Positions 1 to 57,125 of a stretch of 57,125 bases of DNA are shown here, in pieces. The notes beneath the pieces were generated by a model. It saw nothing but the letters and a program-made list of their open reading frames with translations, was not told the origin of the DNA and did not search any database. The stretch is taken from the NCBI GenBank assembly GCA_947631245.1, contig CANRKP010000006.1, positions 1 through 57,125 on the forward strand, read 5' to 3'. A program made the position numbers and the translations under genes. This stretch comes from an uncultured Clostridia bacterium. Lineage in GTDB: Bacteria > Bacillota > Clostridia > Oscillospirales > CAG-272. Numbering within the stretch: the stretch's first letter is position 1; every line of letters starts with the position of its first letter.

Positions 1-845
1 GACGCGTTCCCGTTTATGACGAGCGCCTTCGGGAAGCGAAGACCGAACTCCTCCGCGCGCGCCCTGTCCTTTTCTATGACCTTGACGGCGACGCCGGAGC
101 GCAGAAGCTCGTCTGTCAGGTATTCCGAAATGCGCCCGCAGCCGATTATGAGCACGTCGCGTATCTTCTGCCTCACAAGGCCGAGGCTCTTTATGAGCGC
201 CGCGAGATCTATCCTCGCCGCCGTGACCGTTATCCTGTCGCCCGCCTGTATCGTGAAGCTGCCGTTCGGGATCGTGACGGTGTCGCCTCTCTCGACGGCG
301 CATATGAGCACGCGCAGCCCGAGTATGCCGGAGGCTTCGTACAGCTTTTTCCCGTCGAGCGGGCTGCCCTCGGTTATTTTTATCTCGACGAGCTCGACGC
401 GCCCTTTGTCAAACGAGTCGCGCTTCAGAAACGACGGGAACTGTATTATGCGGTAGATCTCGTTCGCCGCCGAATGCTCGGGGTTGACCGCCATCGAGAG
501 CCCGAGGTAATCGCGCAGAAAATTCGTGTGCTTTGAATACTGCGGGTCGCGCACGCGCGCCATCATATGGCGGCAGCCGAGCATCTTCGCCGACATGCAG
601 CAGAGCAGGTTCTTCTCGTCCGCGTCCATCATGGCGATGAGCACGTCGCCTTTTCCGGCGTCCGCACGGCGGAGCGTGTCTATCGCCGCGCCGTTGCCCT
701 CGATAGTCAGCACGTCGAGCGTCTCCTGCGCCTCTGCGAGCACCTCGGTGTCGGTATCTATAAGCGTTATGTCGTGGTCCTCATATGAGAGACGCTCGGC
801 TATCGTGATGCCGACCTTTCCGCCTCCTGCAATGATTATATTCAT
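1..845 (-). CDS. trkA: Trk potassium uptake regulatory subunit TrkA (partial, 3' end beyond the window)
   Basis: Cytoplasmic NAD(H)-binding regulatory subunit of a Trk/Ktr-type K+ transporter. About 281 residues are in the window. The protein opens with a Rossmann beta strand and the glycine motif GGGKVG (residues 7-12), ending in an acidic residue pair about 20 residues later, as in TrkA-N/RCK-N domains. A TrkA-C-like domain follows at about 130-215. A second Rossmann unit (VLIIGCGRI, about residue 225) then begins, so this is the duplicated form of about 450 residues and not a single-RCK KtrA. The reading frame is open to the window edge, so the truncation is an edge effect. The start is chosen because the N-terminus begins exactly at the first beta strand; its Shine-Dalgarno site is weak. 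The membrane partner trkH would be expected downstream, outside the window. Confidence 0.9.
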   Translation of the reverse strand, partial: MNIIIAGGGKVGITIAERLSYEDHDITLIDTDTEVLAEAQETLDVLTIEGNGAAIDTLRRADAGKGDVLIAMMDADEKNLLCCMSAKMLGCRHMMARVRDPQYSKHTNFLRDYLGLSMAVNPEHSAANEIYRIIQFPSFLKRDSFDKGRVELVEIKITEGSPLDGKKLYEASGILGLRVLICAVERGDTVTIPNGSFTIQAGDRITVTAARIDLAALIKSLGLVRQKIRDVLIIGCGRISEYLTDELLRSGVAVKVIEKDRARAEEFGLRFPKALVINGNA

Positions 846-909
846 ATTGCTTTATCTCTTTTTTATTTTTTATCTCTGTTCGGTATGGTATCCATTTTTT
901 CACGGGTAC

Positions 910-938
910 ATGATATCACAAGCCGCGTACTTTTTCAA
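910..938 (-). promoter_or_regulatory. Promoter of trkA
   Basis: On the minus strand TTGAAA (938-933), a 17-base spacer and TATCAT (915-910) fit a sigma-A promoter, giving a leader of about 58 bases before trkA. The -35 region lies inside a short palindrome (GTACTT TTTC AAGTAC, 928-943), which could be a binding site. Seen in sequence; activity is inferred. Confidence 0.5.
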
Positions 939-987
939 GTACAGTTTTGCGGCGCGGACTGATTTTCCGCGCTTTTTTCCCCCTCGC

Positions 988-1016
988 TTGACATATTGCG
1001 CGCGTCGTGCTAAAAT
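988..1016 (+). promoter_or_regulatory. Promoter of the radical SAM gene
   Basis: A perfect TTGACA (988-993), 17-base spacer and TAAAAT (1011-1016) lie about 40 bases before the start codon of the radical SAM gene. This is a near-consensus sigma-A promoter, divergent from the trkA promoter. Confidence 0.7.
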
Positions 1017-1055
1017 CACCGTTGCGGGAAGGCTTCCCGCACGGAGGTGTGCCGC

Positions 1056-1661
1056 ATGATGACTGTCGCGTACAAGGTAAAAAACGGGCTTTATTTGAAT
1101 ATCACGAACCGCTGCCCGTGCGCCTGCACGTTCTGCCTCCGGCAGAATGGGGACAGCGTTTACGGCTCGGACTCCCTTTGGCTCGAAAGGGAGCCGACTT
1201 CGGCGGAAATAAAGGCCGCCGTCGACGCTTACGACCTCTCTGATTTCGACGAGGTCGTCTTCTGCGGATACGGGGAGCCGACCGAGCGCCTTGACGCGCT
1301 GCTCGAGGTGGCGCGGTATATCAAATCGAAGCTCGAGGTCCCGATAAGGATAAACACGAACGGTCTTTCCGACCTTATAAACGGCGAGAGAACTGCGCCT
1401 ATGCTTTCGGGCGTTATCGACACGGTTTCGATAAGCCTCAACGCGTCAAACAAAGAGGACTACTTCAAAGTAGTCCGCCCCCGCTTCGGCATATGCTCTT
1501 TTGACGCAATGCTCGCGTTCGCCCGCGACTGCACAAGCTTTGTCCCTCATGTCGTCATGACCGTCGTCGACGTCGTGACCTCAAAGGAAGAGCAGGCGCG
1601 CTGTCGCGCAATATGCGAGTCCGTGGGCGCAGCTCTCCGCGTCCGCCGTTACGAAGGATAA
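1056..1661 (+). CDS. TatD-associated radical SAM protein
   Basis: A 201-residue radical SAM enzyme of the short family usually annotated as TatD-linked. The N-terminal CX3CX2C cluster motif is at Cys20, Cys24 and Cys27 within NRCPCACTFC, followed by the GYGEPTER glycine-rich SAM-binding segment and an INTNGLSDL strand typical of the family. It would bind a 4Fe-4S cluster and cleave S-adenosylmethionine; its substrate is not known. The start at 1056 has GGAGG (1043-1047) eight bases upstream; a GTG at 1047 is less likely because it overlaps that site. The gene has its own promoter and is followed at once by a terminator, so it appears monocistronic. No tatD is adjacent, although linkage or fusion to TatD gives the family its name. 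Confidence 0.85.
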   Translation: MMTVAYKVKNGLYLNITNRCPCACTFCLRQNGDSVYGSDSLWLEREPTSAEIKAAVDAYDLSDFDEVVFCGYGEPTERLDALLEVARYIKSKLEVPIRINTNGLSDLINGERTAPMLSGVIDTVSISLNASNKEDYFKVVRPRFGICSFDAMLAFARDCTSFVPHVVMTVVDVVTSKEEQARCRAICESVGAALRVRRYEG

Positions 1662-1670
1662 GAAATCGGC

Positions 1671-1702
1671 AAAAAAATCCCCGCCAGCGGCGGGGATTTT
1701 TT
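1671..1702. terminator. Bidirectional intrinsic terminator
   Basis: AATCCCCGCC-AGC-GGCGGGGATT with A-runs before and T-runs after sits between the convergent radical SAM and ABC ATPase genes, so it can end transcription from both sides. Confidence 0.85.
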
Positions 1703-1712
1703 CAACTTATTC

Positions 1713-2825
1713 TCAGTGAACGAGGCAGCGCTCGGTGTCCTTGTCGAAGATGTGTATCTTCGCGGGGTCGACGGCGACCTTGATGCTGTCGCCGGCGCGG
1801 GCCGTGGACGTCGGAGCAACGCGGGCGATGAGGTTCTGCTCTTCGGAGACGAGATAGAGATATATCTCGGCGCCCATAAGCTCGGTGACCTCGACGTCGC
1901 AGGTGATGACAGCGTCGGGATGCTTTGCGATGAAGTCATCGTCGTCGCGGATGGACTCGGGACGGATGCCTGCGATGACTTCCTGACCGATGTAGTCCTT
2001 GAGAGCCGGGTCGTTGCCCTTCTCTGCCGGGAGCTTTATCGAGTTCTGACCGTATTCGAGGTATGTATCCTCTCCCTTGCGCTTCAGCGTGCAGTTGACG
2101 AAGTTCATCTGAGGCGTGCCTATGAAGCCCGCGACAAAGAGGTTGCAGGGGCTGTCGTAGAGGTTCTGAGGAGTGTCGACCTGCTGGATGAGACCGTCCT
2201 TCATAACGACGATGCGCGTAGCCATCGTCATAGCCTCTGTCTGGTCGTGCGTGACATAGATAAACGTCGTGCCGACTCTCTGATGTATCTTCGTGAGCTC
2301 GGTTCTCATCGTCGCGCGCAGCTTAGCGTCGAGGTTTGAGAGCGGCTCGTCAAGAAGGAAGACGCGCGGGTTACGGACGATAGCACGACCGAGAGCAACA
2401 CGCTGCTTCTGACCGCCGGACAGAGCCTTCGGCTTTCTGTCGAGCAGGTGGGTTATATCGAGGATGCGGGCAGCCTCTTCGACGCGGCGCTTTATCTCTT
2501 CCTTCGGTGTCTTTCTGAGCTTCAGACCGAACGCCATGTTGTCAAACACGGACATATGCGGATACAGAGCGTAGTTCTGGAACACCATCGCGATATCGCG
2601 GTCCTTCGGCGCAACGTCGTTTACGAGCTTGTCGCCGATGAAGAGCTCGCCTTCCGATATCTCTTCAAGACCCGCTATCATGCGGAGCGTCGTGGACTTT
2701 CCGCAGCCGGAAGGGCCGACGAGAACGAGAAACTCCTTGTCCTTGATCTCAAGGCAGAAGTCGGAAACGGCTGTGACGCCGCCGGGATACTTCTTATAAA
2801 TATGTTTCAGTGATAAGCTTGCCAT
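1713..2825 (-). CDS. msmX: Sugar ABC importer ATPase, UgpC/MsmX type
   Basis: A 370-residue ATP-binding subunit of carbohydrate (CUT1) ABC importers. Walker A GPSGCGKST (37-45), Q-loop FQNYALYPHM, signature LSGGQKQR, Walker B VFLLDEPLSNLD and the H-loop YVTHDQTEA are all intact. A C-terminal OB/TOBE regulatory domain of about 130 residues follows, typical of MalK/MsmK/UgpC. The start at 2825 has AAGGAGGA on the coding strand about 10 bases upstream; the frame continues 17 codons further up without another good site. There are no permease or binding-protein genes next to it, the usual arrangement for MsmX, which energises several sugar importers encoded elsewhere. The gene symbol is by family resemblance. 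Confidence 0.9.
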   Translation of the reverse strand: MASLSLKHIYKKYPGGVTAVSDFCLEIKDKEFLVLVGPSGCGKSTTLRMIAGLEEISEGELFIGDKLVNDVAPKDRDIAMVFQNYALYPHMSVFDNMAFGLKLRKTPKEEIKRRVEEAARILDITHLLDRKPKALSGGQKQRVALGRAIVRNPRVFLLDEPLSNLDAKLRATMRTELTKIHQRVGTTFIYVTHDQTEAMTMATRIVVMKDGLIQQVDTPQNLYDSPCNLFVAGFIGTPQMNFVNCTLKRKGEDTYLEYGQNSIKLPAEKGNDPALKDYIGQEVIAGIRPESIRDDDDFIAKHPDAVITCDVEVTELMGAEIYLYLVSEEQNLIARVAPTSTARAGDSIKVAVDPAKIHIFDKDTERCLVH

Positions 2826-3036
2826 TCGGGAATGGTCCTCCTTAGAATTGCGGCTGCAGGCAAAAAAGCCTCGCACCCATCTTTTGTTTTTATATATTTT
2901 ATCAAAACTTCGTCCTTGTGAAAAGAGCTTTTTTCCCCAAAAATCACAATTCGCGTTTGTGTATGTTGTATAACTTGAGCGTCGCAGTGTCGGTTTTTTG
3001 CCTCACGAACGAAATTCCTTTTTAATATATTAAAAT

Positions 3037-5220
3037 TTATTCCCGCTTTCCCGACTGCTTTGCGCCAAGCCCCTTCGCCGTGAGCGATATGCGCCCCTTC
3101 GCCGTGTCGACGCCCTTTATCTTCACCGTTATCACATCTCCGACGGCGAGGCATTCGGACGGATGACGTATGAACTTGTCCGACATCTCCGATATATGCA
3201 GAAGTCCGTCCTGATGGACGCCGATATCGACGAACGCGCCGAAGTCCGTCACGTTCCGCACCGTGCCCGTCAGGAGCATCCCCGGCTCGAGATCGGACAT
3301 TTCGAGCACGTCCTCGCGGAGCACCGGCGCGGGGAACGAGTCTCTTACGTCGCGGCCCGGCTTTTCAAGCTCGGACACGATGTCCGCGAGCGTTGGCTCT
3401 CCTATCCCGAGCTCACGGCAGACGGCATCCGCGCCGTCCTTTTTTATTTTGAAGCGCAACAGCGTCACGCCTCCGTCCCTCACGTCCTCAGGCTTGTATT
3501 TGTATTTTTTAAGCAGCTTTTTCGTCGCCTCGTAAGATTCGGGGTGAACGCCCGTGTTGTCGAGTATCTCCTCCCCGCCGGGCACGCGAAGGAAGCCCGC
3601 GCACTGCTGGAATGCGCGTTCTCCCATCCTCGGGACCGCCATTATATCCGCGCGCGAAGAGAACTCGCCGTGCTCCTCGCGGTACTTGACTATGTTCTTC
3701 GCCAGCACCGCGTTTATCCCCGCGACATACGAAAGCAGCGCGTGCGACGCCGTGTTCACATCGACGCCAACGGCGTTGACGGACGCCTCGACGACGCCTC
3801 CGAGCGCCTCGTCAAGGCGGGCGGGCTTCATGTCGTGCTGATACTGACCGACGCCTATCGAGCGCGGCTCTATCTTGACGAGCTCCGCCAGCGGGTCCTG
3901 AAGCCTTCTCGCAATCGAGACTGCCGAACGCTGCGTCACGTCAAAATCGGGGAATTCCTCCGCCGCGAGCTTCGACGCCGAGTATACGGACGCGCCCGCC
4001 TCGGAGACGATAACGTATTTGCAGTCACAGTCCGGCATCTCGCGCAGAGTGTCCGCGATAAAGCGCTCGCTCTCGCGCGACGCCGTGCCGTTGCCTATCG
4101 CGACGGCGTCGACGTGATACTTTGTGATGAAGGATTTAACTCGACGCTTCGCCTCTTCTATTCTCTCATGAGGCTTCGTAGGATAAATGACCGCCGTGTC
4201 TATGACGCGGCCCGTTTTGTCGACGACGGCGAGCTTGCAGCCCGTGCGGTAGCCGGGGTCAAGCCCCATAACTGTCTTGCCCTTGATAGGCGCCTGAAGC
4301 AGCAGATGGCGCAGATTGTCGGCGAAGACCTTGATCGCCCCCTCCTGCGCGGCGTCTGTGAGCTCCCCCCTGACCTCGCGCTCGACGGACGGCGCGATAA
4401 GGCGCGAATATGCGTCCTCGACGGCGGCTCTGACGAGCTCCTTTGCGGGACTTTCCCCCTTTTTGAGTTCCTTTGAATACAGGTATGAGAGCGCAAGCTC
4501 GGGGTCGAGCGTGAGCGTCACCTTGAGCACGCCCTCCTTCTCGCCCCTGTTCACGGCGAGCACACGGTGTGCTGCCATCTTCGAGACGCGCTCGGAATAG
4601 TCGTAGTACATGGCGTAGACACTGTCGCCCTCTTTCGCCTGAGAGGTTTTGATGACGCCGTGCTCGCGCGTAAGCTCGCGCAGGCGACCCCTGTAATCGG
4701 CGTTGTCGGAAACGTCCTCCGCGATTATGTCTGCAGCTCCCGCGAGAGCCTCCGCCGCCGTGGTCACCCCGAGCTCCGCGTTCACAAACGACGCGGCGAG
4801 CTCCGGCAGCGGCGGGTCATAGACGTCCCTCTGCTCGTGTATCGCCTCCGCGAGCGGCGAAAGCCCGCGCTCCCTCGCGACGGACGCCCTTGTCTTGCGC
4901 TTCGGGCGGAACGGGCGGTATATGTCCTCTATCTCTGCAAGTATTGACGCCTTTTCAAGCGCCGCCTCGATCTCGGGCGTCAGCTTGTCCTGCGCTGCGA
5001 TGAGGTCGCGCACCTCGGTGCGGCGCGCGTCGAGCGAGCGCAGATATGAAAGGCGTGTCTCAAGGTCGCGCAGCTGCGTGTCGTCAAGTCCGCCCGTCAC
5101 CTCCTTGCGGTAGCGGGCGATAAAGGGGATCGTGTTCCCCTCGTCTATAAGTCCGACCGCCGCCTCAACCTGCTTCTGCGGAATGTTCAGTTCTTCGGAT
5201 AGTGTCTTTAAGATGTCCAT
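3037..5220 (-). CDS. tex: Tex family RNA-binding transcription accessory protein
   Basis: A 727-residue cytoplasmic nucleic-acid-binding protein of the Tex/YhgF family, involved in transcription and RNA handling. It has the family's full length and order: an N-terminal helical Tex domain (about 1-190, opening MDILKTLSEELNIPQKQVEA), a YqgF/RNase H-like domain (GLDPGYRTG near residue 325), helix-hairpin-helix segments (about 480-560) and a C-terminal S1 RNA-binding domain (GTVRNVTDFGAFVDIGVHQ, about 650-720). The start agrees with the conserved N-terminus. The leader of about 85 bases contains a long palindrome (5234-5268) that belongs to a dispersed repeat family, so the palindrome is transcribed with tex. 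Confidence 0.93.
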   Translation of the reverse strand: MDILKTLSEELNIPQKQVEAAVGLIDEGNTIPFIARYRKEVTGGLDDTQLRDLETRLSYLRSLDARRTEVRDLIAAQDKLTPEIEAALEKASILAEIEDIYRPFRPKRKTRASVARERGLSPLAEAIHEQRDVYDPPLPELAASFVNAELGVTTAAEALAGAADIIAEDVSDNADYRGRLRELTREHGVIKTSQAKEGDSVYAMYYDYSERVSKMAAHRVLAVNRGEKEGVLKVTLTLDPELALSYLYSKELKKGESPAKELVRAAVEDAYSRLIAPSVEREVRGELTDAAQEGAIKVFADNLRHLLLQAPIKGKTVMGLDPGYRTGCKLAVVDKTGRVIDTAVIYPTKPHERIEEAKRRVKSFITKYHVDAVAIGNGTASRESERFIADTLREMPDCDCKYVIVSEAGASVYSASKLAAEEFPDFDVTQRSAVSIARRLQDPLAELVKIEPRSIGVGQYQHDMKPARLDEALGGVVEASVNAVGVDVNTASHALLSYVAGINAVLAKNIVKYREEHGEFSSRADIMAVPRMGERAFQQCAGFLRVPGGEEILDNTGVHPESYEATKKLLKKYKYKPEDVRDGGVTLLRFKIKKDGADAVCRELGIGEPTLADIVSELEKPGRDVRDSFPAPVLREDVLEMSDLEPGMLLTGTVRNVTDFGAFVDIGVHQDGLLHISEMSDKFIRHPSECLAVGDVITVKIKGVDTAKGRISLTAKGLGAKQSGKRE

Positions 5221-5233
5221 CGGTATTTATTAT

Positions 5234-5268
5234 GCGGGGAAAACTTTCTCTACAAAAGTTTTCCCCGC
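5234..5268. repeat. G-rich palindromic element, copy A
   Basis: A perfect 14-base inverted repeat (GCGGGGAAAACTTT / AAAGTTTTCCCCGC) with a seven-base loop. On the minus strand it is preceded by GTTTTTGAAAGGGGGC, a flank shared with copy C. It lies in the tex leader and downstream of the small membrane protein gene. Confidence 0.7.
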
Positions 5269-5311
5269 CCCCTTTCAAAAACTTCATGCGGAAAAATGAT
5301 TTAACGCATAT

Positions 5312-5340
5312 AGTATACCACAAACCGCGCGCGCCGTAAA
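5312..5340 (-). promoter_or_regulatory. Promoter of tex
   Basis: Minus-strand TTTACG (5340-5335), 17-base spacer and TATACT (5317-5312), placing the transcript start near 5305 and the palindromic element A inside the untranslated leader of tex. Confidence 0.55.
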
Positions 5341-5374
5341 GAGAAAGTTCGGCGTTGAGCAATGGAGCAAAGAG

Positions 5375-5554
5375 CTATTTCCGATTCCTGATTCCCCAGA
5401 GCCCCATAGCAATCAGCGCGAAGGCAAGAACGAGCGTCACCGTCCACGGCGTCATATCTTCTCCCCTAATGGCGAGGATGATGTACGAGGCGACGGCAAG
5501 TATGCCGAAGATAAGCTCCAAAATCGAAACGATAAAGAAAAATCTGTCTTTCAT
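5375..5554 (-). CDS. Small two-helix membrane protein
   Basis: A 59-residue protein with two hydrophobic segments (about residues 6-28 and 36-54) separated by a short polar loop (RGEDMTPW) and ending in a basic IRNRK tail, so probably a two-pass membrane protein. The start at 5554 follows an AAAGGA site on the minus strand. It lies 26 bases after the RsuA-type gene and reads as the last gene of the glycosidase-rsuA-small protein transcript. I do not recognise a family and assign no function. Confidence 0.6.
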   Translation of the reverse strand: MKDRFFFIVSILELIFGILAVASYIILAIRGEDMTPWTVTLVLAFALIAMGLWGIRNRK

Positions 5555-5580
5555 GTCTGTGCCTTGTCCTTTCGCGCGCA

Positions 5581-6291
5581 TCATGCGTCGCCGGTGAAAA
5601 GTCTTATTTCCTCGGGCGTGAGATACCGCCACTCGCCCGGCGCAAGAGAGGCGTCAAGCTCTATCCCCGCAAAACTCACGCGGCAGAGCGACGTTATCTC
5701 GCTGCCGACGGCGTGAAACATCCGCTTTATTTGGTGGAATTTGCCCTCCGTTATAGTTATCACGCCGCCCTCCACCTTCGCGGGGGCAGTAAGGAGCACG
5801 TTCCCCCTCCCGTCCCGCTCGCCGATATCGACGCCGCGGCAGAGCGCGACCTTCATTTCATCCGTCAGCGGAGGCTCGCACCCGAAACGGTAGGACTTTG
5901 CGACGTGCGACTTCGGCGAAAGCGCCCTGTGCGCGGACTTTCCGTCGTCTGTAATGATGAGCAGCCCCGTCGTGTCCCTGTCGAGCCTTCCGACAGGGAA
6001 AACGCCGCGCCGCCGTATCCCGTCGGGCAAAAGTTCCAATACGACGCGCTCGCCGGGGTGCGCGTCCTCCGTCGCCGTGATAAAGCCCGCGGGCTTATAT
6101 AACAGAATGTAGACAAATCGCGAAAACGTGAGCTTTTTCCCGTCGAGCGTCACGTCCGCATCCTCGCCGACCTGATGCGATGGGTCGCGAACGATATCTC
6201 CCCCGACGGAAACGCGCCCTCTCCCGACGGCGCGCCCCGCGTCTTTGCGGGAGAGCTCCGCCGCCGAGGAGACGAATTTATCAAGCCTCAA
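5581..6291 (-). CDS. rsuA: 16S rRNA pseudouridine synthase, RsuA family
   Basis: A 236-residue RNA pseudouridine synthase. The N-terminal S4 RNA-binding domain (residues 1-60, MRLDKFVSSA) precedes the RsuA catalytic core with GRLDRDTTGLLIITDDG, in which Asp104 is the catalytic aspartate, and the later KFHQIKRMF motif of the RsuA/RluB/E/F group. By homology it isomerises a uridine in 16S rRNA, but RsuA-like paralogues differ in target, so the exact site is inferred. It starts within the last codons of the upstream glycosidase gene (ATGA overlap 6288-6291), indicating translational coupling. Confidence 0.87.
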   Translation of the reverse strand: MRLDKFVSSAAELSRKDAGRAVGRGRVSVGGDIVRDPSHQVGEDADVTLDGKKLTFSRFVYILLYKPAGFITATEDAHPGERVVLELLPDGIRRRGVFPVGRLDRDTTGLLIITDDGKSAHRALSPKSHVAKSYRFGCEPPLTDEMKVALCRGVDIGERDGRGNVLLTAPAKVEGGVITITEGKFHQIKRMFHAVGSEITSLCRVSFAGIELDASLAPGEWRYLTPEEIRLFTGDA

Positions 6292-9005
6292 TCCGAGCCT
6301 CCCCCGCGCACAACGACTTTCATGTTCGCTGCAGACTCGGGAATTTCCACCTCAACGGCGCCGTCCGTGCGGCGGTGTGCCCGGGCGACCTTTCCGTCGA
6401 GCGTGACACAGGCGCCGCCCGCGTTTTTGAGGACCGCGAGCAAAAGCCCACGCCTGCCGCCGTGATTTGTGACCGTCGCCGTGACTGTGTCCGTTTCCTC
6501 GTCGTAATTCTGCTCTCTAATCCACATATCGAAGCCGACGTTGACAGTCCCGGGGCGGAAATACGCGTCCGCCCAAATCACGATGGGGGATGACAGCCCG
6601 CCGAACTGATGGAACCAGCCGCCGCGCCCCGTTTTGATATTCAGCATCTCAAACGTGAAGTACGAATGGTCGACCTCGCGCGCCCACGCGTCAAGCGCGC
6701 ACTTCGCTATTTTGTACGCCCCGTCGCCGATGCCGAGATCGAGCATTGTTTTCCACAAAAACCACTGATGAGAGAACCAAACGTTTCCGTTCCAGTACCC
6801 ATTGTCGCGGTAGTAGGGCGCCGTCATGTCGACGGCGCTTATCCCGACGGGCGAGAACATCTCGCGCTCCGAGAAAATGTGCCCGAGCAGGCGCGCCTCG
6901 CGCTCCGCGTCACAGACGCCGGCGACGAGAGGATATACGCCGTCCATCCCCCACGAGAGATTGACGCCTCCCTCGTCGCGGAAAATGCCGATCGGCTTTT
7001 TGTCCTTGTCGTGGACGACGTAGCCGAAATATCCGCTCTCCTCGTCCCACGCGTACTTCAAAAGCGCCTCCGAGCGAAGCTTTATGTCGGCGTCGTACTC
7101 CTTTACGTCGTCCTCATATCCTGCCTCCGCCGCCGCCATTCGCAGTATCTTTGCGACCCTTATGAGCTGCGAGGTCGTGAGCGCGGGCGCGCAGTCAAAC
7201 TGCATCCCGCGCGCATGCATCGCCGCCTGCGGCGGCAGATCGTCCATACCGCTGCAGCTGTAAAAATATGAAAACGTCGTCGTCATGCGGCTCTCGAACG
7301 GGTCGGTGACGGAGCCCTCCGCCTTGCCGGCAAGATAGCGGTAATACCTTCTCATGCGCGGGTACCGCTCGTAAAGCGCCGTTTTGTCCCCCGCGCGCTG
7401 CAAAAGCTCGAGGAAGAGATACGCCTGAACCGGCACGGGCGAGCCGTGATGCAGAAAAGCGAAGTCCTCGTTTTTCTCGTCGGAAAGGTAAAGATCGAGC
7501 ACATACCGCGCGAGCGCGGGCTCCACCTCGAGCAGTCCGAGCCCTATAAATCCCGAATCCCATGTGTAAAGGCAGTCCCAGCGCTTGCCGGGGGTGTGAT
7601 GCTTTATCCATTCGCCGTGGCGGTTGATTGGGTAGACGACGTTCATCAAGAGCGCCGTTTCAAGTAGACGGCGGCTCTGCATATATGCTTTCCCGTCCCC
7701 GTTGAGACGCGCCGGAATGAGCGCGCCGCGCGCGCGGACGTACTCCGCCTCTGCCTCCGCCTCCGTCAGCGAGGGCGTGCTCCCGTCGCCCACTATCGCG
7801 TACTCGACATGGCGTCCGCCTGCGGGAATGAAGATGGAGTGAACGATATAATTTTTATAGTAGCCCTCGTCCGAGTGCTTGTCGGTAAATGAGCGCGTGA
7901 ACGAGCGGAGCACCCGGTCAAACGTCGGGTCAGCCTGAGAGAGGCGGGACGGCAGCGCGTCCTCGAGCGCGCCCGTCATGACCGCGCGCTCCCTCACGCT
8001 GTCGGAAAGCGTGCGGAAACCGAACTTCGCCTCCGTTCCCTTATATGAAAGGACGTCTCCTCCGTTTCTTTTTTCGACCGTGGGGACAAAATCGGGCACG
8101 CGCGTCACAACGGACACATGCTCGTCCGCACCCGAGAGCGCGGCAAAATCGAGCTCAACGCCGCCCCCGCCGAGCGAGGTCAGCGTGATTTTCGTGCGCC
8201 CCGTGAACGGCGCGCCGAGCTTTACCTCCGCCGTCGTCAGCTCGTCCGAGGCGGGAAGTGTGATATCGGTATCAAAGCGCCCACTCCCGTCGGAAACCGC
8301 GAGCGAAAATCTTCCGTCCTTGTTTGAGGTCGTGCGGTAGCGAAGCGTCAGCAGCCCGCACACGCGCGCGCCCGCGTCCACCGTCACCGTGACGGTGTCG
8401 CCGCGCTCCTCGCCGAAGCGCGTCCGCTTTACATATTCGGGCTCCGCCGCCCGCTCTCCGAAGCCGCGCCCGTCGACGAACGCGGCGTCGAAAAACTCGC
8501 CGCGGTGATTGCCGTCCGGCGTCAGATGCTCCCACGGGCGCGGCGTGTGAAACTCCATCGCGTCGTATTCGGTGAATTTTTTGTACGCGGCATCAGACGG
8601 GCACACCTCCGCTATCAGCTTGCGCGGGTATTCGAGCGCGAGAAAATAGTTGAGGGCGCAGACCCTGTCAAGGTCGCTGTCGTTCACGAACTCGGTCCTC
8701 ACGAGGCGCGCGCGCTCGCCGAGCGCGGAGACGGAAACGTCCGCGTAAAGGACGTCCTTCCACTCGAGCTCGACGCGGTATGCAAAATACGAAAGGTCGG
8801 GAGCCGCCTCCCACATATGCCACGACGACGGATATGTCACGTTCGGCACGGGCTGGTTCATGTTCGCCTCGACGGGGTGGACGACGAGGTCGAACCTCGC
8901 GCCGCCGACCTCGGCGTCAAAGCCGACGCGGGAAACCCCCATGTATTTTTTCGAGTACGGTCCCCAGTCCGGCAAAAATTCCTTAGGTTCGTAAACTTCC
9001 TTCAT
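6288..9005 (-). CDS. GH63/MGH1-like glycoside hydrolase
   Basis: A 905-residue glycosidase without a signal peptide. The N-terminal half (about 1-420) is a beta-rich domain and the C-terminal half an (alpha/alpha)6 barrel of the GH63/GH37-related type. Recognisable segments are KRWDCLYTWDSGFI, DLPPQAAMHARG and DNGYWNGNVWFSHQWFLW, the last resembling the aromatic-rich active-site loop of mannosylglycerate/glucosidase MGH1-like enzymes. The substrate is not evident: an alpha-linked glucoside or mannoside is likely. The last ~50 residues form another small beta domain. It is the first gene of an apparent operon with the RsuA gene and the small membrane protein. No close regulatory gene helps to define the sugar. 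Confidence 0.75.
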   Translation of the reverse strand: MKEVYEPKEFLPDWGPYSKKYMGVSRVGFDAEVGGARFDLVVHPVEANMNQPVPNVTYPSSWHMWEAAPDLSYFAYRVELEWKDVLYADVSVSALGERARLVRTEFVNDSDLDRVCALNYFLALEYPRKLIAEVCPSDAAYKKFTEYDAMEFHTPRPWEHLTPDGNHRGEFFDAAFVDGRGFGERAAEPEYVKRTRFGEERGDTVTVTVDAGARVCGLLTLRYRTTSNKDGRFSLAVSDGSGRFDTDITLPASDELTTAEVKLGAPFTGRTKITLTSLGGGGVELDFAALSGADEHVSVVTRVPDFVPTVEKRNGGDVLSYKGTEAKFGFRTLSDSVRERAVMTGALEDALPSRLSQADPTFDRVLRSFTRSFTDKHSDEGYYKNYIVHSIFIPAGGRHVEYAIVGDGSTPSLTEAEAEAEYVRARGALIPARLNGDGKAYMQSRRLLETALLMNVVYPINRHGEWIKHHTPGKRWDCLYTWDSGFIGLGLLEVEPALARYVLDLYLSDEKNEDFAFLHHGSPVPVQAYLFLELLQRAGDKTALYERYPRMRRYYRYLAGKAEGSVTDPFESRMTTTFSYFYSCSGMDDLPPQAAMHARGMQFDCAPALTTSQLIRVAKILRMAAAEAGYEDDVKEYDADIKLRSEALLKYAWDEESGYFGYVVHDKDKKPIGIFRDEGGVNLSWGMDGVYPLVAGVCDAEREARLLGHIFSEREMFSPVGISAVDMTAPYYRDNGYWNGNVWFSHQWFLWKTMLDLGIGDGAYKIAKCALDAWAREVDHSYFTFEMLNIKTGRGGWFHQFGGLSSPIVIWADAYFRPGTVNVGFDMWIREQNYDEETDTVTATVTNHGGRRGLLLAVLKNAGGACVTLDGKVARAHRRTDGAVEVEIPESAANMKVVVRGGGSD

Positions 9006-9084
9006 ATGTAACGTTCCTTTTCGCGTTGTTATGTATTACGATTTTCCGAGAAACATTTTATCATAAATCGTCCCGGAAGTAAAC

Positions 9085-9123
9085 AAAAAAAGCCCTCCCG
9101 AAAATAAGGTTTTGCGGGAGGGG
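9085..9123 (-). terminator. Intrinsic terminator of fucO
   Basis: On the minus strand an eight-base stem (CCCTCCCG / CGGGAGGG, 9122-9115 with 9100-9093) is followed by CTTTTTTT, a good intrinsic terminator about 60 bases past the fucO stop codon. Confidence 0.7.
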
Positions 9124-9124
9124 T

Positions 9125-9160
9125 GCGGGGAGGGAGCTTTTGCAAAAGCTTCCTCCCCGC
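9125..9160. repeat. G-rich palindromic element, copy B
   Basis: A 36-base, almost loopless palindrome (GCGGGGAGGGAGCTTTTG / CAAAAGCTTCCTCCCCGC, one mismatch) directly beside the fucO terminator. It shares the GCGGGGAGGGA arm and the adjacent second G-rich stem with copy C. Confidence 0.65.
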
Positions 9161-9180
9161 GTATATTATATATCACAATA

Positions 9181-10329
9181 TCACATCAGCGAGCGGTAGA
9201 GCTCCGCTATCTCCTCAACGCTCGTTTCGCGCGGGTTGCCGGGGCGGCACGCGTCCGCGTATGCGTCCTTCGCGAGCGCCTCAACATCTGCGGGGTCGAC
9301 GACGCCCTTGAGGGAGCAGACGATGCCCACGTCCTCCGACAGCTTCTTGACTGCCTCGACGGCGGCGCGCCTGTATTCCTCCTGCGTCATCTCGTCAACG
9401 CCCGGAACTCCCATCGCGCGCGCGATCTCGCGGTACTTCTCGCCGGTGCAAGGCGCGTTATACTCCATAACGGTCGGGAGCAGCGTCGCGCACGCTTTCC
9501 CGTGCGGCATGTCGTAATATGCCGAGAGCGTGTGCGCCATCGAATGGTCGACGCCGAGACCGACGTTGGAGAATCCCATGCCGGCGACGTACTGACCGAG
9601 CGCCATGCCCTCTCTGCCTTCGTCCGTCCCCGCGACGGCGCCGCGGAGGCTGCGGGAGATTATCTCTATCGCCTTGAGGTGGAACATGTCGGAAAGCTCC
9701 CACGCGCCGTTCGTGATATAGCCCTCGATCGCGTGCGTCAGCGCGTCCATGCCCGTGAACGCCGTCAGCGATTTCGGCATCGTGGACATCATGTCGGGGT
9801 CGACTATTGCGACGACAGGAATGTCGTGCGGGTCGACGCAGACGAACTTGCGCTTTTTCTCAACGTCGGTGATGACGTAGTTTATCGTGACCTCCGCCGC
9901 TGTGCCCGCCGTCGTCGGTACGGCGATTATCGGAACCGACGGCTTCTTCGTCGCGACGGCGCCCTCAAGCGAGCGGACGTCCGCGTGCTCGGGGTTGTTT
10001 ATGATGATGCCTATCGCCTTCGCCGTGTCCATCGACGAGCCGCCGCCGACGGCGACGATGCAGTCCGCGCCCGCCTTTTTGTATGCCTCGACGCCGTGCT
10101 GTACGTTCTCTATCGTCGGGTTTGCCTTGATGTCGGAGTAAACTTCGTACTTTATCCCGGCGCCGTCAAGCGTGTCCGTCACCTTTTTCGTCACCCCGAA
10201 TTTAATAAGGTCGGGGTCTGAGCAGACAAAAGCGAGCTTGAGTTCCCTCGCCTTGAGCTCGGCGGGTATCTCCGCGATCGCGCCCTTGCCGTGATACGAT
10301 GTTTCGTTGAGCATGAATCTGTTTGCCAT
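9181..10329 (-). CDS. fucO: Lactaldehyde reductase / 1,2-propanediol oxidoreductase
   Basis: A 382-residue iron-dependent (group III) alcohol dehydrogenase that reduces L-lactaldehyde to 1,2-propanediol with NADH during anaerobic fucose or rhamnose use. It follows E. coli FucO closely from residue 1 (MANRFMLNET), including PTTAGTAAEVTINYVITD and KRKFVCVDPHDIP. The nucleotide-binding GGGSSMDTAKA and all iron ligands are present (Asp195, His199, His262, His276 by alignment). GAGAGGAGA lies before the start and TATACT (10369-10364) is a plausible -10. The gene stands alone: no fucose or rhamnose isomerase, kinase or aldolase is in the window. Confidence 0.92.
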   Translation of the reverse strand: MANRFMLNETSYHGKGAIAEIPAELKARELKLAFVCSDPDLIKFGVTKKVTDTLDGAGIKYEVYSDIKANPTIENVQHGVEAYKKAGADCIVAVGGGSSMDTAKAIGIIINNPEHADVRSLEGAVATKKPSVPIIAVPTTAGTAAEVTINYVITDVEKKRKFVCVDPHDIPVVAIVDPDMMSTMPKSLTAFTGMDALTHAIEGYITNGAWELSDMFHLKAIEIISRSLRGAVAGTDEGREGMALGQYVAGMGFSNVGLGVDHSMAHTLSAYYDMPHGKACATLLPTVMEYNAPCTGEKYREIARAMGVPGVDEMTQEEYRRAAVEAVKKLSEDVGIVCSLKGVVDPADVEALAKDAYADACRPGNPRETSVEEIAELYRSLM

Positions 10330-10470
10330 TTTCGTTTTCTCCTCTCATTTCGGATTTATATATAGTATACCACGAATAAACGAAAAAGGGTGTCGCTTTT
10401 AAAAATTTCTCTATTATTTTATAAAAAATCGAACGCAAAAGACAGGGGCGCGAAAAAATCGGCTTTAATC

Positions 10471-10499
10471 TTGCAATGACGCGACCGGCGTGATATAAT
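10471..10499 (+). promoter_or_regulatory. Promoter of the structured leader before the WG-repeat lipoprotein
   Basis: TTGCAA (10471-10476), a 17-base spacer and a perfect TATAAT (10494-10499). The expected transcript start, about 10506, falls on the first bases of the left arm of the long inverted repeat at 10505. Confidence 0.7.
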
Positions 10500-10504
10500 A
10501 GGGT

Positions 10505-10690
10505 TGCGACACAATTTAATATTGCATGAACATATACTTTCTCGTAAAGCCTACCTTTTTTATTTAGGTAAAAATGCAGGCTCTTTTCCTCATGCAGGCT
10601 TTACGTTGGATGCTGGAATATTAAATTGTGTCGCAGCAATCGGGCTATGCGTTTTTCGGTGCGTAGCTTCGGCTGCGCACTTTTTTATTT
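10505..10690 (+). ncRNA. Candidate structured RNA or transcription-attenuating leader
   Basis: A 19-base perfect inverted repeat (10505-10523 with 10617-10635) encloses a second 10-base one (CGTAAAGCCT 10543-10552 with AGGCTTTACG 10596-10605), a third short hairpin (TACCT 10552-10556 with AGGTA 10566-10570, meeting the second stem at 10552) and a repeated ATGCAGGCT (10574-10582, 10592-10600). A textbook terminator follows at 10659-10686. Together with the promoter directly upstream this is either a self-contained RNA of about 180 nucleotides or a leader controlling the lipoprotein gene, whose AGGAGG begins six bases after the terminator T-run. It matches no riboswitch or 6S/SRP signature that I recognise. 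Confidence 0.5.
10659..10686 (+). terminator. UUCG-capped intrinsic terminator in the leader
   Basis: GTGCGTAGC-TTCG-GCTGCGCAC (one G-T pair) followed by TTTTTT. It lies between the promoter at 10471 and the ribosome binding site of the lipoprotein gene, so it would block that gene unless read-through is allowed. Confidence 0.8.
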
Positions 10691-10706
10691 CAGGAGGAAA
10701 AAAACA

Positions 10707-12062
10707 ATGAAACCGAAAGAAACCGCAAAAAAAATCATCGCCCTGCTGCTCGCGCTCATCACAGCGGCGCTCTGCTGCGCGTGCTCCGGAGGCGGGAACA
10801 CGCCGACAGGCGACGGGGACGAAAGCCAAAAGACGCAAATCGAGCGCCCCGTCGGCAATTCAACAGAGGCACCGACGCCGGACGACAATTCAAAGGAAAC
10901 GCAGGCTCCTGACAATATTCCAACATCAAAGACGATAACACTCGAAAAATGCGAATCGACAGGCGAGGTGGGATTTGATAAGATATCGATCCCGTGCTCC
11001 GCGTATGGCGGCGACTATTATATGGACTTGTTCCCGTTTGAATATAAAGATAAATGGGGCTATATAAACGACAAAGGCGAAATAATCATAGGCAACAAAT
11101 ATGACGCCGCAGGTGTTTTTTCCGAAGGGAAAGCGTTTGTAAAAGACTCTGACGGCTGGCACATAATAGATACAGACGGAAAAGTGCTGTTTTCGACACA
11201 AAAAAACATGTCTTCCGGAAAAGGCATATCTTCTGAGGACCCCGCCTATATCCGCACACTGCCTTATTTTCAAAACGGCATCACTACAGCATTGAATTGG
11301 GACCTAGACGGCAAAAAAGTATATAATTTTATTGTAATAAATGATAAGTTTGAAATGAAAGAATGTTCGAGCGAGCAATTTGAAGATGATTCATATATAA
11401 TATCTTATTTCCCTGAAATTGTAAACTGTGCTGCGTTTCAAGGGTTCGCAGTGTATACCTTATCCCCCGGCGCAGAAGCAACAGATCGGATAACGCTGTG
11501 CGATATTAATGGGAATATTGTGTCTAAATGTGACAGTTTCGCCAAAAGCGATATCTACAGGATCGGCGACACGTTTTTAAAGATTGAAAAAGACGATATG
11601 TACGCCTTAGTAGATTTAAAAACGGGGACAAAAATAACCGAATACAAGTATGATAATATCGGAAAATACTCCGACGGCGTCATTCCCGTCTGCGCTTACG
11701 GCAAGTGGGGGCTGATAGACGCAAGCGGAAAAGAGCTTATAAAATGCCAGTTTGATTATCTGAGTGAATTTTCAAACGGGGTTGGTTTTGCGCTCGATTT
11801 CGACGGAAACGGAATGCTCGTCAATAAATCAGGGGAAAAAATCTCCAACCTTCCGAACGAGGTATTTAATAAATTTAATGTGCTCCACGTCAATCCGTTT
11901 ATGAAAACAGGCCTCACATATGCAGAGAATGCCGACGATGAAGGCTTTCTCATCACAGAGACCGGCGAGGTCATTTTCTCCGGCGACGCAGATAAATTCA
12001 AGTACATCTCCGCAAACTACGTCGTCTACGGAGACGACCTTTATAAAGTAGTTGCCGAATAA
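10707..12062 (+). CDS. WG-repeat lipoprotein
   Basis: A 451-residue predicted lipoprotein. The signal peptide (LLLALITAALCCAC) ends at a lipid-attachment cysteine, probably Cys26, followed by a Thr/Pro/Asp-rich linker to about residue 75. The rest carries WG (KWG) repeats, for example DKWGYINDKGEIIIGNKYD and GKWGLIDASGKELIKCQFD, which form beta-rich surface domains of unknown role. The start has AGGAGG (10692-10697). The coding sequence is clearly more AT-rich than its neighbours, which may reflect recent acquisition. Expression probably depends on the terminator-bearing leader just upstream. Confidence 0.8.
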   Translation: MKPKETAKKIIALLLALITAALCCACSGGGNTPTGDGDESQKTQIERPVGNSTEAPTPDDNSKETQAPDNIPTSKTITLEKCESTGEVGFDKISIPCSAYGGDYYMDLFPFEYKDKWGYINDKGEIIIGNKYDAAGVFSEGKAFVKDSDGWHIIDTDGKVLFSTQKNMSSGKGISSEDPAYIRTLPYFQNGITTALNWDLDGKKVYNFIVINDKFEMKECSSEQFEDDSYIISYFPEIVNCAAFQGFAVYTLSPGAEATDRITLCDINGNIVSKCDSFAKSDIYRIGDTFLKIEKDDMYALVDLKTGTKITEYKYDNIGKYSDGVIPVCAYGKWGLIDASGKELIKCQFDYLSEFSNGVGFALDFDGNGMLVNKSGEKISNLPNEVFNKFNVLHVNPFMKTGLTYAENADDEGFLITETGEVIFSGDADKFKYISANYVVYGDDLYKVVAE

Positions 12063-12137
12063 CCCCCTCCCTAAAAGTTCTCGAAAGGAGGGGGCGCGGG
12101 GGAGGGAAAAATCTCTCAAGAGTTTTCCCTCCCCCGC
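12063..12137. repeat. G-rich palindromic element, copy C (two stems)
   Basis: Two adjacent stem-loops: CCCCCTCC (12063-12070) with GGAGGGGG (12087-12094), and a perfect 15-base arm GCGGGGGAGGGAAAA (12096-12110) with TTTTCCCTCCCCCGC (12123-12137). It separates the convergent WG-repeat lipoprotein and lacZ genes and may end both transcripts, although no T-run follows. Confidence 0.7.
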
Positions 12138-12153
12138 AATAATTATCCAAGTC

Positions 12154-15210
<3,057 letters not shown>

Positions 15211-15243
15211 TCATAATTAAGGTCGTGTTTCTTGTCCACTGAG

Positions 15244-15272
15244 GTTATACCATAACGGCGCATTAAAGTCAA
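15244..15272 (-). promoter_or_regulatory. Promoter of lacZ
   Basis: Minus-strand TTGACT (15272-15267), 17-base spacer, TATAAC (15249-15244). It sits in the 326-base gap between the divergent lacZ and lipoprotein genes; apart from the two promoters I see nothing else in this gap. Confidence 0.65.
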
Positions 15273-15394
15273 CGAAAAAACGGAAATAAAAAAAGATTTT
15301 TGAGCGCCGGAAAACTTTTGCGTTTCTCCTTGTCCCGAACATTCTGCACAAATTTGGCTGGTGAAAAATGTATAAACTGCCGTGCCGTTTGCTC

Positions 15395-15423
15395 TTGACA
15401 TATTGCGACCCATGATTTATTAT
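15395..15423 (+). promoter_or_regulatory. Promoter of the lipoprotein cluster
   Basis: TTGACA (15395-15400), 17-base spacer and TATTAT (15418-15423), giving a leader of about 95 bases before the lipoprotein gene at 15525. Confidence 0.65.
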
Positions 15424-15524
15424 TAATATGTAGAAATAATGAATTTTGTTCCTTGTGCCTGCGGCGAACCGTATTTGCCGAAAGCCGCTTTTGTAAATAA
15501 AAAATTCGGGGGAGAATGAGTTTT

Positions 15525-16910
15525 ATGAAGATATTTAATTTGAAAAAAGCAGTGTCCCTCTTCCTCGTCTCCGCGTTTCTCTTGCCTTCTCTCTTTTCCT
15601 GCGGACCGAAGGGCGGCGCCTCGGGCAGCGACAGCAGCGGCGACAGTCCAGAGCAGACAAAGCAGACGGAGGACACATATTCCCCAAACGGCGCGCCCGA
15701 GGACTCGAAAGTTGTATTCACCTCCTATCCCGAGGGCAACTACCTTGCCGACGCGAAGTTTGACACCGACGACCCCCTCCCCGCCTATGACTGCGACACC
15801 TCGTTTGATTTCGGGTGCCCCATAGCCTCGGACGGGACTACGGTCTTTACCGCCGTCATCGCCGAGGGCGGGAACACATACATGATGTTTTACGACAAGG
15901 CGAGCGGCATCACCGCCCCGCTCTGCGGTAAACCCGAGTGCTTCCACGACGGGGCTGACTGCGGCGCATATTTATGCGGGAATATGGAAAGCGTCGTCTC
16001 GCTCTCCGTCTACGACGGGATGCTTTACTGGGTACAGTGGCAGGGCTCCGTTAGACTGTTCCGCTCAAAGACGGACGGCACGGCGCGGGAGGAACTGAAA
16101 ACATTCCCCGGCGGCAACAGTACGACAGCCTTTTTAAATCGCGGCTATCTCTACATAAAAAATCTCAGCAGCACTATTGTCGACGAAAAGCCTGTTACGA
16201 ACACTACCCTCACCGCATACCCTCTTGACGGCGGCGACGCTGTGCCGATATTGTCCTTTGACAGCTACGACATGACCGTAAAGCCTCTCGGAAATACGAT
16301 TTACATTATGGCAAAGAACGTCGAGGGCAGAGACCTCGGGATAAACGAGTGGGGCACGGAAGAATACGAACTCTACGCCTGGGATACAAAGACTAGGCGC
16401 GCAGACCTGCTCGCATCGGAGAAGACAGAAGAATTCTGCCTGTCGATTGCGTCTCAGGACTTTGTTCCCGTCCGAGGCGACGGGATATATTTCCAGAGCA
16501 TGATGGAGTATAAGGACGACGAGGGAAGCTGGACGAGTTATGCGTCGGTGAGGAAATACTCGTTCGCGTCGGGAAAGGTTGAGGAGGTCGTGCCTCGCTT
16601 ATCGTGCGAAGACTTTGACAGATTCTTCTTTCTGACGTTTCTGTCAGGTCAAATCTTCGGACGCGGTATCAGCAAAACGCTGGGCGTTTGCGTTTACGCC
16701 ACAGGCCTTGACGGGAAGCTCACAGCCTCGCATGAAATCAACAGCGCATTTTTGACTCCGGGCAGCCACATGTACGAGGTCGTCGGTGTCGACGGTGAAA
16801 ACGTATATTATAACTGCTACAACGCCTCGACGGATAATTATGAGCGCTTCGTTCTTGCAATGCCGATCTCCGCCTCGCGTCCCGACGAGGGAGTAAGGAT
16901 AAGCAAATAA
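15525..16910 (+). CDS. Lipoprotein with a conserved Cys/His motif, paralogue 1
   Basis: A 461-residue predicted lipoprotein: signal peptide with lipobox SLFSC, a Gly/Ser-rich linker, then a beta-strand-rich body that looks like a repeated-blade propeller. Near residues 135-155 it carries C-x4-C-x-H-x4-C-x4-C (PLCGKPECFHDGADCGAYLC), which is also present with the same spacing in the paralogue at 17921. The start at 15525 has GGGGGAG about 10 bases upstream; an in-frame ATG at 15516 almost touches that site and is less likely. Role unknown; the exported location and four cysteines suggest disulphides or a metal site. The two paralogues and the protein between them probably act together. Confidence 0.75.
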   Translation: MKIFNLKKAVSLFLVSAFLLPSLFSCGPKGGASGSDSSGDSPEQTKQTEDTYSPNGAPEDSKVVFTSYPEGNYLADAKFDTDDPLPAYDCDTSFDFGCPIASDGTTVFTAVIAEGGNTYMMFYDKASGITAPLCGKPECFHDGADCGAYLCGNMESVVSLSVYDGMLYWVQWQGSVRLFRSKTDGTAREELKTFPGGNSTTAFLNRGYLYIKNLSSTIVDEKPVTNTTLTAYPLDGGDAVPILSFDSYDMTVKPLGNTIYIMAKNVEGRDLGINEWGTEEYELYAWDTKTRRADLLASEKTEEFCLSIASQDFVPVRGDGIYFQSMMEYKDDEGSWTSYASVRKYSFASGKVEEVVPRLSCEDFDRFFFLTFLSGQIFGRGISKTLGVCVYATGLDGKLTASHEINSAFLTPGSHMYEVVGVDGENVYYNCYNASTDNYERFVLAMPISASRPDEGVRISK

Positions 16911-16920
16911 CAAATCTGTT

Positions 16921-16955
16921 AAAAGCGGCAGGAGCTTTTTTCTCCCGCCGCTTTT
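16921..16955 (+). terminator. Intercistronic terminator-like hairpin
   Basis: AAAAGCGGCAGGAG (16921-16934) pairs with CTCCCGCCGCTTTT (16942-16955), one G-T pair, with a T-rich loop and only four T residues in the 3' arm. It may be a partial terminator within the cluster. Confidence 0.55.
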
Positions 16956-16979
16956 CGGAAAAATTTTTGGAGATAAACC

Positions 16980-17900
16980 ATGAAAAAAGCGTCATTTTTC
17001 GCGCGCTTCCTCTCCGTGCTGCTGGCAGCCTCCGCCGCGGCGGTGCCCGTGTCGGCAAAAACGGTGAACAGTCAGGAGCGTTTTGAATCTTACGAGCTCG
17101 TCTCGGGGGTGCAGGTCGATTCTTTCCTTGCAGATACGGAGGCGTCCGTCAAAGCCGGCGCCGCCTCATCTTCTCTTAGCATCGGGAGTGTCTACGTCAA
17201 AGAAGGCACTGACAACTTTGAAAACGTCGCCAGAACGGAGGCGGGCTGCTTTGCCTCCGTCTCGGGCGGCGGCGCTGAGGTCATGTTCTCGCTTTCGGGC
17301 GGAACGCTTGTCCGCACCGCGGGCACCGAGCCGGACAAGGCATCCGTAAGGGCGGAGCTGAACGACCACTTCGTTTATGACACGCTGTCGAACGAGAGCA
17401 GCTTTTTCGTCGCAGAGGAGCGCCTGCCGTCCCTCTTTACCGCGGACCGCGGTCTGCCCGAGCCCGAGGTCTTCAGTGCCGAATTTGCCAAAATCGGGGA
17501 GCGTTTTGACGGCGTCGCATTCGACGGCATGACGGTTGACGATGTCGCAGTACATACGCCTCACGGGCTGACGGAACGGCGCGGCTATTCCGCAATGCTT
17601 GTGTCGAACACGGACGGCGCGCCTGCGCTCCCGGGAATGTCGCGGGTCGAGGACGCGTTCCTCGCGTTCACGCAGAACGGCGCCGTGCTTCCCGTCGGCG
17701 GCGGACTGTTTGAGGCGTCAAACGGAACGTCCGCCGAGCCGTCCTGCTCGCTGCTCGCCGAGTTCAACGACCACCTTGTATACAGAGGTCTCTTTGACGT
17801 GCCCGTCTATTATTTCCCCGAGGCGTCATTCAATCAGACCCCCGGCATTCTCGACAAAACAGCCGCCGTTGACGATGCGGCGGACGGCGGATCAAAATAA
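16980..17900 (+). CDS. Secreted protein of unknown function with an internal duplication
   Basis: A 306-residue protein with a clear signal peptide (MKKASFFARFLSVLLAASAA, cleavage after PVSA near residue 26). I recognise no family. Two segments resemble each other: RAELNDHFVYDTL (about 123-135) with its following FFVAE, and LAEFNDHLVYRGL (about 259-271) with its following YYFPEA, so the protein seems to contain two copies of a domain of about 100-130 residues. GGAG stands before the start. It lies between two paralogous lipoproteins on the same strand and is likely co-expressed with them. Confidence 0.7.
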   Translation: MKKASFFARFLSVLLAASAAAVPVSAKTVNSQERFESYELVSGVQVDSFLADTEASVKAGAASSSLSIGSVYVKEGTDNFENVARTEAGCFASVSGGGAEVMFSLSGGTLVRTAGTEPDKASVRAELNDHFVYDTLSNESSFFVAEERLPSLFTADRGLPEPEVFSAEFAKIGERFDGVAFDGMTVDDVAVHTPHGLTERRGYSAMLVSNTDGAPALPGMSRVEDAFLAFTQNGAVLPVGGGLFEASNGTSAEPSCSLLAEFNDHLVYRGLFDVPVYYFPEASFNQTPGILDKTAAVDDAADGGSK

Positions 17901-17920
17901 AATAACATTGGGAGGCAGCA

Positions 17921-19408
17921 ATGAAAAAACATATATTCATATCATATATTGCGTTTGCCCTTGCGCTTGCGCTCGCATCATGCGGTCCGAAGTCGGGCGC
18001 TGACGAAACGGGAGGATCCGACGGCACGTCCGCCGTCCCGCCGGAAGCGCTGCAGCCGGGGACTGCGGAGGTTTACGATATAGAGGCTGCCGCGAAGGAG
18101 CTTTTGTCCTCGTTTACAGAATATCCCGAGGGCAGCTACCTTGCGGACGCTTCCTTCGCGACGGACGAATACCTCCCCGGCTTTGACCTTGACCCCGCGT
18201 TCGACGTCTCCGACCTCGCCCACAACATCGCGGCGGACGACAATTTCATCTACCTTTGCGAAAGGGGACACACTGACAAGGCGGTGCGCCTTTACCGTGC
18301 GGACAAAAAGACGAAAGAGGTGTCCCCGCTCTGCTCCGTTCCCGGATGCACGCACGAGGACGAGAGCTGCGGCGCTTACATATGCGGAAAAGGCGAGAGC
18401 GTCTTTTCCTTCCGCATATATGACGGGGCGCTTTTATGGATACAGCAGGGCAGGACGCTGAAGCTCGTCCGCGAGTCGCTCGACGGCGCGGCGCGGGAGA
18501 CGGTCGCCGAGAGCTCTGAGTCCGTTTTCGACGGCGCGGCGATAAACGGTCTCTTCATCCACAGGGGAGTGGCATACGCCTCCGGAATGAAGGAGGTACA
18601 CAAAAAAATAGACGGCAAATATGTCGACGTCACGACAGGCGTCATAACCGCGTACCCTCTCGACGGCGGCGAGCCGTATACCGTGATGAGCCTGGCCCCC
18701 GGATGGGAATCCTTCTACGGGCTGATCGTCAGGCCGATGGGGAACGAGCTTTACATACTGCTCCAGGGCTCGAACGGCAAGGACCTTGACGCAGGCGAAT
18801 GGGGCGAAGAATACTCCATTATGTATGTGTGGAGCGCAGAGACACGGCGTGCCCGCCTGCTCTTTGCGGAATCGTCGGACACGTTCGGCAAAAGTCCCGA
18901 AACGCACGGGATATATCCCGTCCGCGGCGACGGAGTCTATTTTCAGAACCTTACCGAGTACAGGTGCGACGACGGCACATGGGCGTCACGCGCGGGACTT
19001 TTGAAATATTCGTTTGCGAGCGGGCAGACGGAGACTGTCACGGACGCGCTCTCCGTCGGGAACGACGACGCGTTTTTGTGGATGACGTTCTTTAACGGCG
19101 GCGCCGCGGGTCCCCTAGTCTCGGGGGACAAGAAGACCTCGGGAAAGATATGCTTCTTCGATCTCGAGGGCAAAAGCACGACTTCCGTAAACATCAACAG
19201 CGCGGTAAAGCGACCCGGGTTCACGCACATTATAGAGACGCCTCTCGGCGACGACGGCAGCTTCACCTACTACTACGTCCGCACGATGGTGTTTAACAAT
19301 GAGCTTACGGACATGAGCGTTGTCGAGGAATTCTATCTCGCCGTTCCGAAGGACGGAGACGTCAAGGACGGCTCGATCCGCTTCGATATTTACGAGCGAA
19401 GCTGGTGA
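17921..19408 (+). CDS. Lipoprotein with a conserved Cys/His motif, paralogue 2
   Basis: A 495-residue lipoprotein homologous to the one at 15525. The signal peptide ends in ALASC; EYPEGSYLADASFATDEYLP matches YPEGNYLADAKFDTDDPLP of the first copy; the C-x4-C-x-H-x4-C-x4-C motif (PLCSVPGCTHEDESCGAYIC) recurs; and both share ITAYPLDGGEP/LTAYPLDGGDA and the late KYSFASG segment. GGGAGG (17908-17913) precedes the start and the preceding gene ends 20 bases upstream, so the pair is probably cotranscribed. Function unknown; surface-exposed and beta-rich. Confidence 0.78.
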   Translation: MKKHIFISYIAFALALALASCGPKSGADETGGSDGTSAVPPEALQPGTAEVYDIEAAAKELLSSFTEYPEGSYLADASFATDEYLPGFDLDPAFDVSDLAHNIAADDNFIYLCERGHTDKAVRLYRADKKTKEVSPLCSVPGCTHEDESCGAYICGKGESVFSFRIYDGALLWIQQGRTLKLVRESLDGAARETVAESSESVFDGAAINGLFIHRGVAYASGMKEVHKKIDGKYVDVTTGVITAYPLDGGEPYTVMSLAPGWESFYGLIVRPMGNELYILLQGSNGKDLDAGEWGEEYSIMYVWSAETRRARLLFAESSDTFGKSPETHGIYPVRGDGVYFQNLTEYRCDDGTWASRAGLLKYSFASGQTETVTDALSVGNDDAFLWMTFFNGGAAGPLVSGDKKTSGKICFFDLEGKSTTSVNINSAVKRPGFTHIIETPLGDDGSFTYYYVRTMVFNNELTDMSVVEEFYLAVPKDGDVKDGSIRFDIYERSW

Positions 19409-19419
19409 CAAAATGATAT

Positions 19420-19451
19420 CCCGCCCGGGGCGTGCCCCGGGCGGGTTTTTT
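19420..19451. terminator. Strong intrinsic terminator
   Basis: CCCGCCCGGGG-CGTG-CCCCGGGCGGG followed by six T residues, at the end of the lipoprotein cluster. The convergent LysM-GH18 gene ends against its 3' side. Confidence 0.85.
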
Positions 19452-20743
19452 CAATATTTGATTATGTCGAATTTTCCGTCAAGAATGAGCCAAAGGGGTG
19501 TGAAAAACTTCATCGCGTTCCAGATGCCAGTGCCCGAAAGCTCCTCATCCTCTATGAGGTCGGCCTTTTCCTCGATGCTCTTCGCGTCCTCGAACCAGAC
19601 GATGTGCTCCTTCCCGTCGAGATAATAGCTGTAATACGGCGAGCCCGCCGCCTCGTCGAACATGATGCGCGCCCGCCTTTCATAAGCGCGCCTTGCCGCC
19701 GCCGCAAGCGACAGCGGCTCCGCCTCGCTTTTGCCGCGGACATACGGCAGCTGCCAGTCGTAACCGTAGTTCGGAACGCCGAGCAGGATCTTTGAGGGCG
19801 GCGCTTCTGTTTTGGCATAATCGACGACGGCGCGCACCTCGGAGAGCGGAGACACCGCCTGAGGCGGACCGAACGCATATCCCCACTCGTACGTCATAAG
19901 GAGCACGCGGTCGGCGGCGTCCGCGAGCGCGCCGTAATCGTGACCCGCGTAGAGCAGTCCCGGCTGATCCGCCGACTTCTTCGGCGCAAGCGCGACCCAC
20001 ACGACGTAGTCGCCGCGGGAGGCAAGCTCCGCTTTCACGTCGCGGACGAACTGCGCGTACGCCTCCGCGTTGTCCCCTCCGAGATATTCAAAATCGATGT
20101 CGACGCCCGAGTATCCGCCGGAAACGACGGCGTCGGCGACGTTTTTTATTATCATCTCCCTCACCTCGGGAGTGTCGAAAATATAGTCCGCGAGCTCATT
20201 TGAGAACGTGCCGTCCTCCGTCAGCGTAGACAGCATCAGAAGCGGACGCGTCCCGTAATCGCGTGCGAGCTTTACGACGCGCGCCTCGCCCCTCGCGTCG
20301 CCGGGCGGGATGAGGCTCCCGTCGTTCCTGATGCCGTATGTGAAGACCGTTATGTACGAAAGATACGGCAGCGTTTTCCTCAGTACCGTCTCGTCGACGA
20401 ACGGGTAAACATATGCCCCCGTTATGAGCTCGCCTCCGCCGTCTTCCTCCTCTTCGATAACTAGCACCTCTCCGGGGAATATCTCCTCCCGCCCCGAAAG
20501 CGTCGGGTTCTTTCTCCAAAGCTCTCCCGTCGTCGTGCCGAAGCGCGCCGCTATCCCCGAGAGCGTGTCCCCCGAGACGACCGTGTACGTCGTTGTCGGC
20601 TGCCTTATCAGAAGCGTCTGCCCGACGGAGAGCTTTGTCGGCTCCGAGAGGTCGTTGTCGCTTATTATGAGCGCCGGCGACGTTCCGAACTCCTTCGCTA
20701 TCGAATATACGCTGTCGCCCTCGGCGACCGTATAGATACGCAT
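19451..20743 (-). CDS. LysM-GH18 spore-type glycosidase (YaaH/SleL family)
   Basis: A 430-residue protein with two N-terminal LysM domains (about 1-46 and 52-97) and a GH18 barrel (about 105-430). The catalytic signature GVDIDFEY gives Asp215, Asp217 and the acid Glu219. The layout matches YaaH/SleL-type cortical-fragment glucosaminidases of spores. There is no signal peptide, as in spore-coat proteins that reach the coat from the mother cell. AAGGAG precedes the start. It is evidence that the organism belongs to a sporulating lineage, though not proof that it sporulates. Confidence 0.88.
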   Translation of the reverse strand: MRIYTVAEGDSVYSIAKEFGTSPALIISDNDLSEPTKLSVGQTLLIRQPTTTYTVVSGDTLSGIAARFGTTTGELWRKNPTLSGREEIFPGEVLVIEEEEDGGGELITGAYVYPFVDETVLRKTLPYLSYITVFTYGIRNDGSLIPPGDARGEARVVKLARDYGTRPLLMLSTLTEDGTFSNELADYIFDTPEVREMIIKNVADAVVSGGYSGVDIDFEYLGGDNAEAYAQFVRDVKAELASRGDYVVWVALAPKKSADQPGLLYAGHDYGALADAADRVLLMTYEWGYAFGPPQAVSPLSEVRAVVDYAKTEAPPSKILLGVPNYGYDWQLPYVRGKSEAEPLSLAAAARRAYERRARIMFDEAAGSPYYSYYLDGKEHIVWFEDAKSIEEKADLIEDEELSGTGIWNAMKFFTPLWLILDGKFDIIKY

Positions 20744-20807
20744 TCCTTAAACTCCTTTTTTACAGTGTTTTGTTTCCATTCTATGCTGTATCCCGCGCGT
20801 CCGACAC

Positions 20808-20842
20808 AAAAAAGCCCCGCCGGTGTGAATAACCTGCGGGGC
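20808..20842 (-). terminator. Terminator-like hairpin in the leader of the GH18 gene
   Basis: On the minus strand GCCCCGC (20842-20836) pairs with GCGGGGC (20820-20814), followed by six T residues. It points toward the GH18 gene from the divergent eno start, so it could stop antisense transcription or attenuate the GH18 gene. Confidence 0.5.
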
Positions 20843-20886
20843 GCGGGCGGAAAATATCAAAAAGGGAAAGACGAGGACAAAGAGAA

Positions 20887-22161
20887 ATGGAAATAAGGCA
20901 CACACTTCCGAAAATTGACTCCGTCGCGGCAACGGAGATAATAGACTCCCGCGGGACGCCGACGGTCCGCGCCGCCGTCACGCTCACCGACGGCTCGCGC
21001 GGAACGGGAGACGCGCCCTCCGGCGCGTCAACGGGAAAATATGAGGCTCACGAAAGGCGGGACGGCGACAAGGACCGCTATTTCGGGCGCGGCGTCAGAG
21101 ACGCCGTCAGCGCAGTGAATACCGTCATTTCGGACGCGCTGCGCGGCACCGAAAGGCGCGGTCAGCGCGCAATAGACGCGCTGCTCTGCGAGCTCGACGG
21201 CACCGCTTCAAAAGAAAGGCTCGGCGCAAACGCGATCCTGCCAGTTTCAATTGCATATCTGCGCGCCTGCGCCGATTTTTACGGGATGCCGCTCTATGCC
21301 TATATCGGCGGCGTAGCCTCGTCGGGCGTGCGGATGCCGTGTCCGATGATGAATATTTTAAACGGCGGCGCGCACGCGAAAAACAACGTCGATATACAGG
21401 AATTCATGCTCGTCCCCGTGGGCGCCGACGGCGCGGCGGAGGCCGTAAGGACGGGCGCCGAGGTCTACCGTGCGCTCGGCGCGATCCTCAGCGAGCGAGC
21501 GCTTTCGACAGGCGTCGGCGACGAGGGCGGATTTGCGCCGTCGCTCGATGAGGACGAGGAGGCGCTGCGCCTCATCCTCGAGGCGGCGGAAAGAGCCGGT
21601 CACGGCGGCAATATCATGCTCGCACTCGACGTCGCCGCGAGCGAATGGGCGGGCGAGGAGCGCGGCGTCTACCGCATGCCGAAGCGCGGCGGCGTCATGA
21701 CGGCGGAGGAGCTCATCCTTTGGTACCGCGGACTGCGCCGGAAATATCCGCTTTTCTCGATAGAGGACGGTCTCGGCGAGGACGACGGCGACGGCTGGAG
21801 CGCGATGACGGAGGCGCTCGGCGGCGAGCTGATGCTCGTCGGCGATGATCTCTTTGTCACGAACCGCGGCAGAATCGAGGAAGGCATCAAAACCGGACGC
21901 GCGAACGCGGTGCTCATAAAGCCGAATCAGGCGGGGACCGTCACCGAAACACTCGAAGCGATATCGTCCGCGCGCGGCGCGGGATACCGCATCATAGTCT
22001 CGCACCGCTCGGGCGAGACGGAGGACGGCTTTATCGCCGACCTCGCCGTCGGCGTCCGCGCCGAGTTCATCAAGACGGGCGCGCCGTGCCGCGCCGAGCG
22101 AACGGCGAAATACAACCGCCTGATAGAGATAGAAACGGAAATGAATCGGTCAATGTACTGA
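20887..22161 (+). CDS. eno: Enolase
   Basis: A 424-residue phosphopyruvate hydratase converting 2-phosphoglycerate to phosphoenolpyruvate in glycolysis. Substrate and Mg-binding residues are all in place by motif: APSGASTGKYEA, QEFMLVPVG, GVGDEGGFAP, LALDVAASEW, SIEDGLGEDDGDGW, VGDDLFVTN, the catalytic lysine in VLIKPNQAGT, VSHRSGETED and the second lysine in FIKTGAPCRAER. The sequence is quite Arg/Ala-rich and diverged from textbook enolases, but no key residue is missing. It stands alone, divergent from the GH18 gene and followed by a terminator; other glycolytic genes are not adjacent. Confidence 0.93.
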   Translation: MEIRHTLPKIDSVAATEIIDSRGTPTVRAAVTLTDGSRGTGDAPSGASTGKYEAHERRDGDKDRYFGRGVRDAVSAVNTVISDALRGTERRGQRAIDALLCELDGTASKERLGANAILPVSIAYLRACADFYGMPLYAYIGGVASSGVRMPCPMMNILNGGAHAKNNVDIQEFMLVPVGADGAAEAVRTGAEVYRALGAILSERALSTGVGDEGGFAPSLDEDEEALRLILEAAERAGHGGNIMLALDVAASEWAGEERGVYRMPKRGGVMTAEELILWYRGLRRKYPLFSIEDGLGEDDGDGWSAMTEALGGELMLVGDDLFVTNRGRIEEGIKTGRANAVLIKPNQAGTVTETLEAISSARGAGYRIIVSHRSGETEDGFIADLAVGVRAEFIKTGAPCRAERTAKYNRLIEIETEMNRSMY

Positions 22162-22170
22162 AACGGCTCG

Positions 22171-22206
22171 AAAAGCTGCCCCGGAAGCGATCCCGAGGCA
22201 GCTTTT
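22171..22206 (+). terminator. Intrinsic terminator of eno
   Basis: AAAAGCTGCC paired with GGCAGCTTTT around a 16-base loop, ten bases after the stop codon of enolase. Confidence 0.75.
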
Positions 22207-22354
22207 GCCTTACATTTGTGTGTATCGCCCGAGCCCCGCGGGGGGTCGACTTCAACGGTGAGCTTTGCATGGCGAAGTGCGTTGTCATTTCAACCCACGG
22301 GCTCCAAAGCTGATTTTTCGGTCGGTGTGGGAGAGGATGATTTTTTAACAGACC

Positions 22355-22383
22355 TTGACAGCAAAATTTGCCGGTAATATAAT
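22355..22383 (+). promoter_or_regulatory. Consensus promoter of the exonuclease-RecQ-UvrD gene
   Basis: A perfect TTGACA (22355-22360), 17-base spacer and perfect TATAAT (22378-22383), about 38 bases before the start codon. It suggests strong constitutive expression. Confidence 0.8.
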
Positions 22384-22421
22384 GTTTTTATCATAGAGAA
22401 AATGTGTCAGTCGGAGTTTTC

Positions 22422-25400
22422 ATGAAAAAGGAAAATATATCTAATACCGCAAAAATCGTATTTTTTGACACGGAGGTCGGCGTCAAGGACGAGAGAATAC
22501 ACGATATCGGCGCTGTGCGGTATGATGGGGCAACGTTTCATTCCAACTCGCTGCGGGATTTTTTTGACTTTATTTCCGACGCAGAATTCATATGCGGTCA
22601 CAACATCGTCGACTTTGACCTAAAATACATAAAAAAGCATATCGACGCCACGCCTATCGATACGCTTTATCTTTCCGCCCTGCTGTTTCCCGAAAAGCGC
22701 CGTCACAATCTTATAAAGGACGAAAAGAAAACGCCCGACGAGCCGAACAATCCCTTGAGCGACAGCGAGAATGCGAGAAAGCTCTTCCTCAAGGAGCTGG
22801 ACGCCATAACGGCGCTTCCGCAGAAGGTAAAGGAGATCTACTGCCGTCTGCTTTATGACAGGGACGGATACAAAGGCTTCTTTGAATATGCCGGCATAAA
22901 GCCCTGCGCTGTGTCAGATCTTGTGGACTATATAAAGACCGCGTTTGACGGAAGGATATGCTCAAACGCCGACATCGCGGCGCTCGTTGAAGAAAGCCCT
23001 GTAGAACTTGCGTATGCGCTTGCAATGATAGGAACGGACGCCTTTTGCTCCGCGGTCCCGCTGTACCTGCCTCACAAGATCCCGCAAACGGAAAATGTTA
23101 TCCGTCGTCTCCGCGGCACGCCCTGCAAAGACGGCTGCGGCTACTGCCGCAACATGTTCGATATAAACCGTAAGCTGAAGGAAATTTTCGGGAAGCCCTC
23201 CTTTCGCAGCTATGACGGCAAGCCTTTGCAGGAGGACGCCGTCCGCGCCGCTGTCGGCGGCAAATCCCTGCTAGCGGTATTTCCCACTGCCGGCGGCAAA
23301 TCGATAGCGTTCCAGCTTCCCGCGCTGATGGCTTGGCGGGCCACGCGGGGACTGACTGTCGTAATTTCGCCTCTGCAGTCCCTGATGAAGGATCAGGTCG
23401 ACAATTTGGCAAACGAGTACGGCATCACGGAGGCCGTGACGATAAACGGACTTCTCAGCCCCGTTGAACGGGCGGACGCATACGAGCGCGTTTCAAACGG
23501 CACGGCAGCGCTTTTGTATATTTCTCCCGAGCAGCTCCGTTCACCCAGGATCGAACGCCTGCTCATATCGCGCGATATCGCGCGGTTCGTAATAGACGAG
23601 GCGCACTGCTTCTCCGCATGGGGACATGATTTCAGAGTAGATTATCTCTATATCGGCGATTTTATCCGACGGCTTCCGGAACTGAAGAAAGCGAAGGGCG
23701 GCACAATTCCCGTTTCATGCTTCACGGCGACGGCAAAGCAGAATGTCATAGACGATATCAGCAAATATTTCAAGGACAAGATCGACCTCGATCTTGAAAA
23801 ATTTACGACCTTGTCCGAAAGAAAAAATCTTCATTATTCCGTTCTCGACCTCACCCGTGAGGATGAGAATGAGAAAGGCAAAGATGGCAAATATCACGCG
23901 CTCTTAGAGCTATTAAAGCGGAAAAACTGTCCCGCAATAGTGTTTGTTTCAAGGACAAAGCGGACAAAGGAAATAGCCGAAAGACTTACGGGCGACGGAA
24001 TCCCCGCAACGTACTTTAACGGCAAAATGGACAAGGACGAAAAGATCGCAAATCAGGATGCCTTTATTCGCGGCGATGTCGACGTCATTGTCGCCACATC
24101 CGCGTTCGGCATGGGCGTAGACAAAAATGATGTCGGTCTCGTCGTTCACTACGATATATCAGACTCCATCGAAAACTATATACAGGAGGCAGGACGTGCC
24201 GGTCGGAACAGCTCCATCGACGCTGAATGCTGCATCCTCTTCGATGAGAACGACCTCGACGACCATTTTGCCCTTCTGAACAAGACAAAGCTCGGCAAAA
24301 GCGATATCAGGCATGTATGGGGTGCAATAAAGGATATGACGAAGGGCCACGCCTCCGTATGCTGCTCGGCGCTCGAGATCGCGCGGAAAGCAGGTCTCGA
24401 CGACACTTCAAACGATATCGAAACACAAATCACGACGGCGATCGCGGCGCTTGAAGACGCGGGATATATAAAGCGCGGTCACAATGTCCCGCATGTATAT
24501 GCCTCGAGCATACTTGTAAATAATATGACCGAAGCGAGCGCCCGCATTGATGCCTCGCCATTGTTCGGCGAAAAAAAGCGGGAGTCCGCAAAAAAAATTA
24601 TCGGGTCTCTATTGTCAAAAAGAAGCATTTACGCTGAAGACGGCGGCGACGATGCGGAATCGAGGGTTGACTACCTCGCCGACACGCTGCAGCTTGAAAC
24701 CAAAGAGGTCGTCGAAATCATAAACCTGATGCGCCAGGAAGGACTGCTCGCCGACACAAAGGACATGTCCGCGTACATAATGAGCTCGGATTCGCCGAAC
24801 AGATCCGCCCGTATACTTGACAGATTCGCGGAGCTTGAAAAATTTATTTTGTCAAAGCTCGGTGAAGGTGAGATCTCTATGCGTCTCAACTGCCTTAAAG
24901 AGCTAAACGATGCGGCGCTTTCAGCTGGCATCGGCAATTCTTCCGTCAAGGATATCAGGACGATACTGTATTTTCTGACGATAAAGAAATATATCCGCAA
25001 AGACGAGAGCGACGAGGATATTTCCTCGCTTAAAGCGAGCCCCGAGTTTGACCTTCGGCAGGCGGAGAACAGATCTCAGCGCCGGATCGACATATGCCGG
25101 CACATTCTTGACGAGCTTTATGCAAAGGCCTCCGAGGACGACGCCAAGCCGTCGGACAGCGGCGCCGTACCCGTCGTCTTTTCGCTTGTCGAAATGTATA
25201 ATTCGTACATGTCCGTGCCGAGAATGACCATACCGGATCAGGCGCCCGCCACGCAGAGCGACGTCGAGGACGCGCTTTTGTATCTTTCGAAGATCGGGGC
25301 AATGAGGCTTGACGGCGGCTTCCTCGTATTTTACAACAGCATGGAAATACACCGCCTCGTGTCCGGCGGCAGAAGGCAGTACCGGGACGAGGATTACAGC

Positions 25401-27308
25401 AGGCTCGATAAATTCTATAAACAAAAGATCAGGCAGATACATATCGTCGGCGAATACGCGAAGATAATGCTCCGCGACCGCAAAGCGGGCGCCGGATTCG
25501 TCCGCGATTATTTCGGCATGGATTTCAACCGCTTCATATCAAAATATTTCAAGGGAGAACGCGCGAAAGAAATAGGTCGTACCATAACTCCCGAAAAGTA
25601 TGAAAAAATATGCGGCGGACTTTCAGAAAAGCAGTCGGAGATAATAAACGACGCGTCATCTAAATATATCGTCGTCGCGGCAGGTCCCGGAAGCGGAAAG
25701 ACGCGCGTGCTCGTTCACAAACTCGCCTCGCTCTTGCTGCTCGAAGACGTAAAGCCGTCGCAGCTCCTGATGCTCACCTTTTCCCGCGCCGCGGCGACGG
25801 AATTCAAGAAACGTCTTTCCGACCTCATCGGCGGCTACGCAAATTTTGTTGAAATAAAGACGTTTCATTCCTACAGCTTCGACCTGCTCGGGAAGATAGG
25901 AAATATCGAAGAATCGGAAACGGTCGTGCACAGCGCGGCGCAGATGATAGCGAACGGGGACGTTGAGGAGAGCAGGATCACAAAGCAGGTCCTTGTCATT
26001 GACGAGGCGCAGGACATGGACGAGGATGAATTTGAGCTGATACGCGCCCTGATGCTCCGCAACAGCGATATGCGCGTCATCGCTGTCGGCGACGACGATC
26101 AGAATATATATGACTTCCGCGGCTCGGATTCAAAGTACCTTCGCGCTCTTTGCGACGAATACGGCGCGAAAAAGTATGAGATGACGGAAAATTTCAGAAG
26201 CCGTGCAAATATCGTCGCGTTTGCAAACGCTTTCGCACGCTCCATTAAAGACAGGATGAAGTCGGAACCGCTCGAGGTCGTCGACAAAAGACCGGGGACG
26301 GTAATTATCATACGTCACGGCGAAGGAGATCTGAGGGAAGCCGTCGCTGACCACGTTTCAAAGACATATGTCGGATGCAAAGCCTGCGTTCTCACGAGCA
26401 CTAACGAAGAGGCGCTCGGCGTATTCCGCTCGCTTCAAAAACGCGGGCTCCGCGCAAAGCTCATACAGTCTGCTGACAGGTACAACGACGACGTTAGGCT
26501 CTATAACCTCGCAGAGGTAAGATATCTTATCAGGGAAACGGACAGAGAGCTGGGAGAGGCGAAGGATAACGAGATATCAAGTGAAATTTGGCAGCGCGTG
26601 AAAAAGCGCGTGCTGAAAAAATATTCCGGCAGCGCGTCCTCGGAGATACTTCGCAACCTTCTTCGCGATTTCGACGCCGTCTATCCGAAAAAATACCGCT
26701 CCGACCTTGTCGAATTCATCGAGGAGTCTCGCTGTGAGGATTTCTGCGATGAAACCGCGCAGATCTATGTGTCGACGATACACAAATCTAAGGGGCGCGA
26801 ATTTGACGCGGTCTATATGCTGCTCGACAACTTGACTGTTGCAGCCTTGACAGAGGAGGAGAAAAGGCGGCTTTATGTGGGCATGACCCGCGCCGCCTCC
26901 GAGCTGTATATTCATTGCAGGGGAGACCTGTTCTCGCAAATCACCTCTCCCGGAGCCGAATTTATTGACGACGAGACCGTCTATCCCGAAGACAACGAGA
27001 TCGTGATAAGGCTCTCACACAGGGACGTATTTCTCAGTTTTTTCAAGTACAAGAGCGGTTTTGTCAGGCGGCTCCGCTCGGGCGACAAGCTGAAGATCGA
27101 AGACCCGTTTCTCACGGCATGCATCGGCGGGAGAGACATTCGCGTCGTGAAGTTTTCGAAAAGCTTCAAGAATACGCTCGAAGAGCTGAACTCAGCCGGC
27201 TATAAGCCTTACCGCGCGGAGGTGCGATACTCCGTTTTGTGGAAAGGGCAGGACGACGATGATGAAACGACGATCCTGCTGCCCGATCTGTATCTGAAAA
27301 AGGATTAG
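22422..27308 (+). CDS. Exonuclease-RecQ-UvrD helicase fusion
   Basis: A 1628-residue DNA-processing protein joining three enzymes. (1) A DnaQ-like DEDD exonuclease (about 8-140) has FFDTE, ICGHNIVDFD and the downstream NPLSDSENA motif. (2) A RecQ-type SF2 helicase (about 240-620) has Walker A TAGGKS (289-294), DEAH at 392-395 and GMGVDKNDV/QEAGRAGR, preceded by a cysteine group C235, C239, C242. A long helical and winged-helix linker follows. (3) A complete UvrD/PcrA SF1 helicase (about 1060-1570) has GPGSGKT (1088-1094), IDEAQDMDEDE, VGDDDQNIYDF, TENFRS, HKSKGREFD and YVGMTRA. The start at 22422 has GGAG five bases upstream. All motor and nuclease motifs look functional. It is convergent with, and shares a terminator with, the CARF/TIR/RyR gene block, suggesting it belongs to the same defence island. 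Confidence 0.88.
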   Translation: MKKENISNTAKIVFFDTEVGVKDERIHDIGAVRYDGATFHSNSLRDFFDFISDAEFICGHNIVDFDLKYIKKHIDATPIDTLYLSALLFPEKRRHNLIKDEKKTPDEPNNPLSDSENARKLFLKELDAITALPQKVKEIYCRLLYDRDGYKGFFEYAGIKPCAVSDLVDYIKTAFDGRICSNADIAALVEESPVELAYALAMIGTDAFCSAVPLYLPHKIPQTENVIRRLRGTPCKDGCGYCRNMFDINRKLKEIFGKPSFRSYDGKPLQEDAVRAAVGGKSLLAVFPTAGGKSIAFQLPALMAWRATRGLTVVISPLQSLMKDQVDNLANEYGITEAVTINGLLSPVERADAYERVSNGTAALLYISPEQLRSPRIERLLISRDIARFVIDEAHCFSAWGHDFRVDYLYIGDFIRRLPELKKAKGGTIPVSCFTATAKQNVIDDISKYFKDKIDLDLEKFTTLSERKNLHYSVLDLTREDENEKGKDGKYHALLELLKRKNCPAIVFVSRTKRTKEIAERLTGDGIPATYFNGKMDKDEKIANQDAFIRGDVDVIVATSAFGMGVDKNDVGLVVHYDISDSIENYIQEAGRAGRNSSIDAECCILFDENDLDDHFALLNKTKLGKSDIRHVWGAIKDMTKGHASVCCSALEIARKAGLDDTSNDIETQITTAIAALEDAGYIKRGHNVPHVYASSILVNNMTEASARIDASPLFGEKKRESAKKIIGSLLSKRSIYAEDGGDDAESRVDYLADTLQLETKEVVEIINLMRQEGLLADTKDMSAYIMSSDSPNRSARILDRFAELEKFILSKLGEGEISMRLNCLKELNDAALSAGIGNSSVKDIRTILYFLTIKKYIRKDESDEDISSLKASPEFDLRQAENRSQRRIDICRHILDELYAKASEDDAKPSDSGAVPVVFSLVEMYNSYMSVPRMTIPDQAPATQSDVEDALLYLSKIGAMRLDGGFLVFYNSMEIHRLVSGGRRQYRDEDYSRLDKFYKQKIRQIHIVGEYAKIMLRDRKAGAGFVRDYFGMDFNRFISKYFKGERAKEIGRTITPEKYEKICGGLSEKQSEIINDASSKYIVVAAGPGSGKTRVLVHKLASLLLLEDVKPSQLLMLTFSRAAATEFKKRLSDLIGGYANFVEIKTFHSYSFDLLGKIGNIEESETVVHSAAQMIANGDVEESRITKQVLVIDEAQDMDEDEFELIRALMLRNSDMRVIAVGDDDQNIYDFRGSDSKYLRALCDEYGAKKYEMTENFRSRANIVAFANAFARSIKDRMKSEPLEVVDKRPGTVIIIRHGEGDLREAVADHVSKTYVGCKACVLTSTNEEALGVFRSLQKRGLRAKLIQSADRYNDDVRLYNLAEVRYLIRETDRELGEAKDNEISSEIWQRVKKRVLKKYSGSASSEILRNLLRDFDAVYPKKYRSDLVEFIEESRCEDFCDETAQIYVSTIHKSKGREFDAVYMLLDNLTVAALTEEEKRRLYVGMTRAASELYIHCRGDLFSQITSPGAEFIDDETVYPEDNEIVIRLSHRDVFLSFFKYKSGFVRRLRSGDKLKIEDPFLTACIGGRDIRVVKFSKSFKNTLEELNSAGYKPYRAEVRYSVLWKGQDDDDETTILLPDLYLKKD

Positions 27309-27331
27309 CCCAATCGCCGTGTGCGCCGCAT

Positions 27332-27369
27332 AAAAAATGCCTCGGAAATATTTTCCGGGGCATTTTTTT
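27332..27369. terminator. Bidirectional intrinsic terminator
   Basis: AAAAAATGCC and GGCATTTTTTT arms with an inner CGGAAATATTTTCCG stem, between the convergent helicase gene and the RyR gene. Confidence 0.85.
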
Positions 27370-27377
27370 CGGCGGAC

Positions 27378-27674
27378 CTATTCTTCTTTTGCCTTTTCTA
27401 TTTTATATCCGAGCGCGAGCAGAAGCTTAAGGGTATTTATTGCCGTGCGGCGGTCATATTCCTTTTCCGATTCGGGCAGATCGGAATAAGGTACGAGACA
27501 CGGCGTCTTTTTCAGTTTGTCATCGCGCTCGTCGCCGTATGTCCACCCCTCCGATATCCTTCCCGCAGCCCAAATGTCGTGGACGTTTTCCGCCATTTTC
27601 TCTGTCAGTTCAAAAAGGTCGTCCGGAAGAGATATTTCTTTTGTATCAAGCGGTTTCGGGTCATATTTTCTCAT
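27378..27674 (-). CDS. Stand-alone RyR-domain protein
   Basis: A 98-residue protein that is almost entirely a single RyR domain, the module repeated in animal ryanodine receptors. The core reads VHDIWAAGRISEGWTYG, RDDKLKKTPCLVPYSDLPE and YDRRTAINTLKLLLALGYKI. In bacteria RyR domains occur in signalling and conflict gene clusters and are suspected of ligand sensing; the ligand here is unknown. It is the last of five minus-strand genes and lies 56 bases after the membrane RyR protein, with which it may interact. Its Shine-Dalgarno site is weak. Confidence 0.82.
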   Translation of the reverse strand: MRKYDPKPLDTKEISLPDDLFELTEKMAENVHDIWAAGRISEGWTYGDERDDKLKKTPCLVPYSDLPESEKEYDRRTAINTLKLLLALGYKIEKAKEE

Positions 27675-27699
27675 AATAACATCATCTCGTTTCTTTTTT

Positions 27700-27735
27700 T
27701 TAATTTAAAATATCACGTTAATTTAAAATATCACG
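27700..27735. repeat. 18-base tandem repeat
   Basis: Two exact copies of TTAATTTAAAATATCACG (27700-27717 and 27718-27735). The second contains the stop codon of the membrane RyR gene, so a short duplication has copied the end of that gene into the intergenic space. Confidence 0.8.
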
Positions 27736-29821
27736 CTCTGTACGCGGGTTCCTTGTCCTTGTACTTCTCAAGCTCCGGCAGGTCATGCCACGATATCAGG
27801 TCGTTATGGAGCTTTGCCCTGTCATTTCGCTTCGGCGAATATCTGTACCCCTGTGTCCTCATATATACGTTCCATCTCATGTGCTCTGTTACAGATGCCT
27901 CGGCACAGTGTTCGCAGAGGCAGTTTGAAGGATGACGCGGACGCTCGTCGAGACTGTTTATTTTAATGTACTTTCTTGCGTCCGCCAAAAATTTCTCATG
28001 CACCGCGCGCGCAACAGACGATTTTCTGTAATATTCGTAATTCGAATAAGTGTCTGCCTTTTCAATAATAGCGTCTGCCAGCGCGGCTTTGTCGTCTTTG
28101 TTTTTTGCTCCGTCCCGTCTCAGCCAATCGATGTGATACCGAATGGCGCTGTATTCTATATCTTTTTCTTCCTTGATCCTGTCATAGGAATATTGGTCGC
28201 CGAGGTTCCCGATGAATTCTACCTGAACGGAGTCGCCGCGATAATTCACTATCCCGCCGCCGTTTTCCTTGCAGCTGAGATTTGCGGCCTTTTTATCGTC
28301 GTAAACGACGGAATATATGAGCGGGCGCGCAGACCGGCATGAACCCTCGTCGGTTATTTCGTTCACGTTTACTCTGTCAAACACGGACCTCAGCATGACG
28401 GCAGCGTCTATATTTTTATCGTCATCTCCGAGAGAAACTATCGCCAACTGCGTGCGCTTCAATCTGTCCCTGTCAGGGCTCTCCGGCTCAAACAATCTGT
28501 CAAAATCTGTCGAGAAGCAGTCCACGCCGTCAAAAAATCTGATATCGTAATTTGCATCTCCCATCTCGTTCCTGACAAACGACTTTTTGCCCGGGTCCGT
28601 TATGATCTCCGGCCATTCGTGACCAAGCGCTTTTATTATATTTTCACTATTGCCGCCTCCCGCCGACGAAGCATCGATGACATTGACCTCGAGCCTGTAT
28701 CCGAAGACCTGAAACAAAGAGAGCGCCTGCTTCAAAAACTCCTTCCCGCAGCTTCCCATCCCGAGAATGGTGACGGAAACCGTCTTTGCGTCGTTGTCCT
28801 TGAAAACTGCGTCGACCACCTCTTTCCTCGTGAGCACCCGCCGCACAAGCATCTCGACGCTGTCGAGCCGTCGGACACGGAACACCGGACCGTCCGCCTT
28901 TTCTTCATTGCCTCTGTATGACGTATTCTCCAAAAATGCCTCGGGGTCGTCTCTTATGCTCTCGGTCAGCGCTTTGTCGAGAGTATATTCTCCCTTGTCA
29001 ATGGAGTCCATGATGTATCCCGCGCTCGGCTTGTCTGAGTAGAGGAAGATCGATATCGGTCTTTTTTTGCATTCGTTCTTGTATTCCTGCGTCAGCCTTA
29101 TAGCCTGTTCCACATTTTCGGATTCGTTTTCTCCGATCAGAAAGAACTCCGCTCTTCCCGACTTGCGCTTCACATCAAGCCTCGTTATATCTTCTTTCAA
29201 AAGTATCGCTTTTATATCCTTTGCCCGCAGGATTATCTCGTAGTCGCCTTCCTCGTCCCGCTCGAAAACGTCGGAAAAAACTATGACCGGTCTTTTGATG
29301 CTTTCATCTTTGAAAATACTCTCGGCAAGAGTTATTGACTTTTCGTTAAGCTCGGAAAAAATATAGAACGGGCGCCCGTCGTGAAAGCGGAACCAAAACT
29401 TATTCCGGAAATTTCCGAAAAGCATGATGATGTTTTTGAATGTCAGTATCGGAGCCGTAACATACAAAACCCCCGCGAGCACAGAAAAGCAGGCGCCAAG
29501 CGGCCTCCCAAGCTCGCTTACGGAGCTTATTACGATGTCAAATTCCCCGTCGAGGACAAATACGCGGAACGTGTTGTGCAGCGCATTTATAATTATGAGA
29601 CATGCGTTCGAAAATATGCCAAAACCGCCGGCGCTGTATTGCGCGTAATATATCGGGATAAAAATTAAAAACGTCGAAATGCCGACTCCCAGCATTGATA
29701 CCAGCCGTTTGTTCCGTTTTACTGTCCCGAAGTCGAAAAACTTCAAAACTATCGTAAGAACAAGGACCGCAAGCGACACTGCCCCAAAAATTATATATGC
29801 ATATTTTATCTCTTCACCCAT
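27731..29821 (-). CDS. Membrane protein with RCK/TrkA-like Rossmann domains and a C-terminal RyR-like domain
   Basis: A 696-residue protein. Four hydrophobic segments (about 7-28, 40-62, 67-87, 108-136) anchor it in the membrane. The cytoplasmic part has a first nucleotide-binding-like unit (about 150-265) and a second with the dinucleotide motif GMGSCG (354-359), as in TrkA/RCK domains. The last 70 residues carry a Cys trio (C634, C636, C639) and a RyR-like segment (MRWNVYMRTQGYRYSPKRND, then LHNDLISWHDLPELEKYKD). There is no K+ selectivity filter (TVGYG-like) that I can see, so it is not an ordinary K+ channel. The start at 29821 has AGGAG nine bases upstream; an ATG at 29830 touches that site. 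It lies 61 bases after the AAA+ protease chimera. Likely a membrane sensor or effector controlled by a nucleotide. Confidence 0.72.
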   Translation of the reverse strand: MGEEIKYAYIIFGAVSLAVLVLTIVLKFFDFGTVKRNKRLVSMLGVGISTFLIFIPIYYAQYSAGGFGIFSNACLIIINALHNTFRVFVLDGEFDIVISSVSELGRPLGACFSVLAGVLYVTAPILTFKNIIMLFGNFRNKFWFRFHDGRPFYIFSELNEKSITLAESIFKDESIKRPVIVFSDVFERDEEGDYEIILRAKDIKAILLKEDITRLDVKRKSGRAEFFLIGENESENVEQAIRLTQEYKNECKKRPISIFLYSDKPSAGYIMDSIDKGEYTLDKALTESIRDDPEAFLENTSYRGNEEKADGPVFRVRRLDSVEMLVRRVLTRKEVVDAVFKDNDAKTVSVTILGMGSCGKEFLKQALSLFQVFGYRLEVNVIDASSAGGGNSENIIKALGHEWPEIITDPGKKSFVRNEMGDANYDIRFFDGVDCFSTDFDRLFEPESPDRDRLKRTQLAIVSLGDDDKNIDAAVMLRSVFDRVNVNEITDEGSCRSARPLIYSVVYDDKKAANLSCKENGGGIVNYRGDSVQVEFIGNLGDQYSYDRIKEEKDIEYSAIRYHIDWLRRDGAKNKDDKAALADAIIEKADTYSNYEYYRKSSVARAVHEKFLADARKYIKINSLDERPRHPSNCLCEHCAEASVTEHMRWNVYMRTQGYRYSPKRNDRAKLHNDLISWHDLPELEKYKDKEPAYRA

Positions 29822-29882
29822 TGTTTTCATCTCCTGATCTTATGACGCCGAATGCGGCGTCCGCAGCTTTTCTACGATTTTT

Positions 29883-32800
29883 TCAACTTACGCTGTTCTG
29901 AAAGATCTCTTTGACGGCCTCTGCCGACAGATGGTTTTCCGCCAGCAGTCTTTCGACCAAAGCATCTACAGCCGGTCTGTTCTCCTCTATGAGCCTGACA
30001 GCATTTTTCATTTCTTCGGAAAGTATCGCGTTTACGCCGTCGCAGACCTTTGACGAGAGCTCGCCCGTCCTTGCCGCCTGCCCGTCTATCACGGCAAGAC
30101 CGAAATCCTCGTCCATTCCGTATGTGCATATGATCTGCCGCGCAGTTTGTGTCGCCGCGGCAAGATCTCCGCTCGCGCCGGTCGATATCCCGTCCCGCTC
30201 CCCGTAATATACTATCTCGGCGGCGCGCCCCCCGAGCGCCGTTCTTATGCTTGAGAGCAGCTCGTCCTTCGTATATATGTTCTTGTCCTCGCCGTCGCCG
30301 TGCTGCATATAACCGCCGTGACTGCCTCTTGCGACTACCGTTATGTACGAGGGCACCTCTCCGCTCTGCCAGCATATGAACGCGTGCCCCGCCTCATGCC
30401 TTGCAACGCGCTCAAGCTGAGAGGGATCCCATTTTTTTGTCTCACCTCCGTTGAAGGTCTCGAACGCCTCATCGAATATCGCGTCGGTGACCTTGAAGCT
30501 GCCGTCCCTTATAGCGGCGCGCAATGCAAGCTCCAGCACGGATTCAAGCTCGGCAAGACTCATTCCCGTCGACCTGACGGCGATATTTCTGATCTTATCC
30601 TCCGATACTTCAAATGCCGGCTTTTCCGAGAGCTTCATGCGAATATATCTGATGCGCTCGCCGCGGGTGGGAAGGTCGATATAGACCCTCCTGTCAAAGC
30701 GGCGCAAAAATGCCTGGTCAAGGCTCTTTTTCCCGCCCGGCTCAACGTCGAAATTTGTAGCCGCAAGCACGAAGACAGGCTTTGCCGCATCTTTTCTGAA
30801 ACCGTCCATCTCGGTCAGAAACGCGGTGAGCGTCGCCTCGGCGCCGTCGGAATTGTCCCCGCCGCGCCTTTCCTTTGCTATTGCGTCTATCTCATCCACG
30901 AACAGAACGGATGGCGCGTACTTGCGGGCGGTGCGGAACAGCTCATGCACTTTGTCGGGTCCCTCTCCGACGTACTTTTTCAAAAACTGATTTCCCTCGG
31001 CTGTTATGAACGTCATGCCCGACTCGCTCGCCATTGCTTTGGCAAGCATCGTTTTTCCGGTGCCGGGAGGACCGTACAAAAGAACTCCCTTCGGCGCGCT
31101 GACGCCCGTGCCCATATATTTTTTGGGATTTTTCAGATACTCGACGAAATACTTCAGCTCCCTTTTCGCGTCCTCGGCGCCGATAACATCGTCAAATCGC
31201 ACGTTGGGTTTTGAAACGACGCTGAGAATGTTTTTTGAATCCTCCGCGTCGACGGCGACCGTCATTTCGAAGTCGAACAGCTTTATTTCCGCCGTTTTGC
31301 CGCCGTCCGTCACCGCCTGCGCGGTCTCAAACGTAACGAGCTTGTTCGCTTTCGCAAGCGCCTCCATGCTCTTTTGCTGATGGAGCTTTTCGTTTACCGT
31401 TCTTATCTCGTCCGCAAAGCCGTCACCGCCGTCCGTGAGCGTGATAACTCCCATTACCCCCTGACGTATGTATGAGAGCCTCGCCTCCGCGCCGAGCTCG
31501 AACTCCGGCGTCTGCAAAAGGCAGATCGGCATATCGGGACGCACCTCCCTTACATACCGGAAAAGCTTCCTCGCTTCGGACTCTGTATCTTCAATGTTCA
31601 GGTACCGGATCTCTCCGCTTATCCCATATGAAGGATCGAGCAGGACGAAGCCCGGGTCGCGGTCGCGCAGCGCATTTTTTGCGGCGTTTATATCTTTCGC
31701 GTAAACAAAGCGTGCCGACGGCGCGTTTCTTACGCACATGTCATAGACCTGTTCGGATGAGGTCACGAGAACTTCATACGTCTCTTCGTTTTCGAAAAGC
31801 TCGCAAAGCTCCTTGTTTTCGGTCGGAAGCTCAAGTGATATCCTGATTTTTTCGAGATCTTGTATGCCTGTTTCGACTTTTTCGGAATCGAGCAGCCTGA
31901 AAAGCTCAAACAGCTCGTCGTTGAAAAACGCTTCCGCCCTGCTCCTCACCGTCCTCGCGTCGGCAGCGCCGCCCTCGGCAAACAAAAGCGCCGGATAAAC
32001 ACCCTCATCGACCTCGACGCTTATCCCTATCTCCCTCTCTAAATCGGACGCGTGTCTCAAAACCTCGCGCTTCGCGATCTCACAAAGGCTGTGAGCCGTG
32101 ATGTGATTGAACATGACGACATTGCCGGACGCAAAGCGGGAGCAGATCGCGGCGGGGAAATAAGCGATGCCGCTCTTCGGATCGACGTCGTTTTGCAGCG
32201 CCTTCAATATGACCTTTCTCGTAACACCCGAGAAATCCGTCACGTCGGTGTCTTCGTAAAGCTGTTTGCCCACGTTCGTCGTAAAAATGAGGATCGTGTC
32301 CGTAAAAGACACCTCTTCATCCGTAAAATTATCGCGCAGTCTGCCGGCGTCGAGTATCTGCAGAAACAGATGGATGACATTGATGTGCGCCTTTTCGATC
32401 TCGTCGAAAAGAATCACGCAGTCGGGATTTCTGTTGACAAAAGAGGTGACATTTCCCTCCTTGCTGTTTCTGTATACGTTGTCAGAGCCGGCGAATTCGA
32501 TATTGGACTCCCTGTACGAATATTCGCTCATATCAAAGCGCATAAACGGGCGCTCTAAAGCTTCCGCCGCTTTTTCTGCCAAAAATGTTTTTCCGACGCC
32601 GGGAGGTCCCGCAAAGAGGAACGTGGCGCGCGGGCGCTTTCTGTTTTTATCCGTCATTGCCAAAAGCTCGGACTGAAAATATCCGGTCGTAAACACTCTT
32701 ATCGCGTTGTCCTGCCCGTATATCTCACCCGAAAGCCTGTCGTATATGCTTTTGACACTTCCCGTCAGCTTTGCGACCGCGTCCTTTTTTTCGGCGCTGC

Positions 32801-33440
32801 TTTGATGCGCGGCATGCCCGGTCTCGTCCGCATCCGCGCTTTCGCCATCAGCGTCATCGGCATCGTCAGCGTCGTCATGGTCTCCGAACTCCGACGGGCT
32901 GTCCTCCAATATTTTATCGAGCTGTTCCCCGATGCTTTCCAGCAGCGACTCCGTTCCGTCTATTACCTCGCCGATCTTTTTTTCTTCCTCTTCCGCCTCC
33001 TTCTCGGCGAAAGCCTTTATATATTCGTTCGGGTCGTTCAATATGCACGATAAAAGCTCATCTGCGGTAAGGCAGTCGGCTCCCCTCTCCTTTGCCGCCT
33101 CACTTGCCTTGTAAACGCGCCTCTGCATATATATACCGTCGGCAAAAGCGTCGTTCCGCTTCCCGTTCTCGTCGATGCATTTTGCCATATACGCCCTGAC
33201 GTTTTTGAAATCGGGGGCCGAAAAAACATAGTGAGCGGAAAGAATGTCCGAAAGCGCTTTTTTCTCGCGGACGGCAGACCTTATCCCCGCCTCGCCCGTC
33301 ACGGTGTCGATAACGGCGACGATATAACGTTCCGCCGTCATGCCCGTCACAGGTAAATCGGCGTCATCCCCGCCCGTTCCCAACCTCTTTGCATACTCTA
33401 AAATTTTTTCGAGCAGCGCACTGTTTTTGATATCTGCCAT
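29883..33440 (-). CDS. Chimeric Clp-type ATPase / receiver-like / FtsH-type AAA+ metalloprotease
   Basis: An 1185-residue cytoplasmic protein with an unusual domain string. Residues 1-180 are helical and Clp-N-like, followed by a very acidic linker (188-206, Asp/Ala-rich). A ClpA/B-type AAA+ module has Walker A GPPGVGKT (278-285) and Walker B ILFDEIEK (343-350). A receiver-like alpha/beta domain (about 555-670) has LLDPSYG at the phospho-acceptor position (Asp602) but no clear partner lysine. An FtsH-type AAA+ module has GPPGTGKT (790-797) and LFVDEID (846-852), followed by an M41 peptidase with HEAGH (1015-1019) and the third zinc ligand Asp1092 (GASGDLAAA). The membrane segments of normal FtsH are missing. 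The start at 33440 follows GGAG by six bases and suits the promoter at 33482-33511; in-frame ATGs at 33452 and 33467 are alternatives. It should be an ATP-driven protease with two motors. Confidence 0.85.
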   Translation of the reverse strand: MADIKNSALLEKILEYAKRLGTGGDDADLPVTGMTAERYIVAVIDTVTGEAGIRSAVREKKALSDILSAHYVFSAPDFKNVRAYMAKCIDENGKRNDAFADGIYMQRRVYKASEAAKERGADCLTADELLSCILNDPNEYIKAFAEKEAEEEEKKIGEVIDGTESLLESIGEQLDKILEDSPSEFGDHDDADDADDADGESADADETGHAAHQSSAEKKDAVAKLTGSVKSIYDRLSGEIYGQDNAIRVFTTGYFQSELLAMTDKNRKRPRATFLFAGPPGVGKTFLAEKAAEALERPFMRFDMSEYSYRESNIEFAGSDNVYRNSKEGNVTSFVNRNPDCVILFDEIEKAHINVIHLFLQILDAGRLRDNFTDEEVSFTDTILIFTTNVGKQLYEDTDVTDFSGVTRKVILKALQNDVDPKSGIAYFPAAICSRFASGNVVMFNHITAHSLCEIAKREVLRHASDLEREIGISVEVDEGVYPALLFAEGGAADARTVRSRAEAFFNDELFELFRLLDSEKVETGIQDLEKIRISLELPTENKELCELFENEETYEVLVTSSEQVYDMCVRNAPSARFVYAKDINAAKNALRDRDPGFVLLDPSYGISGEIRYLNIEDTESEARKLFRYVREVRPDMPICLLQTPEFELGAEARLSYIRQGVMGVITLTDGGDGFADEIRTVNEKLHQQKSMEALAKANKLVTFETAQAVTDGGKTAEIKLFDFEMTVAVDAEDSKNILSVVSKPNVRFDDVIGAEDAKRELKYFVEYLKNPKKYMGTGVSAPKGVLLYGPPGTGKTMLAKAMASESGMTFITAEGNQFLKKYVGEGPDKVHELFRTARKYAPSVLFVDEIDAIAKERRGGDNSDGAEATLTAFLTEMDGFRKDAAKPVFVLAATNFDVEPGGKKSLDQAFLRRFDRRVYIDLPTRGERIRYIRMKLSEKPAFEVSEDKIRNIAVRSTGMSLAELESVLELALRAAIRDGSFKVTDAIFDEAFETFNGGETKKWDPSQLERVARHEAGHAFICWQSGEVPSYITVVARGSHGGYMQHGDGEDKNIYTKDELLSSIRTALGGRAAEIVYYGERDGISTGASGDLAAATQTARQIICTYGMDEDFGLAVIDGQAARTGELSSKVCDGVNAILSEEMKNAVRLIEENRPAVDALVERLLAENHLSAEAVKEIFQNSVS

Positions 33441-33481
33441 CTCATTCTCCATTCCGCCGCGGAACATATATGTCCTGCTTT

Positions 33482-33511
33482 ATTATACTTCGCGGCATAA
33501 AGGGCTGTCAA
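33482..33511 (-). promoter_or_regulatory. Internal promoter before the AAA+ protease chimera
   Basis: Minus-strand TTGACA (33511-33506), 18-base spacer and TATAAT (33487-33482), both hexamers perfect. It allows the protease chimera and the two RyR genes to be transcribed separately from the CARF and TIR genes. A hairpin with ACCGCAA / TTGCGGT arms lies just upstream (about 33513-33542). Confidence 0.75.
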
Positions 33512-33584
33512 GGGACCGCAACGCCGAAAGACCTTGCGGTTCTTCTCCATGAGGATAATCCGCGGTATTTATGTTTTTTCTTTT

Positions 33585-36500
33585 TCACCGTTCGAGCAGC
33601 TTGCGGCATATGTCGAGCATCTCTCTATACTCGCTGTTGTCGGGATAAGAGGTCGCAAGCGATTCGCATATCTCCCGTGCCGCGAGAATATGCTCCCTGT
33701 CGATCGCAGGATACTCGAGTAAGCCCAGTCTGTAATGCGCGACGGCTACATCGTGATAGCTTTGTTCTGTTCTCTCCTCTTCCGCTGCGGCAGAGGCGAG
33801 ATCCAGGGCCTCCTCGTAATATTTGCGCGCATCGTCAGTCCGCCCCTCTTTTTTTGCCATGGTTCCGAGACGGTCGCAGCTGATCAAAATATACGGGCGG
33901 ACCCACGCCTTTTTTGCATCCTCGAGCCGTCTTCCGATCTTGAGAGCCTTTTCAAAGAATATGCGCGCCTCGTCACGGCGGTCGTCTTTATTTAAAATGT
34001 CGCCGAGTTCGCTGTAGTATTTGACCACATCGCAGTTCACTCCCGGATCTTTTGTCTCCTCCGCGAGCGCAATGGCTCCCCTGAGCGCCTGCTCGAAATA
34101 TCCGCGCGCCGCGTATATGCGCCCCTGTCTTACGGCAACCTCCCCGAGGTTCCCGTAACATAAAAACAAATCCCTGCGCGCCTTCGGTCTGTGCGTCTCC
34201 TTTTCGATTTCCTCCCTCAGCTTGAGCAGCCTCTCGTAATAATTTCTCGCGTCGTCGAGCCGTGCTTCCTCTTTGGCAATGTCGCCGAGCGTATTATAGC
34301 CGGCTGCCAGCATAGAGCGTTCTTTGAGCGTTTTTGCCTCGCCGATAAGAGATACCATTATCTCATACGACTTTTTAAGATATCCGCGCCTGTCGTCTTT
34401 CCTGCCCCGGACCCTTGCAATTTCGCTGAGTTTGTAAAGGCTTTCTGACAGAACGTCCATAACATCGCGGTCCCGATCCTCCACCGAGAGCTTTAAGGCT
34501 ATATCATGAGCCCTCTCATAATATTCGTGCGCCTCGTCTATAAAAAGATCTCCAAACGCTATGTCACCGAGTCTGATGCAGCCTCTCAAAAGGTCGAGCC
34601 GCGCCGCCTTTGTCTTTGTCTCTTCCTCGATCTTTTCCTTTATCTCCAGCGACTTTCTAAAATAGTCCCGCACCGTTTCGAGCGGTCCCAGCTTCGCGAA
34701 TAGACCGCCGAGCCTGTCATATATCGCGGCAAGCTCGCGGCGCGCCTCGGCGGTGTTCAGCTCCTTTTCAATCTCTGTTCTTAGCTTCAGCGCCTCTTCA
34801 TACGATTCGAGCGTCTCGTCATACAGGTGTTCTCCAAAATCTCTGTCGCCGAGTTTTTCATAGCTTCGAGCCAAATCAAGGCGCGCACTTACCGTTTTAG
34901 TCCTTTCAGCGAGATTTTTCCTTATAGCAAGCGCCTTTTCGTAATACCCGCGCAAGTCGTCTGTCGTCTGTTCCTTTTCGGCAAGGGCGCCGAGCTTTTC
35001 ATAGCTTGCGGCAAGGGCGCGGGAAACGGCTGCCATCTTCGTCTCTTCCGCTGTCTTCAGCCTTATCGCAAGCGCCTTTTTATAATATCCGCGCGCCTTC
35101 TCTGTCTTTTGCTCCGAACTGCAAATATCGCCGAGCTTTTCGCAGCTCTGCGCGGGACCAAGGCGCGCCTCGACAGTTTCCGCATATTTCGCGATCTTTT
35201 CCCTTATCACGAGCGCTTTTTCGTAATACCCGCGCGCCTCCTCTGCCTTTTGCTCCGACATGCAGATGTCTCCGAACGTGTCATAGCTACGGGCAAGGTC
35301 AAGCCGCGCCTCGACAGTTTCCGCCTTTCCTGCAAGCCTCCGCCTTATTCCGAGCGCCTTTTCGTAATATCCGCGCGCCTCGTCTGTCTTTTGCTCCGAG
35401 CTGCAAATATCGCCGAGCTTTTCACAGCTCATGGCGAGCTCGCGGTGCGCCCTGACCGCATCTGTAATATCCGCAAGCTGCTCCCTTATCACAAGTGCCT
35501 TTTCATAATATCCGCGCGCCTCGCCGCCCTTTTTCTCCGAGCTGCAAATATCGCCAAGCTTTTCAAATATTTTTGCCTGCATGACCTCGGCGTCGGCATC
35601 TTTTTTCTCATCCGCAAGCGGGGATATAATGCCGAGCGCCCGAGAATAATATTTCTCCGCACCGCAAAGCTCCCCCTCCGCAAGCGCAATGTCGCCGAGC
35701 CTTTCATAAATGCCGTATGCCGACCCTTCCGTTTCTGCCGACATGGCGGACGTCTTATGCGCTCTCATATAAAACCTCATCGCGTCAGCGAGCCTCCCCG
35801 CGTCACGCGCCGCATCTCCGAGCTTGAAAAGTATCTTCGCCCGATACGCCCGATCGTCCGAGGCGGATAAAGCCCGTCTGTAATACCTCTCCGCCGTTAA
35901 AAGCTTACCCTCCGCAAAAGCTATATCGCCGAGCTTTTCGGAGCTCACGGCAAAGCAACGGCGCGAGTTTTCCTTTTCCTCCCCATCCAATGTCAAGGGG
36001 ACCGTATCCCATGCCCTCTTGTAATACTCAAGCGCCGCCGAGAGCTTGCCTTCCTCTTTGTTTATGTTGCCGAGCATGATGCATCTGTCAAACAATTCGA
36101 GGCACGCTTCGGGCATTTTTGTCTCCTCCGCGAGCGCTAATGCTATCCCGAACGCCTTCTCATAATATCCGCGCGCGTCGGCGAGCTGTCCGGTAATATA
36201 GAAGATCTCGCCAAGTCTGCAATATGTTATGGACAGATCGCGGCGTGCTCCCGCCCAGCCGACGTTCTTCACGAGCGCCTCGTCTGTTTTCAGCGCCTCC
36301 TCATAATATTCCCGCGCGTCGACGAGCCTCCCCATCCTCTTGTATATGTCGCCGAGCATAGCGCGGTTTTTCGACATAAAGTGGCGCGCTTCCGGCGTTT
36401 TTGTCTCCTCCGCGAGCACGGAGGCTGTTTTGAGCGCCTCCTCCCCATATTCGCGCGCCTTTTCGTACTCCCCCGCCGACGCGGCTGTGTCCCTCAGCCT

Positions 36501-38006
36501 ACCATAGCTGACAGCAAGGCTGCGTCGCATTTTCGGTGAATTTTCCTCCTCCGCGAGCCCTTTTGTTATATTCAACGCATGCTCATAATGTTTTCGCGCT
36601 TCTTCGGGGTCATGTTCGTTATTCGCTATCCGCCCGAGCCCGTCGTAAACGGAGGCCAAATGCCGCCTCACATGGCGCGCGTCTGTCCTGCCCATGATAT
36701 CTTCAAAAATTTCCGCCGCTTTTTTACAGCACGCCCGGGCTTCCGGATTTTCTTTAAGTTCGAGCCGGAATTTGCCCAAATTCAAAAGCTCGTATCCAAA
36801 GCGCGTTCCGTCGTCGTCGCTCTCGCTCTCTTTGTAACGCGCCTCCCACAGCGCCGCGAGCTTCTCCTGCCACTCTATCGCGCGCCGGCGGTCTCTCACG
36901 ACGCCGTCGCCGCTCCGGTACATATCGACGAGCTTTTTCATTGCATCGGCGGAGCCCGCCTCCGCCGCGCCCGTTATCAGCCCGAGCGCGCGGTCGGTGT
37001 CGACTTCGACGTCTATGCCAGTAAGATACGCGATCCCTATCATGAAATCGTGCTCGGGATCTCTGTCTCCCTTGCGCTTCAAATCATTTTCAAGCGCAGC
37101 CGAAAGCGCCGCCTCCAGCTTCGGCGCGTCGTTCGCGTCCGTGCAGGCGGGGATGCCGACATATTTTTTCTCGAGCTCTCCCCTGTCGGTTTTGACTATC
37201 TCCGCCGGAAGTATCGCTTTCCCCTTCTCCCTCGCCATCGGATATTCTTCCGTCATGACATAGTTCCCGTCTTCAAGCAGGCTCGGCGTCACCGTTAGCG
37301 CGAAAAGACTGCTCTTCTCGATAGCGGCCTCTATCTTGCCGTTGAACCCCTCTCCAGGATTCAAAAATTCGTCGTACCATATCGCAACGTCGCGGCAGGA
37401 TTTGTTTTTATGTATGAGCCTCATCAGCTCCTTCGCATGCACGCGGTCTTTCTTTCGGTAGCTGAGGAATATGTATGCATCAAACTCTGCCCTCACCTTT
37501 TCGGCAAGCTCGTCCCCGACGAGCACGGACGAAAGAAAGTTCTCGAGCTTTGTTTTAAATGGGATCGCCGTTTCGTCGTTCCCGTGCTTTTCCAAAAACT
37601 GAAGATCGCGAAATTTGAGGTCGTAAAGAGCGGCAAGCCCGTCTTCCTGCATAAGCGGAAGCACGGGGATACGGATCTCATTCTTCTGCATGAAATCGCA
37701 GAGGTCGAGCGCAAAAGACGGGCGAGTCAAAAGCTTTGCCGTCACGGGGATAACGACAAGGCGCATCTCGGTAAGGACGTCCGCAAATTCTGAAAGGCAC
37801 ATCTCTTTACGCTCCGCGTCGTATTCCGCATATTCCGCCGCGTCGCTCTTGTCGATATAGTATATCGCACAGTTCTGCGACGCGAAGATATCGTTTGCCG
37901 TCTCGTCGAAGTATACGTCAAAATCGTCCGGATGGCACACGAAAAGCACCGCCTGCTTCCCGGTCGGCTCCTCTCCGTAGCGCGTCTTATGCAATAACTT
38001 AAACAT
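33585..38006 (-). CDS. TIR-TPR protein
   Basis: A 1473-residue protein. Residues 16-125 resemble a TIR-like alpha/beta fold (AVLFVCHPDDFDVYFDE, LVVIPVTAKLL). Residues 174-285 are a recognisable TIR domain: FDAYIFLSYRKKD, AIWYDEFLNPGEGF, IEAAIEKSSLFALTVTPSLL and NYVMTEEYPMA, where Glu254 fits the NAD-glycohydrolase glutamate. A Sel1-like stretch (about 310-390) follows, then about 22 tetratricopeptide units up to the C-terminus. Four central units repeat at exactly 47 residues. AGGAG lies six bases before the start. By analogy with TIR-TPR defence proteins the TPR array would recognise a trigger or partner, and TIR would consume NAD or make a signalling nucleotide; this is inferred. It lies 106 bases after the CARF nuclease, without a promoter of its own that I can see. 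Confidence 0.85.
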   Translation of the reverse strand: MFKLLHKTRYGEEPTGKQAVLFVCHPDDFDVYFDETANDIFASQNCAIYYIDKSDAAEYAEYDAERKEMCLSEFADVLTEMRLVVIPVTAKLLTRPSFALDLCDFMQKNEIRIPVLPLMQEDGLAALYDLKFRDLQFLEKHGNDETAIPFKTKLENFLSSVLVGDELAEKVRAEFDAYIFLSYRKKDRVHAKELMRLIHKNKSCRDVAIWYDEFLNPGEGFNGKIEAAIEKSSLFALTVTPSLLEDGNYVMTEEYPMAREKGKAILPAEIVKTDRGELEKKYVGIPACTDANDAPKLEAALSAALENDLKRKGDRDPEHDFMIGIAYLTGIDVEVDTDRALGLITGAAEAGSADAMKKLVDMYRSGDGVVRDRRRAIEWQEKLAALWEARYKESESDDDGTRFGYELLNLGKFRLELKENPEARACCKKAAEIFEDIMGRTDARHVRRHLASVYDGLGRIANNEHDPEEARKHYEHALNITKGLAEEENSPKMRRSLAVSYGRLRDTAASAGEYEKAREYGEEALKTASVLAEETKTPEARHFMSKNRAMLGDIYKRMGRLVDAREYYEEALKTDEALVKNVGWAGARRDLSITYCRLGEIFYITGQLADARGYYEKAFGIALALAEETKMPEACLELFDRCIMLGNINKEEGKLSAALEYYKRAWDTVPLTLDGEEKENSRRCFAVSSEKLGDIAFAEGKLLTAERYYRRALSASDDRAYRAKILFKLGDAARDAGRLADAMRFYMRAHKTSAMSAETEGSAYGIYERLGDIALAEGELCGAEKYYSRALGIISPLADEKKDADAEVMQAKIFEKLGDICSSEKKGGEARGYYEKALVIREQLADITDAVRAHRELAMSCEKLGDICSSEQKTDEARGYYEKALGIRRRLAGKAETVEARLDLARSYDTFGDICMSEQKAEEARGYYEKALVIREKIAKYAETVEARLGPAQSCEKLGDICSSEQKTEKARGYYKKALAIRLKTAEETKMAAVSRALAASYEKLGALAEKEQTTDDLRGYYEKALAIRKNLAERTKTVSARLDLARSYEKLGDRDFGEHLYDETLESYEEALKLRTEIEKELNTAEARRELAAIYDRLGGLFAKLGPLETVRDYFRKSLEIKEKIEEETKTKAARLDLLRGCIRLGDIAFGDLFIDEAHEYYERAHDIALKLSVEDRDRDVMDVLSESLYKLSEIARVRGRKDDRRGYLKKSYEIMVSLIGEAKTLKERSMLAAGYNTLGDIAKEEARLDDARNYYERLLKLREEIEKETHRPKARRDLFLCYGNLGEVAVRQGRIYAARGYFEQALRGAIALAEETKDPGVNCDVVKYYSELGDILNKDDRRDEARIFFEKALKIGRRLEDAKKAWVRPYILISCDRLGTMAKKEGRTDDARKYYEEALDLASAAAEEERTEQSYHDVAVAHYRLGLLEYPAIDREHILAAREICESLATSYPDNSEYREMLDICRKLLER
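35090..35560 (-). repeat. Tandem 141-base coding repeats in the TPR array
   Basis: The segment encoding KLGDICSSEQKTDEARGYYE recurs four times; the (G)CTCCG landmark on the plus strand lies at 35111, 35252, 35393 and 35534, an exact 141-base (47-codon) period. The units are much more alike than the rest of the array, pointing to recent duplication. Confidence 0.8.
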
Positions 38007-38112
38007 GCCCTTCTCCTTTTAGTGCAATCATCGTCCCCATGTTCCCATCGGAGCTGCGCGGCAAACGCAAAAGGCCGAAGCAAAAAGCCCGAAATTACCT
38101 TTTCCTACTATA

Positions 38113-39387
38113 TTAATTCGACCAAAGCGACCGAACCACTCTGTTTAAATCGTCGTCGTTCATTTCCGTAAGATCCTTATAAATTCCGCTGCAATTAGAC
38201 CCCTCTATAAGTCGAATGCCCATATCCCCCGCGCGCTGTCTGATATGATTGGACGCACCCGAATCATCAAGTGATGTAGCCACAAGAACTTTTTTTGCAT
38301 ATTTTCCGCCAAACCGCGCTGCGACCGTATTCAATTTATAGAGCTCATCTTTATTTATGTATCCGTTTTTGCAGGAAACAAAGACCGGAACCATGCCGTG
38401 CATCATCATGACATCTATTTCATTTGAGGTGTCGCAGTCGTACTTGTCCGTGCCGATATCCCCGTCCCAGTCAATAAAAACACCGTTCATGACATCGTTG
38501 TATGTTTTTTCGCCGTCCTTCTCTTCGGCATCCAGCGCCGCGAGAAACATCTTCATTTCAAGAACCTTTCCGGCAACAGTAAGACAGTGCTTTACCTGTA
38601 TGTTTTTATATGTAATAGAAAACAAATCATCATTACACAAATAGGTCTCAAGCAATCCCTCTCGATATAATCCGTCAATTATCCTCCGGATCGCGACAAA
38701 CCTGCCTCCGCTTTGCTCGACCGCTCTTTTGAGGCAGTCCGTCTGAACACTGACAGTCAGATCGTCCGAGCACCCCGACAGCTTGTAAGCAGCCTCAAAA
38801 ACGCCGATCTGTGTGTTCCAAAGCCTTGCGTCACGGCGGCAGATGTCCCACATGGCATTAATATCGTTCTTAAATTCATCGTTCATATCCCAGCGATATG
38901 TCGCATCTTTTCTTTGGTCGTCGTAAATGACGTCGCCGCCGTAAATCCTAACATTTTCTTCGATCGAAAGCACCGGAGCATCATTTTCCATGATAGTTTG
39001 TCCGTCTTGGTCTCCGTCGATGATAGTGCCGTTCCGGATATTGAACCTGTGCATCTGAATATTACGGTTCTTGTATTTTTCAAAAACGATGCCTGTCGCG
39101 ACAAGATAAAGGTCTTCTCCCCCCGTCAAATCAAAAACGCAGTCATCATGCGCTTCAACGATTGAGGAGAGAGCATCTATAATGGTCTGCATCCTATTTT
39201 TATTAACAGTACGGCAAATAAACTCTGCGGTAACACCTCTGGATTCTAAAATAGTTTTGTAGCGTTCCGCGTGCTTTTGCATCAGCCTCAGCTTGTCTCC
39301 GAGAAGAATGACCCGCTCCGGCGCTTTTGTAAGGCTGGAACAAACATTTTCAATTGCATCTTTTTCAAAAAATTCTACCAGTGTCAT
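38113..39387 (-). CDS. CARF-domain nuclease, Card1/Can2 (DUF1887) type
   Basis: A 424-residue protein matching the architecture of the cyclic-oligoadenylate-activated effectors Card1 and Can2. The N-terminal CARF domain (about 1-150) opens with a VILLGDK strand and has the nucleotide-binding loop DLTGGED (86-92). A winged-helix-like middle follows (about 190-260), then a PD-(D/E)xK nuclease fold (about 270-400) with Glu275, NEID (Glu321, Asp323) and VSCKNG (Lys338). The usual ExK glutamate is a serine here, which I believe occurs in this subfamily. AAAGGA lies six bases before the start. No CRISPR array, Cas10 or other cas gene is in the window, so the activating ligand must come from elsewhere or from a different enzyme. 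It is the first gene of the block. Confidence 0.8.
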   Translation of the reverse strand: MTLVEFFEKDAIENVCSSLTKAPERVILLGDKLRLMQKHAERYKTILESRGVTAEFICRTVNKNRMQTIIDALSSIVEAHDDCVFDLTGGEDLYLVATGIVFEKYKNRNIQMHRFNIRNGTIIDGDQDGQTIMENDAPVLSIEENVRIYGGDVIYDDQRKDATYRWDMNDEFKNDINAMWDICRRDARLWNTQIGVFEAAYKLSGCSDDLTVSVQTDCLKRAVEQSGGRFVAIRRIIDGLYREGLLETYLCNDDLFSITYKNIQVKHCLTVAGKVLEMKMFLAALDAEEKDGEKTYNDVMNGVFIDWDGDIGTDKYDCDTSNEIDVMMMHGMVPVFVSCKNGYINKDELYKLNTVAARFGGKYAKKVLVATSLDDSGASNHIRQRAGDMGIRLIEGSNCSGIYKDLTEMNDDDLNRVVRSLWSN

Positions 39388-39398
39388 TTTAATTCCTT

Positions 39399-39410
39399 TC
39401 GTTTAAACGA
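39399..39410. promoter_or_regulatory. Palindrome next to the ribosome binding site of the CARF gene
   Basis: TCGTTTAAACGA is a perfect 12-base palindrome directly upstream of AAAGGA. It could be an operator or a small hairpin affecting translation; its role is a guess. Confidence 0.35.
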
Positions 39411-39496
39411 TAGCGTAAAAAACGCCCGCGCCCGCCCGTGCAATTTCCGCCCGACGGCAAAAAAGCACATCGGAGAAAATTTATAAGAAACACAAC

Positions 39497-39542
39497 TGTT
39501 GATTTGATAATATTGTACCAAAAACGTATGCAAATATCAACA
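39497..39542 (-). promoter_or_regulatory. Promoter and possible operator of the CARF-TIR operon
   Basis: Minus-strand TTGATA (39540-39535), 17-base spacer and TACAAT (39517-39512), with a start near 39505 and a leader of about 118 bases. Inverted heptamers TGTTGAT (39497-39503) and ATCAACA (39536-39542) flank the core promoter and cover the -35 element and the start point, as a repressor site pair would. The remainder of the 468-base gap up to the CAP-protein gene is AT-rich with no other feature that I can support. Confidence 0.6.
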
Positions 39543-39855
39543 TTATCTTATATGTATCGACACGTTTTTTGCTTTTCCGCCAAAGAAAAATATCGTTGTC
39601 CGCCGCCCCTTTCGCAGAAACAATCACGCCATCTGCTCACAAACAACAGTTTGTATTTCGCGGTTATAGATAATATATTTATTGCCGAATAGAAAAATCG
39701 AAAAAAAGATGATGATAATAAATTTAAGTAAAAACAACGTGCTTTTTATGGTAAAATAAGAAATAATCATACGAGACAGTGACACGGACTTTTTGTGCAT
39801 AAAAACGGTCGAAAATGATTTATTGAACATGGTTTTTTAAAATAGGGGTATTCAT

Positions 39856-41589
39856 ATGAAAAAAATTATTTTTACGATGACGATGCTTGTAATGATAGTT
39901 ATTTTTACAGGGATCATGCCTTTGCACACAGTCAGTGCGGTTTCGACTTTGCCGACCACATCTGCAGAGCCTAGTCCGGGTTGTACTTTTCTCGGTATCG
40001 AAGGAAAATACATAACGCAGATACAGGATGCCATCGACCGTATCAATGAAATTCGGCTTGAGGCATGCCGTGAGGGAGTTATAAGTCCGGCAACGAAAAA
40101 GCCGCTCACACCCGACGACTATGTACCGATACAGTGGTCCGCGGATCTGGAATATATCGCAAGGATACGCGCAGCAGAGGCGAGCGTTACGATCGGTCAT
40201 ACGAGAACGAACGGGAAAAGCATTTGGTTCAGCGGTCCTAACGGCATAAGCAGCAATGCCGAAGACATCGCCTGGAACTGGAGCGAGACTATGACATACG
40301 GCATAGATCAGTGGTACGAGGAAAAAAGAATTTGGGTAAGCCAATCAGAGGGAGTTACCGGTCACTATACTTCTATGATCGATCCCCGCTACAATTTTGT
40401 AGGTCTGGCAACGTTCTGCTCAGGCGTCACAAGATATCACAATACCACGGTGGGCGAATTTTCGATGTCAAAAACCGTTCCCGACACGTCGCGCGGAAGT
40501 TCAACGGGAACGATTATTCAAACGCTCGATGTTAAAAATGAATATATCACCTATGAAATAGTCTGTCCGAATAATATAAAGGACGCCGATGCAATTTCCG
40601 TTGCCGCCTCGGTGACATTTCAGGATTCCCGGTCAACAAAAGGTCTCATCTTGCCGGAGGATACTGCAAAAAATATTCAGTGGAGCTCATCTGACAGCAA
40701 CATCATTTATGTATCAAACGGGCAGATAAAAATCAAAACATGCGGCAGCGTTACTATATCTGCTAAACTCCCGGATGGCAAAACGATATCAAAACCCGTC
40801 TCCGTTCAGCATGATTACGAAGAAACCACTAAGCAAGCAACCTGCAAAGACGAGGGTGCGATAATCAAAAAGTGCAAGATTTGCGGCAACACCGTTACAG
40901 AGACGATACCAAAAACAAATCAGCACACTTACGAAACCACCACTAAAGAAGCTACCTGCAAAGACGAGGGCGCGATAATCAAAAAGTGCAAGGTTTGCGG
41001 CAATACCGTCACGGAAACGATACCGAAAACAAATCAGCATAAATTCGGCAGCTGGGTGACAACAAAAGCGCCGACGGCCACTGAGGACGGCACAGAAACA
41101 AGAACATGTACCGTATGCGGGACTGTCGAAACGAGAACCCTGAAGCACATGTCGTCCGAAACCACCGCTGCTTCAACAACATCCGCCGATAAGACGCCGG
41201 AAACATCCGTCGAGCCAAAGCCTGACACTACCTCCTCTGCCGAAACCTCCGGCGCGCCAAGCACCGAAGCCCCCGAAACCTCGCGAGACGAGACATCTCA
41301 ACAGGTTCCCGCAACAGACGGGGCGAGCGATCAAACCGCAAACGAACGCCCTTCCGACAGCAGTGATGATCAAAATACGCCCCCTTCCGATAATAATAAT
41401 AATAATGACACCCAAAGCGGGCTTCCTTCCGACGACACCGATGCCTCAACAGAGGCGTCCGTCGACTCCGGCAGCAATTTATCCCGAAAATGGGTACCGA
41501 TAGCTGCGGCGGGCGGAGTTTTGCTGCTTGCCGTAATTGCCGTAGTGGTCGTCGTGATCTGCCTCCATAACAAGAAAAAGAAAGTGTGA
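39856..41589 (+). CDS. Surface CAP/SCP-domain protein with C-terminal membrane anchor
   Basis: A 577-residue exported protein. A signal peptide (about 1-28) is followed by a CAP/PR-1-like domain (about 55-205: INEIRLEACREG, ARIRAAEASVTIGHTR, GHYTSMIDPRYNFVGLA) and a bacterial Ig-like domain (about 225-315). Then come three Cys-rich repeats, TCKDEGAIIKKCKICGNTV and kin, with a 38-residue (114-base) period from about 317 to 430. A Ser/Thr/Pro/Asp-rich stalk (432-540), one transmembrane helix (about 548-570) and a KKKKV tail complete it. AGGGG precedes the start. Likely a cell-surface adhesion or matrix protein; the CAP activity is unknown. It diverges from the CARF operon but gives no sign of belonging to it. 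Confidence 0.82.
   Translation: MKKIIFTMTMLVMIVIFTGIMPLHTVSAVSTLPTTSAEPSPGCTFLGIEGKYITQIQDAIDRINEIRLEACREGVISPATKKPLTPDDYVPIQWSADLEYIARIRAAEASVTIGHTRTNGKSIWFSGPNGISSNAEDIAWNWSETMTYGIDQWYEEKRIWVSQSEGVTGHYTSMIDPRYNFVGLATFCSGVTRYHNTTVGEFSMSKTVPDTSRGSSTGTIIQTLDVKNEYITYEIVCPNNIKDADAISVAASVTFQDSRSTKGLILPEDTAKNIQWSSSDSNIIYVSNGQIKIKTCGSVTISAKLPDGKTISKPVSVQHDYEETTKQATCKDEGAIIKKCKICGNTVTETIPKTNQHTYETTTKEATCKDEGAIIKKCKVCGNTVTETIPKTNQHKFGSWVTTKAPTATEDGTETRTCTVCGTVETRTLKHMSSETTAASTTSADKTPETSVEPKPDTTSSAETSGAPSTEAPETSRDETSQQVPATDGASDQTANERPSDSSDDQNTPPSDNNNNNDTQSGLPSDDTDASTEASVDSGSNLSRKWVPIAAAGGVLLLAVIAVVVVVICLHNKKKKV
40807..41148 (+). repeat. Tandem 114-base coding repeats in the CAP protein
   Basis: Two close copies begin with CAGCA at 40807 and 40921 and a degenerate third at 41035. 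Each encodes a 38-residue unit with a C-x2-C-G pair. Confidence 0.8.
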
Positions 41590-41635
41590 TATTCCCGCGG
41601 AGACGGCAGCTATAGGCTGCACAAAAGCATATATA

Positions 41636-41674
41636 AAACCGCCTTGGGATCGCGAGGTCCCGAGGCGGTTTTTT
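41636..41674. terminator. Bidirectional intrinsic terminator
   Basis: AAACCGCCTTGGGA paired with TCCCGAGGCGGTTT, then further T residues, between the convergent CAP-protein and anti-sigma-like genes. Confidence 0.8.
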
Positions 41675-41702
41675 ACATGGGCAGGGAGCAAATAAAAATC
41701 AA

Positions 41703-42626
41703 CTATTGACCGCACACATAAGAGAATAACTCTGCCAGTTCCTCTATGTCCGCGCCGTTTTCGAATATAACGGTTTTTACGGTGCCGTCCTTCTCTATAC
41801 ATTCGTTTGCGTCGCGCAGATAATTCATTACCTCCATATAGTATTCGTCATTTTGCGGATCCTTTTTATAAGCATCGTCCGTAACCGACACTTTGCCGTT
41901 TGAAACAGCAAAAATGGGCGCCGCAGCAAACTGACCGGGGGCGAGGAGGTCGCCGGAGCGAACACCGAGAAGGATGGCAGCGGTCGATGACGCACCGTCA
42001 GGGCTTTGAGTTATTACATTTGCAATCACGTCTAAAAATACAAGCGCCGTATCGCCTGCTTTTATTTCGTCGAGACAATATTCCGGTATCAAAAGATATG
42101 TTGTCTGCCCGATCGCCTTTTCAACATCCGGAGCGAGGCTCTCTCTCATCGTATCGGAATATACTTTTAAAAATTCGACATCAACGCCGACATATTTTAC
42201 CGTATAGCCTTCCCCTTCACCGCCTGCGTACGGACTGTACGCTTCACTCCAAGTTTGGCTGTTTAGCTCGCCCCATTTTACGATAACCGCGTTCATTTTT
42301 CTCCATGCGGCGGGATAAATGCTCGGCTCCGCGCCATTGACGACGGGTAAAACCGAATCTTCACTTGCAGCCGAGCCGCCTTGCGCTCCGCTATCGGATG
42401 GGTTATCCGTATTTACCCCATTATTCGGTGTGTCGTTGTCGACGTGCGGAGATGTGCTGCCGATACCCAAACCTATGCCGACGGATAAGGTAATAATCAG
42501 CACGAGGCATATGGGGGCGAATGTCAAAAGAATTATTCTTGTCCTTTTTCTTCGCTTGTTTATTTGTAATAGTCTTTCGTCAGCTTTTGAATAAATTTCA
42601 TTCAGTGCCTGTTCGTAAGATTTCAT
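41703..42626 (-). CDS. Membrane anti-sigma-like protein
   Basis: A 307-residue single-pass membrane protein: about 30 cytoplasmic residues (MKSYEQALNEIYSKADERLL, then KRRKRTR), a helix at about 31-55, a Ser/Asn/Asp-rich linker and an extracellular domain of about 200 residues without a family I recognise. It overlaps the end of the ECF sigma gene by 29 bases, the standard place for the cognate anti-sigma factor. The cytoplasmic tail is too short for a zinc-binding ZAS anti-sigma domain and has no His/Cys motif, so anti-sigma activity is inferred from position only. Confidence 0.6.
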   Translation of the reverse strand: MKSYEQALNEIYSKADERLLQINKRRKRTRIILLTFAPICLVLIITLSVGIGLGIGSTSPHVDNDTPNNGVNTDNPSDSGAQGGSAASEDSVLPVVNGAEPSIYPAAWRKMNAVIVKWGELNSQTWSEAYSPYAGGEGEGYTVKYVGVDVEFLKVYSDTMRESLAPDVEKAIGQTTYLLIPEYCLDEIKAGDTALVFLDVIANVITQSPDGASSTAAILLGVRSGDLLAPGQFAAAPIFAVSNGKVSVTDDAYKKDPQNDEYYMEVMNYLRDANECIEKDGTVKTVIFENGADIEELAELFSYVCGQ

Positions 42627-43164
42627 ATTTGCTTCCCCCTTTCATGATAACGGCTTTAAGGGCTTTCTTAGCGTTGTAAAGCATATCGGATATTTGTGCG
42701 GGCCTTTTGTTCAGCAATTTCGCGATCTCATTTACCGCCATATCCTCAAAATAACAAAGATATAATGCGCGGCGGTATTCGGGCGTCAGTTCATCGAGAG
42801 CACGGTGCAATGTGATTTTTCTTTCATCGGAAAGGATCGGCTCTAAATATTCCTCATCGTAATTTTCAAAAGCCGCCTCGTCAACGTCAGCCTCGCGCTT
42901 TTGCTTTTTCAGATGATTAAGCGCCTCGCGCTTTGCAATCGTATAAAGCCATGTCTTAAATGAGGCTTTGGGCGAATAGTGAGGTTTCTTCAGATACAGC
43001 TTTACAAATACATCCTGCGACACATCTTCCGCCGACTGATAATCGCGGACGTACTGCTGAATAAACAGTATGAGATTTTCACGGTACAGCTTTACGATCT
43101 GCTCAAATCCGCAGGGGTCGCCCGAAAGATAATCACTGTAATATTTGTACCCGTAATCTTCCAT
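42598..43164 (-). CDS. ECF RNA polymerase sigma factor
   Basis: A 188-residue extracytoplasmic-function sigma factor. Region 2 (about 25-92) contains YQSAEDVSQDVFVKLY and FKTWLYTIAKREALNHLKKQ; region 4 (about 120-172) contains LTPEYRRALYLCYFEDMAV and the HTH IAKLLNKRPAQISDMLYNAK. AAGGGGGAC lies before the start. It overlaps the membrane protein gene that follows. The target regulon, and whether its own promoter is a target, cannot be told from this window. Confidence 0.9.
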   Translation of the reverse strand: MEDYGYKYYSDYLSGDPCGFEQIVKLYRENLILFIQQYVRDYQSAEDVSQDVFVKLYLKKPHYSPKASFKTWLYTIAKREALNHLKKQKREADVDEAAFENYDEEYLEPILSDERKITLHRALDELTPEYRRALYLCYFEDMAVNEIAKLLNKRPAQISDMLYNAKKALKAVIMKGGSKYEILRTGTE

Positions 43165-43368
43165 GTTGTCCCCCTTGTCTTCTTACCTATTAAACAATTT
43201 CAACTGCGAAATCTCGAAGCGGTTTTTCTTAATATCCGCTTGATGACTGCCGCCCAAAGCTGAAATCTTATCTATCAGCGGGCGCTCTTTTTGTCTGTAA
43301 TAAAATTGGCTGCTTGAACGGCATCAATAAAAATTTTTTATCTTCAATATATCAGGCTTTTTCTTTAC

Positions 43369-43560
43369 CTACCCGCACCACATCAATTCGTGTCCTTGGT
43401 CGTTCAGTAGTGCAATGTCGTTCGCAAGATAATCCCATCGTTCCAAGACGGGAGCATATTTCATTTGTTGAAAGCGGGTGAGCTTCATCCGTTTCTTGTT
43501 TGAGCAGTTCAATGAGTTTTAATATTTTTATCTTTTGGCGATTTCCCCGAATGTCGGATC
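43369..43560 (-). pseudogene. Remnant of a WYL/HTH-type regulator
   Basis: Reading the minus strand gives IKILKLIELLKQETDEAHPL and STNEICSRLGTMGLSCER in one frame, then ANDIALLNDQGHELMWCG and a stop codon in another. Together they match the N-terminal winged-helix of WYL-domain regulators with a frameshift and a loss of about six residues at the SCER-to-DIALL junction, no start codon in frame, and no WYL domain after it. A -10-like TATAAT remains upstream (43595-43590). Most of the gene has been deleted. Confidence 0.5.
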
Positions 43561-43623
43561 ACCCTTCGCCCTTCGAACTCATATATAAAAAATTATACCA
43601 CAATTAATGGACAGATTAAACGG

Positions 43624-43673
43624 TGAACTGAAACAAAAAAAGTCGGCACTTTTGAGGGACATTTTTCAGTTCA
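43624..43673. other. Nested inverted repeat of unknown role
   Basis: TGAACTGAAA (43624-43633) and TTTCAGTTCA (43664-43673) enclose a second pair, AAAAGT-CGGC-ACTTTT. It may be a leftover terminator or element end beside the regulator remnant. The rest of the 716-base gap 43165-43880 holds only that remnant and the TetR control region. Confidence 0.4.
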
Positions 43674-43794
43674 AACATTCCACTAAAGACCCGTCAAAAA
43701 AGCCCTCACGATGTGCTGATAAAGCCGATCAGCTAATTTATCAGTCGCCGCGTTCGCCATTGTAAAAAAATTTTCAACATTCCTCAAAAGTATA

Positions 43795-43823
43795 TTGACG
43801 CCGTGTCAGAATAGTGCTATACT
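43795..43823 (+). promoter_or_regulatory. Promoter of the TetR-AKR operon
   Basis: TTGACG (43795-43800), 17-base spacer, TATACT (43818-43823). The -35 lies inside an imperfect operator, TTGACGCCGTGTCAG (43795-43809). Confidence 0.75.
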
Positions 43824-43829
43824 GATTAT

Positions 43830-43846
43830 GCTGACACGGTGTCAGC
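43830..43846. promoter_or_regulatory. TetR operator
   Basis: GCTGACAC-G-GTGTCAGC is a perfect 17-base palindrome just after the transcript start. Its half-site GTGTCAG recurs at the -35 (43803-43809), with centres 36 bases apart, so two repressor dimers could block the promoter: the usual autoregulation by the TetR gene that follows. Confidence 0.75.
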
Positions 43847-43880
43847 ATTGAAGAGGCAGAAAGAAAGTGAGGACCCACCC

Positions 43881-44504
43881 ATGCCGAAAGGTTCACCGGA
43901 GCTGACGGAGGCGCGCAGGGAAGAAATTATCAACGCCTGCGAAAAACTCTATCAGACGAGGAGCTTTAAAGAAATCACATTAAAGGACATCGGGAACGCG
44001 ACGAGCTTCACGCGCACCTCGATTTACAACTATTTCGCGACGAAAGAGGAAATTTTCTTAGCGCTTTTGAAACGCGAATATGAGCTGTGGATAGGCTCGC
44101 TCAAAAGGACGATGGAGCAAATCGAAAAAATGACGAAGGACGAATTTGCGTCGATGCTCGCGCACTCGCTCGAGGAACGCGCGCAGCTTTTAAAAATCAT
44201 GTCCATGAACCACTACGACATGGAGACCGGCAGCCGTCCGGAGCATCTGAGGGATTTCAAGGTCGCTTACGGCGAATCGATCCTTACGGTCGGGGAATGT
44301 CTCGACAAATATTTTCCAGAGATGACAGTCTCCGAAAAGCAGGACTTTATCTACACGTTTTTCCCGTTCATGTTCGGTATCTATCCTTACACATACGTCA
44401 CCGAAAAGCAGCGGTGTGCGATGGAGGAGGCAAATGTCAACTATGTGTTTATGTCGATATATGAGCTCACGTATAACTGCGTGAAAAGGCTCTTGGGGGA
44501 CTGA
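43881..44504 (+). CDS. TetR family repressor
   Basis: A 207-residue regulator. The N-terminal HTH reads ITLKDIGNATSFTRTSIYNY followed by FATKEEIF, the classic TetR DNA-binding unit (about residues 15-62); the C-terminal half is a helical ligand and dimer domain. The start at 43881 follows GTGAGGA at about 10 bases; longer in-frame starts would lie in the operator. It probably represses its own operon, and the downstream reductase, cupin and flavodoxin genes, until an electrophile or similar ligand binds; the ligand is unknown. Confidence 0.87.
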   Translation: MPKGSPELTEARREEIINACEKLYQTRSFKEITLKDIGNATSFTRTSIYNYFATKEEIFLALLKREYELWIGSLKRTMEQIEKMTKDEFASMLAHSLEERAQLLKIMSMNHYDMETGSRPEHLRDFKVAYGESILTVGECLDKYFPEMTVSEKQDFIYTFFPFMFGIYPYTYVTEKQRCAMEEANVNYVFMSIYELTYNCVKRLLGD

Positions 44505-44506
44505 AA

Positions 44507-45517
44507 ATGAAGTACACGAAACTCGGCAAGACAGAGCTGACCGTTTCCCGCATCTGCATGGGGTGCATGGGCTTCGGCAACGCCGCGACGGGACAGCACA
44601 GCTGGACAGTTGACGAGGTCGAGACGCGCGAGATCGTAAAACACGGTCTTGACCTCGGCATCAACTTCTACGACACCGCGATCGCGTATCAGAACGGCAC
44701 GAGCGAGCAATATGTGGGACGTGCGCTGAGGGATTTCGCAAAGCGGGACGACTACGTGATTGCCACCAAATTTACGCCTCGGACGCAGGACGAAATCGAC
44801 GCGGGCGTCAGCGGCGTGATGCACGTCGAAAACTATTTGAATCAGAGCCTTTGCAATCTCGGCATGGACTATGTTGACCTCTACATCTATCATATGTGGG
44901 ACTATCACACGCCGATGGAGGAGATTATGGAGGGACTGCACAACGCCGTCAAGGCGGGAAAGGCTCGGTATATCGGCATTTCAAACTGCTTCGCATGGCA
45001 GCTTGCAAAGGCGAATTTTTACGCCCGCGAGCATGGGCTCACTGAGTTCGTGTCGATTCAGGGACATTACAATCTGATCGCGCGCGAGGAGGAACGGGAG
45101 ATGGCGCCGTTCTGCCGTGACCAGAACATCGCGATGACGCCGTACAGCGCGCTTGCGGGTGGACGGCTTTCAAAGCGCCCGGGCGAGACTTCAAAGCGCT
45201 TGGAGCAGGACGCCTACGCGAAATTCAAGTACGACGCGACAGCCGAGGCGGACGGAAAAATCATCGCCCGCGTCGCGGAATTAGCGGATAATCGCGGCGT
45301 ATCTATGACGGAGATATCCCTTGCGTGGCTGCTCACGAAAGTGACCTCTCCCGTTGTCGGCGCGACGAAGTTTTCCCATGTGGACGGCGCGGCAAAGGCT
45401 GTTGATTTGGAGCTGACGCAGGACGAGATTGACTGGCTTGAAGAATTATATGTGCCGCACGCCCTTGTCGGCGTGATGGCGCAGAACGGCAACCAGAAGG
45501 CCGGAAACATAGTCTGA
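44507..45517 (+). CDS. Aldo/keto reductase
   Basis: A 336-residue NADPH-dependent aldo/keto reductase. Catalytic tetrad candidates are Asp in NFYDTAIAY, Tyr in the following AIAYQNG segment, Lys in VIATKF and His in LYIYHMWD; the cofactor-binding region near the C-terminus (SPVVGATKFSHVD) is intact. The start codon is two bases after the tetR stop and has a GGGGG site, so translation is coupled. It probably reduces a reactive carbonyl or quinone-like compound; the substrate is not known. Confidence 0.88.
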   Translation: MKYTKLGKTELTVSRICMGCMGFGNAATGQHSWTVDEVETREIVKHGLDLGINFYDTAIAYQNGTSEQYVGRALRDFAKRDDYVIATKFTPRTQDEIDAGVSGVMHVENYLNQSLCNLGMDYVDLYIYHMWDYHTPMEEIMEGLHNAVKAGKARYIGISNCFAWQLAKANFYAREHGLTEFVSIQGHYNLIAREEEREMAPFCRDQNIAMTPYSALAGGRLSKRPGETSKRLEQDAYAKFKYDATAEADGKIIARVAELADNRGVSMTEISLAWLLTKVTSPVVGATKFSHVDGAAKAVDLELTQDEIDWLEELYVPHALVGVMAQNGNQKAGNIV

Positions 45518-45543
45518 AATTTAAATTCGGGAGGAAAAACAAA

Positions 45544-46299
45544 ATGGAAAAAATCACACAGACAGCAGGCAGAGCACAGCTCGGCGACTTCGCACCGGAT
45601 TTCGCGCACTTCAACGACGACGTTCTCTTCGGCGAGAACTGGAACAATTGCGACATCGATTTGAAAACGCGCTGCATCATCACCGTCGTGGCACTGATGT
45701 CGTCCGGAATCACGGACTCATCGCTGACGTATCATCTCGAAAACGCCAAATCTCACGGCGTGACGAGAGCGGAGATCGCCGCCATCGTGACCCACGTCGG
45801 CTTCTACGTCGGCTGGCCGAAGGCGTGGGCGGTGTTCCGTCTTGCAAAGGACGTTTGGAATGAAAATGAGCCGGAATTGACGGAGAAGGACAAATATCAG
45901 AACACGATTTTCTTCCCCATCGGCGCGCCGAACGACGGCTTCAAGCAGTATTTCTCCGGGCAGAGCTATCTCGCACCCGTATCAAAAGAGCAGGTCGGTA
46001 TCTTCAACGTGACGTTTGAGCCGGGCTGCCGCAACAACTGGCACATTCACCACGCCGAAAAAGGCGGCGGACAGATCCTCGTCTGCGTCGGCGGGCGCGG
46101 GTATTACCAAGAATGGGGCAAAGAAGCGGTTGAAATGAAGCCCGGCGACTGCATCAACATCCCCGCGGGCGTCAAGCACTGGCACGGAGCCGCGCCGGAC
46201 AGCTGGTTCTCGCATTTGGCAATCGAAGTCCCCGGAGAGGGCGGTTCCAACGAATGGCTTGAGCCGGTAGACGATAAAGAATACGGAGGGTTGAGATGA
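45544..46299 (+). CDS. Carboxymuconolactone decarboxylase-cupin fusion protein
   Basis: A 251-residue two-domain protein. Residues 1-110 are an AhpD/CMD-like helical domain (DIDLKTRCIITVVALMSSG, EIAAIVTHVGFYVGWPKAW) without the CxxC pair of AhpD peroxidases. Residues 130-235 are a cupin with metal-binding histidines in WHIHHAEKGGG and KHWHG. Such fusions are common beside aldo/keto reductases and flavodoxins in Clostridia; the reaction is not established. GGGAGG precedes the start. Its last four bases overlap the next gene. Confidence 0.87.
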   Translation: MEKITQTAGRAQLGDFAPDFAHFNDDVLFGENWNNCDIDLKTRCIITVVALMSSGITDSSLTYHLENAKSHGVTRAEIAAIVTHVGFYVGWPKAWAVFRLAKDVWNENEPELTEKDKYQNTIFFPIGAPNDGFKQYFSGQSYLAPVSKEQVGIFNVTFEPGCRNNWHIHHAEKGGGQILVCVGGRGYYQEWGKEAVEMKPGDCINIPAGVKHWHGAAPDSWFSHLAIEVPGEGGSNEWLEPVDDKEYGGLR

Positions 46300-46994
46300 A
46301 AATGAAAAAGCTCACAGCGATTTTATTGGCGTTTGCAACGTTGCTGTTCCTCGCCGCATGTGCCGGCGGGAACGAACCTGCGGGAAACGGCGGAAATTCA
46401 GGTTCCGCCCAGAGCACGTCTTCAAACACGGGGAATGAGAGCAAGCGCCCCGAAAATACGTCGGGTTCAAATGCCGACAGCACCGTCCCCGAAACAAACG
46501 GTGACACGACAGACAGCAAAATTCTCGTTGCGTATTTCTCCGCCACGAACAACACCGAGGGCATAGCGAAAAAATTGGCGGAAGGGCTCGGCGCTGATAT
46601 TTACGAAATCACGCCATCAGAGCCATATACGTCTGAAGACCTCGACTACGGCAACTCAAAGAGCCGTTCGTCTGTTGAAATGGACGACCCAAGCGCCCGC
46701 CCCGCGATTTCCGGCTCCGTTGAAAATATGGAGCAGTACGACGTTATCTTCATCGGCTACCCGATTTGGTGGGGCGAAGCTCCGCGCATCATGAGCACGT
46801 TTATCGAAAGCTACGATTTTTCCGGCAAGACACTCGTCGCGTTCTGCACCTCCGCGAGCAGCGGCTTCGGCAGCAGCGATGATGCGCTGCGCTCGGCCGC
46901 AAGCGGCGCCACATGGCTCAAAGGACAGCGCTTTTCCGCCGGAGCATCCGCTGAGGATGTAATGGTTTGGGCAAACGGGCTTGGAATAAAATAA
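46296..46994 (+). CDS. Flavodoxin lipoprotein
   Basis: A 232-residue lipoprotein: signal peptide with lipobox FLAAC (Cys22), a Gly/Ser/Asn-rich linker to about residue 72, then a flavodoxin-like FMN domain (KILVAYFSATNNTEGIAKK phosphate loop, YDVIFIGYPIWWGEAP, DFSGKTLVAFCTS). A flavodoxin anchored outside the membrane is unusual because electron donors are normally cytoplasmic. It starts inside the stop codon of the cupin gene (ATGA). The same domain recurs at the C-terminus of the next gene. Confidence 0.85.
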   Translation: MKMKKLTAILLAFATLLFLAACAGGNEPAGNGGNSGSAQSTSSNTGNESKRPENTSGSNADSTVPETNGDTTDSKILVAYFSATNNTEGIAKKLAEGLGADIYEITPSEPYTSEDLDYGNSKSRSSVEMDDPSARPAISGSVENMEQYDVIFIGYPIWWGEAPRIMSTFIESYDFSGKTLVAFCTSASSGFGSSDDALRSAASGATWLKGQRFSAGASAEDVMVWANGLGIK

Positions 46995-47000
46995 AAAAAT

Positions 47001-47033
47001 ATGTCCTGTGACGGCTCTGCCGCCGCAGGACAT
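47001..47033 (+). terminator. Hairpin between the flavodoxin and triple-fusion genes
   Basis: ATGTCCTG (47001-47008) pairs with CAGGACAT (47026-47033), with only a short T-run; probably a weak terminator or processing site. Confidence 0.45.
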
Positions 47034-47074
47034 TTCACCATAATGATGCCGCGGAGGCGGGAAGGAGACCGGAT

Positions 47075-49246
<2,172 letters not shown>

Positions 49247-49384
49247 AAACAGGGATGGGAGGGGCTTATAAAAAATTAAAGTAAAACATTATATTGGAAG
49301 ATTGGATTTGAAAAGAGAAAATTCAGCCCGCAAGCGTAAGTTACTTTTGCAAATAAGAGTGCACAAAATATTGATTGAAAGTCA

Positions 49385-49414
49385 TTGACTTATATTCAGT
49401 GAATGTGATACAAT
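49385..49414 (+). promoter_or_regulatory. Promoter and operator of the second TetR operon
   Basis: TTGACT (49385-49390), 18-base spacer, TACAAT (49409-49414). The palindrome ATTCA-G-TGAAT (49394-49404) lies in the spacer and is a likely binding site for the TetR protein encoded next. Confidence 0.7.
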
Positions 49415-49438
49415 GAAACTGCACGAGGAGGTGACGGT

Positions 49439-50062
49439 GTGGAAAAGAAAATGACGAACCGGCAGCTTGCCGCGTTGGAAACCAAGCGCAAGCTGCTCGA
49501 GACAGCGAAAAAGCTGGTATGTGAAAAAGGCTTGGTCAACACATCTATCGAAGAGATTACAAAAGCCTGCGGCGTTTCAAACGGCACGTTCTACACATAT
49601 TTCAAGCGCAAAGAAGACGTGGTTTTTGCGTTAAGCCAGGAGATGTATCAGGGAATTTATGAGGAAGCGCAGGCCCATGACGGCCCCTTTATGGAGAGGC
49701 TTGTATTTTACATGGTGAATTTCTCCGGACACATTGAGCGGGACGGGCTGAAGCTTTGTCAGGAATGGGTGCGGAACACCGTAGACCCTGATCTCGTGGA
49801 GGCCCCGTACAACAAGGACAAACTCCATGTGGATATTGATTCCATGAAGGGAATTATCGAAAAGGGCGTTGAGCAGGGCGAACTGACAGACGATACGCCC
49901 GTAGACGCGCTCGCGGGCGCGCTGGTAGATGTAATCTACGGTGAAATGCTTTGCTGGGATATGTCCGGCGGCGCATACAGCTTTGAGAAACGGACAAAAG
50001 AATTTTGCAATCTGTTTTTACCGGCCATGATACAACCCTATATCAGTGAAAAACAGAATTAA
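49439..50062 (+). CDS. TetR family repressor
   Basis: A 207-residue TetR regulator. HTH: TSIEEITKACGVSNGTFYTY followed by FKRKEDV (about 31-60). It starts with GTG, because AGGAGG (49426-49431) lies seven bases before it, whereas the nearest ATG (49451) is too far. The C-terminal ligand domain has no recognisable class. It should regulate itself and the aldo/keto reductase 18 bases downstream. Base composition from here through the reductase is less GC-rich than the surrounding genes. Confidence 0.87.
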   Translation: MEKKMTNRQLAALETKRKLLETAKKLVCEKGLVNTSIEEITKACGVSNGTFYTYFKRKEDVVFALSQEMYQGIYEEAQAHDGPFMERLVFYMVNFSGHIERDGLKLCQEWVRNTVDPDLVEAPYNKDKLHVDIDSMKGIIEKGVEQGELTDDTPVDALAGALVDVIYGEMLCWDMSGGAYSFEKRTKEFCNLFLPAMIQPYISEKQN

Positions 50063-50080
50063 AAACAGGAGGAATCGACA

Positions 50081-51214
50081 ATGATTTATAAAGATTTTCA
50101 GGATTTAAAATTATCTGCTCTTGGCATGGGCGCCATGCGCCTTCCGGTATTGGACGGAGATGATTCCAAAATCGACGAGGCGGCCACAAAAGAAATGGTC
50201 GCTTACGCTATGGAGCAGGGCGTGAATTATTTCGACACCGCCTGGGGCTACCATGACGGCAATTCGGAGCTCGTGATGGGGAGAGTTCTGAAAGAATATC
50301 CAAGAGACCGTTTCTATTTAGCCACCAAATTCCCGGGATATGATCTGTCCAACATGATAAAGGTGGAAGAAATTTTTGAGAAGCAGCTGGAAAAATGCCA
50401 GGTAGAATACTTTGACTTCTATCTGTTCCACAATGTCTGCGAGATGAATGTTGACGCATATCTTGATGAAAAGTACGGGATCTATAATTACTTAATGAAG
50501 CAGAAAGAGAACGGAAGAATCCGTCATCTCGGATTTTCCGCCCATGGAAGCTATGATGTGATGGAACGGTTCCTTGAGAAATACGGAAAGAGCATGGAAT
50601 TTTGTCAAATCCAGCTGAATTACTTAGATTGGAGTTTTCAGGACGCCAAAGCAAAGGTGGAGCTTCTGAAAAAGTACCACATTCCCGTTTGGGTGATGGA
50701 GCCATTGCGGGGCGGACGTCTGGCAAAGCTGACGGATGAGGAAGAAGCCCGGTTAAAGGCCATGCGTCCCAGAGAGATGATCCCTGCATGGGCGTTCCGC
50801 TTCCTGCAATCCATCCCGGAGGTGACTGTCGTATTGTCCGGCATGTCAAACATGGAGCAGATGAAAGAAAATATTCATACCTTCCGGGACGAAAAGCCCC
50901 TTTCCGAGGAAGAAATGAAAAGTCTGCTCTCTATGGCGGATGAAATGGTACGGAAGATCGTCCTGCCCTGTACCGCCTGCCATTACTGCGTGAGCCACTG
51001 CCCGCAGGGACTTGATATTCCTACCTTGCTGGCTTTCTACAATGAGCACTGCTTCACAAACGGCGGATTTATCGCGCCGATGGCGTTGTCCTCGTATCCG
51101 AACGACAAGCTGCCGAGCGCCTGTTTAGGCTGCAGGAGCTGCGAAGCCGTCTGTCCGCAGCAAATCAAGATATCTGAGGCTATGGCTGATTTTGCAGAAA
51201 AATTAAATATGTAA
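50081..51214 (+). CDS. Aldo/keto reductase with C-terminal ferredoxin-type cysteines
   Basis: A 377-residue reductase. The AKR barrel (about 1-285) has the catalytic Asp/Tyr in NYFDTAWGYHD, Lys in YLATKF and His in FYLFHNV. The C-terminal 90 residues have two cysteine clusters, CTACHYCVSHCP and CLGCRSCEAVCP, each typical of 4Fe-4S binding. It would take electrons from, or pass them to, ferredoxin-like partners in an anaerobe; the substrate is unknown. AGGAGG-like AAACAGGAGGAATC precedes the start. The whole protein resembles a type common in Lachnospiraceae. Confidence 0.9.
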   Translation: MIYKDFQDLKLSALGMGAMRLPVLDGDDSKIDEAATKEMVAYAMEQGVNYFDTAWGYHDGNSELVMGRVLKEYPRDRFYLATKFPGYDLSNMIKVEEIFEKQLEKCQVEYFDFYLFHNVCEMNVDAYLDEKYGIYNYLMKQKENGRIRHLGFSAHGSYDVMERFLEKYGKSMEFCQIQLNYLDWSFQDAKAKVELLKKYHIPVWVMEPLRGGRLAKLTDEEEARLKAMRPREMIPAWAFRFLQSIPEVTVVLSGMSNMEQMKENIHTFRDEKPLSEEEMKSLLSMADEMVRKIVLPCTACHYCVSHCPQGLDIPTLLAFYNEHCFTNGGFIAPMALSSYPNDKLPSACLGCRSCEAVCPQQIKISEAMADFAEKLNM

Positions 51215-51248
51215 AACGATGGCGAAGCATGCGGAGGGGAGGAATTTT

Positions 51249-53243
51249 ATGAAAAAGCAGTGCACAGCCTTATTTCGCACGGGGACGGTTTTGCTCGCGC
51301 TGTTTACGGCGCTCGGCTGTGTCTCCTGCGGGTCGGGAAAACCGACTGACGGCAATACAGAATTGTCCGAGGCATCTCAAAGTGCTGAAAATACACTCCC
51401 GTCGGCTCTGGAAGAATCAAAATCAAAGGCGGATCAATATATGACGGTAGACTTCTCACACAGAGACGGCGCGCCTCTCGTCAAAAAATTCGGTATGTTT
51501 GATTCCGGGCTTGTCAATATGGCAAGGACCGCGAGACATCTTGACAAGATTGACGAGCTTCGCGCCGAATCCCTTCGCGTCGAGCTCGGAATGGGACGCG
51601 GCGACATGATATTTGACGACCTTATCACCGGCGATATCGGAAACATGAAGTATAAATGGGACGATGTCGACCGTTTCGCCGAGCTGCTGAATTCAAAAAA
51701 CGTACATCCTTATCTCTCATACGGTTACTGCCCTTATCCGCTGCAGGTTACGAACAAAGACTGCCGTTCACAGCCGAGCGATCTTGACGCGTGGTCGGAG
51801 GCTCTTGAAACGATCGCTGCCCATTTCAAAGAAAACGACATCTCCGTCGGTTATCATGAGATATGGAACGAGCCGGACTGCGGCGACATGTTCTACACCG
51901 GCAGTTGGGGCGATTACTGCAAGCTCTACGAATACGGGGTAAAGGGCATACGCGCGGGCGATCCCGACGCTGTCGTCGGAGGCCCGTCGACCGCGTGGAT
52001 CTTCGATCCCGGCAGCAGATACCGCGAGTTTCTTTCTTATGTAAAACGGAACGATCTGCCGCTCGATTTCTTCTCGATGCATCATTACGGCACGACAGTC
52101 GAGCTCGAAAAGAAACTCTCGACGCTGCGCGGCGACATCTCCTCGCAGGGCGACCGATTTTTCACAACGTCTATACACATAAACGAGCTGAACACGATTG
52201 CGTCACCGGCGTGGAATTACGGCGGACCGTGCGACAGTTATGAGATGGGCGCGGAAGTGTTCCGCATGATAGAATATCTTATTGAGCAGAACGACGTGGA
52301 GGTCGTGTCGTGGGCGCAGTTCCTTGAATCCGGCGTCGACGCCCTTGGCGTTGTAAACGCACAGGGACACAAAAAGGCCGCATACAACGCGTTCGCGATA
52401 TACGGACGTATGCCCGCTGACCGTTATGAAGTGAAAGAAAAGTCCCGCGGCATTTCCGGAATGGCATCCTCCGACGGGCACCGTGCGTCGGTCGTCGTGT
52501 GGAACAATATAAAAAGAGAACAGTCGCTTGCTCTGGAGCTTTCTTCGCTGCCGTTTGATTCCGGGACCGTTACGGTATACAGAATCGACAGCAGATACTC
52601 CGGTTACGGCACGTCAAAAGGCGAGAATCTCACCCCCGCCGAAACGATGGAATATTCGGGCGGCTCGTTTGACTGGTCAGGCAATATTGCGAAAAACGGC
52701 GTCGTATATATCGAAATCAATGACGGCACGGGGACGGACGACACCGCGTCGTCGGCGCCCGGGGATGCTGTCATAATCCGTCAGGAGCACTATTACAACA
52801 GCCGCGGGATGTCAAATTACGCTTATTTTGACGAACATACTTGGACGGCGCGCCTCGGCTCGGGCAGCGAGGGAGATTACGATTCCGTCGTCGGCGTCGT
52901 TGCCGAAAGTCTGCCGGATACGCTCGATGTATCGTTCGATATCGAAGGCGAGCCCGCCGCAAACGGCAAAAACAGCTTCTTCGGTATTCGGGTTGAATTT
53001 GAAACTCCGTCCGGATATAAAAACGCCGTGCTGTTCCACGGCGGCATATATGACGGGACGCGCGACGCCGCTCTGCCGTGGGGCTCGGGCGAGCCTGCCG
53101 GAAAAGCTGTCGAGGTCGAGCTTTCGTCGTTTGAGATAAGGCTCTCCGACTATGCGCCGAACGACTGGAACGGACGCGTGCTCATCGTATTCGAGATGAA
53201 TGACTGCGGCGAAGGTGTGTCGGCGGTAATAAGCGTAAAGTGA
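51249..53243 (+). CDS. GH39-like glycosidase lipoprotein
   Basis: A 664-residue exported lipoprotein: the signal peptide ends at Cys24 or Cys27 (TALGCVSC). A TIM-barrel glycosidase of the GH39/clan GH-A type occupies about 55-430, with the acid/base glutamate in YHEIWNEPD (Glu208) and a likely nucleophile in INELNTI (Glu313). A beta-sandwich follows, then a C-terminal region (about 500-664) resembling a carbohydrate-binding or concanavalin-like domain (FFGIRVEFETPSGYKNAVLF). GGGGAGGA precedes the start; a longer in-frame start (51219) has no such site. It probably cleaves beta-xylosidic or related linkages of plant or host glycans outside the cell. Confidence 0.8.
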   Translation: MKKQCTALFRTGTVLLALFTALGCVSCGSGKPTDGNTELSEASQSAENTLPSALEESKSKADQYMTVDFSHRDGAPLVKKFGMFDSGLVNMARTARHLDKIDELRAESLRVELGMGRGDMIFDDLITGDIGNMKYKWDDVDRFAELLNSKNVHPYLSYGYCPYPLQVTNKDCRSQPSDLDAWSEALETIAAHFKENDISVGYHEIWNEPDCGDMFYTGSWGDYCKLYEYGVKGIRAGDPDAVVGGPSTAWIFDPGSRYREFLSYVKRNDLPLDFFSMHHYGTTVELEKKLSTLRGDISSQGDRFFTTSIHINELNTIASPAWNYGGPCDSYEMGAEVFRMIEYLIEQNDVEVVSWAQFLESGVDALGVVNAQGHKKAAYNAFAIYGRMPADRYEVKEKSRGISGMASSDGHRASVVVWNNIKREQSLALELSSLPFDSGTVTVYRIDSRYSGYGTSKGENLTPAETMEYSGGSFDWSGNIAKNGVVYIEINDGTGTDDTASSAPGDAVIIRQEHYYNSRGMSNYAYFDEHTWTARLGSGSEGDYDSVVGVVAESLPDTLDVSFDIEGEPAANGKNSFFGIRVEFETPSGYKNAVLFHGGIYDGTRDAALPWGSGEPAGKAVEVELSSFEIRLSDYAPNDWNGRVLIVFEMNDCGEGVSAVISVK

Positions 53244-53282
53244 CCGACATTTTTTTAATTATCTTTGAGGTGAAGAAATATC

Positions 53283-54257
53283 ATGAAATACTACGGAACA
53301 GTTGATTTTCATGCACATCCGATAGACGGTGTGTTCCGCCGGGAGATGGAATTTTTAGGTCTTGACCCGATGGCGGAGGACGGATTTCCTCTGCCTGACT
53401 GGAGCGTCCCCGCGCATCTCGAGTTCATGGAGGAAGCCGGGATCGACTACACGGTCCTTACAGTTCCAACGCCGCATATCCACAACGGGGACGACGAAAA
53501 ATCCTGCGCTTCGGCGCGGCGTATCAACGAATCCACAGCGAAGCTCTGCGCGGAGCATCCGGAGAAATTCGGCTTTGCCGCCGTCCTCCCTCTCCCCTTT
53601 GTGGACGGCGCGATAAAGGAGACGGCGTATGCGATAGACACGCTCGGCGCTGTCGGCGTCAAGGTGGTGACGAACAGCAGCGCAGTATATTTGGGCGACC
53701 CTTCCTTTGACCCGCTGATGGAGGAACTCGACCGCCGCGGCGCGCTCGTCATAATTCACCCCTGTCGGGCAAGACAGCGCCCCGAAAACGTCATCACCGG
53801 CAAGGTAGCGGCGCTTTATGAATATCCTGCGGATACAACAAGAGCTGTCTTAAATATGATCGCACACCGCATTATGACGCGGTTTCCGAAAATACGGTTC
53901 GTGGTGCCGCATACCGGCTCGTTCTTGCCCTATATGCTGCAGAGGTTTACGGGTGTTTCCGGTATTCTTGCTTCAATGGGCATGATGGAAACCGTTGACG
54001 CGGTGGAAGAGTTTCGGCGCCTTTATTTCGATATCGCGGGCGACCCCGAGCCGGTGGCGCTCGATATGCTGCGTATGGTGGCAGATGACAGTCGCATCGT
54101 TTACGGCAGCGATTTTCCCCACTCGCCGGGCAAGGTCGTAACGGCAAAGAAAAAACATCTTGAAACGGGTGAAAAATATCGGGGACTTGTAGACGAAATT
54201 TACAAAGAAAATGCTGCAAAATTGCTTTCGGCAAGCAATGGTAAGGAGAATGCATGA
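53283..54257 (+). CDS. Amidohydrolase, ACMSD-like
   Basis: A 324-residue metal-dependent hydrolase of the amidohydrolase_2 (ACMSD/gamma-resorcylate decarboxylase) group. Metal ligands are suggested by VDFHAHP (residues 8-14), ALVIIHPCR, VVPHTGSFLP and the late YGSDFPHSP aspartate. The family decarboxylates or hydrolyses small aromatic acids or lactones; the substrate here is unknown. GAGGTGA precedes the start and the stop overlaps the next start (ATGA). Confidence 0.85.
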   Translation: MKYYGTVDFHAHPIDGVFRREMEFLGLDPMAEDGFPLPDWSVPAHLEFMEEAGIDYTVLTVPTPHIHNGDDEKSCASARRINESTAKLCAEHPEKFGFAAVLPLPFVDGAIKETAYAIDTLGAVGVKVVTNSSAVYLGDPSFDPLMEELDRRGALVIIHPCRARQRPENVITGKVAALYEYPADTTRAVLNMIAHRIMTRFPKIRFVVPHTGSFLPYMLQRFTGVSGILASMGMMETVDAVEEFRRLYFDIAGDPEPVALDMLRMVADDSRIVYGSDFPHSPGKVVTAKKKHLETGEKYRGLVDEIYKENAAKLLSASNGKENA

Positions 54258-55348
54258 CAATGAAAAGAGCGTATGTTGTTCTGTTTGCGGCACTGTTTAT
54301 CCTGCAAATGATATTCACGGGTTGCGGCATACAAAACGAACCGTCCGGCAGCGGCGGAAGTCAGGAATACACATCGTACAACGTAAATCCGTCCGGCACA
54401 ACTGCAGAAAAAAACGATAATTCAACCGGCGGTGAAAACAGCGATGAACCGGGGGCACAGCCGGGTCATGAGCAGGAGACCCCGATAGTTTACATGACGA
54501 CAGACATTTCGCCGGAAGGGCTCATGGCAATATACAAAGCTCTTGGCTGGACGCCGACCGGCAAAGTCGCCGTCAAGCTGTCGACCGGCGAGCCGCCAGC
54601 GAGCAATTATCTGCGTCCCGAGCTTATAAAAGATTTAGTGCAGTCGATAAGCGGCACGATCGTTGAGTGCAACACCGCATACGGCGGCTCCCGCTCCGAG
54701 ACGGCGATGCACTATCAGGTGGCGAAGGATCACGGTTTCACCGAAATCGCGAATTTTCAAATTCTCGACGAGAACGGCTCCATGACGCTCCCCGTCAACG
54801 GCGGCTCCGTCCTGAAGGAAAATTATGTCGGCGCGTCGTTCGGAGATTACGATTCTTACGTTGTCCTCTCACATTTCAAGGGACATTCGATGGCAGGCTA
54901 CGGCGGGGCGATCAAGAATATATCGATAGGGCTTGCGTCAAGCAAGGGAAAGGCGTGGATCCACAGCGGCGGCACGGGCGGCAGCATGTGGGGCGGCGAG
55001 CAGGACGCTTTTCTTGAGGCGATGGCGGAGGCGGGCAAATCCGTGTCCGACTATCTTGGCGGCGGCGAGCGGATAGTATATATCAACGTCATGAACCGCC
55101 TGTCCGTCGACTGCGACTGCGACGGCAATCCCGCCGAGCCGGATATGCACGATATCGGAATTTTAGCGTCCACCGACCCCGTGGCGCTCGATCAGGCGTG
55201 CATCGATCTCATATACGTGCAAAAGGACGGCGACGGCGCGTCGCTCGTGAAACGCATTGAATCCCGCAACGGTCTGCATACGTTGGAACACGCCGAAGAA
55301 ATCGGTCTCGGCAGTCGTTATTACAGTCTGGAGATAATAGATGAATGA
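54254..55348 (+). CDS. DUF362-domain lipoprotein
   Basis: A 364-residue lipoprotein: lipobox IFTGC (Cys24), a linker rich in Ser, Gly and Asn to about residue 75, then a DUF362 domain (VAVKLSTGEPPASNYLRPEL, VVLSHFKGHSMAGYGGAIKN). DUF362 proteins are often fused to or near ferredoxins; here there is no Fe-S motif apart from CDCDG. The start at 54254 is five bases after AAGGAG. Translationally coupled to the amidohydrolase before it and the permease after it. Confidence 0.82.
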   Translation: MTMKRAYVVLFAALFILQMIFTGCGIQNEPSGSGGSQEYTSYNVNPSGTTAEKNDNSTGGENSDEPGAQPGHEQETPIVYMTTDISPEGLMAIYKALGWTPTGKVAVKLSTGEPPASNYLRPELIKDLVQSISGTIVECNTAYGGSRSETAMHYQVAKDHGFTEIANFQILDENGSMTLPVNGGSVLKENYVGASFGDYDSYVVLSHFKGHSMAGYGGAIKNISIGLASSKGKAWIHSGGTGGSMWGGEQDAFLEAMAEAGKSVSDYLGGGERIVYINVMNRLSVDCDCDGNPAEPDMHDIGILASTDPVALDQACIDLIYVQKDGDGASLVKRIESRNGLHTLEHAEEIGLGSRYYSLEIIDE

Positions 55349-56255
55349 GGTGGTAGAGGTACTGCACCGGGAGTTCGTCTATGTGTGGTACTACTTTACT
55401 TTACAGCTCCGGCAGATCGCCGGATACTGGATTCTCGGCATGGTCGTCGGCTCCCTTGTTTCAGTGTTCGCAAAAGATACGATACACGGAGCCTTCGACC
55501 GTATCAGGAATAAAAAGTGGGGACTGTGGGGCGTCGTTCCGGCAAGTCTCTTAGGAATAGCCTCCCCGCTCTGCATGTACGGCACGATTCCAATTGCGGC
55601 GTCGTTTTCAAAGCACGGAATGCGCCACGACTGGCTGGCGGCGTTCATGATGTCAAGCGTCCTTTTGAACCCGCAGCTCATCATGTATTCCACCGCTTTG
55701 GGCGTGACGGCGCTTGTGATCCGCATTGTGTCATGCACGGTCTGCGGCATTGTCGCGGGCATTGTGGTACATATCTTTTATAAAGACAGGTCGTTCTTCA
55801 ATTTTGAGGGTTTCGAGCCGAGGGCGAGCCATGACACACACCCGAACCTGTTTCTGCGGTTTTTATTTAATCTCGGCAGAAACATCAAGGCGACCGGACT
55901 TTGGTTTCTCGTCGGCGTGCTTCTGTCGGCGTTATTTCAGAGGTATGTTCCGGCGGACAAATTCGCCGCTCTTTTCGGTGAGGCAAACGAGGGCTTCGGC
56001 GTCCTGATGGCGGCAACCATCGGCGTTCCTCTCTATGCCTGCGGCGGCGGGACGATCCCGCTGATCAGGGAGTGGCTCACAATGGGCATGAGTATGGGCA
56101 GCGCCTCGGCGTTCATGATCACGGGTCCTGCGACCAAAATCACAAATCTCGGCGCGCTGAAAATCGTATTAGGAATGAAACGGTTTTTGCTGTATCTCGC
56201 CTTTGTCATGGCGTTTTCGCTTGTGACAGGACTGTTTGTCAATCTAATCATATAA
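55341..56255 (+). CDS. DUF318/ArsP-type permease
   Basis: A 304-residue membrane protein with about eight helices. Two symmetric re-entrant motifs, ASPLCMYGTIPIAASF and GVPLYACGGGTIPLIREW, mark the permease family PF03773, which includes organoarsenical exporters (ArsP) and uncharacterised transporters. The substrate is unknown; the association with an amidohydrolase and a DUF362 protein argues against simple arsenic resistance. It overlaps the end of the DUF362 gene by eight bases, with GGAG upstream of its start. Confidence 0.83.
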   Translation: MNEVVEVLHREFVYVWYYFTLQLRQIAGYWILGMVVGSLVSVFAKDTIHGAFDRIRNKKWGLWGVVPASLLGIASPLCMYGTIPIAASFSKHGMRHDWLAAFMMSSVLLNPQLIMYSTALGVTALVIRIVSCTVCGIVAGIVVHIFYKDRSFFNFEGFEPRASHDTHPNLFLRFLFNLGRNIKATGLWFLVGVLLSALFQRYVPADKFAALFGEANEGFGVLMAATIGVPLYACGGGTIPLIREWLTMGMSMGSASAFMITGPATKITNLGALKIVLGMKRFLLYLAFVMAFSLVTGLFVNLII

Positions 56256-56280
56256 AAAATGAGGAGAGGAACAGGGAGAA

Positions 56281-56442
56281 ATGAAGAAAAGGGTTTTGAT
56301 GCTTGTCAGTCTGCTAAGGAGACACATAGTTTTCACCCGCATCAATTCACGTCGGTCAATTTTTCTATTCGTTTATCCTTATCGTTTATCCTTGCAGCCT
56401 CCCCGGCATATCGCGCGCATAAATCCGCTCGCCTTACAATAA
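56281..56442 (+). pseudogene. Possible truncated exported-protein gene
   Basis: A strong Shine-Dalgarno region (GAGGAGAGGAACAGGGAG) precedes ATG at 56281. The first 12 codons (MKKRVLMLVSLL) look like a signal peptide, but the frame then runs into low-complexity, arginine-rich sequence and stops after 53 codons. It looks like the first bases of the next operon gene left after a deletion; a real small protein cannot be excluded. Confidence 0.35.
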
Positions 56443-56483
56443 CCTCTCTTTCCGTTTGGGCGGATTGCTCGCCGAACCGTATA

Positions 56484-56512
56484 TGGACTTTCCCCCGGCG
56501 ATACGCTAAAAT
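56484..56512 (+). promoter_or_regulatory. Possible promoter of the XRE gene
   Basis: TGGACT (56484-56489), 17-base spacer, TAAAAT (56507-56512), about 50 bases before the XRE start. Confidence 0.45.
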
Positions 56513-56564
56513 AAAGTCACGGTCGACCGAAACAACGAAACAAAAAATCAAAGGAGAATTTGCC

Positions 56565-57125
56565 ATGTACAGCATAGGAGAAAAAATCGCGGAGCTGCGC
56601 CGCGAGAGGAAAATGACGCAGGAAGAGCTCGCGAACATGATCGGAGTGTCGTCGCAGTCCGTTTCAAAATGGGAAAACAACGTTACGATGCCCGATATCG
56701 TGCTACTGCCGATCATATCCGGAATATTTGACGTCTCGATCGACGAGCTGTTTTCAGCGGAAGCGAAACCGAGGAAAACGGCGGCACCGATTGAAGAAAC
56801 GCCGGATGCCGTCTACGACGCCGTAATCGAGACGATGTGGGCGTGGGACGAATCATCGAACGGGAACACAGACGAAGTAAAGAAGCATCTTGCCGAACAC
56901 CGGGATTATCACACCGGATTTGTTTCGATGACGCGCGGTGGCGTCTACGCTGACGGAAATTTGGCGCTTTCGTACATCGCCGACAATGAGACGTCGGAAA
57001 AGCTTCTCTGCTCCGACGGCGCCGCAGGATTTCTGTCGGCACTCACCAACCCGGACGTACGGCTGATTATGAAATATCAGCTCAAAAACGGCGGCACATC
57101 CTACACGTCGTCGTCAGTCGCCGCA
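56565..57125 (+). CDS. XRE family transcriptional regulator (partial, 3' end beyond the window)
   Basis: At least 187 residues are present and the frame is open at the edge. The N-terminal HTH_3 domain is complete (IGEKIAELRRERKMTQEELA, SSQSVSKWENN, ISGIFDVSIDELFS). After a short linker the C-terminal part begins with AVIETMWAWDES and resembles the sensor-like regions often attached to Firmicute XRE regulators, but I cannot name it. AAAGGAG lies eight bases upstream of the start. Confidence 0.88.
   Translation, partial: MYSIGEKIAELRRERKMTQEELANMIGVSSQSVSKWENNVTMPDIVLLPIISGIFDVSIDELFSAEAKPRKTAAPIEETPDAVYDAVIETMWAWDESSNGNTDEVKKHLAEHRDYHTGFVSMTRGGVYADGNLALSYIADNETSEKLLCSDGAAGFLSALTNPDVRLIMKYQLKNGGTSYTSSSVAA

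What the first reader, a model, noticed from the sequence alone, without database searches (positions are those of the whole stretch)
22422..27308. DEDD exonuclease, RecQ and UvrD helicase in one 1628-residue chain
Two helicases of different superfamilies plus a nuclease, all with intact motifs, form a RecBCD/AddAB-like toolkit in a single protein, driven by a perfect consensus promoter. It is convergent with the CARF/TIR block, sharing a terminator, which suggests a joint island that may process invader DNA.
Basis: partly seen in the sequence, partly recalled or inferred. Interest (0 to 1): 0.68.

Follow-up and report, generated by a model that had tools for sequence, protein, structure and literature searches.

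The report
Exonuclease–RecQ–UvrD fusion on mobile island
This is a real, intact 1,628-residue bacterial DNA-processing protein that joins a DNA-chewing domain to two DNA-unwinding motors; it belongs to a widespread but patchy family for which I found no published description, it sits on an inserted island beside immune-like genes, and it may well degrade invading DNA, though that has not been tested.

Summary
The ORF is real (22422-27308, 1,628 aa). It carries an N-terminal DEDD-type exonuclease domain, a four-cysteine linker, a RecQ (SF2) core, a middle region, a compact UvrD (SF1A) core and a C-terminal beta-rich domain. 71 full-length homologues in at least nine phyla keep this order, with the motor residues checked invariant. 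The family is accessory: 2/97 relatives, 28/391 Clostridia, 40/201 Bacteroidaceae, single copy. The perfect promoter and shared bidirectional terminator are confirmed. Two corrections. The exonuclease's ExoIII histidine is replaced by asparagine family-wide, so "intact motifs" is not strictly true. RecBCD/AddAB is the wrong template: no RecB-type nuclease was detected and both motor families normally run 3'->5'; human WRN plus a second motor is closer. The joint island holds physically: a sister genome lacks about 22438-39810 at the same site. No functional joint system is supported: the CARF/AAA/RyR genes recur in six relatives without this gene, and no partner recurs across 88 loci. Nearest neighbours are modestly enriched in defence-type genes. 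Best guess: a stand-alone helicase-exonuclease acting on foreign or aberrant DNA, probably anti-mobile-element defence; not shown experimentally.

The parts
22355..22383 (+). sigma-70 promoter TTGACA-17-TATAAT, 12/12 consensus; a similar perfect promoter lies in the sister genome's empty site, so it probably predates the island
22422..27308 (+). recQ-uvrD fusion gene, 1,628 aa
22452..22800 (+). DEDD-type exonuclease domain (about aa 11-126): D16, E18, D66, D114; ExoIII His replaced by Asn109
22959..23147 (+). four-cysteine module C180, C235, C239, C242 (aa 180-242), 68-70 of 71 homologues; probable metal site (ligand role inferred)
23145..24280 (+). RecQ-type SF2 helicase core (aa 242-620)
24281..25590 (+). 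middle region (aa 620-1056), mostly helical; no Pfam match
25591..26922 (+). UvrD-type SF1A helicase core (aa 1057-1500), shorter than UvrD (compact 1B/2B regions, inferred)
26923..27305 (+). C-terminal beta-rich domain (aa 1501-1628), no assigned family
27332..27370 (.). bidirectional intrinsic terminator shared by recQ-uvrD and the convergent block
22438..39810 (.). island absent from the sister genome G001 between the enolase and CAP-protein genes (boundaries approximate)

Best explanation
A horizontally spread, stand-alone helicase-exonuclease. Shown: domain order, conserved motor residues and DEDD carboxylates, patchy single-copy distribution, location on an inserted island, no obligate partner gene. 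Inferred: one or both motors (RecQ and compact UvrD, families that move 3'->5') load at DNA ends, gaps or forks and separate the strands, while the DEDD domain, held next to the RecQ motor by the four-cysteine module, removes nucleotides from the exposed 3' end. It would thus work like the Werner protein (exonuclease plus RecQ) with a second SF1A motor, and its most likely role is degrading or blocking replication of incoming mobile DNA (phage, plasmid, conjugative element).
For: 71 full-length homologues keep all domains in order; D16/E18/D66 71/71, D114 70/71, and the RecQ (K293, DEAH 392-395, Q588, R592, R595) and UvrD (K1093, D1194/E1195, Q1227, R1259, R1490) positions checked 71/71, so all three centres are under selection. 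Models (pTM 0.83 and 0.79) match RecQ (1oyy, Z 27.0) and UvrD (4c2t, Z 39.5). Patchy: 2/97, 28/391, 40/201. Empty site in the sister genome; island genes not found in the fetched enolase-downstream stretches of two further congeners. Nearest neighbours with strong PADLOC hits (E<=1e-45): roughly 8-14 of 107 against 1-3 of 94 for plain RecQ loci, including PDC-S41 directly upstream in two loci (4-bp overlap in L062) and a type I restriction gene next to L051; an hsdSMR cluster lies about 1 kb away in Allochromatium. Some members are on plasmids or ICE-like backbones or next to serine recombinases.
Against: No experiment on any member was found. Context is heterogeneous: many neighbours are metabolic or regulatory, and no partner recurs across 88 loci. 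The control set is small and from other taxa. The ExoIII His is absent, so nuclease activity could be weak or lost. No member covering 80% of the query occurs in 50,697 phage records; this neither supports nor excludes defence.
Confidence: 0.5

Rival explanations
1. Accessory genome-maintenance enzyme: a horizontally spread WRN-like repair protein that processes stalled forks or breaks of the host (or of its carrier element) and is not directed at invaders.
For: RecQ, UvrD and DEDD families are repair enzymes (established knowledge); the WRN architecture is similar; many loci have ordinary metabolic neighbours, and the homologue in G015 lies beside an oxidoreductase gene.
Against: Patchy single-copy presence, location on an inserted island, and neighbours richer in PADLOC hits than plain RecQ loci are more typical of conflict systems.
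Confidence: 0.27
2. Mobile-element fitness factor: it serves conjugative or integrative elements in their own replication, or attacks rival elements.
For: Members lie on plasmids, beside the same ICE-like backbone in three Bacteroidales loci and beside serine recombinases in four loci; one sits next to parAB.
Against: No transfer or replication genes were recognised in the window's flanks and none recur across the loci; the ICE-like backbone lies at variable distance and orientation.
Confidence: 0.15
3. A joint system with the convergent CARF-TIR-AAA-RyR block: the RecQ-UvrD protein and the signalling block act together.
For: They share a terminator and lie in one segment absent from the sister genome.
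Against: The CARF/AAA/RyR genes occur in six other relatives that lack this gene, and the AAA gene in a second copy in the same genome; among the fetched family loci no homologue of the CARF, TIR or TrkA-RyR proteins was found, and AAA matches were partial and weak.
Confidence: 0.05

Closest known systems
Werner syndrome protein (WRN)
   Same: N-terminal DEDD exonuclease followed by a RecQ helicase in one chain; RecQ core matches WRN helicase structures (6yhr, Z 23.6)
   Different: WRN exonuclease is DEDDy, here Asn at ExoIII; no RQC or HRDC match; extra UvrD motor and C-terminal domain; bacterial, accessory
RecBCD / AddAB / AdnAB helicase-nucleases
   Same: UvrD-like SF1A motor plus nuclease for dsDNA ends; the motor matches AddA, RecB and AdnB
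   Different: single chain, DEDD instead of RecB-type nuclease, second motor is RecQ (SF2); no RecB-nuclease match
Gabija GajB, DpdF, PsyrT helicases of defence systems
   Same: UvrD or RecQ helicase cores match PADLOC models
   Different: matches are confined to the helicase cores; no recurring partner gene; far longer, different architecture
Exonuclease-fused DinG (e.g. S. aureus DinG, PMC12345164)
   Same: N-terminal 3'-5' exonuclease fused to an SF2 helicase in bacteria
   Different: the helicase is DinG/XPD type with 5'->3' polarity; no RecQ or UvrD
'RecQ family ATP-dependent DNA helicase' as annotated by NCBI on plasmids
   Same: the same family, annotated under this generic name
   Different: the name covers only the RecQ part; no function assigned

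Membership tests
RecQ family helicase | RecQ helicase core motifs | tested here: met
   NCBIfam recQ_fam 252.6 bits over cut-off 219.8; Walker and DEAH residues 71/71
RecQ family helicase | RecQ zinc-binding, RQC and HRDC domains | tested here: inconclusive
   no Pfam match at 1e-3 on the full protein nor up to E 10 on aa 620-1065; structural matches extend past the core
UvrD/Rep SF1A helicase | SF1A motifs and fold | tested here: met
   Pfam UvrD-helicase 5.1e-34; 4c2t Z 39.5, rmsd 5.2, 446 aligned
DEDDh / DEDDy exonuclease | four DEDD carboxylates | tested here: met
   D16, E18, D66 71/71; D114 70/71
DEDDh / DEDDy exonuclease | ExoIII His (H-x4-D) or Tyr (Y-x3-D) | tested here: not met
   position -5 is Asn in 67/71; position -4 is Asn/Asp in 67/71
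WRN | exonuclease followed by RecQ in one chain | tested here: met
WRN | DEDDy tyrosine | tested here: not met
RecBCD/AddAB | RecB-family PD-(D/E)XK nuclease domain | tested here: not met
   no such Pfam match at 1e-3 in the full protein; an unrecognised divergent domain is not excluded
RecBCD/AddAB | Chi recognition and dsDNA-end resection | not testable with these tools
   needs biochemistry
Gabija (GajAB) | partner GajA OLD-type nuclease | tested here: not met
   no OLD-type match among the window neighbours scanned and no recurring partner in 88 loci
Anti-phage defence gene | phage protection | not testable with these tools
   needs plaque assays
Anti-phage defence gene | defence-enriched neighbourhood | tested here: inconclusive
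   roughly 8-14/107 nearest neighbours vs 1-3/94 control at PADLOC E<=1e-45; small, taxonomically unmatched control, counts uncertain

The most novel reading that the evidence does not exclude
An unrecognised single-gene anti-mobile-DNA defence system: a Werner-like exonuclease-RecQ protein with a second SF1A motor and a DEDD-type centre using Asn instead of His/Tyr, spread through many phyla, that selectively destroys replicating foreign DNA.
Probability: 0.4. Interest if true: 0.68.

Novelty: new variant of a known kind. Interest (0 to 1): 0.5.

Why it matters
A family spread over at least nine phyla, annotated generically as 'RecQ helicase', is really a conserved three-enzyme machine whose function no paper I found describes. 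It pairs two motors of different superfamilies with a WRN-like exonuclease in one chain, and keeps an unusual nuclease motif family-wide. If it restricts foreign DNA, it would add a one-gene defence system carried by about a fifth of sampled Bacteroidaceae species; if not, it is a bacterial model of the WRN architecture.

Tried and rejected
(1) A conserved partner gene: clustering of 1,360 flanking ORFs from 88 loci gave only generic families (SDR, ABC, response regulators) and near-copies of one ICE-like backbone. (2) Functional coupling with the CARF/TIR block: disfavoured. (3) The C-terminal domain as HIRAN or another known family, suggested by its strand pattern: no Pfam match worth naming up to E 10 and only chance-level PDB sequence matches; left open, not shown to be new. 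(4) Fold matches for the DEDD domain: Foldseek lists were filled by RecQ and UvrD; not tested on its own. (5) A phage origin: family members lie in 13 IMG/VR contigs, but at least one (L117) carries the same ICE-like backbone as two Bacteroidales plasmid records, so virus calls there are doubtful; no phage record held 80% of the query. (7) The promoter as a genome-wide repeat: only one match in the genome. (8) Paper searches found no description of the architecture; the library is open-access only.

Full report
THE OBSERVATION. The ORF at 22422-27308 is open and encodes 1,628 aa. The ATG at 22422 has a GGAG 5 nt upstream and starts about 40 nt after a perfect TTGACA-17-TATAAT promoter (22355-22383, 12/12). 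Pfam recognises a DEAD/Helicase_C pair (268-596) and a UvrD pair (1068-1500). NCBIfam recQ_fam passes its curated cut-off. The N-terminal exonuclease is weaker by library search but clear by conservation.

THE FAMILY. tblastn found full-length homologues at 50-57% identity in Bacteroidota and Clostridia and at about 30-35% in Proteobacteria, Campylobacterota and Cyanobacteria. I aligned 71 full-length members. D16, E18 and D66 are present in 71/71 and D114 in 70/71. The residue that should be His (DEDDh) or Tyr (DEDDy) in ExoIII is Asn109 in 67/71, in an N-[N/D]-P-x-x-D motif. Four cysteines (180, 235, 239, 242) between the exonuclease and RecQ are kept in 68-70 of 71; a metal site is inferred. 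All helicase positions checked are 71/71. The tree has two main groups, a Bacteroidota/Clostridia (plus Campylobacterota) one and a mainly proteobacterial one with single Actinomycetota, Cyanobacteriota, Acidobacteriota and Verrucomicrobiota members (a quick tree with long branches, so details are unsure).

STRUCTURE. AlphaFold2 models of aa 1-1065 (pTM 0.83) and 930-1628 (pTM 0.79) match RecQ (1oyy, Z 27.0, rmsd 2.5, 384 aligned) and UvrD (4c2t, Z 39.5, rmsd 5.2, 446 aligned). The UvrD core is about 440 residues against about 645 in UvrD, so the 1B/2B regions are probably reduced (inferred). The DEDD and C-terminal domains were not searched alone.

DISTRIBUTION. Full-length protein in 2 of 97 relatives; the N-terminal profile in 28 of 391 Clostridia, four of these only as weak matches, and in 40 of 201 Bacteroidaceae, mostly in frames of about 1,600 aa and single copy. 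That is an accessory gene, not housekeeping. Eight of 72,556 plasmid records and none of 50,697 phage records hold 80% of the query in one place.

THE ISLAND. A sister genome (G001, about 95% DNA identity here) aligns up to 22211, has a short similarity to 22354-22437, and resumes at 39811. About 17.4 kb, from the first codons of this gene to just before the CAP-protein gene, is missing there. tblastn found no island proteins in the fetched enolase-downstream stretches of G005 and G006, so a gain in this lineage is more parsimonious than repeated loss, although those stretches were not mapped gene by gene. G001's empty site also has a perfect TTGACA-17-TATAAT at the matching place, so the promoter probably predates the island; the similarity is 73% over 89 bases, and this is inferred. 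Island GC is about 0.52 against about 0.58 upstream.

THE NEIGHBOURS. The convergent strand carries CARF-PDDEXK (38113-39387), TIR-TPR (33585-38006), a ClpA-like plus FtsH/M41 AAA protein (29883-33467), a membrane protein with a weak RyR match (27731-29830) and a 98-aa RyR-domain protein (27378-27674, PF02026 2.5e-37). The terminator at 27332-27370 serves both directions. The AAA protein occurs in six other relatives, four of them with RyR genes and three with CARF nearby, none with this gene, and again at G000:C15. The two halves of the island are therefore separable modules.

DEFENCE ASSOCIATION. Across 88 loci no partner gene recurs. Among 107 nearest neighbours, strong PADLOC matches (E<=1e-45, sigma-54 activators excluded) amount to roughly 8-14 proteins, against 1-3 of 94 around plain RecQ genes. 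The tool tallies families, not proteins, so these counts are ranges, and the control is small and from other taxa. PDC-S41 lies directly upstream in L062 (4-bp overlap) and L056; a type I restriction gene adjoins L051; an hsdSMR cluster lies about 1 kb from the Allochromatium copy and a type I-D CRISPR locus about 4 kb from the Thiothrix copy. This is suggestive only.

MECHANISM. RecQ and UvrD enzymes move 3'->5' (established for these families). With a DEDD 3'->5' exonuclease in the same chain the simplest model is WRN-like: unwinding at an end, gap or fork coupled to removal of 3' nucleotides, with a second motor for processivity or strand separation. Conservation of all three centres is shown; coupling, polarity, substrate and biological role are inferred. 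RecBCD/AddAB is a poor template because no RecB-type nuclease was detected and motors of opposite polarity are not expected; AdnAB, with two UvrD-like motors, is nearer but again uses RecB-type nucleases.

VERDICT. It is a new variant of a known kind (helicase-nuclease) in a family that I found undescribed in open-access literature, with defence as the most likely but unproven role.

Noticed in passing
window 27378-39387, - strand; also L178, L179, L181, L183, L184: Recurrent gene set of CARF-PDDEXK nuclease, ClpA/FtsH-M41 AAA protein, TrkA/RyR-like membrane protein and RyR-domain protein (here also TIR-TPR) in several relatives in varying combinations; looks like a signalling conflict system independent of recQ-uvrD.
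   Followed up: partly
G000:C15:2131-5601: Second copy of the ClpA/FtsH-M41 AAA protein (about 64% identity) elsewhere in the same genome.
   Followed up: no
window 27378-27674, - strand: 98-aa RyR-domain ORF (PF02026, 2.5e-37) below the usual 100-aa listing cut-off.
   Followed up: yes
window 42678-56316: A second segment of the window that does not align to the sister genome G001, flanked by alignable DNA; holds aldo/keto reductases, a TetR regulator, GH39 and DUF362 genes.
   Followed up: no
L027, L033, L117: The same ICE-like backbone (ParA, SSB and small proteins) lies near the recQ-uvrD gene in three Bacteroidales loci at different distances and orientations.
   Followed up: partly
L161:123-1313: N-terminal part of a Cas9-like protein on the same contig as the G015 homologue, about 15 kb away (recognised by eye, not searched).
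   Followed up: no
L056, L062: PDC-S41 candidate defence protein (PADLOC) directly upstream of recQ-uvrD in two distant Bacteroidota.
   Followed up: no
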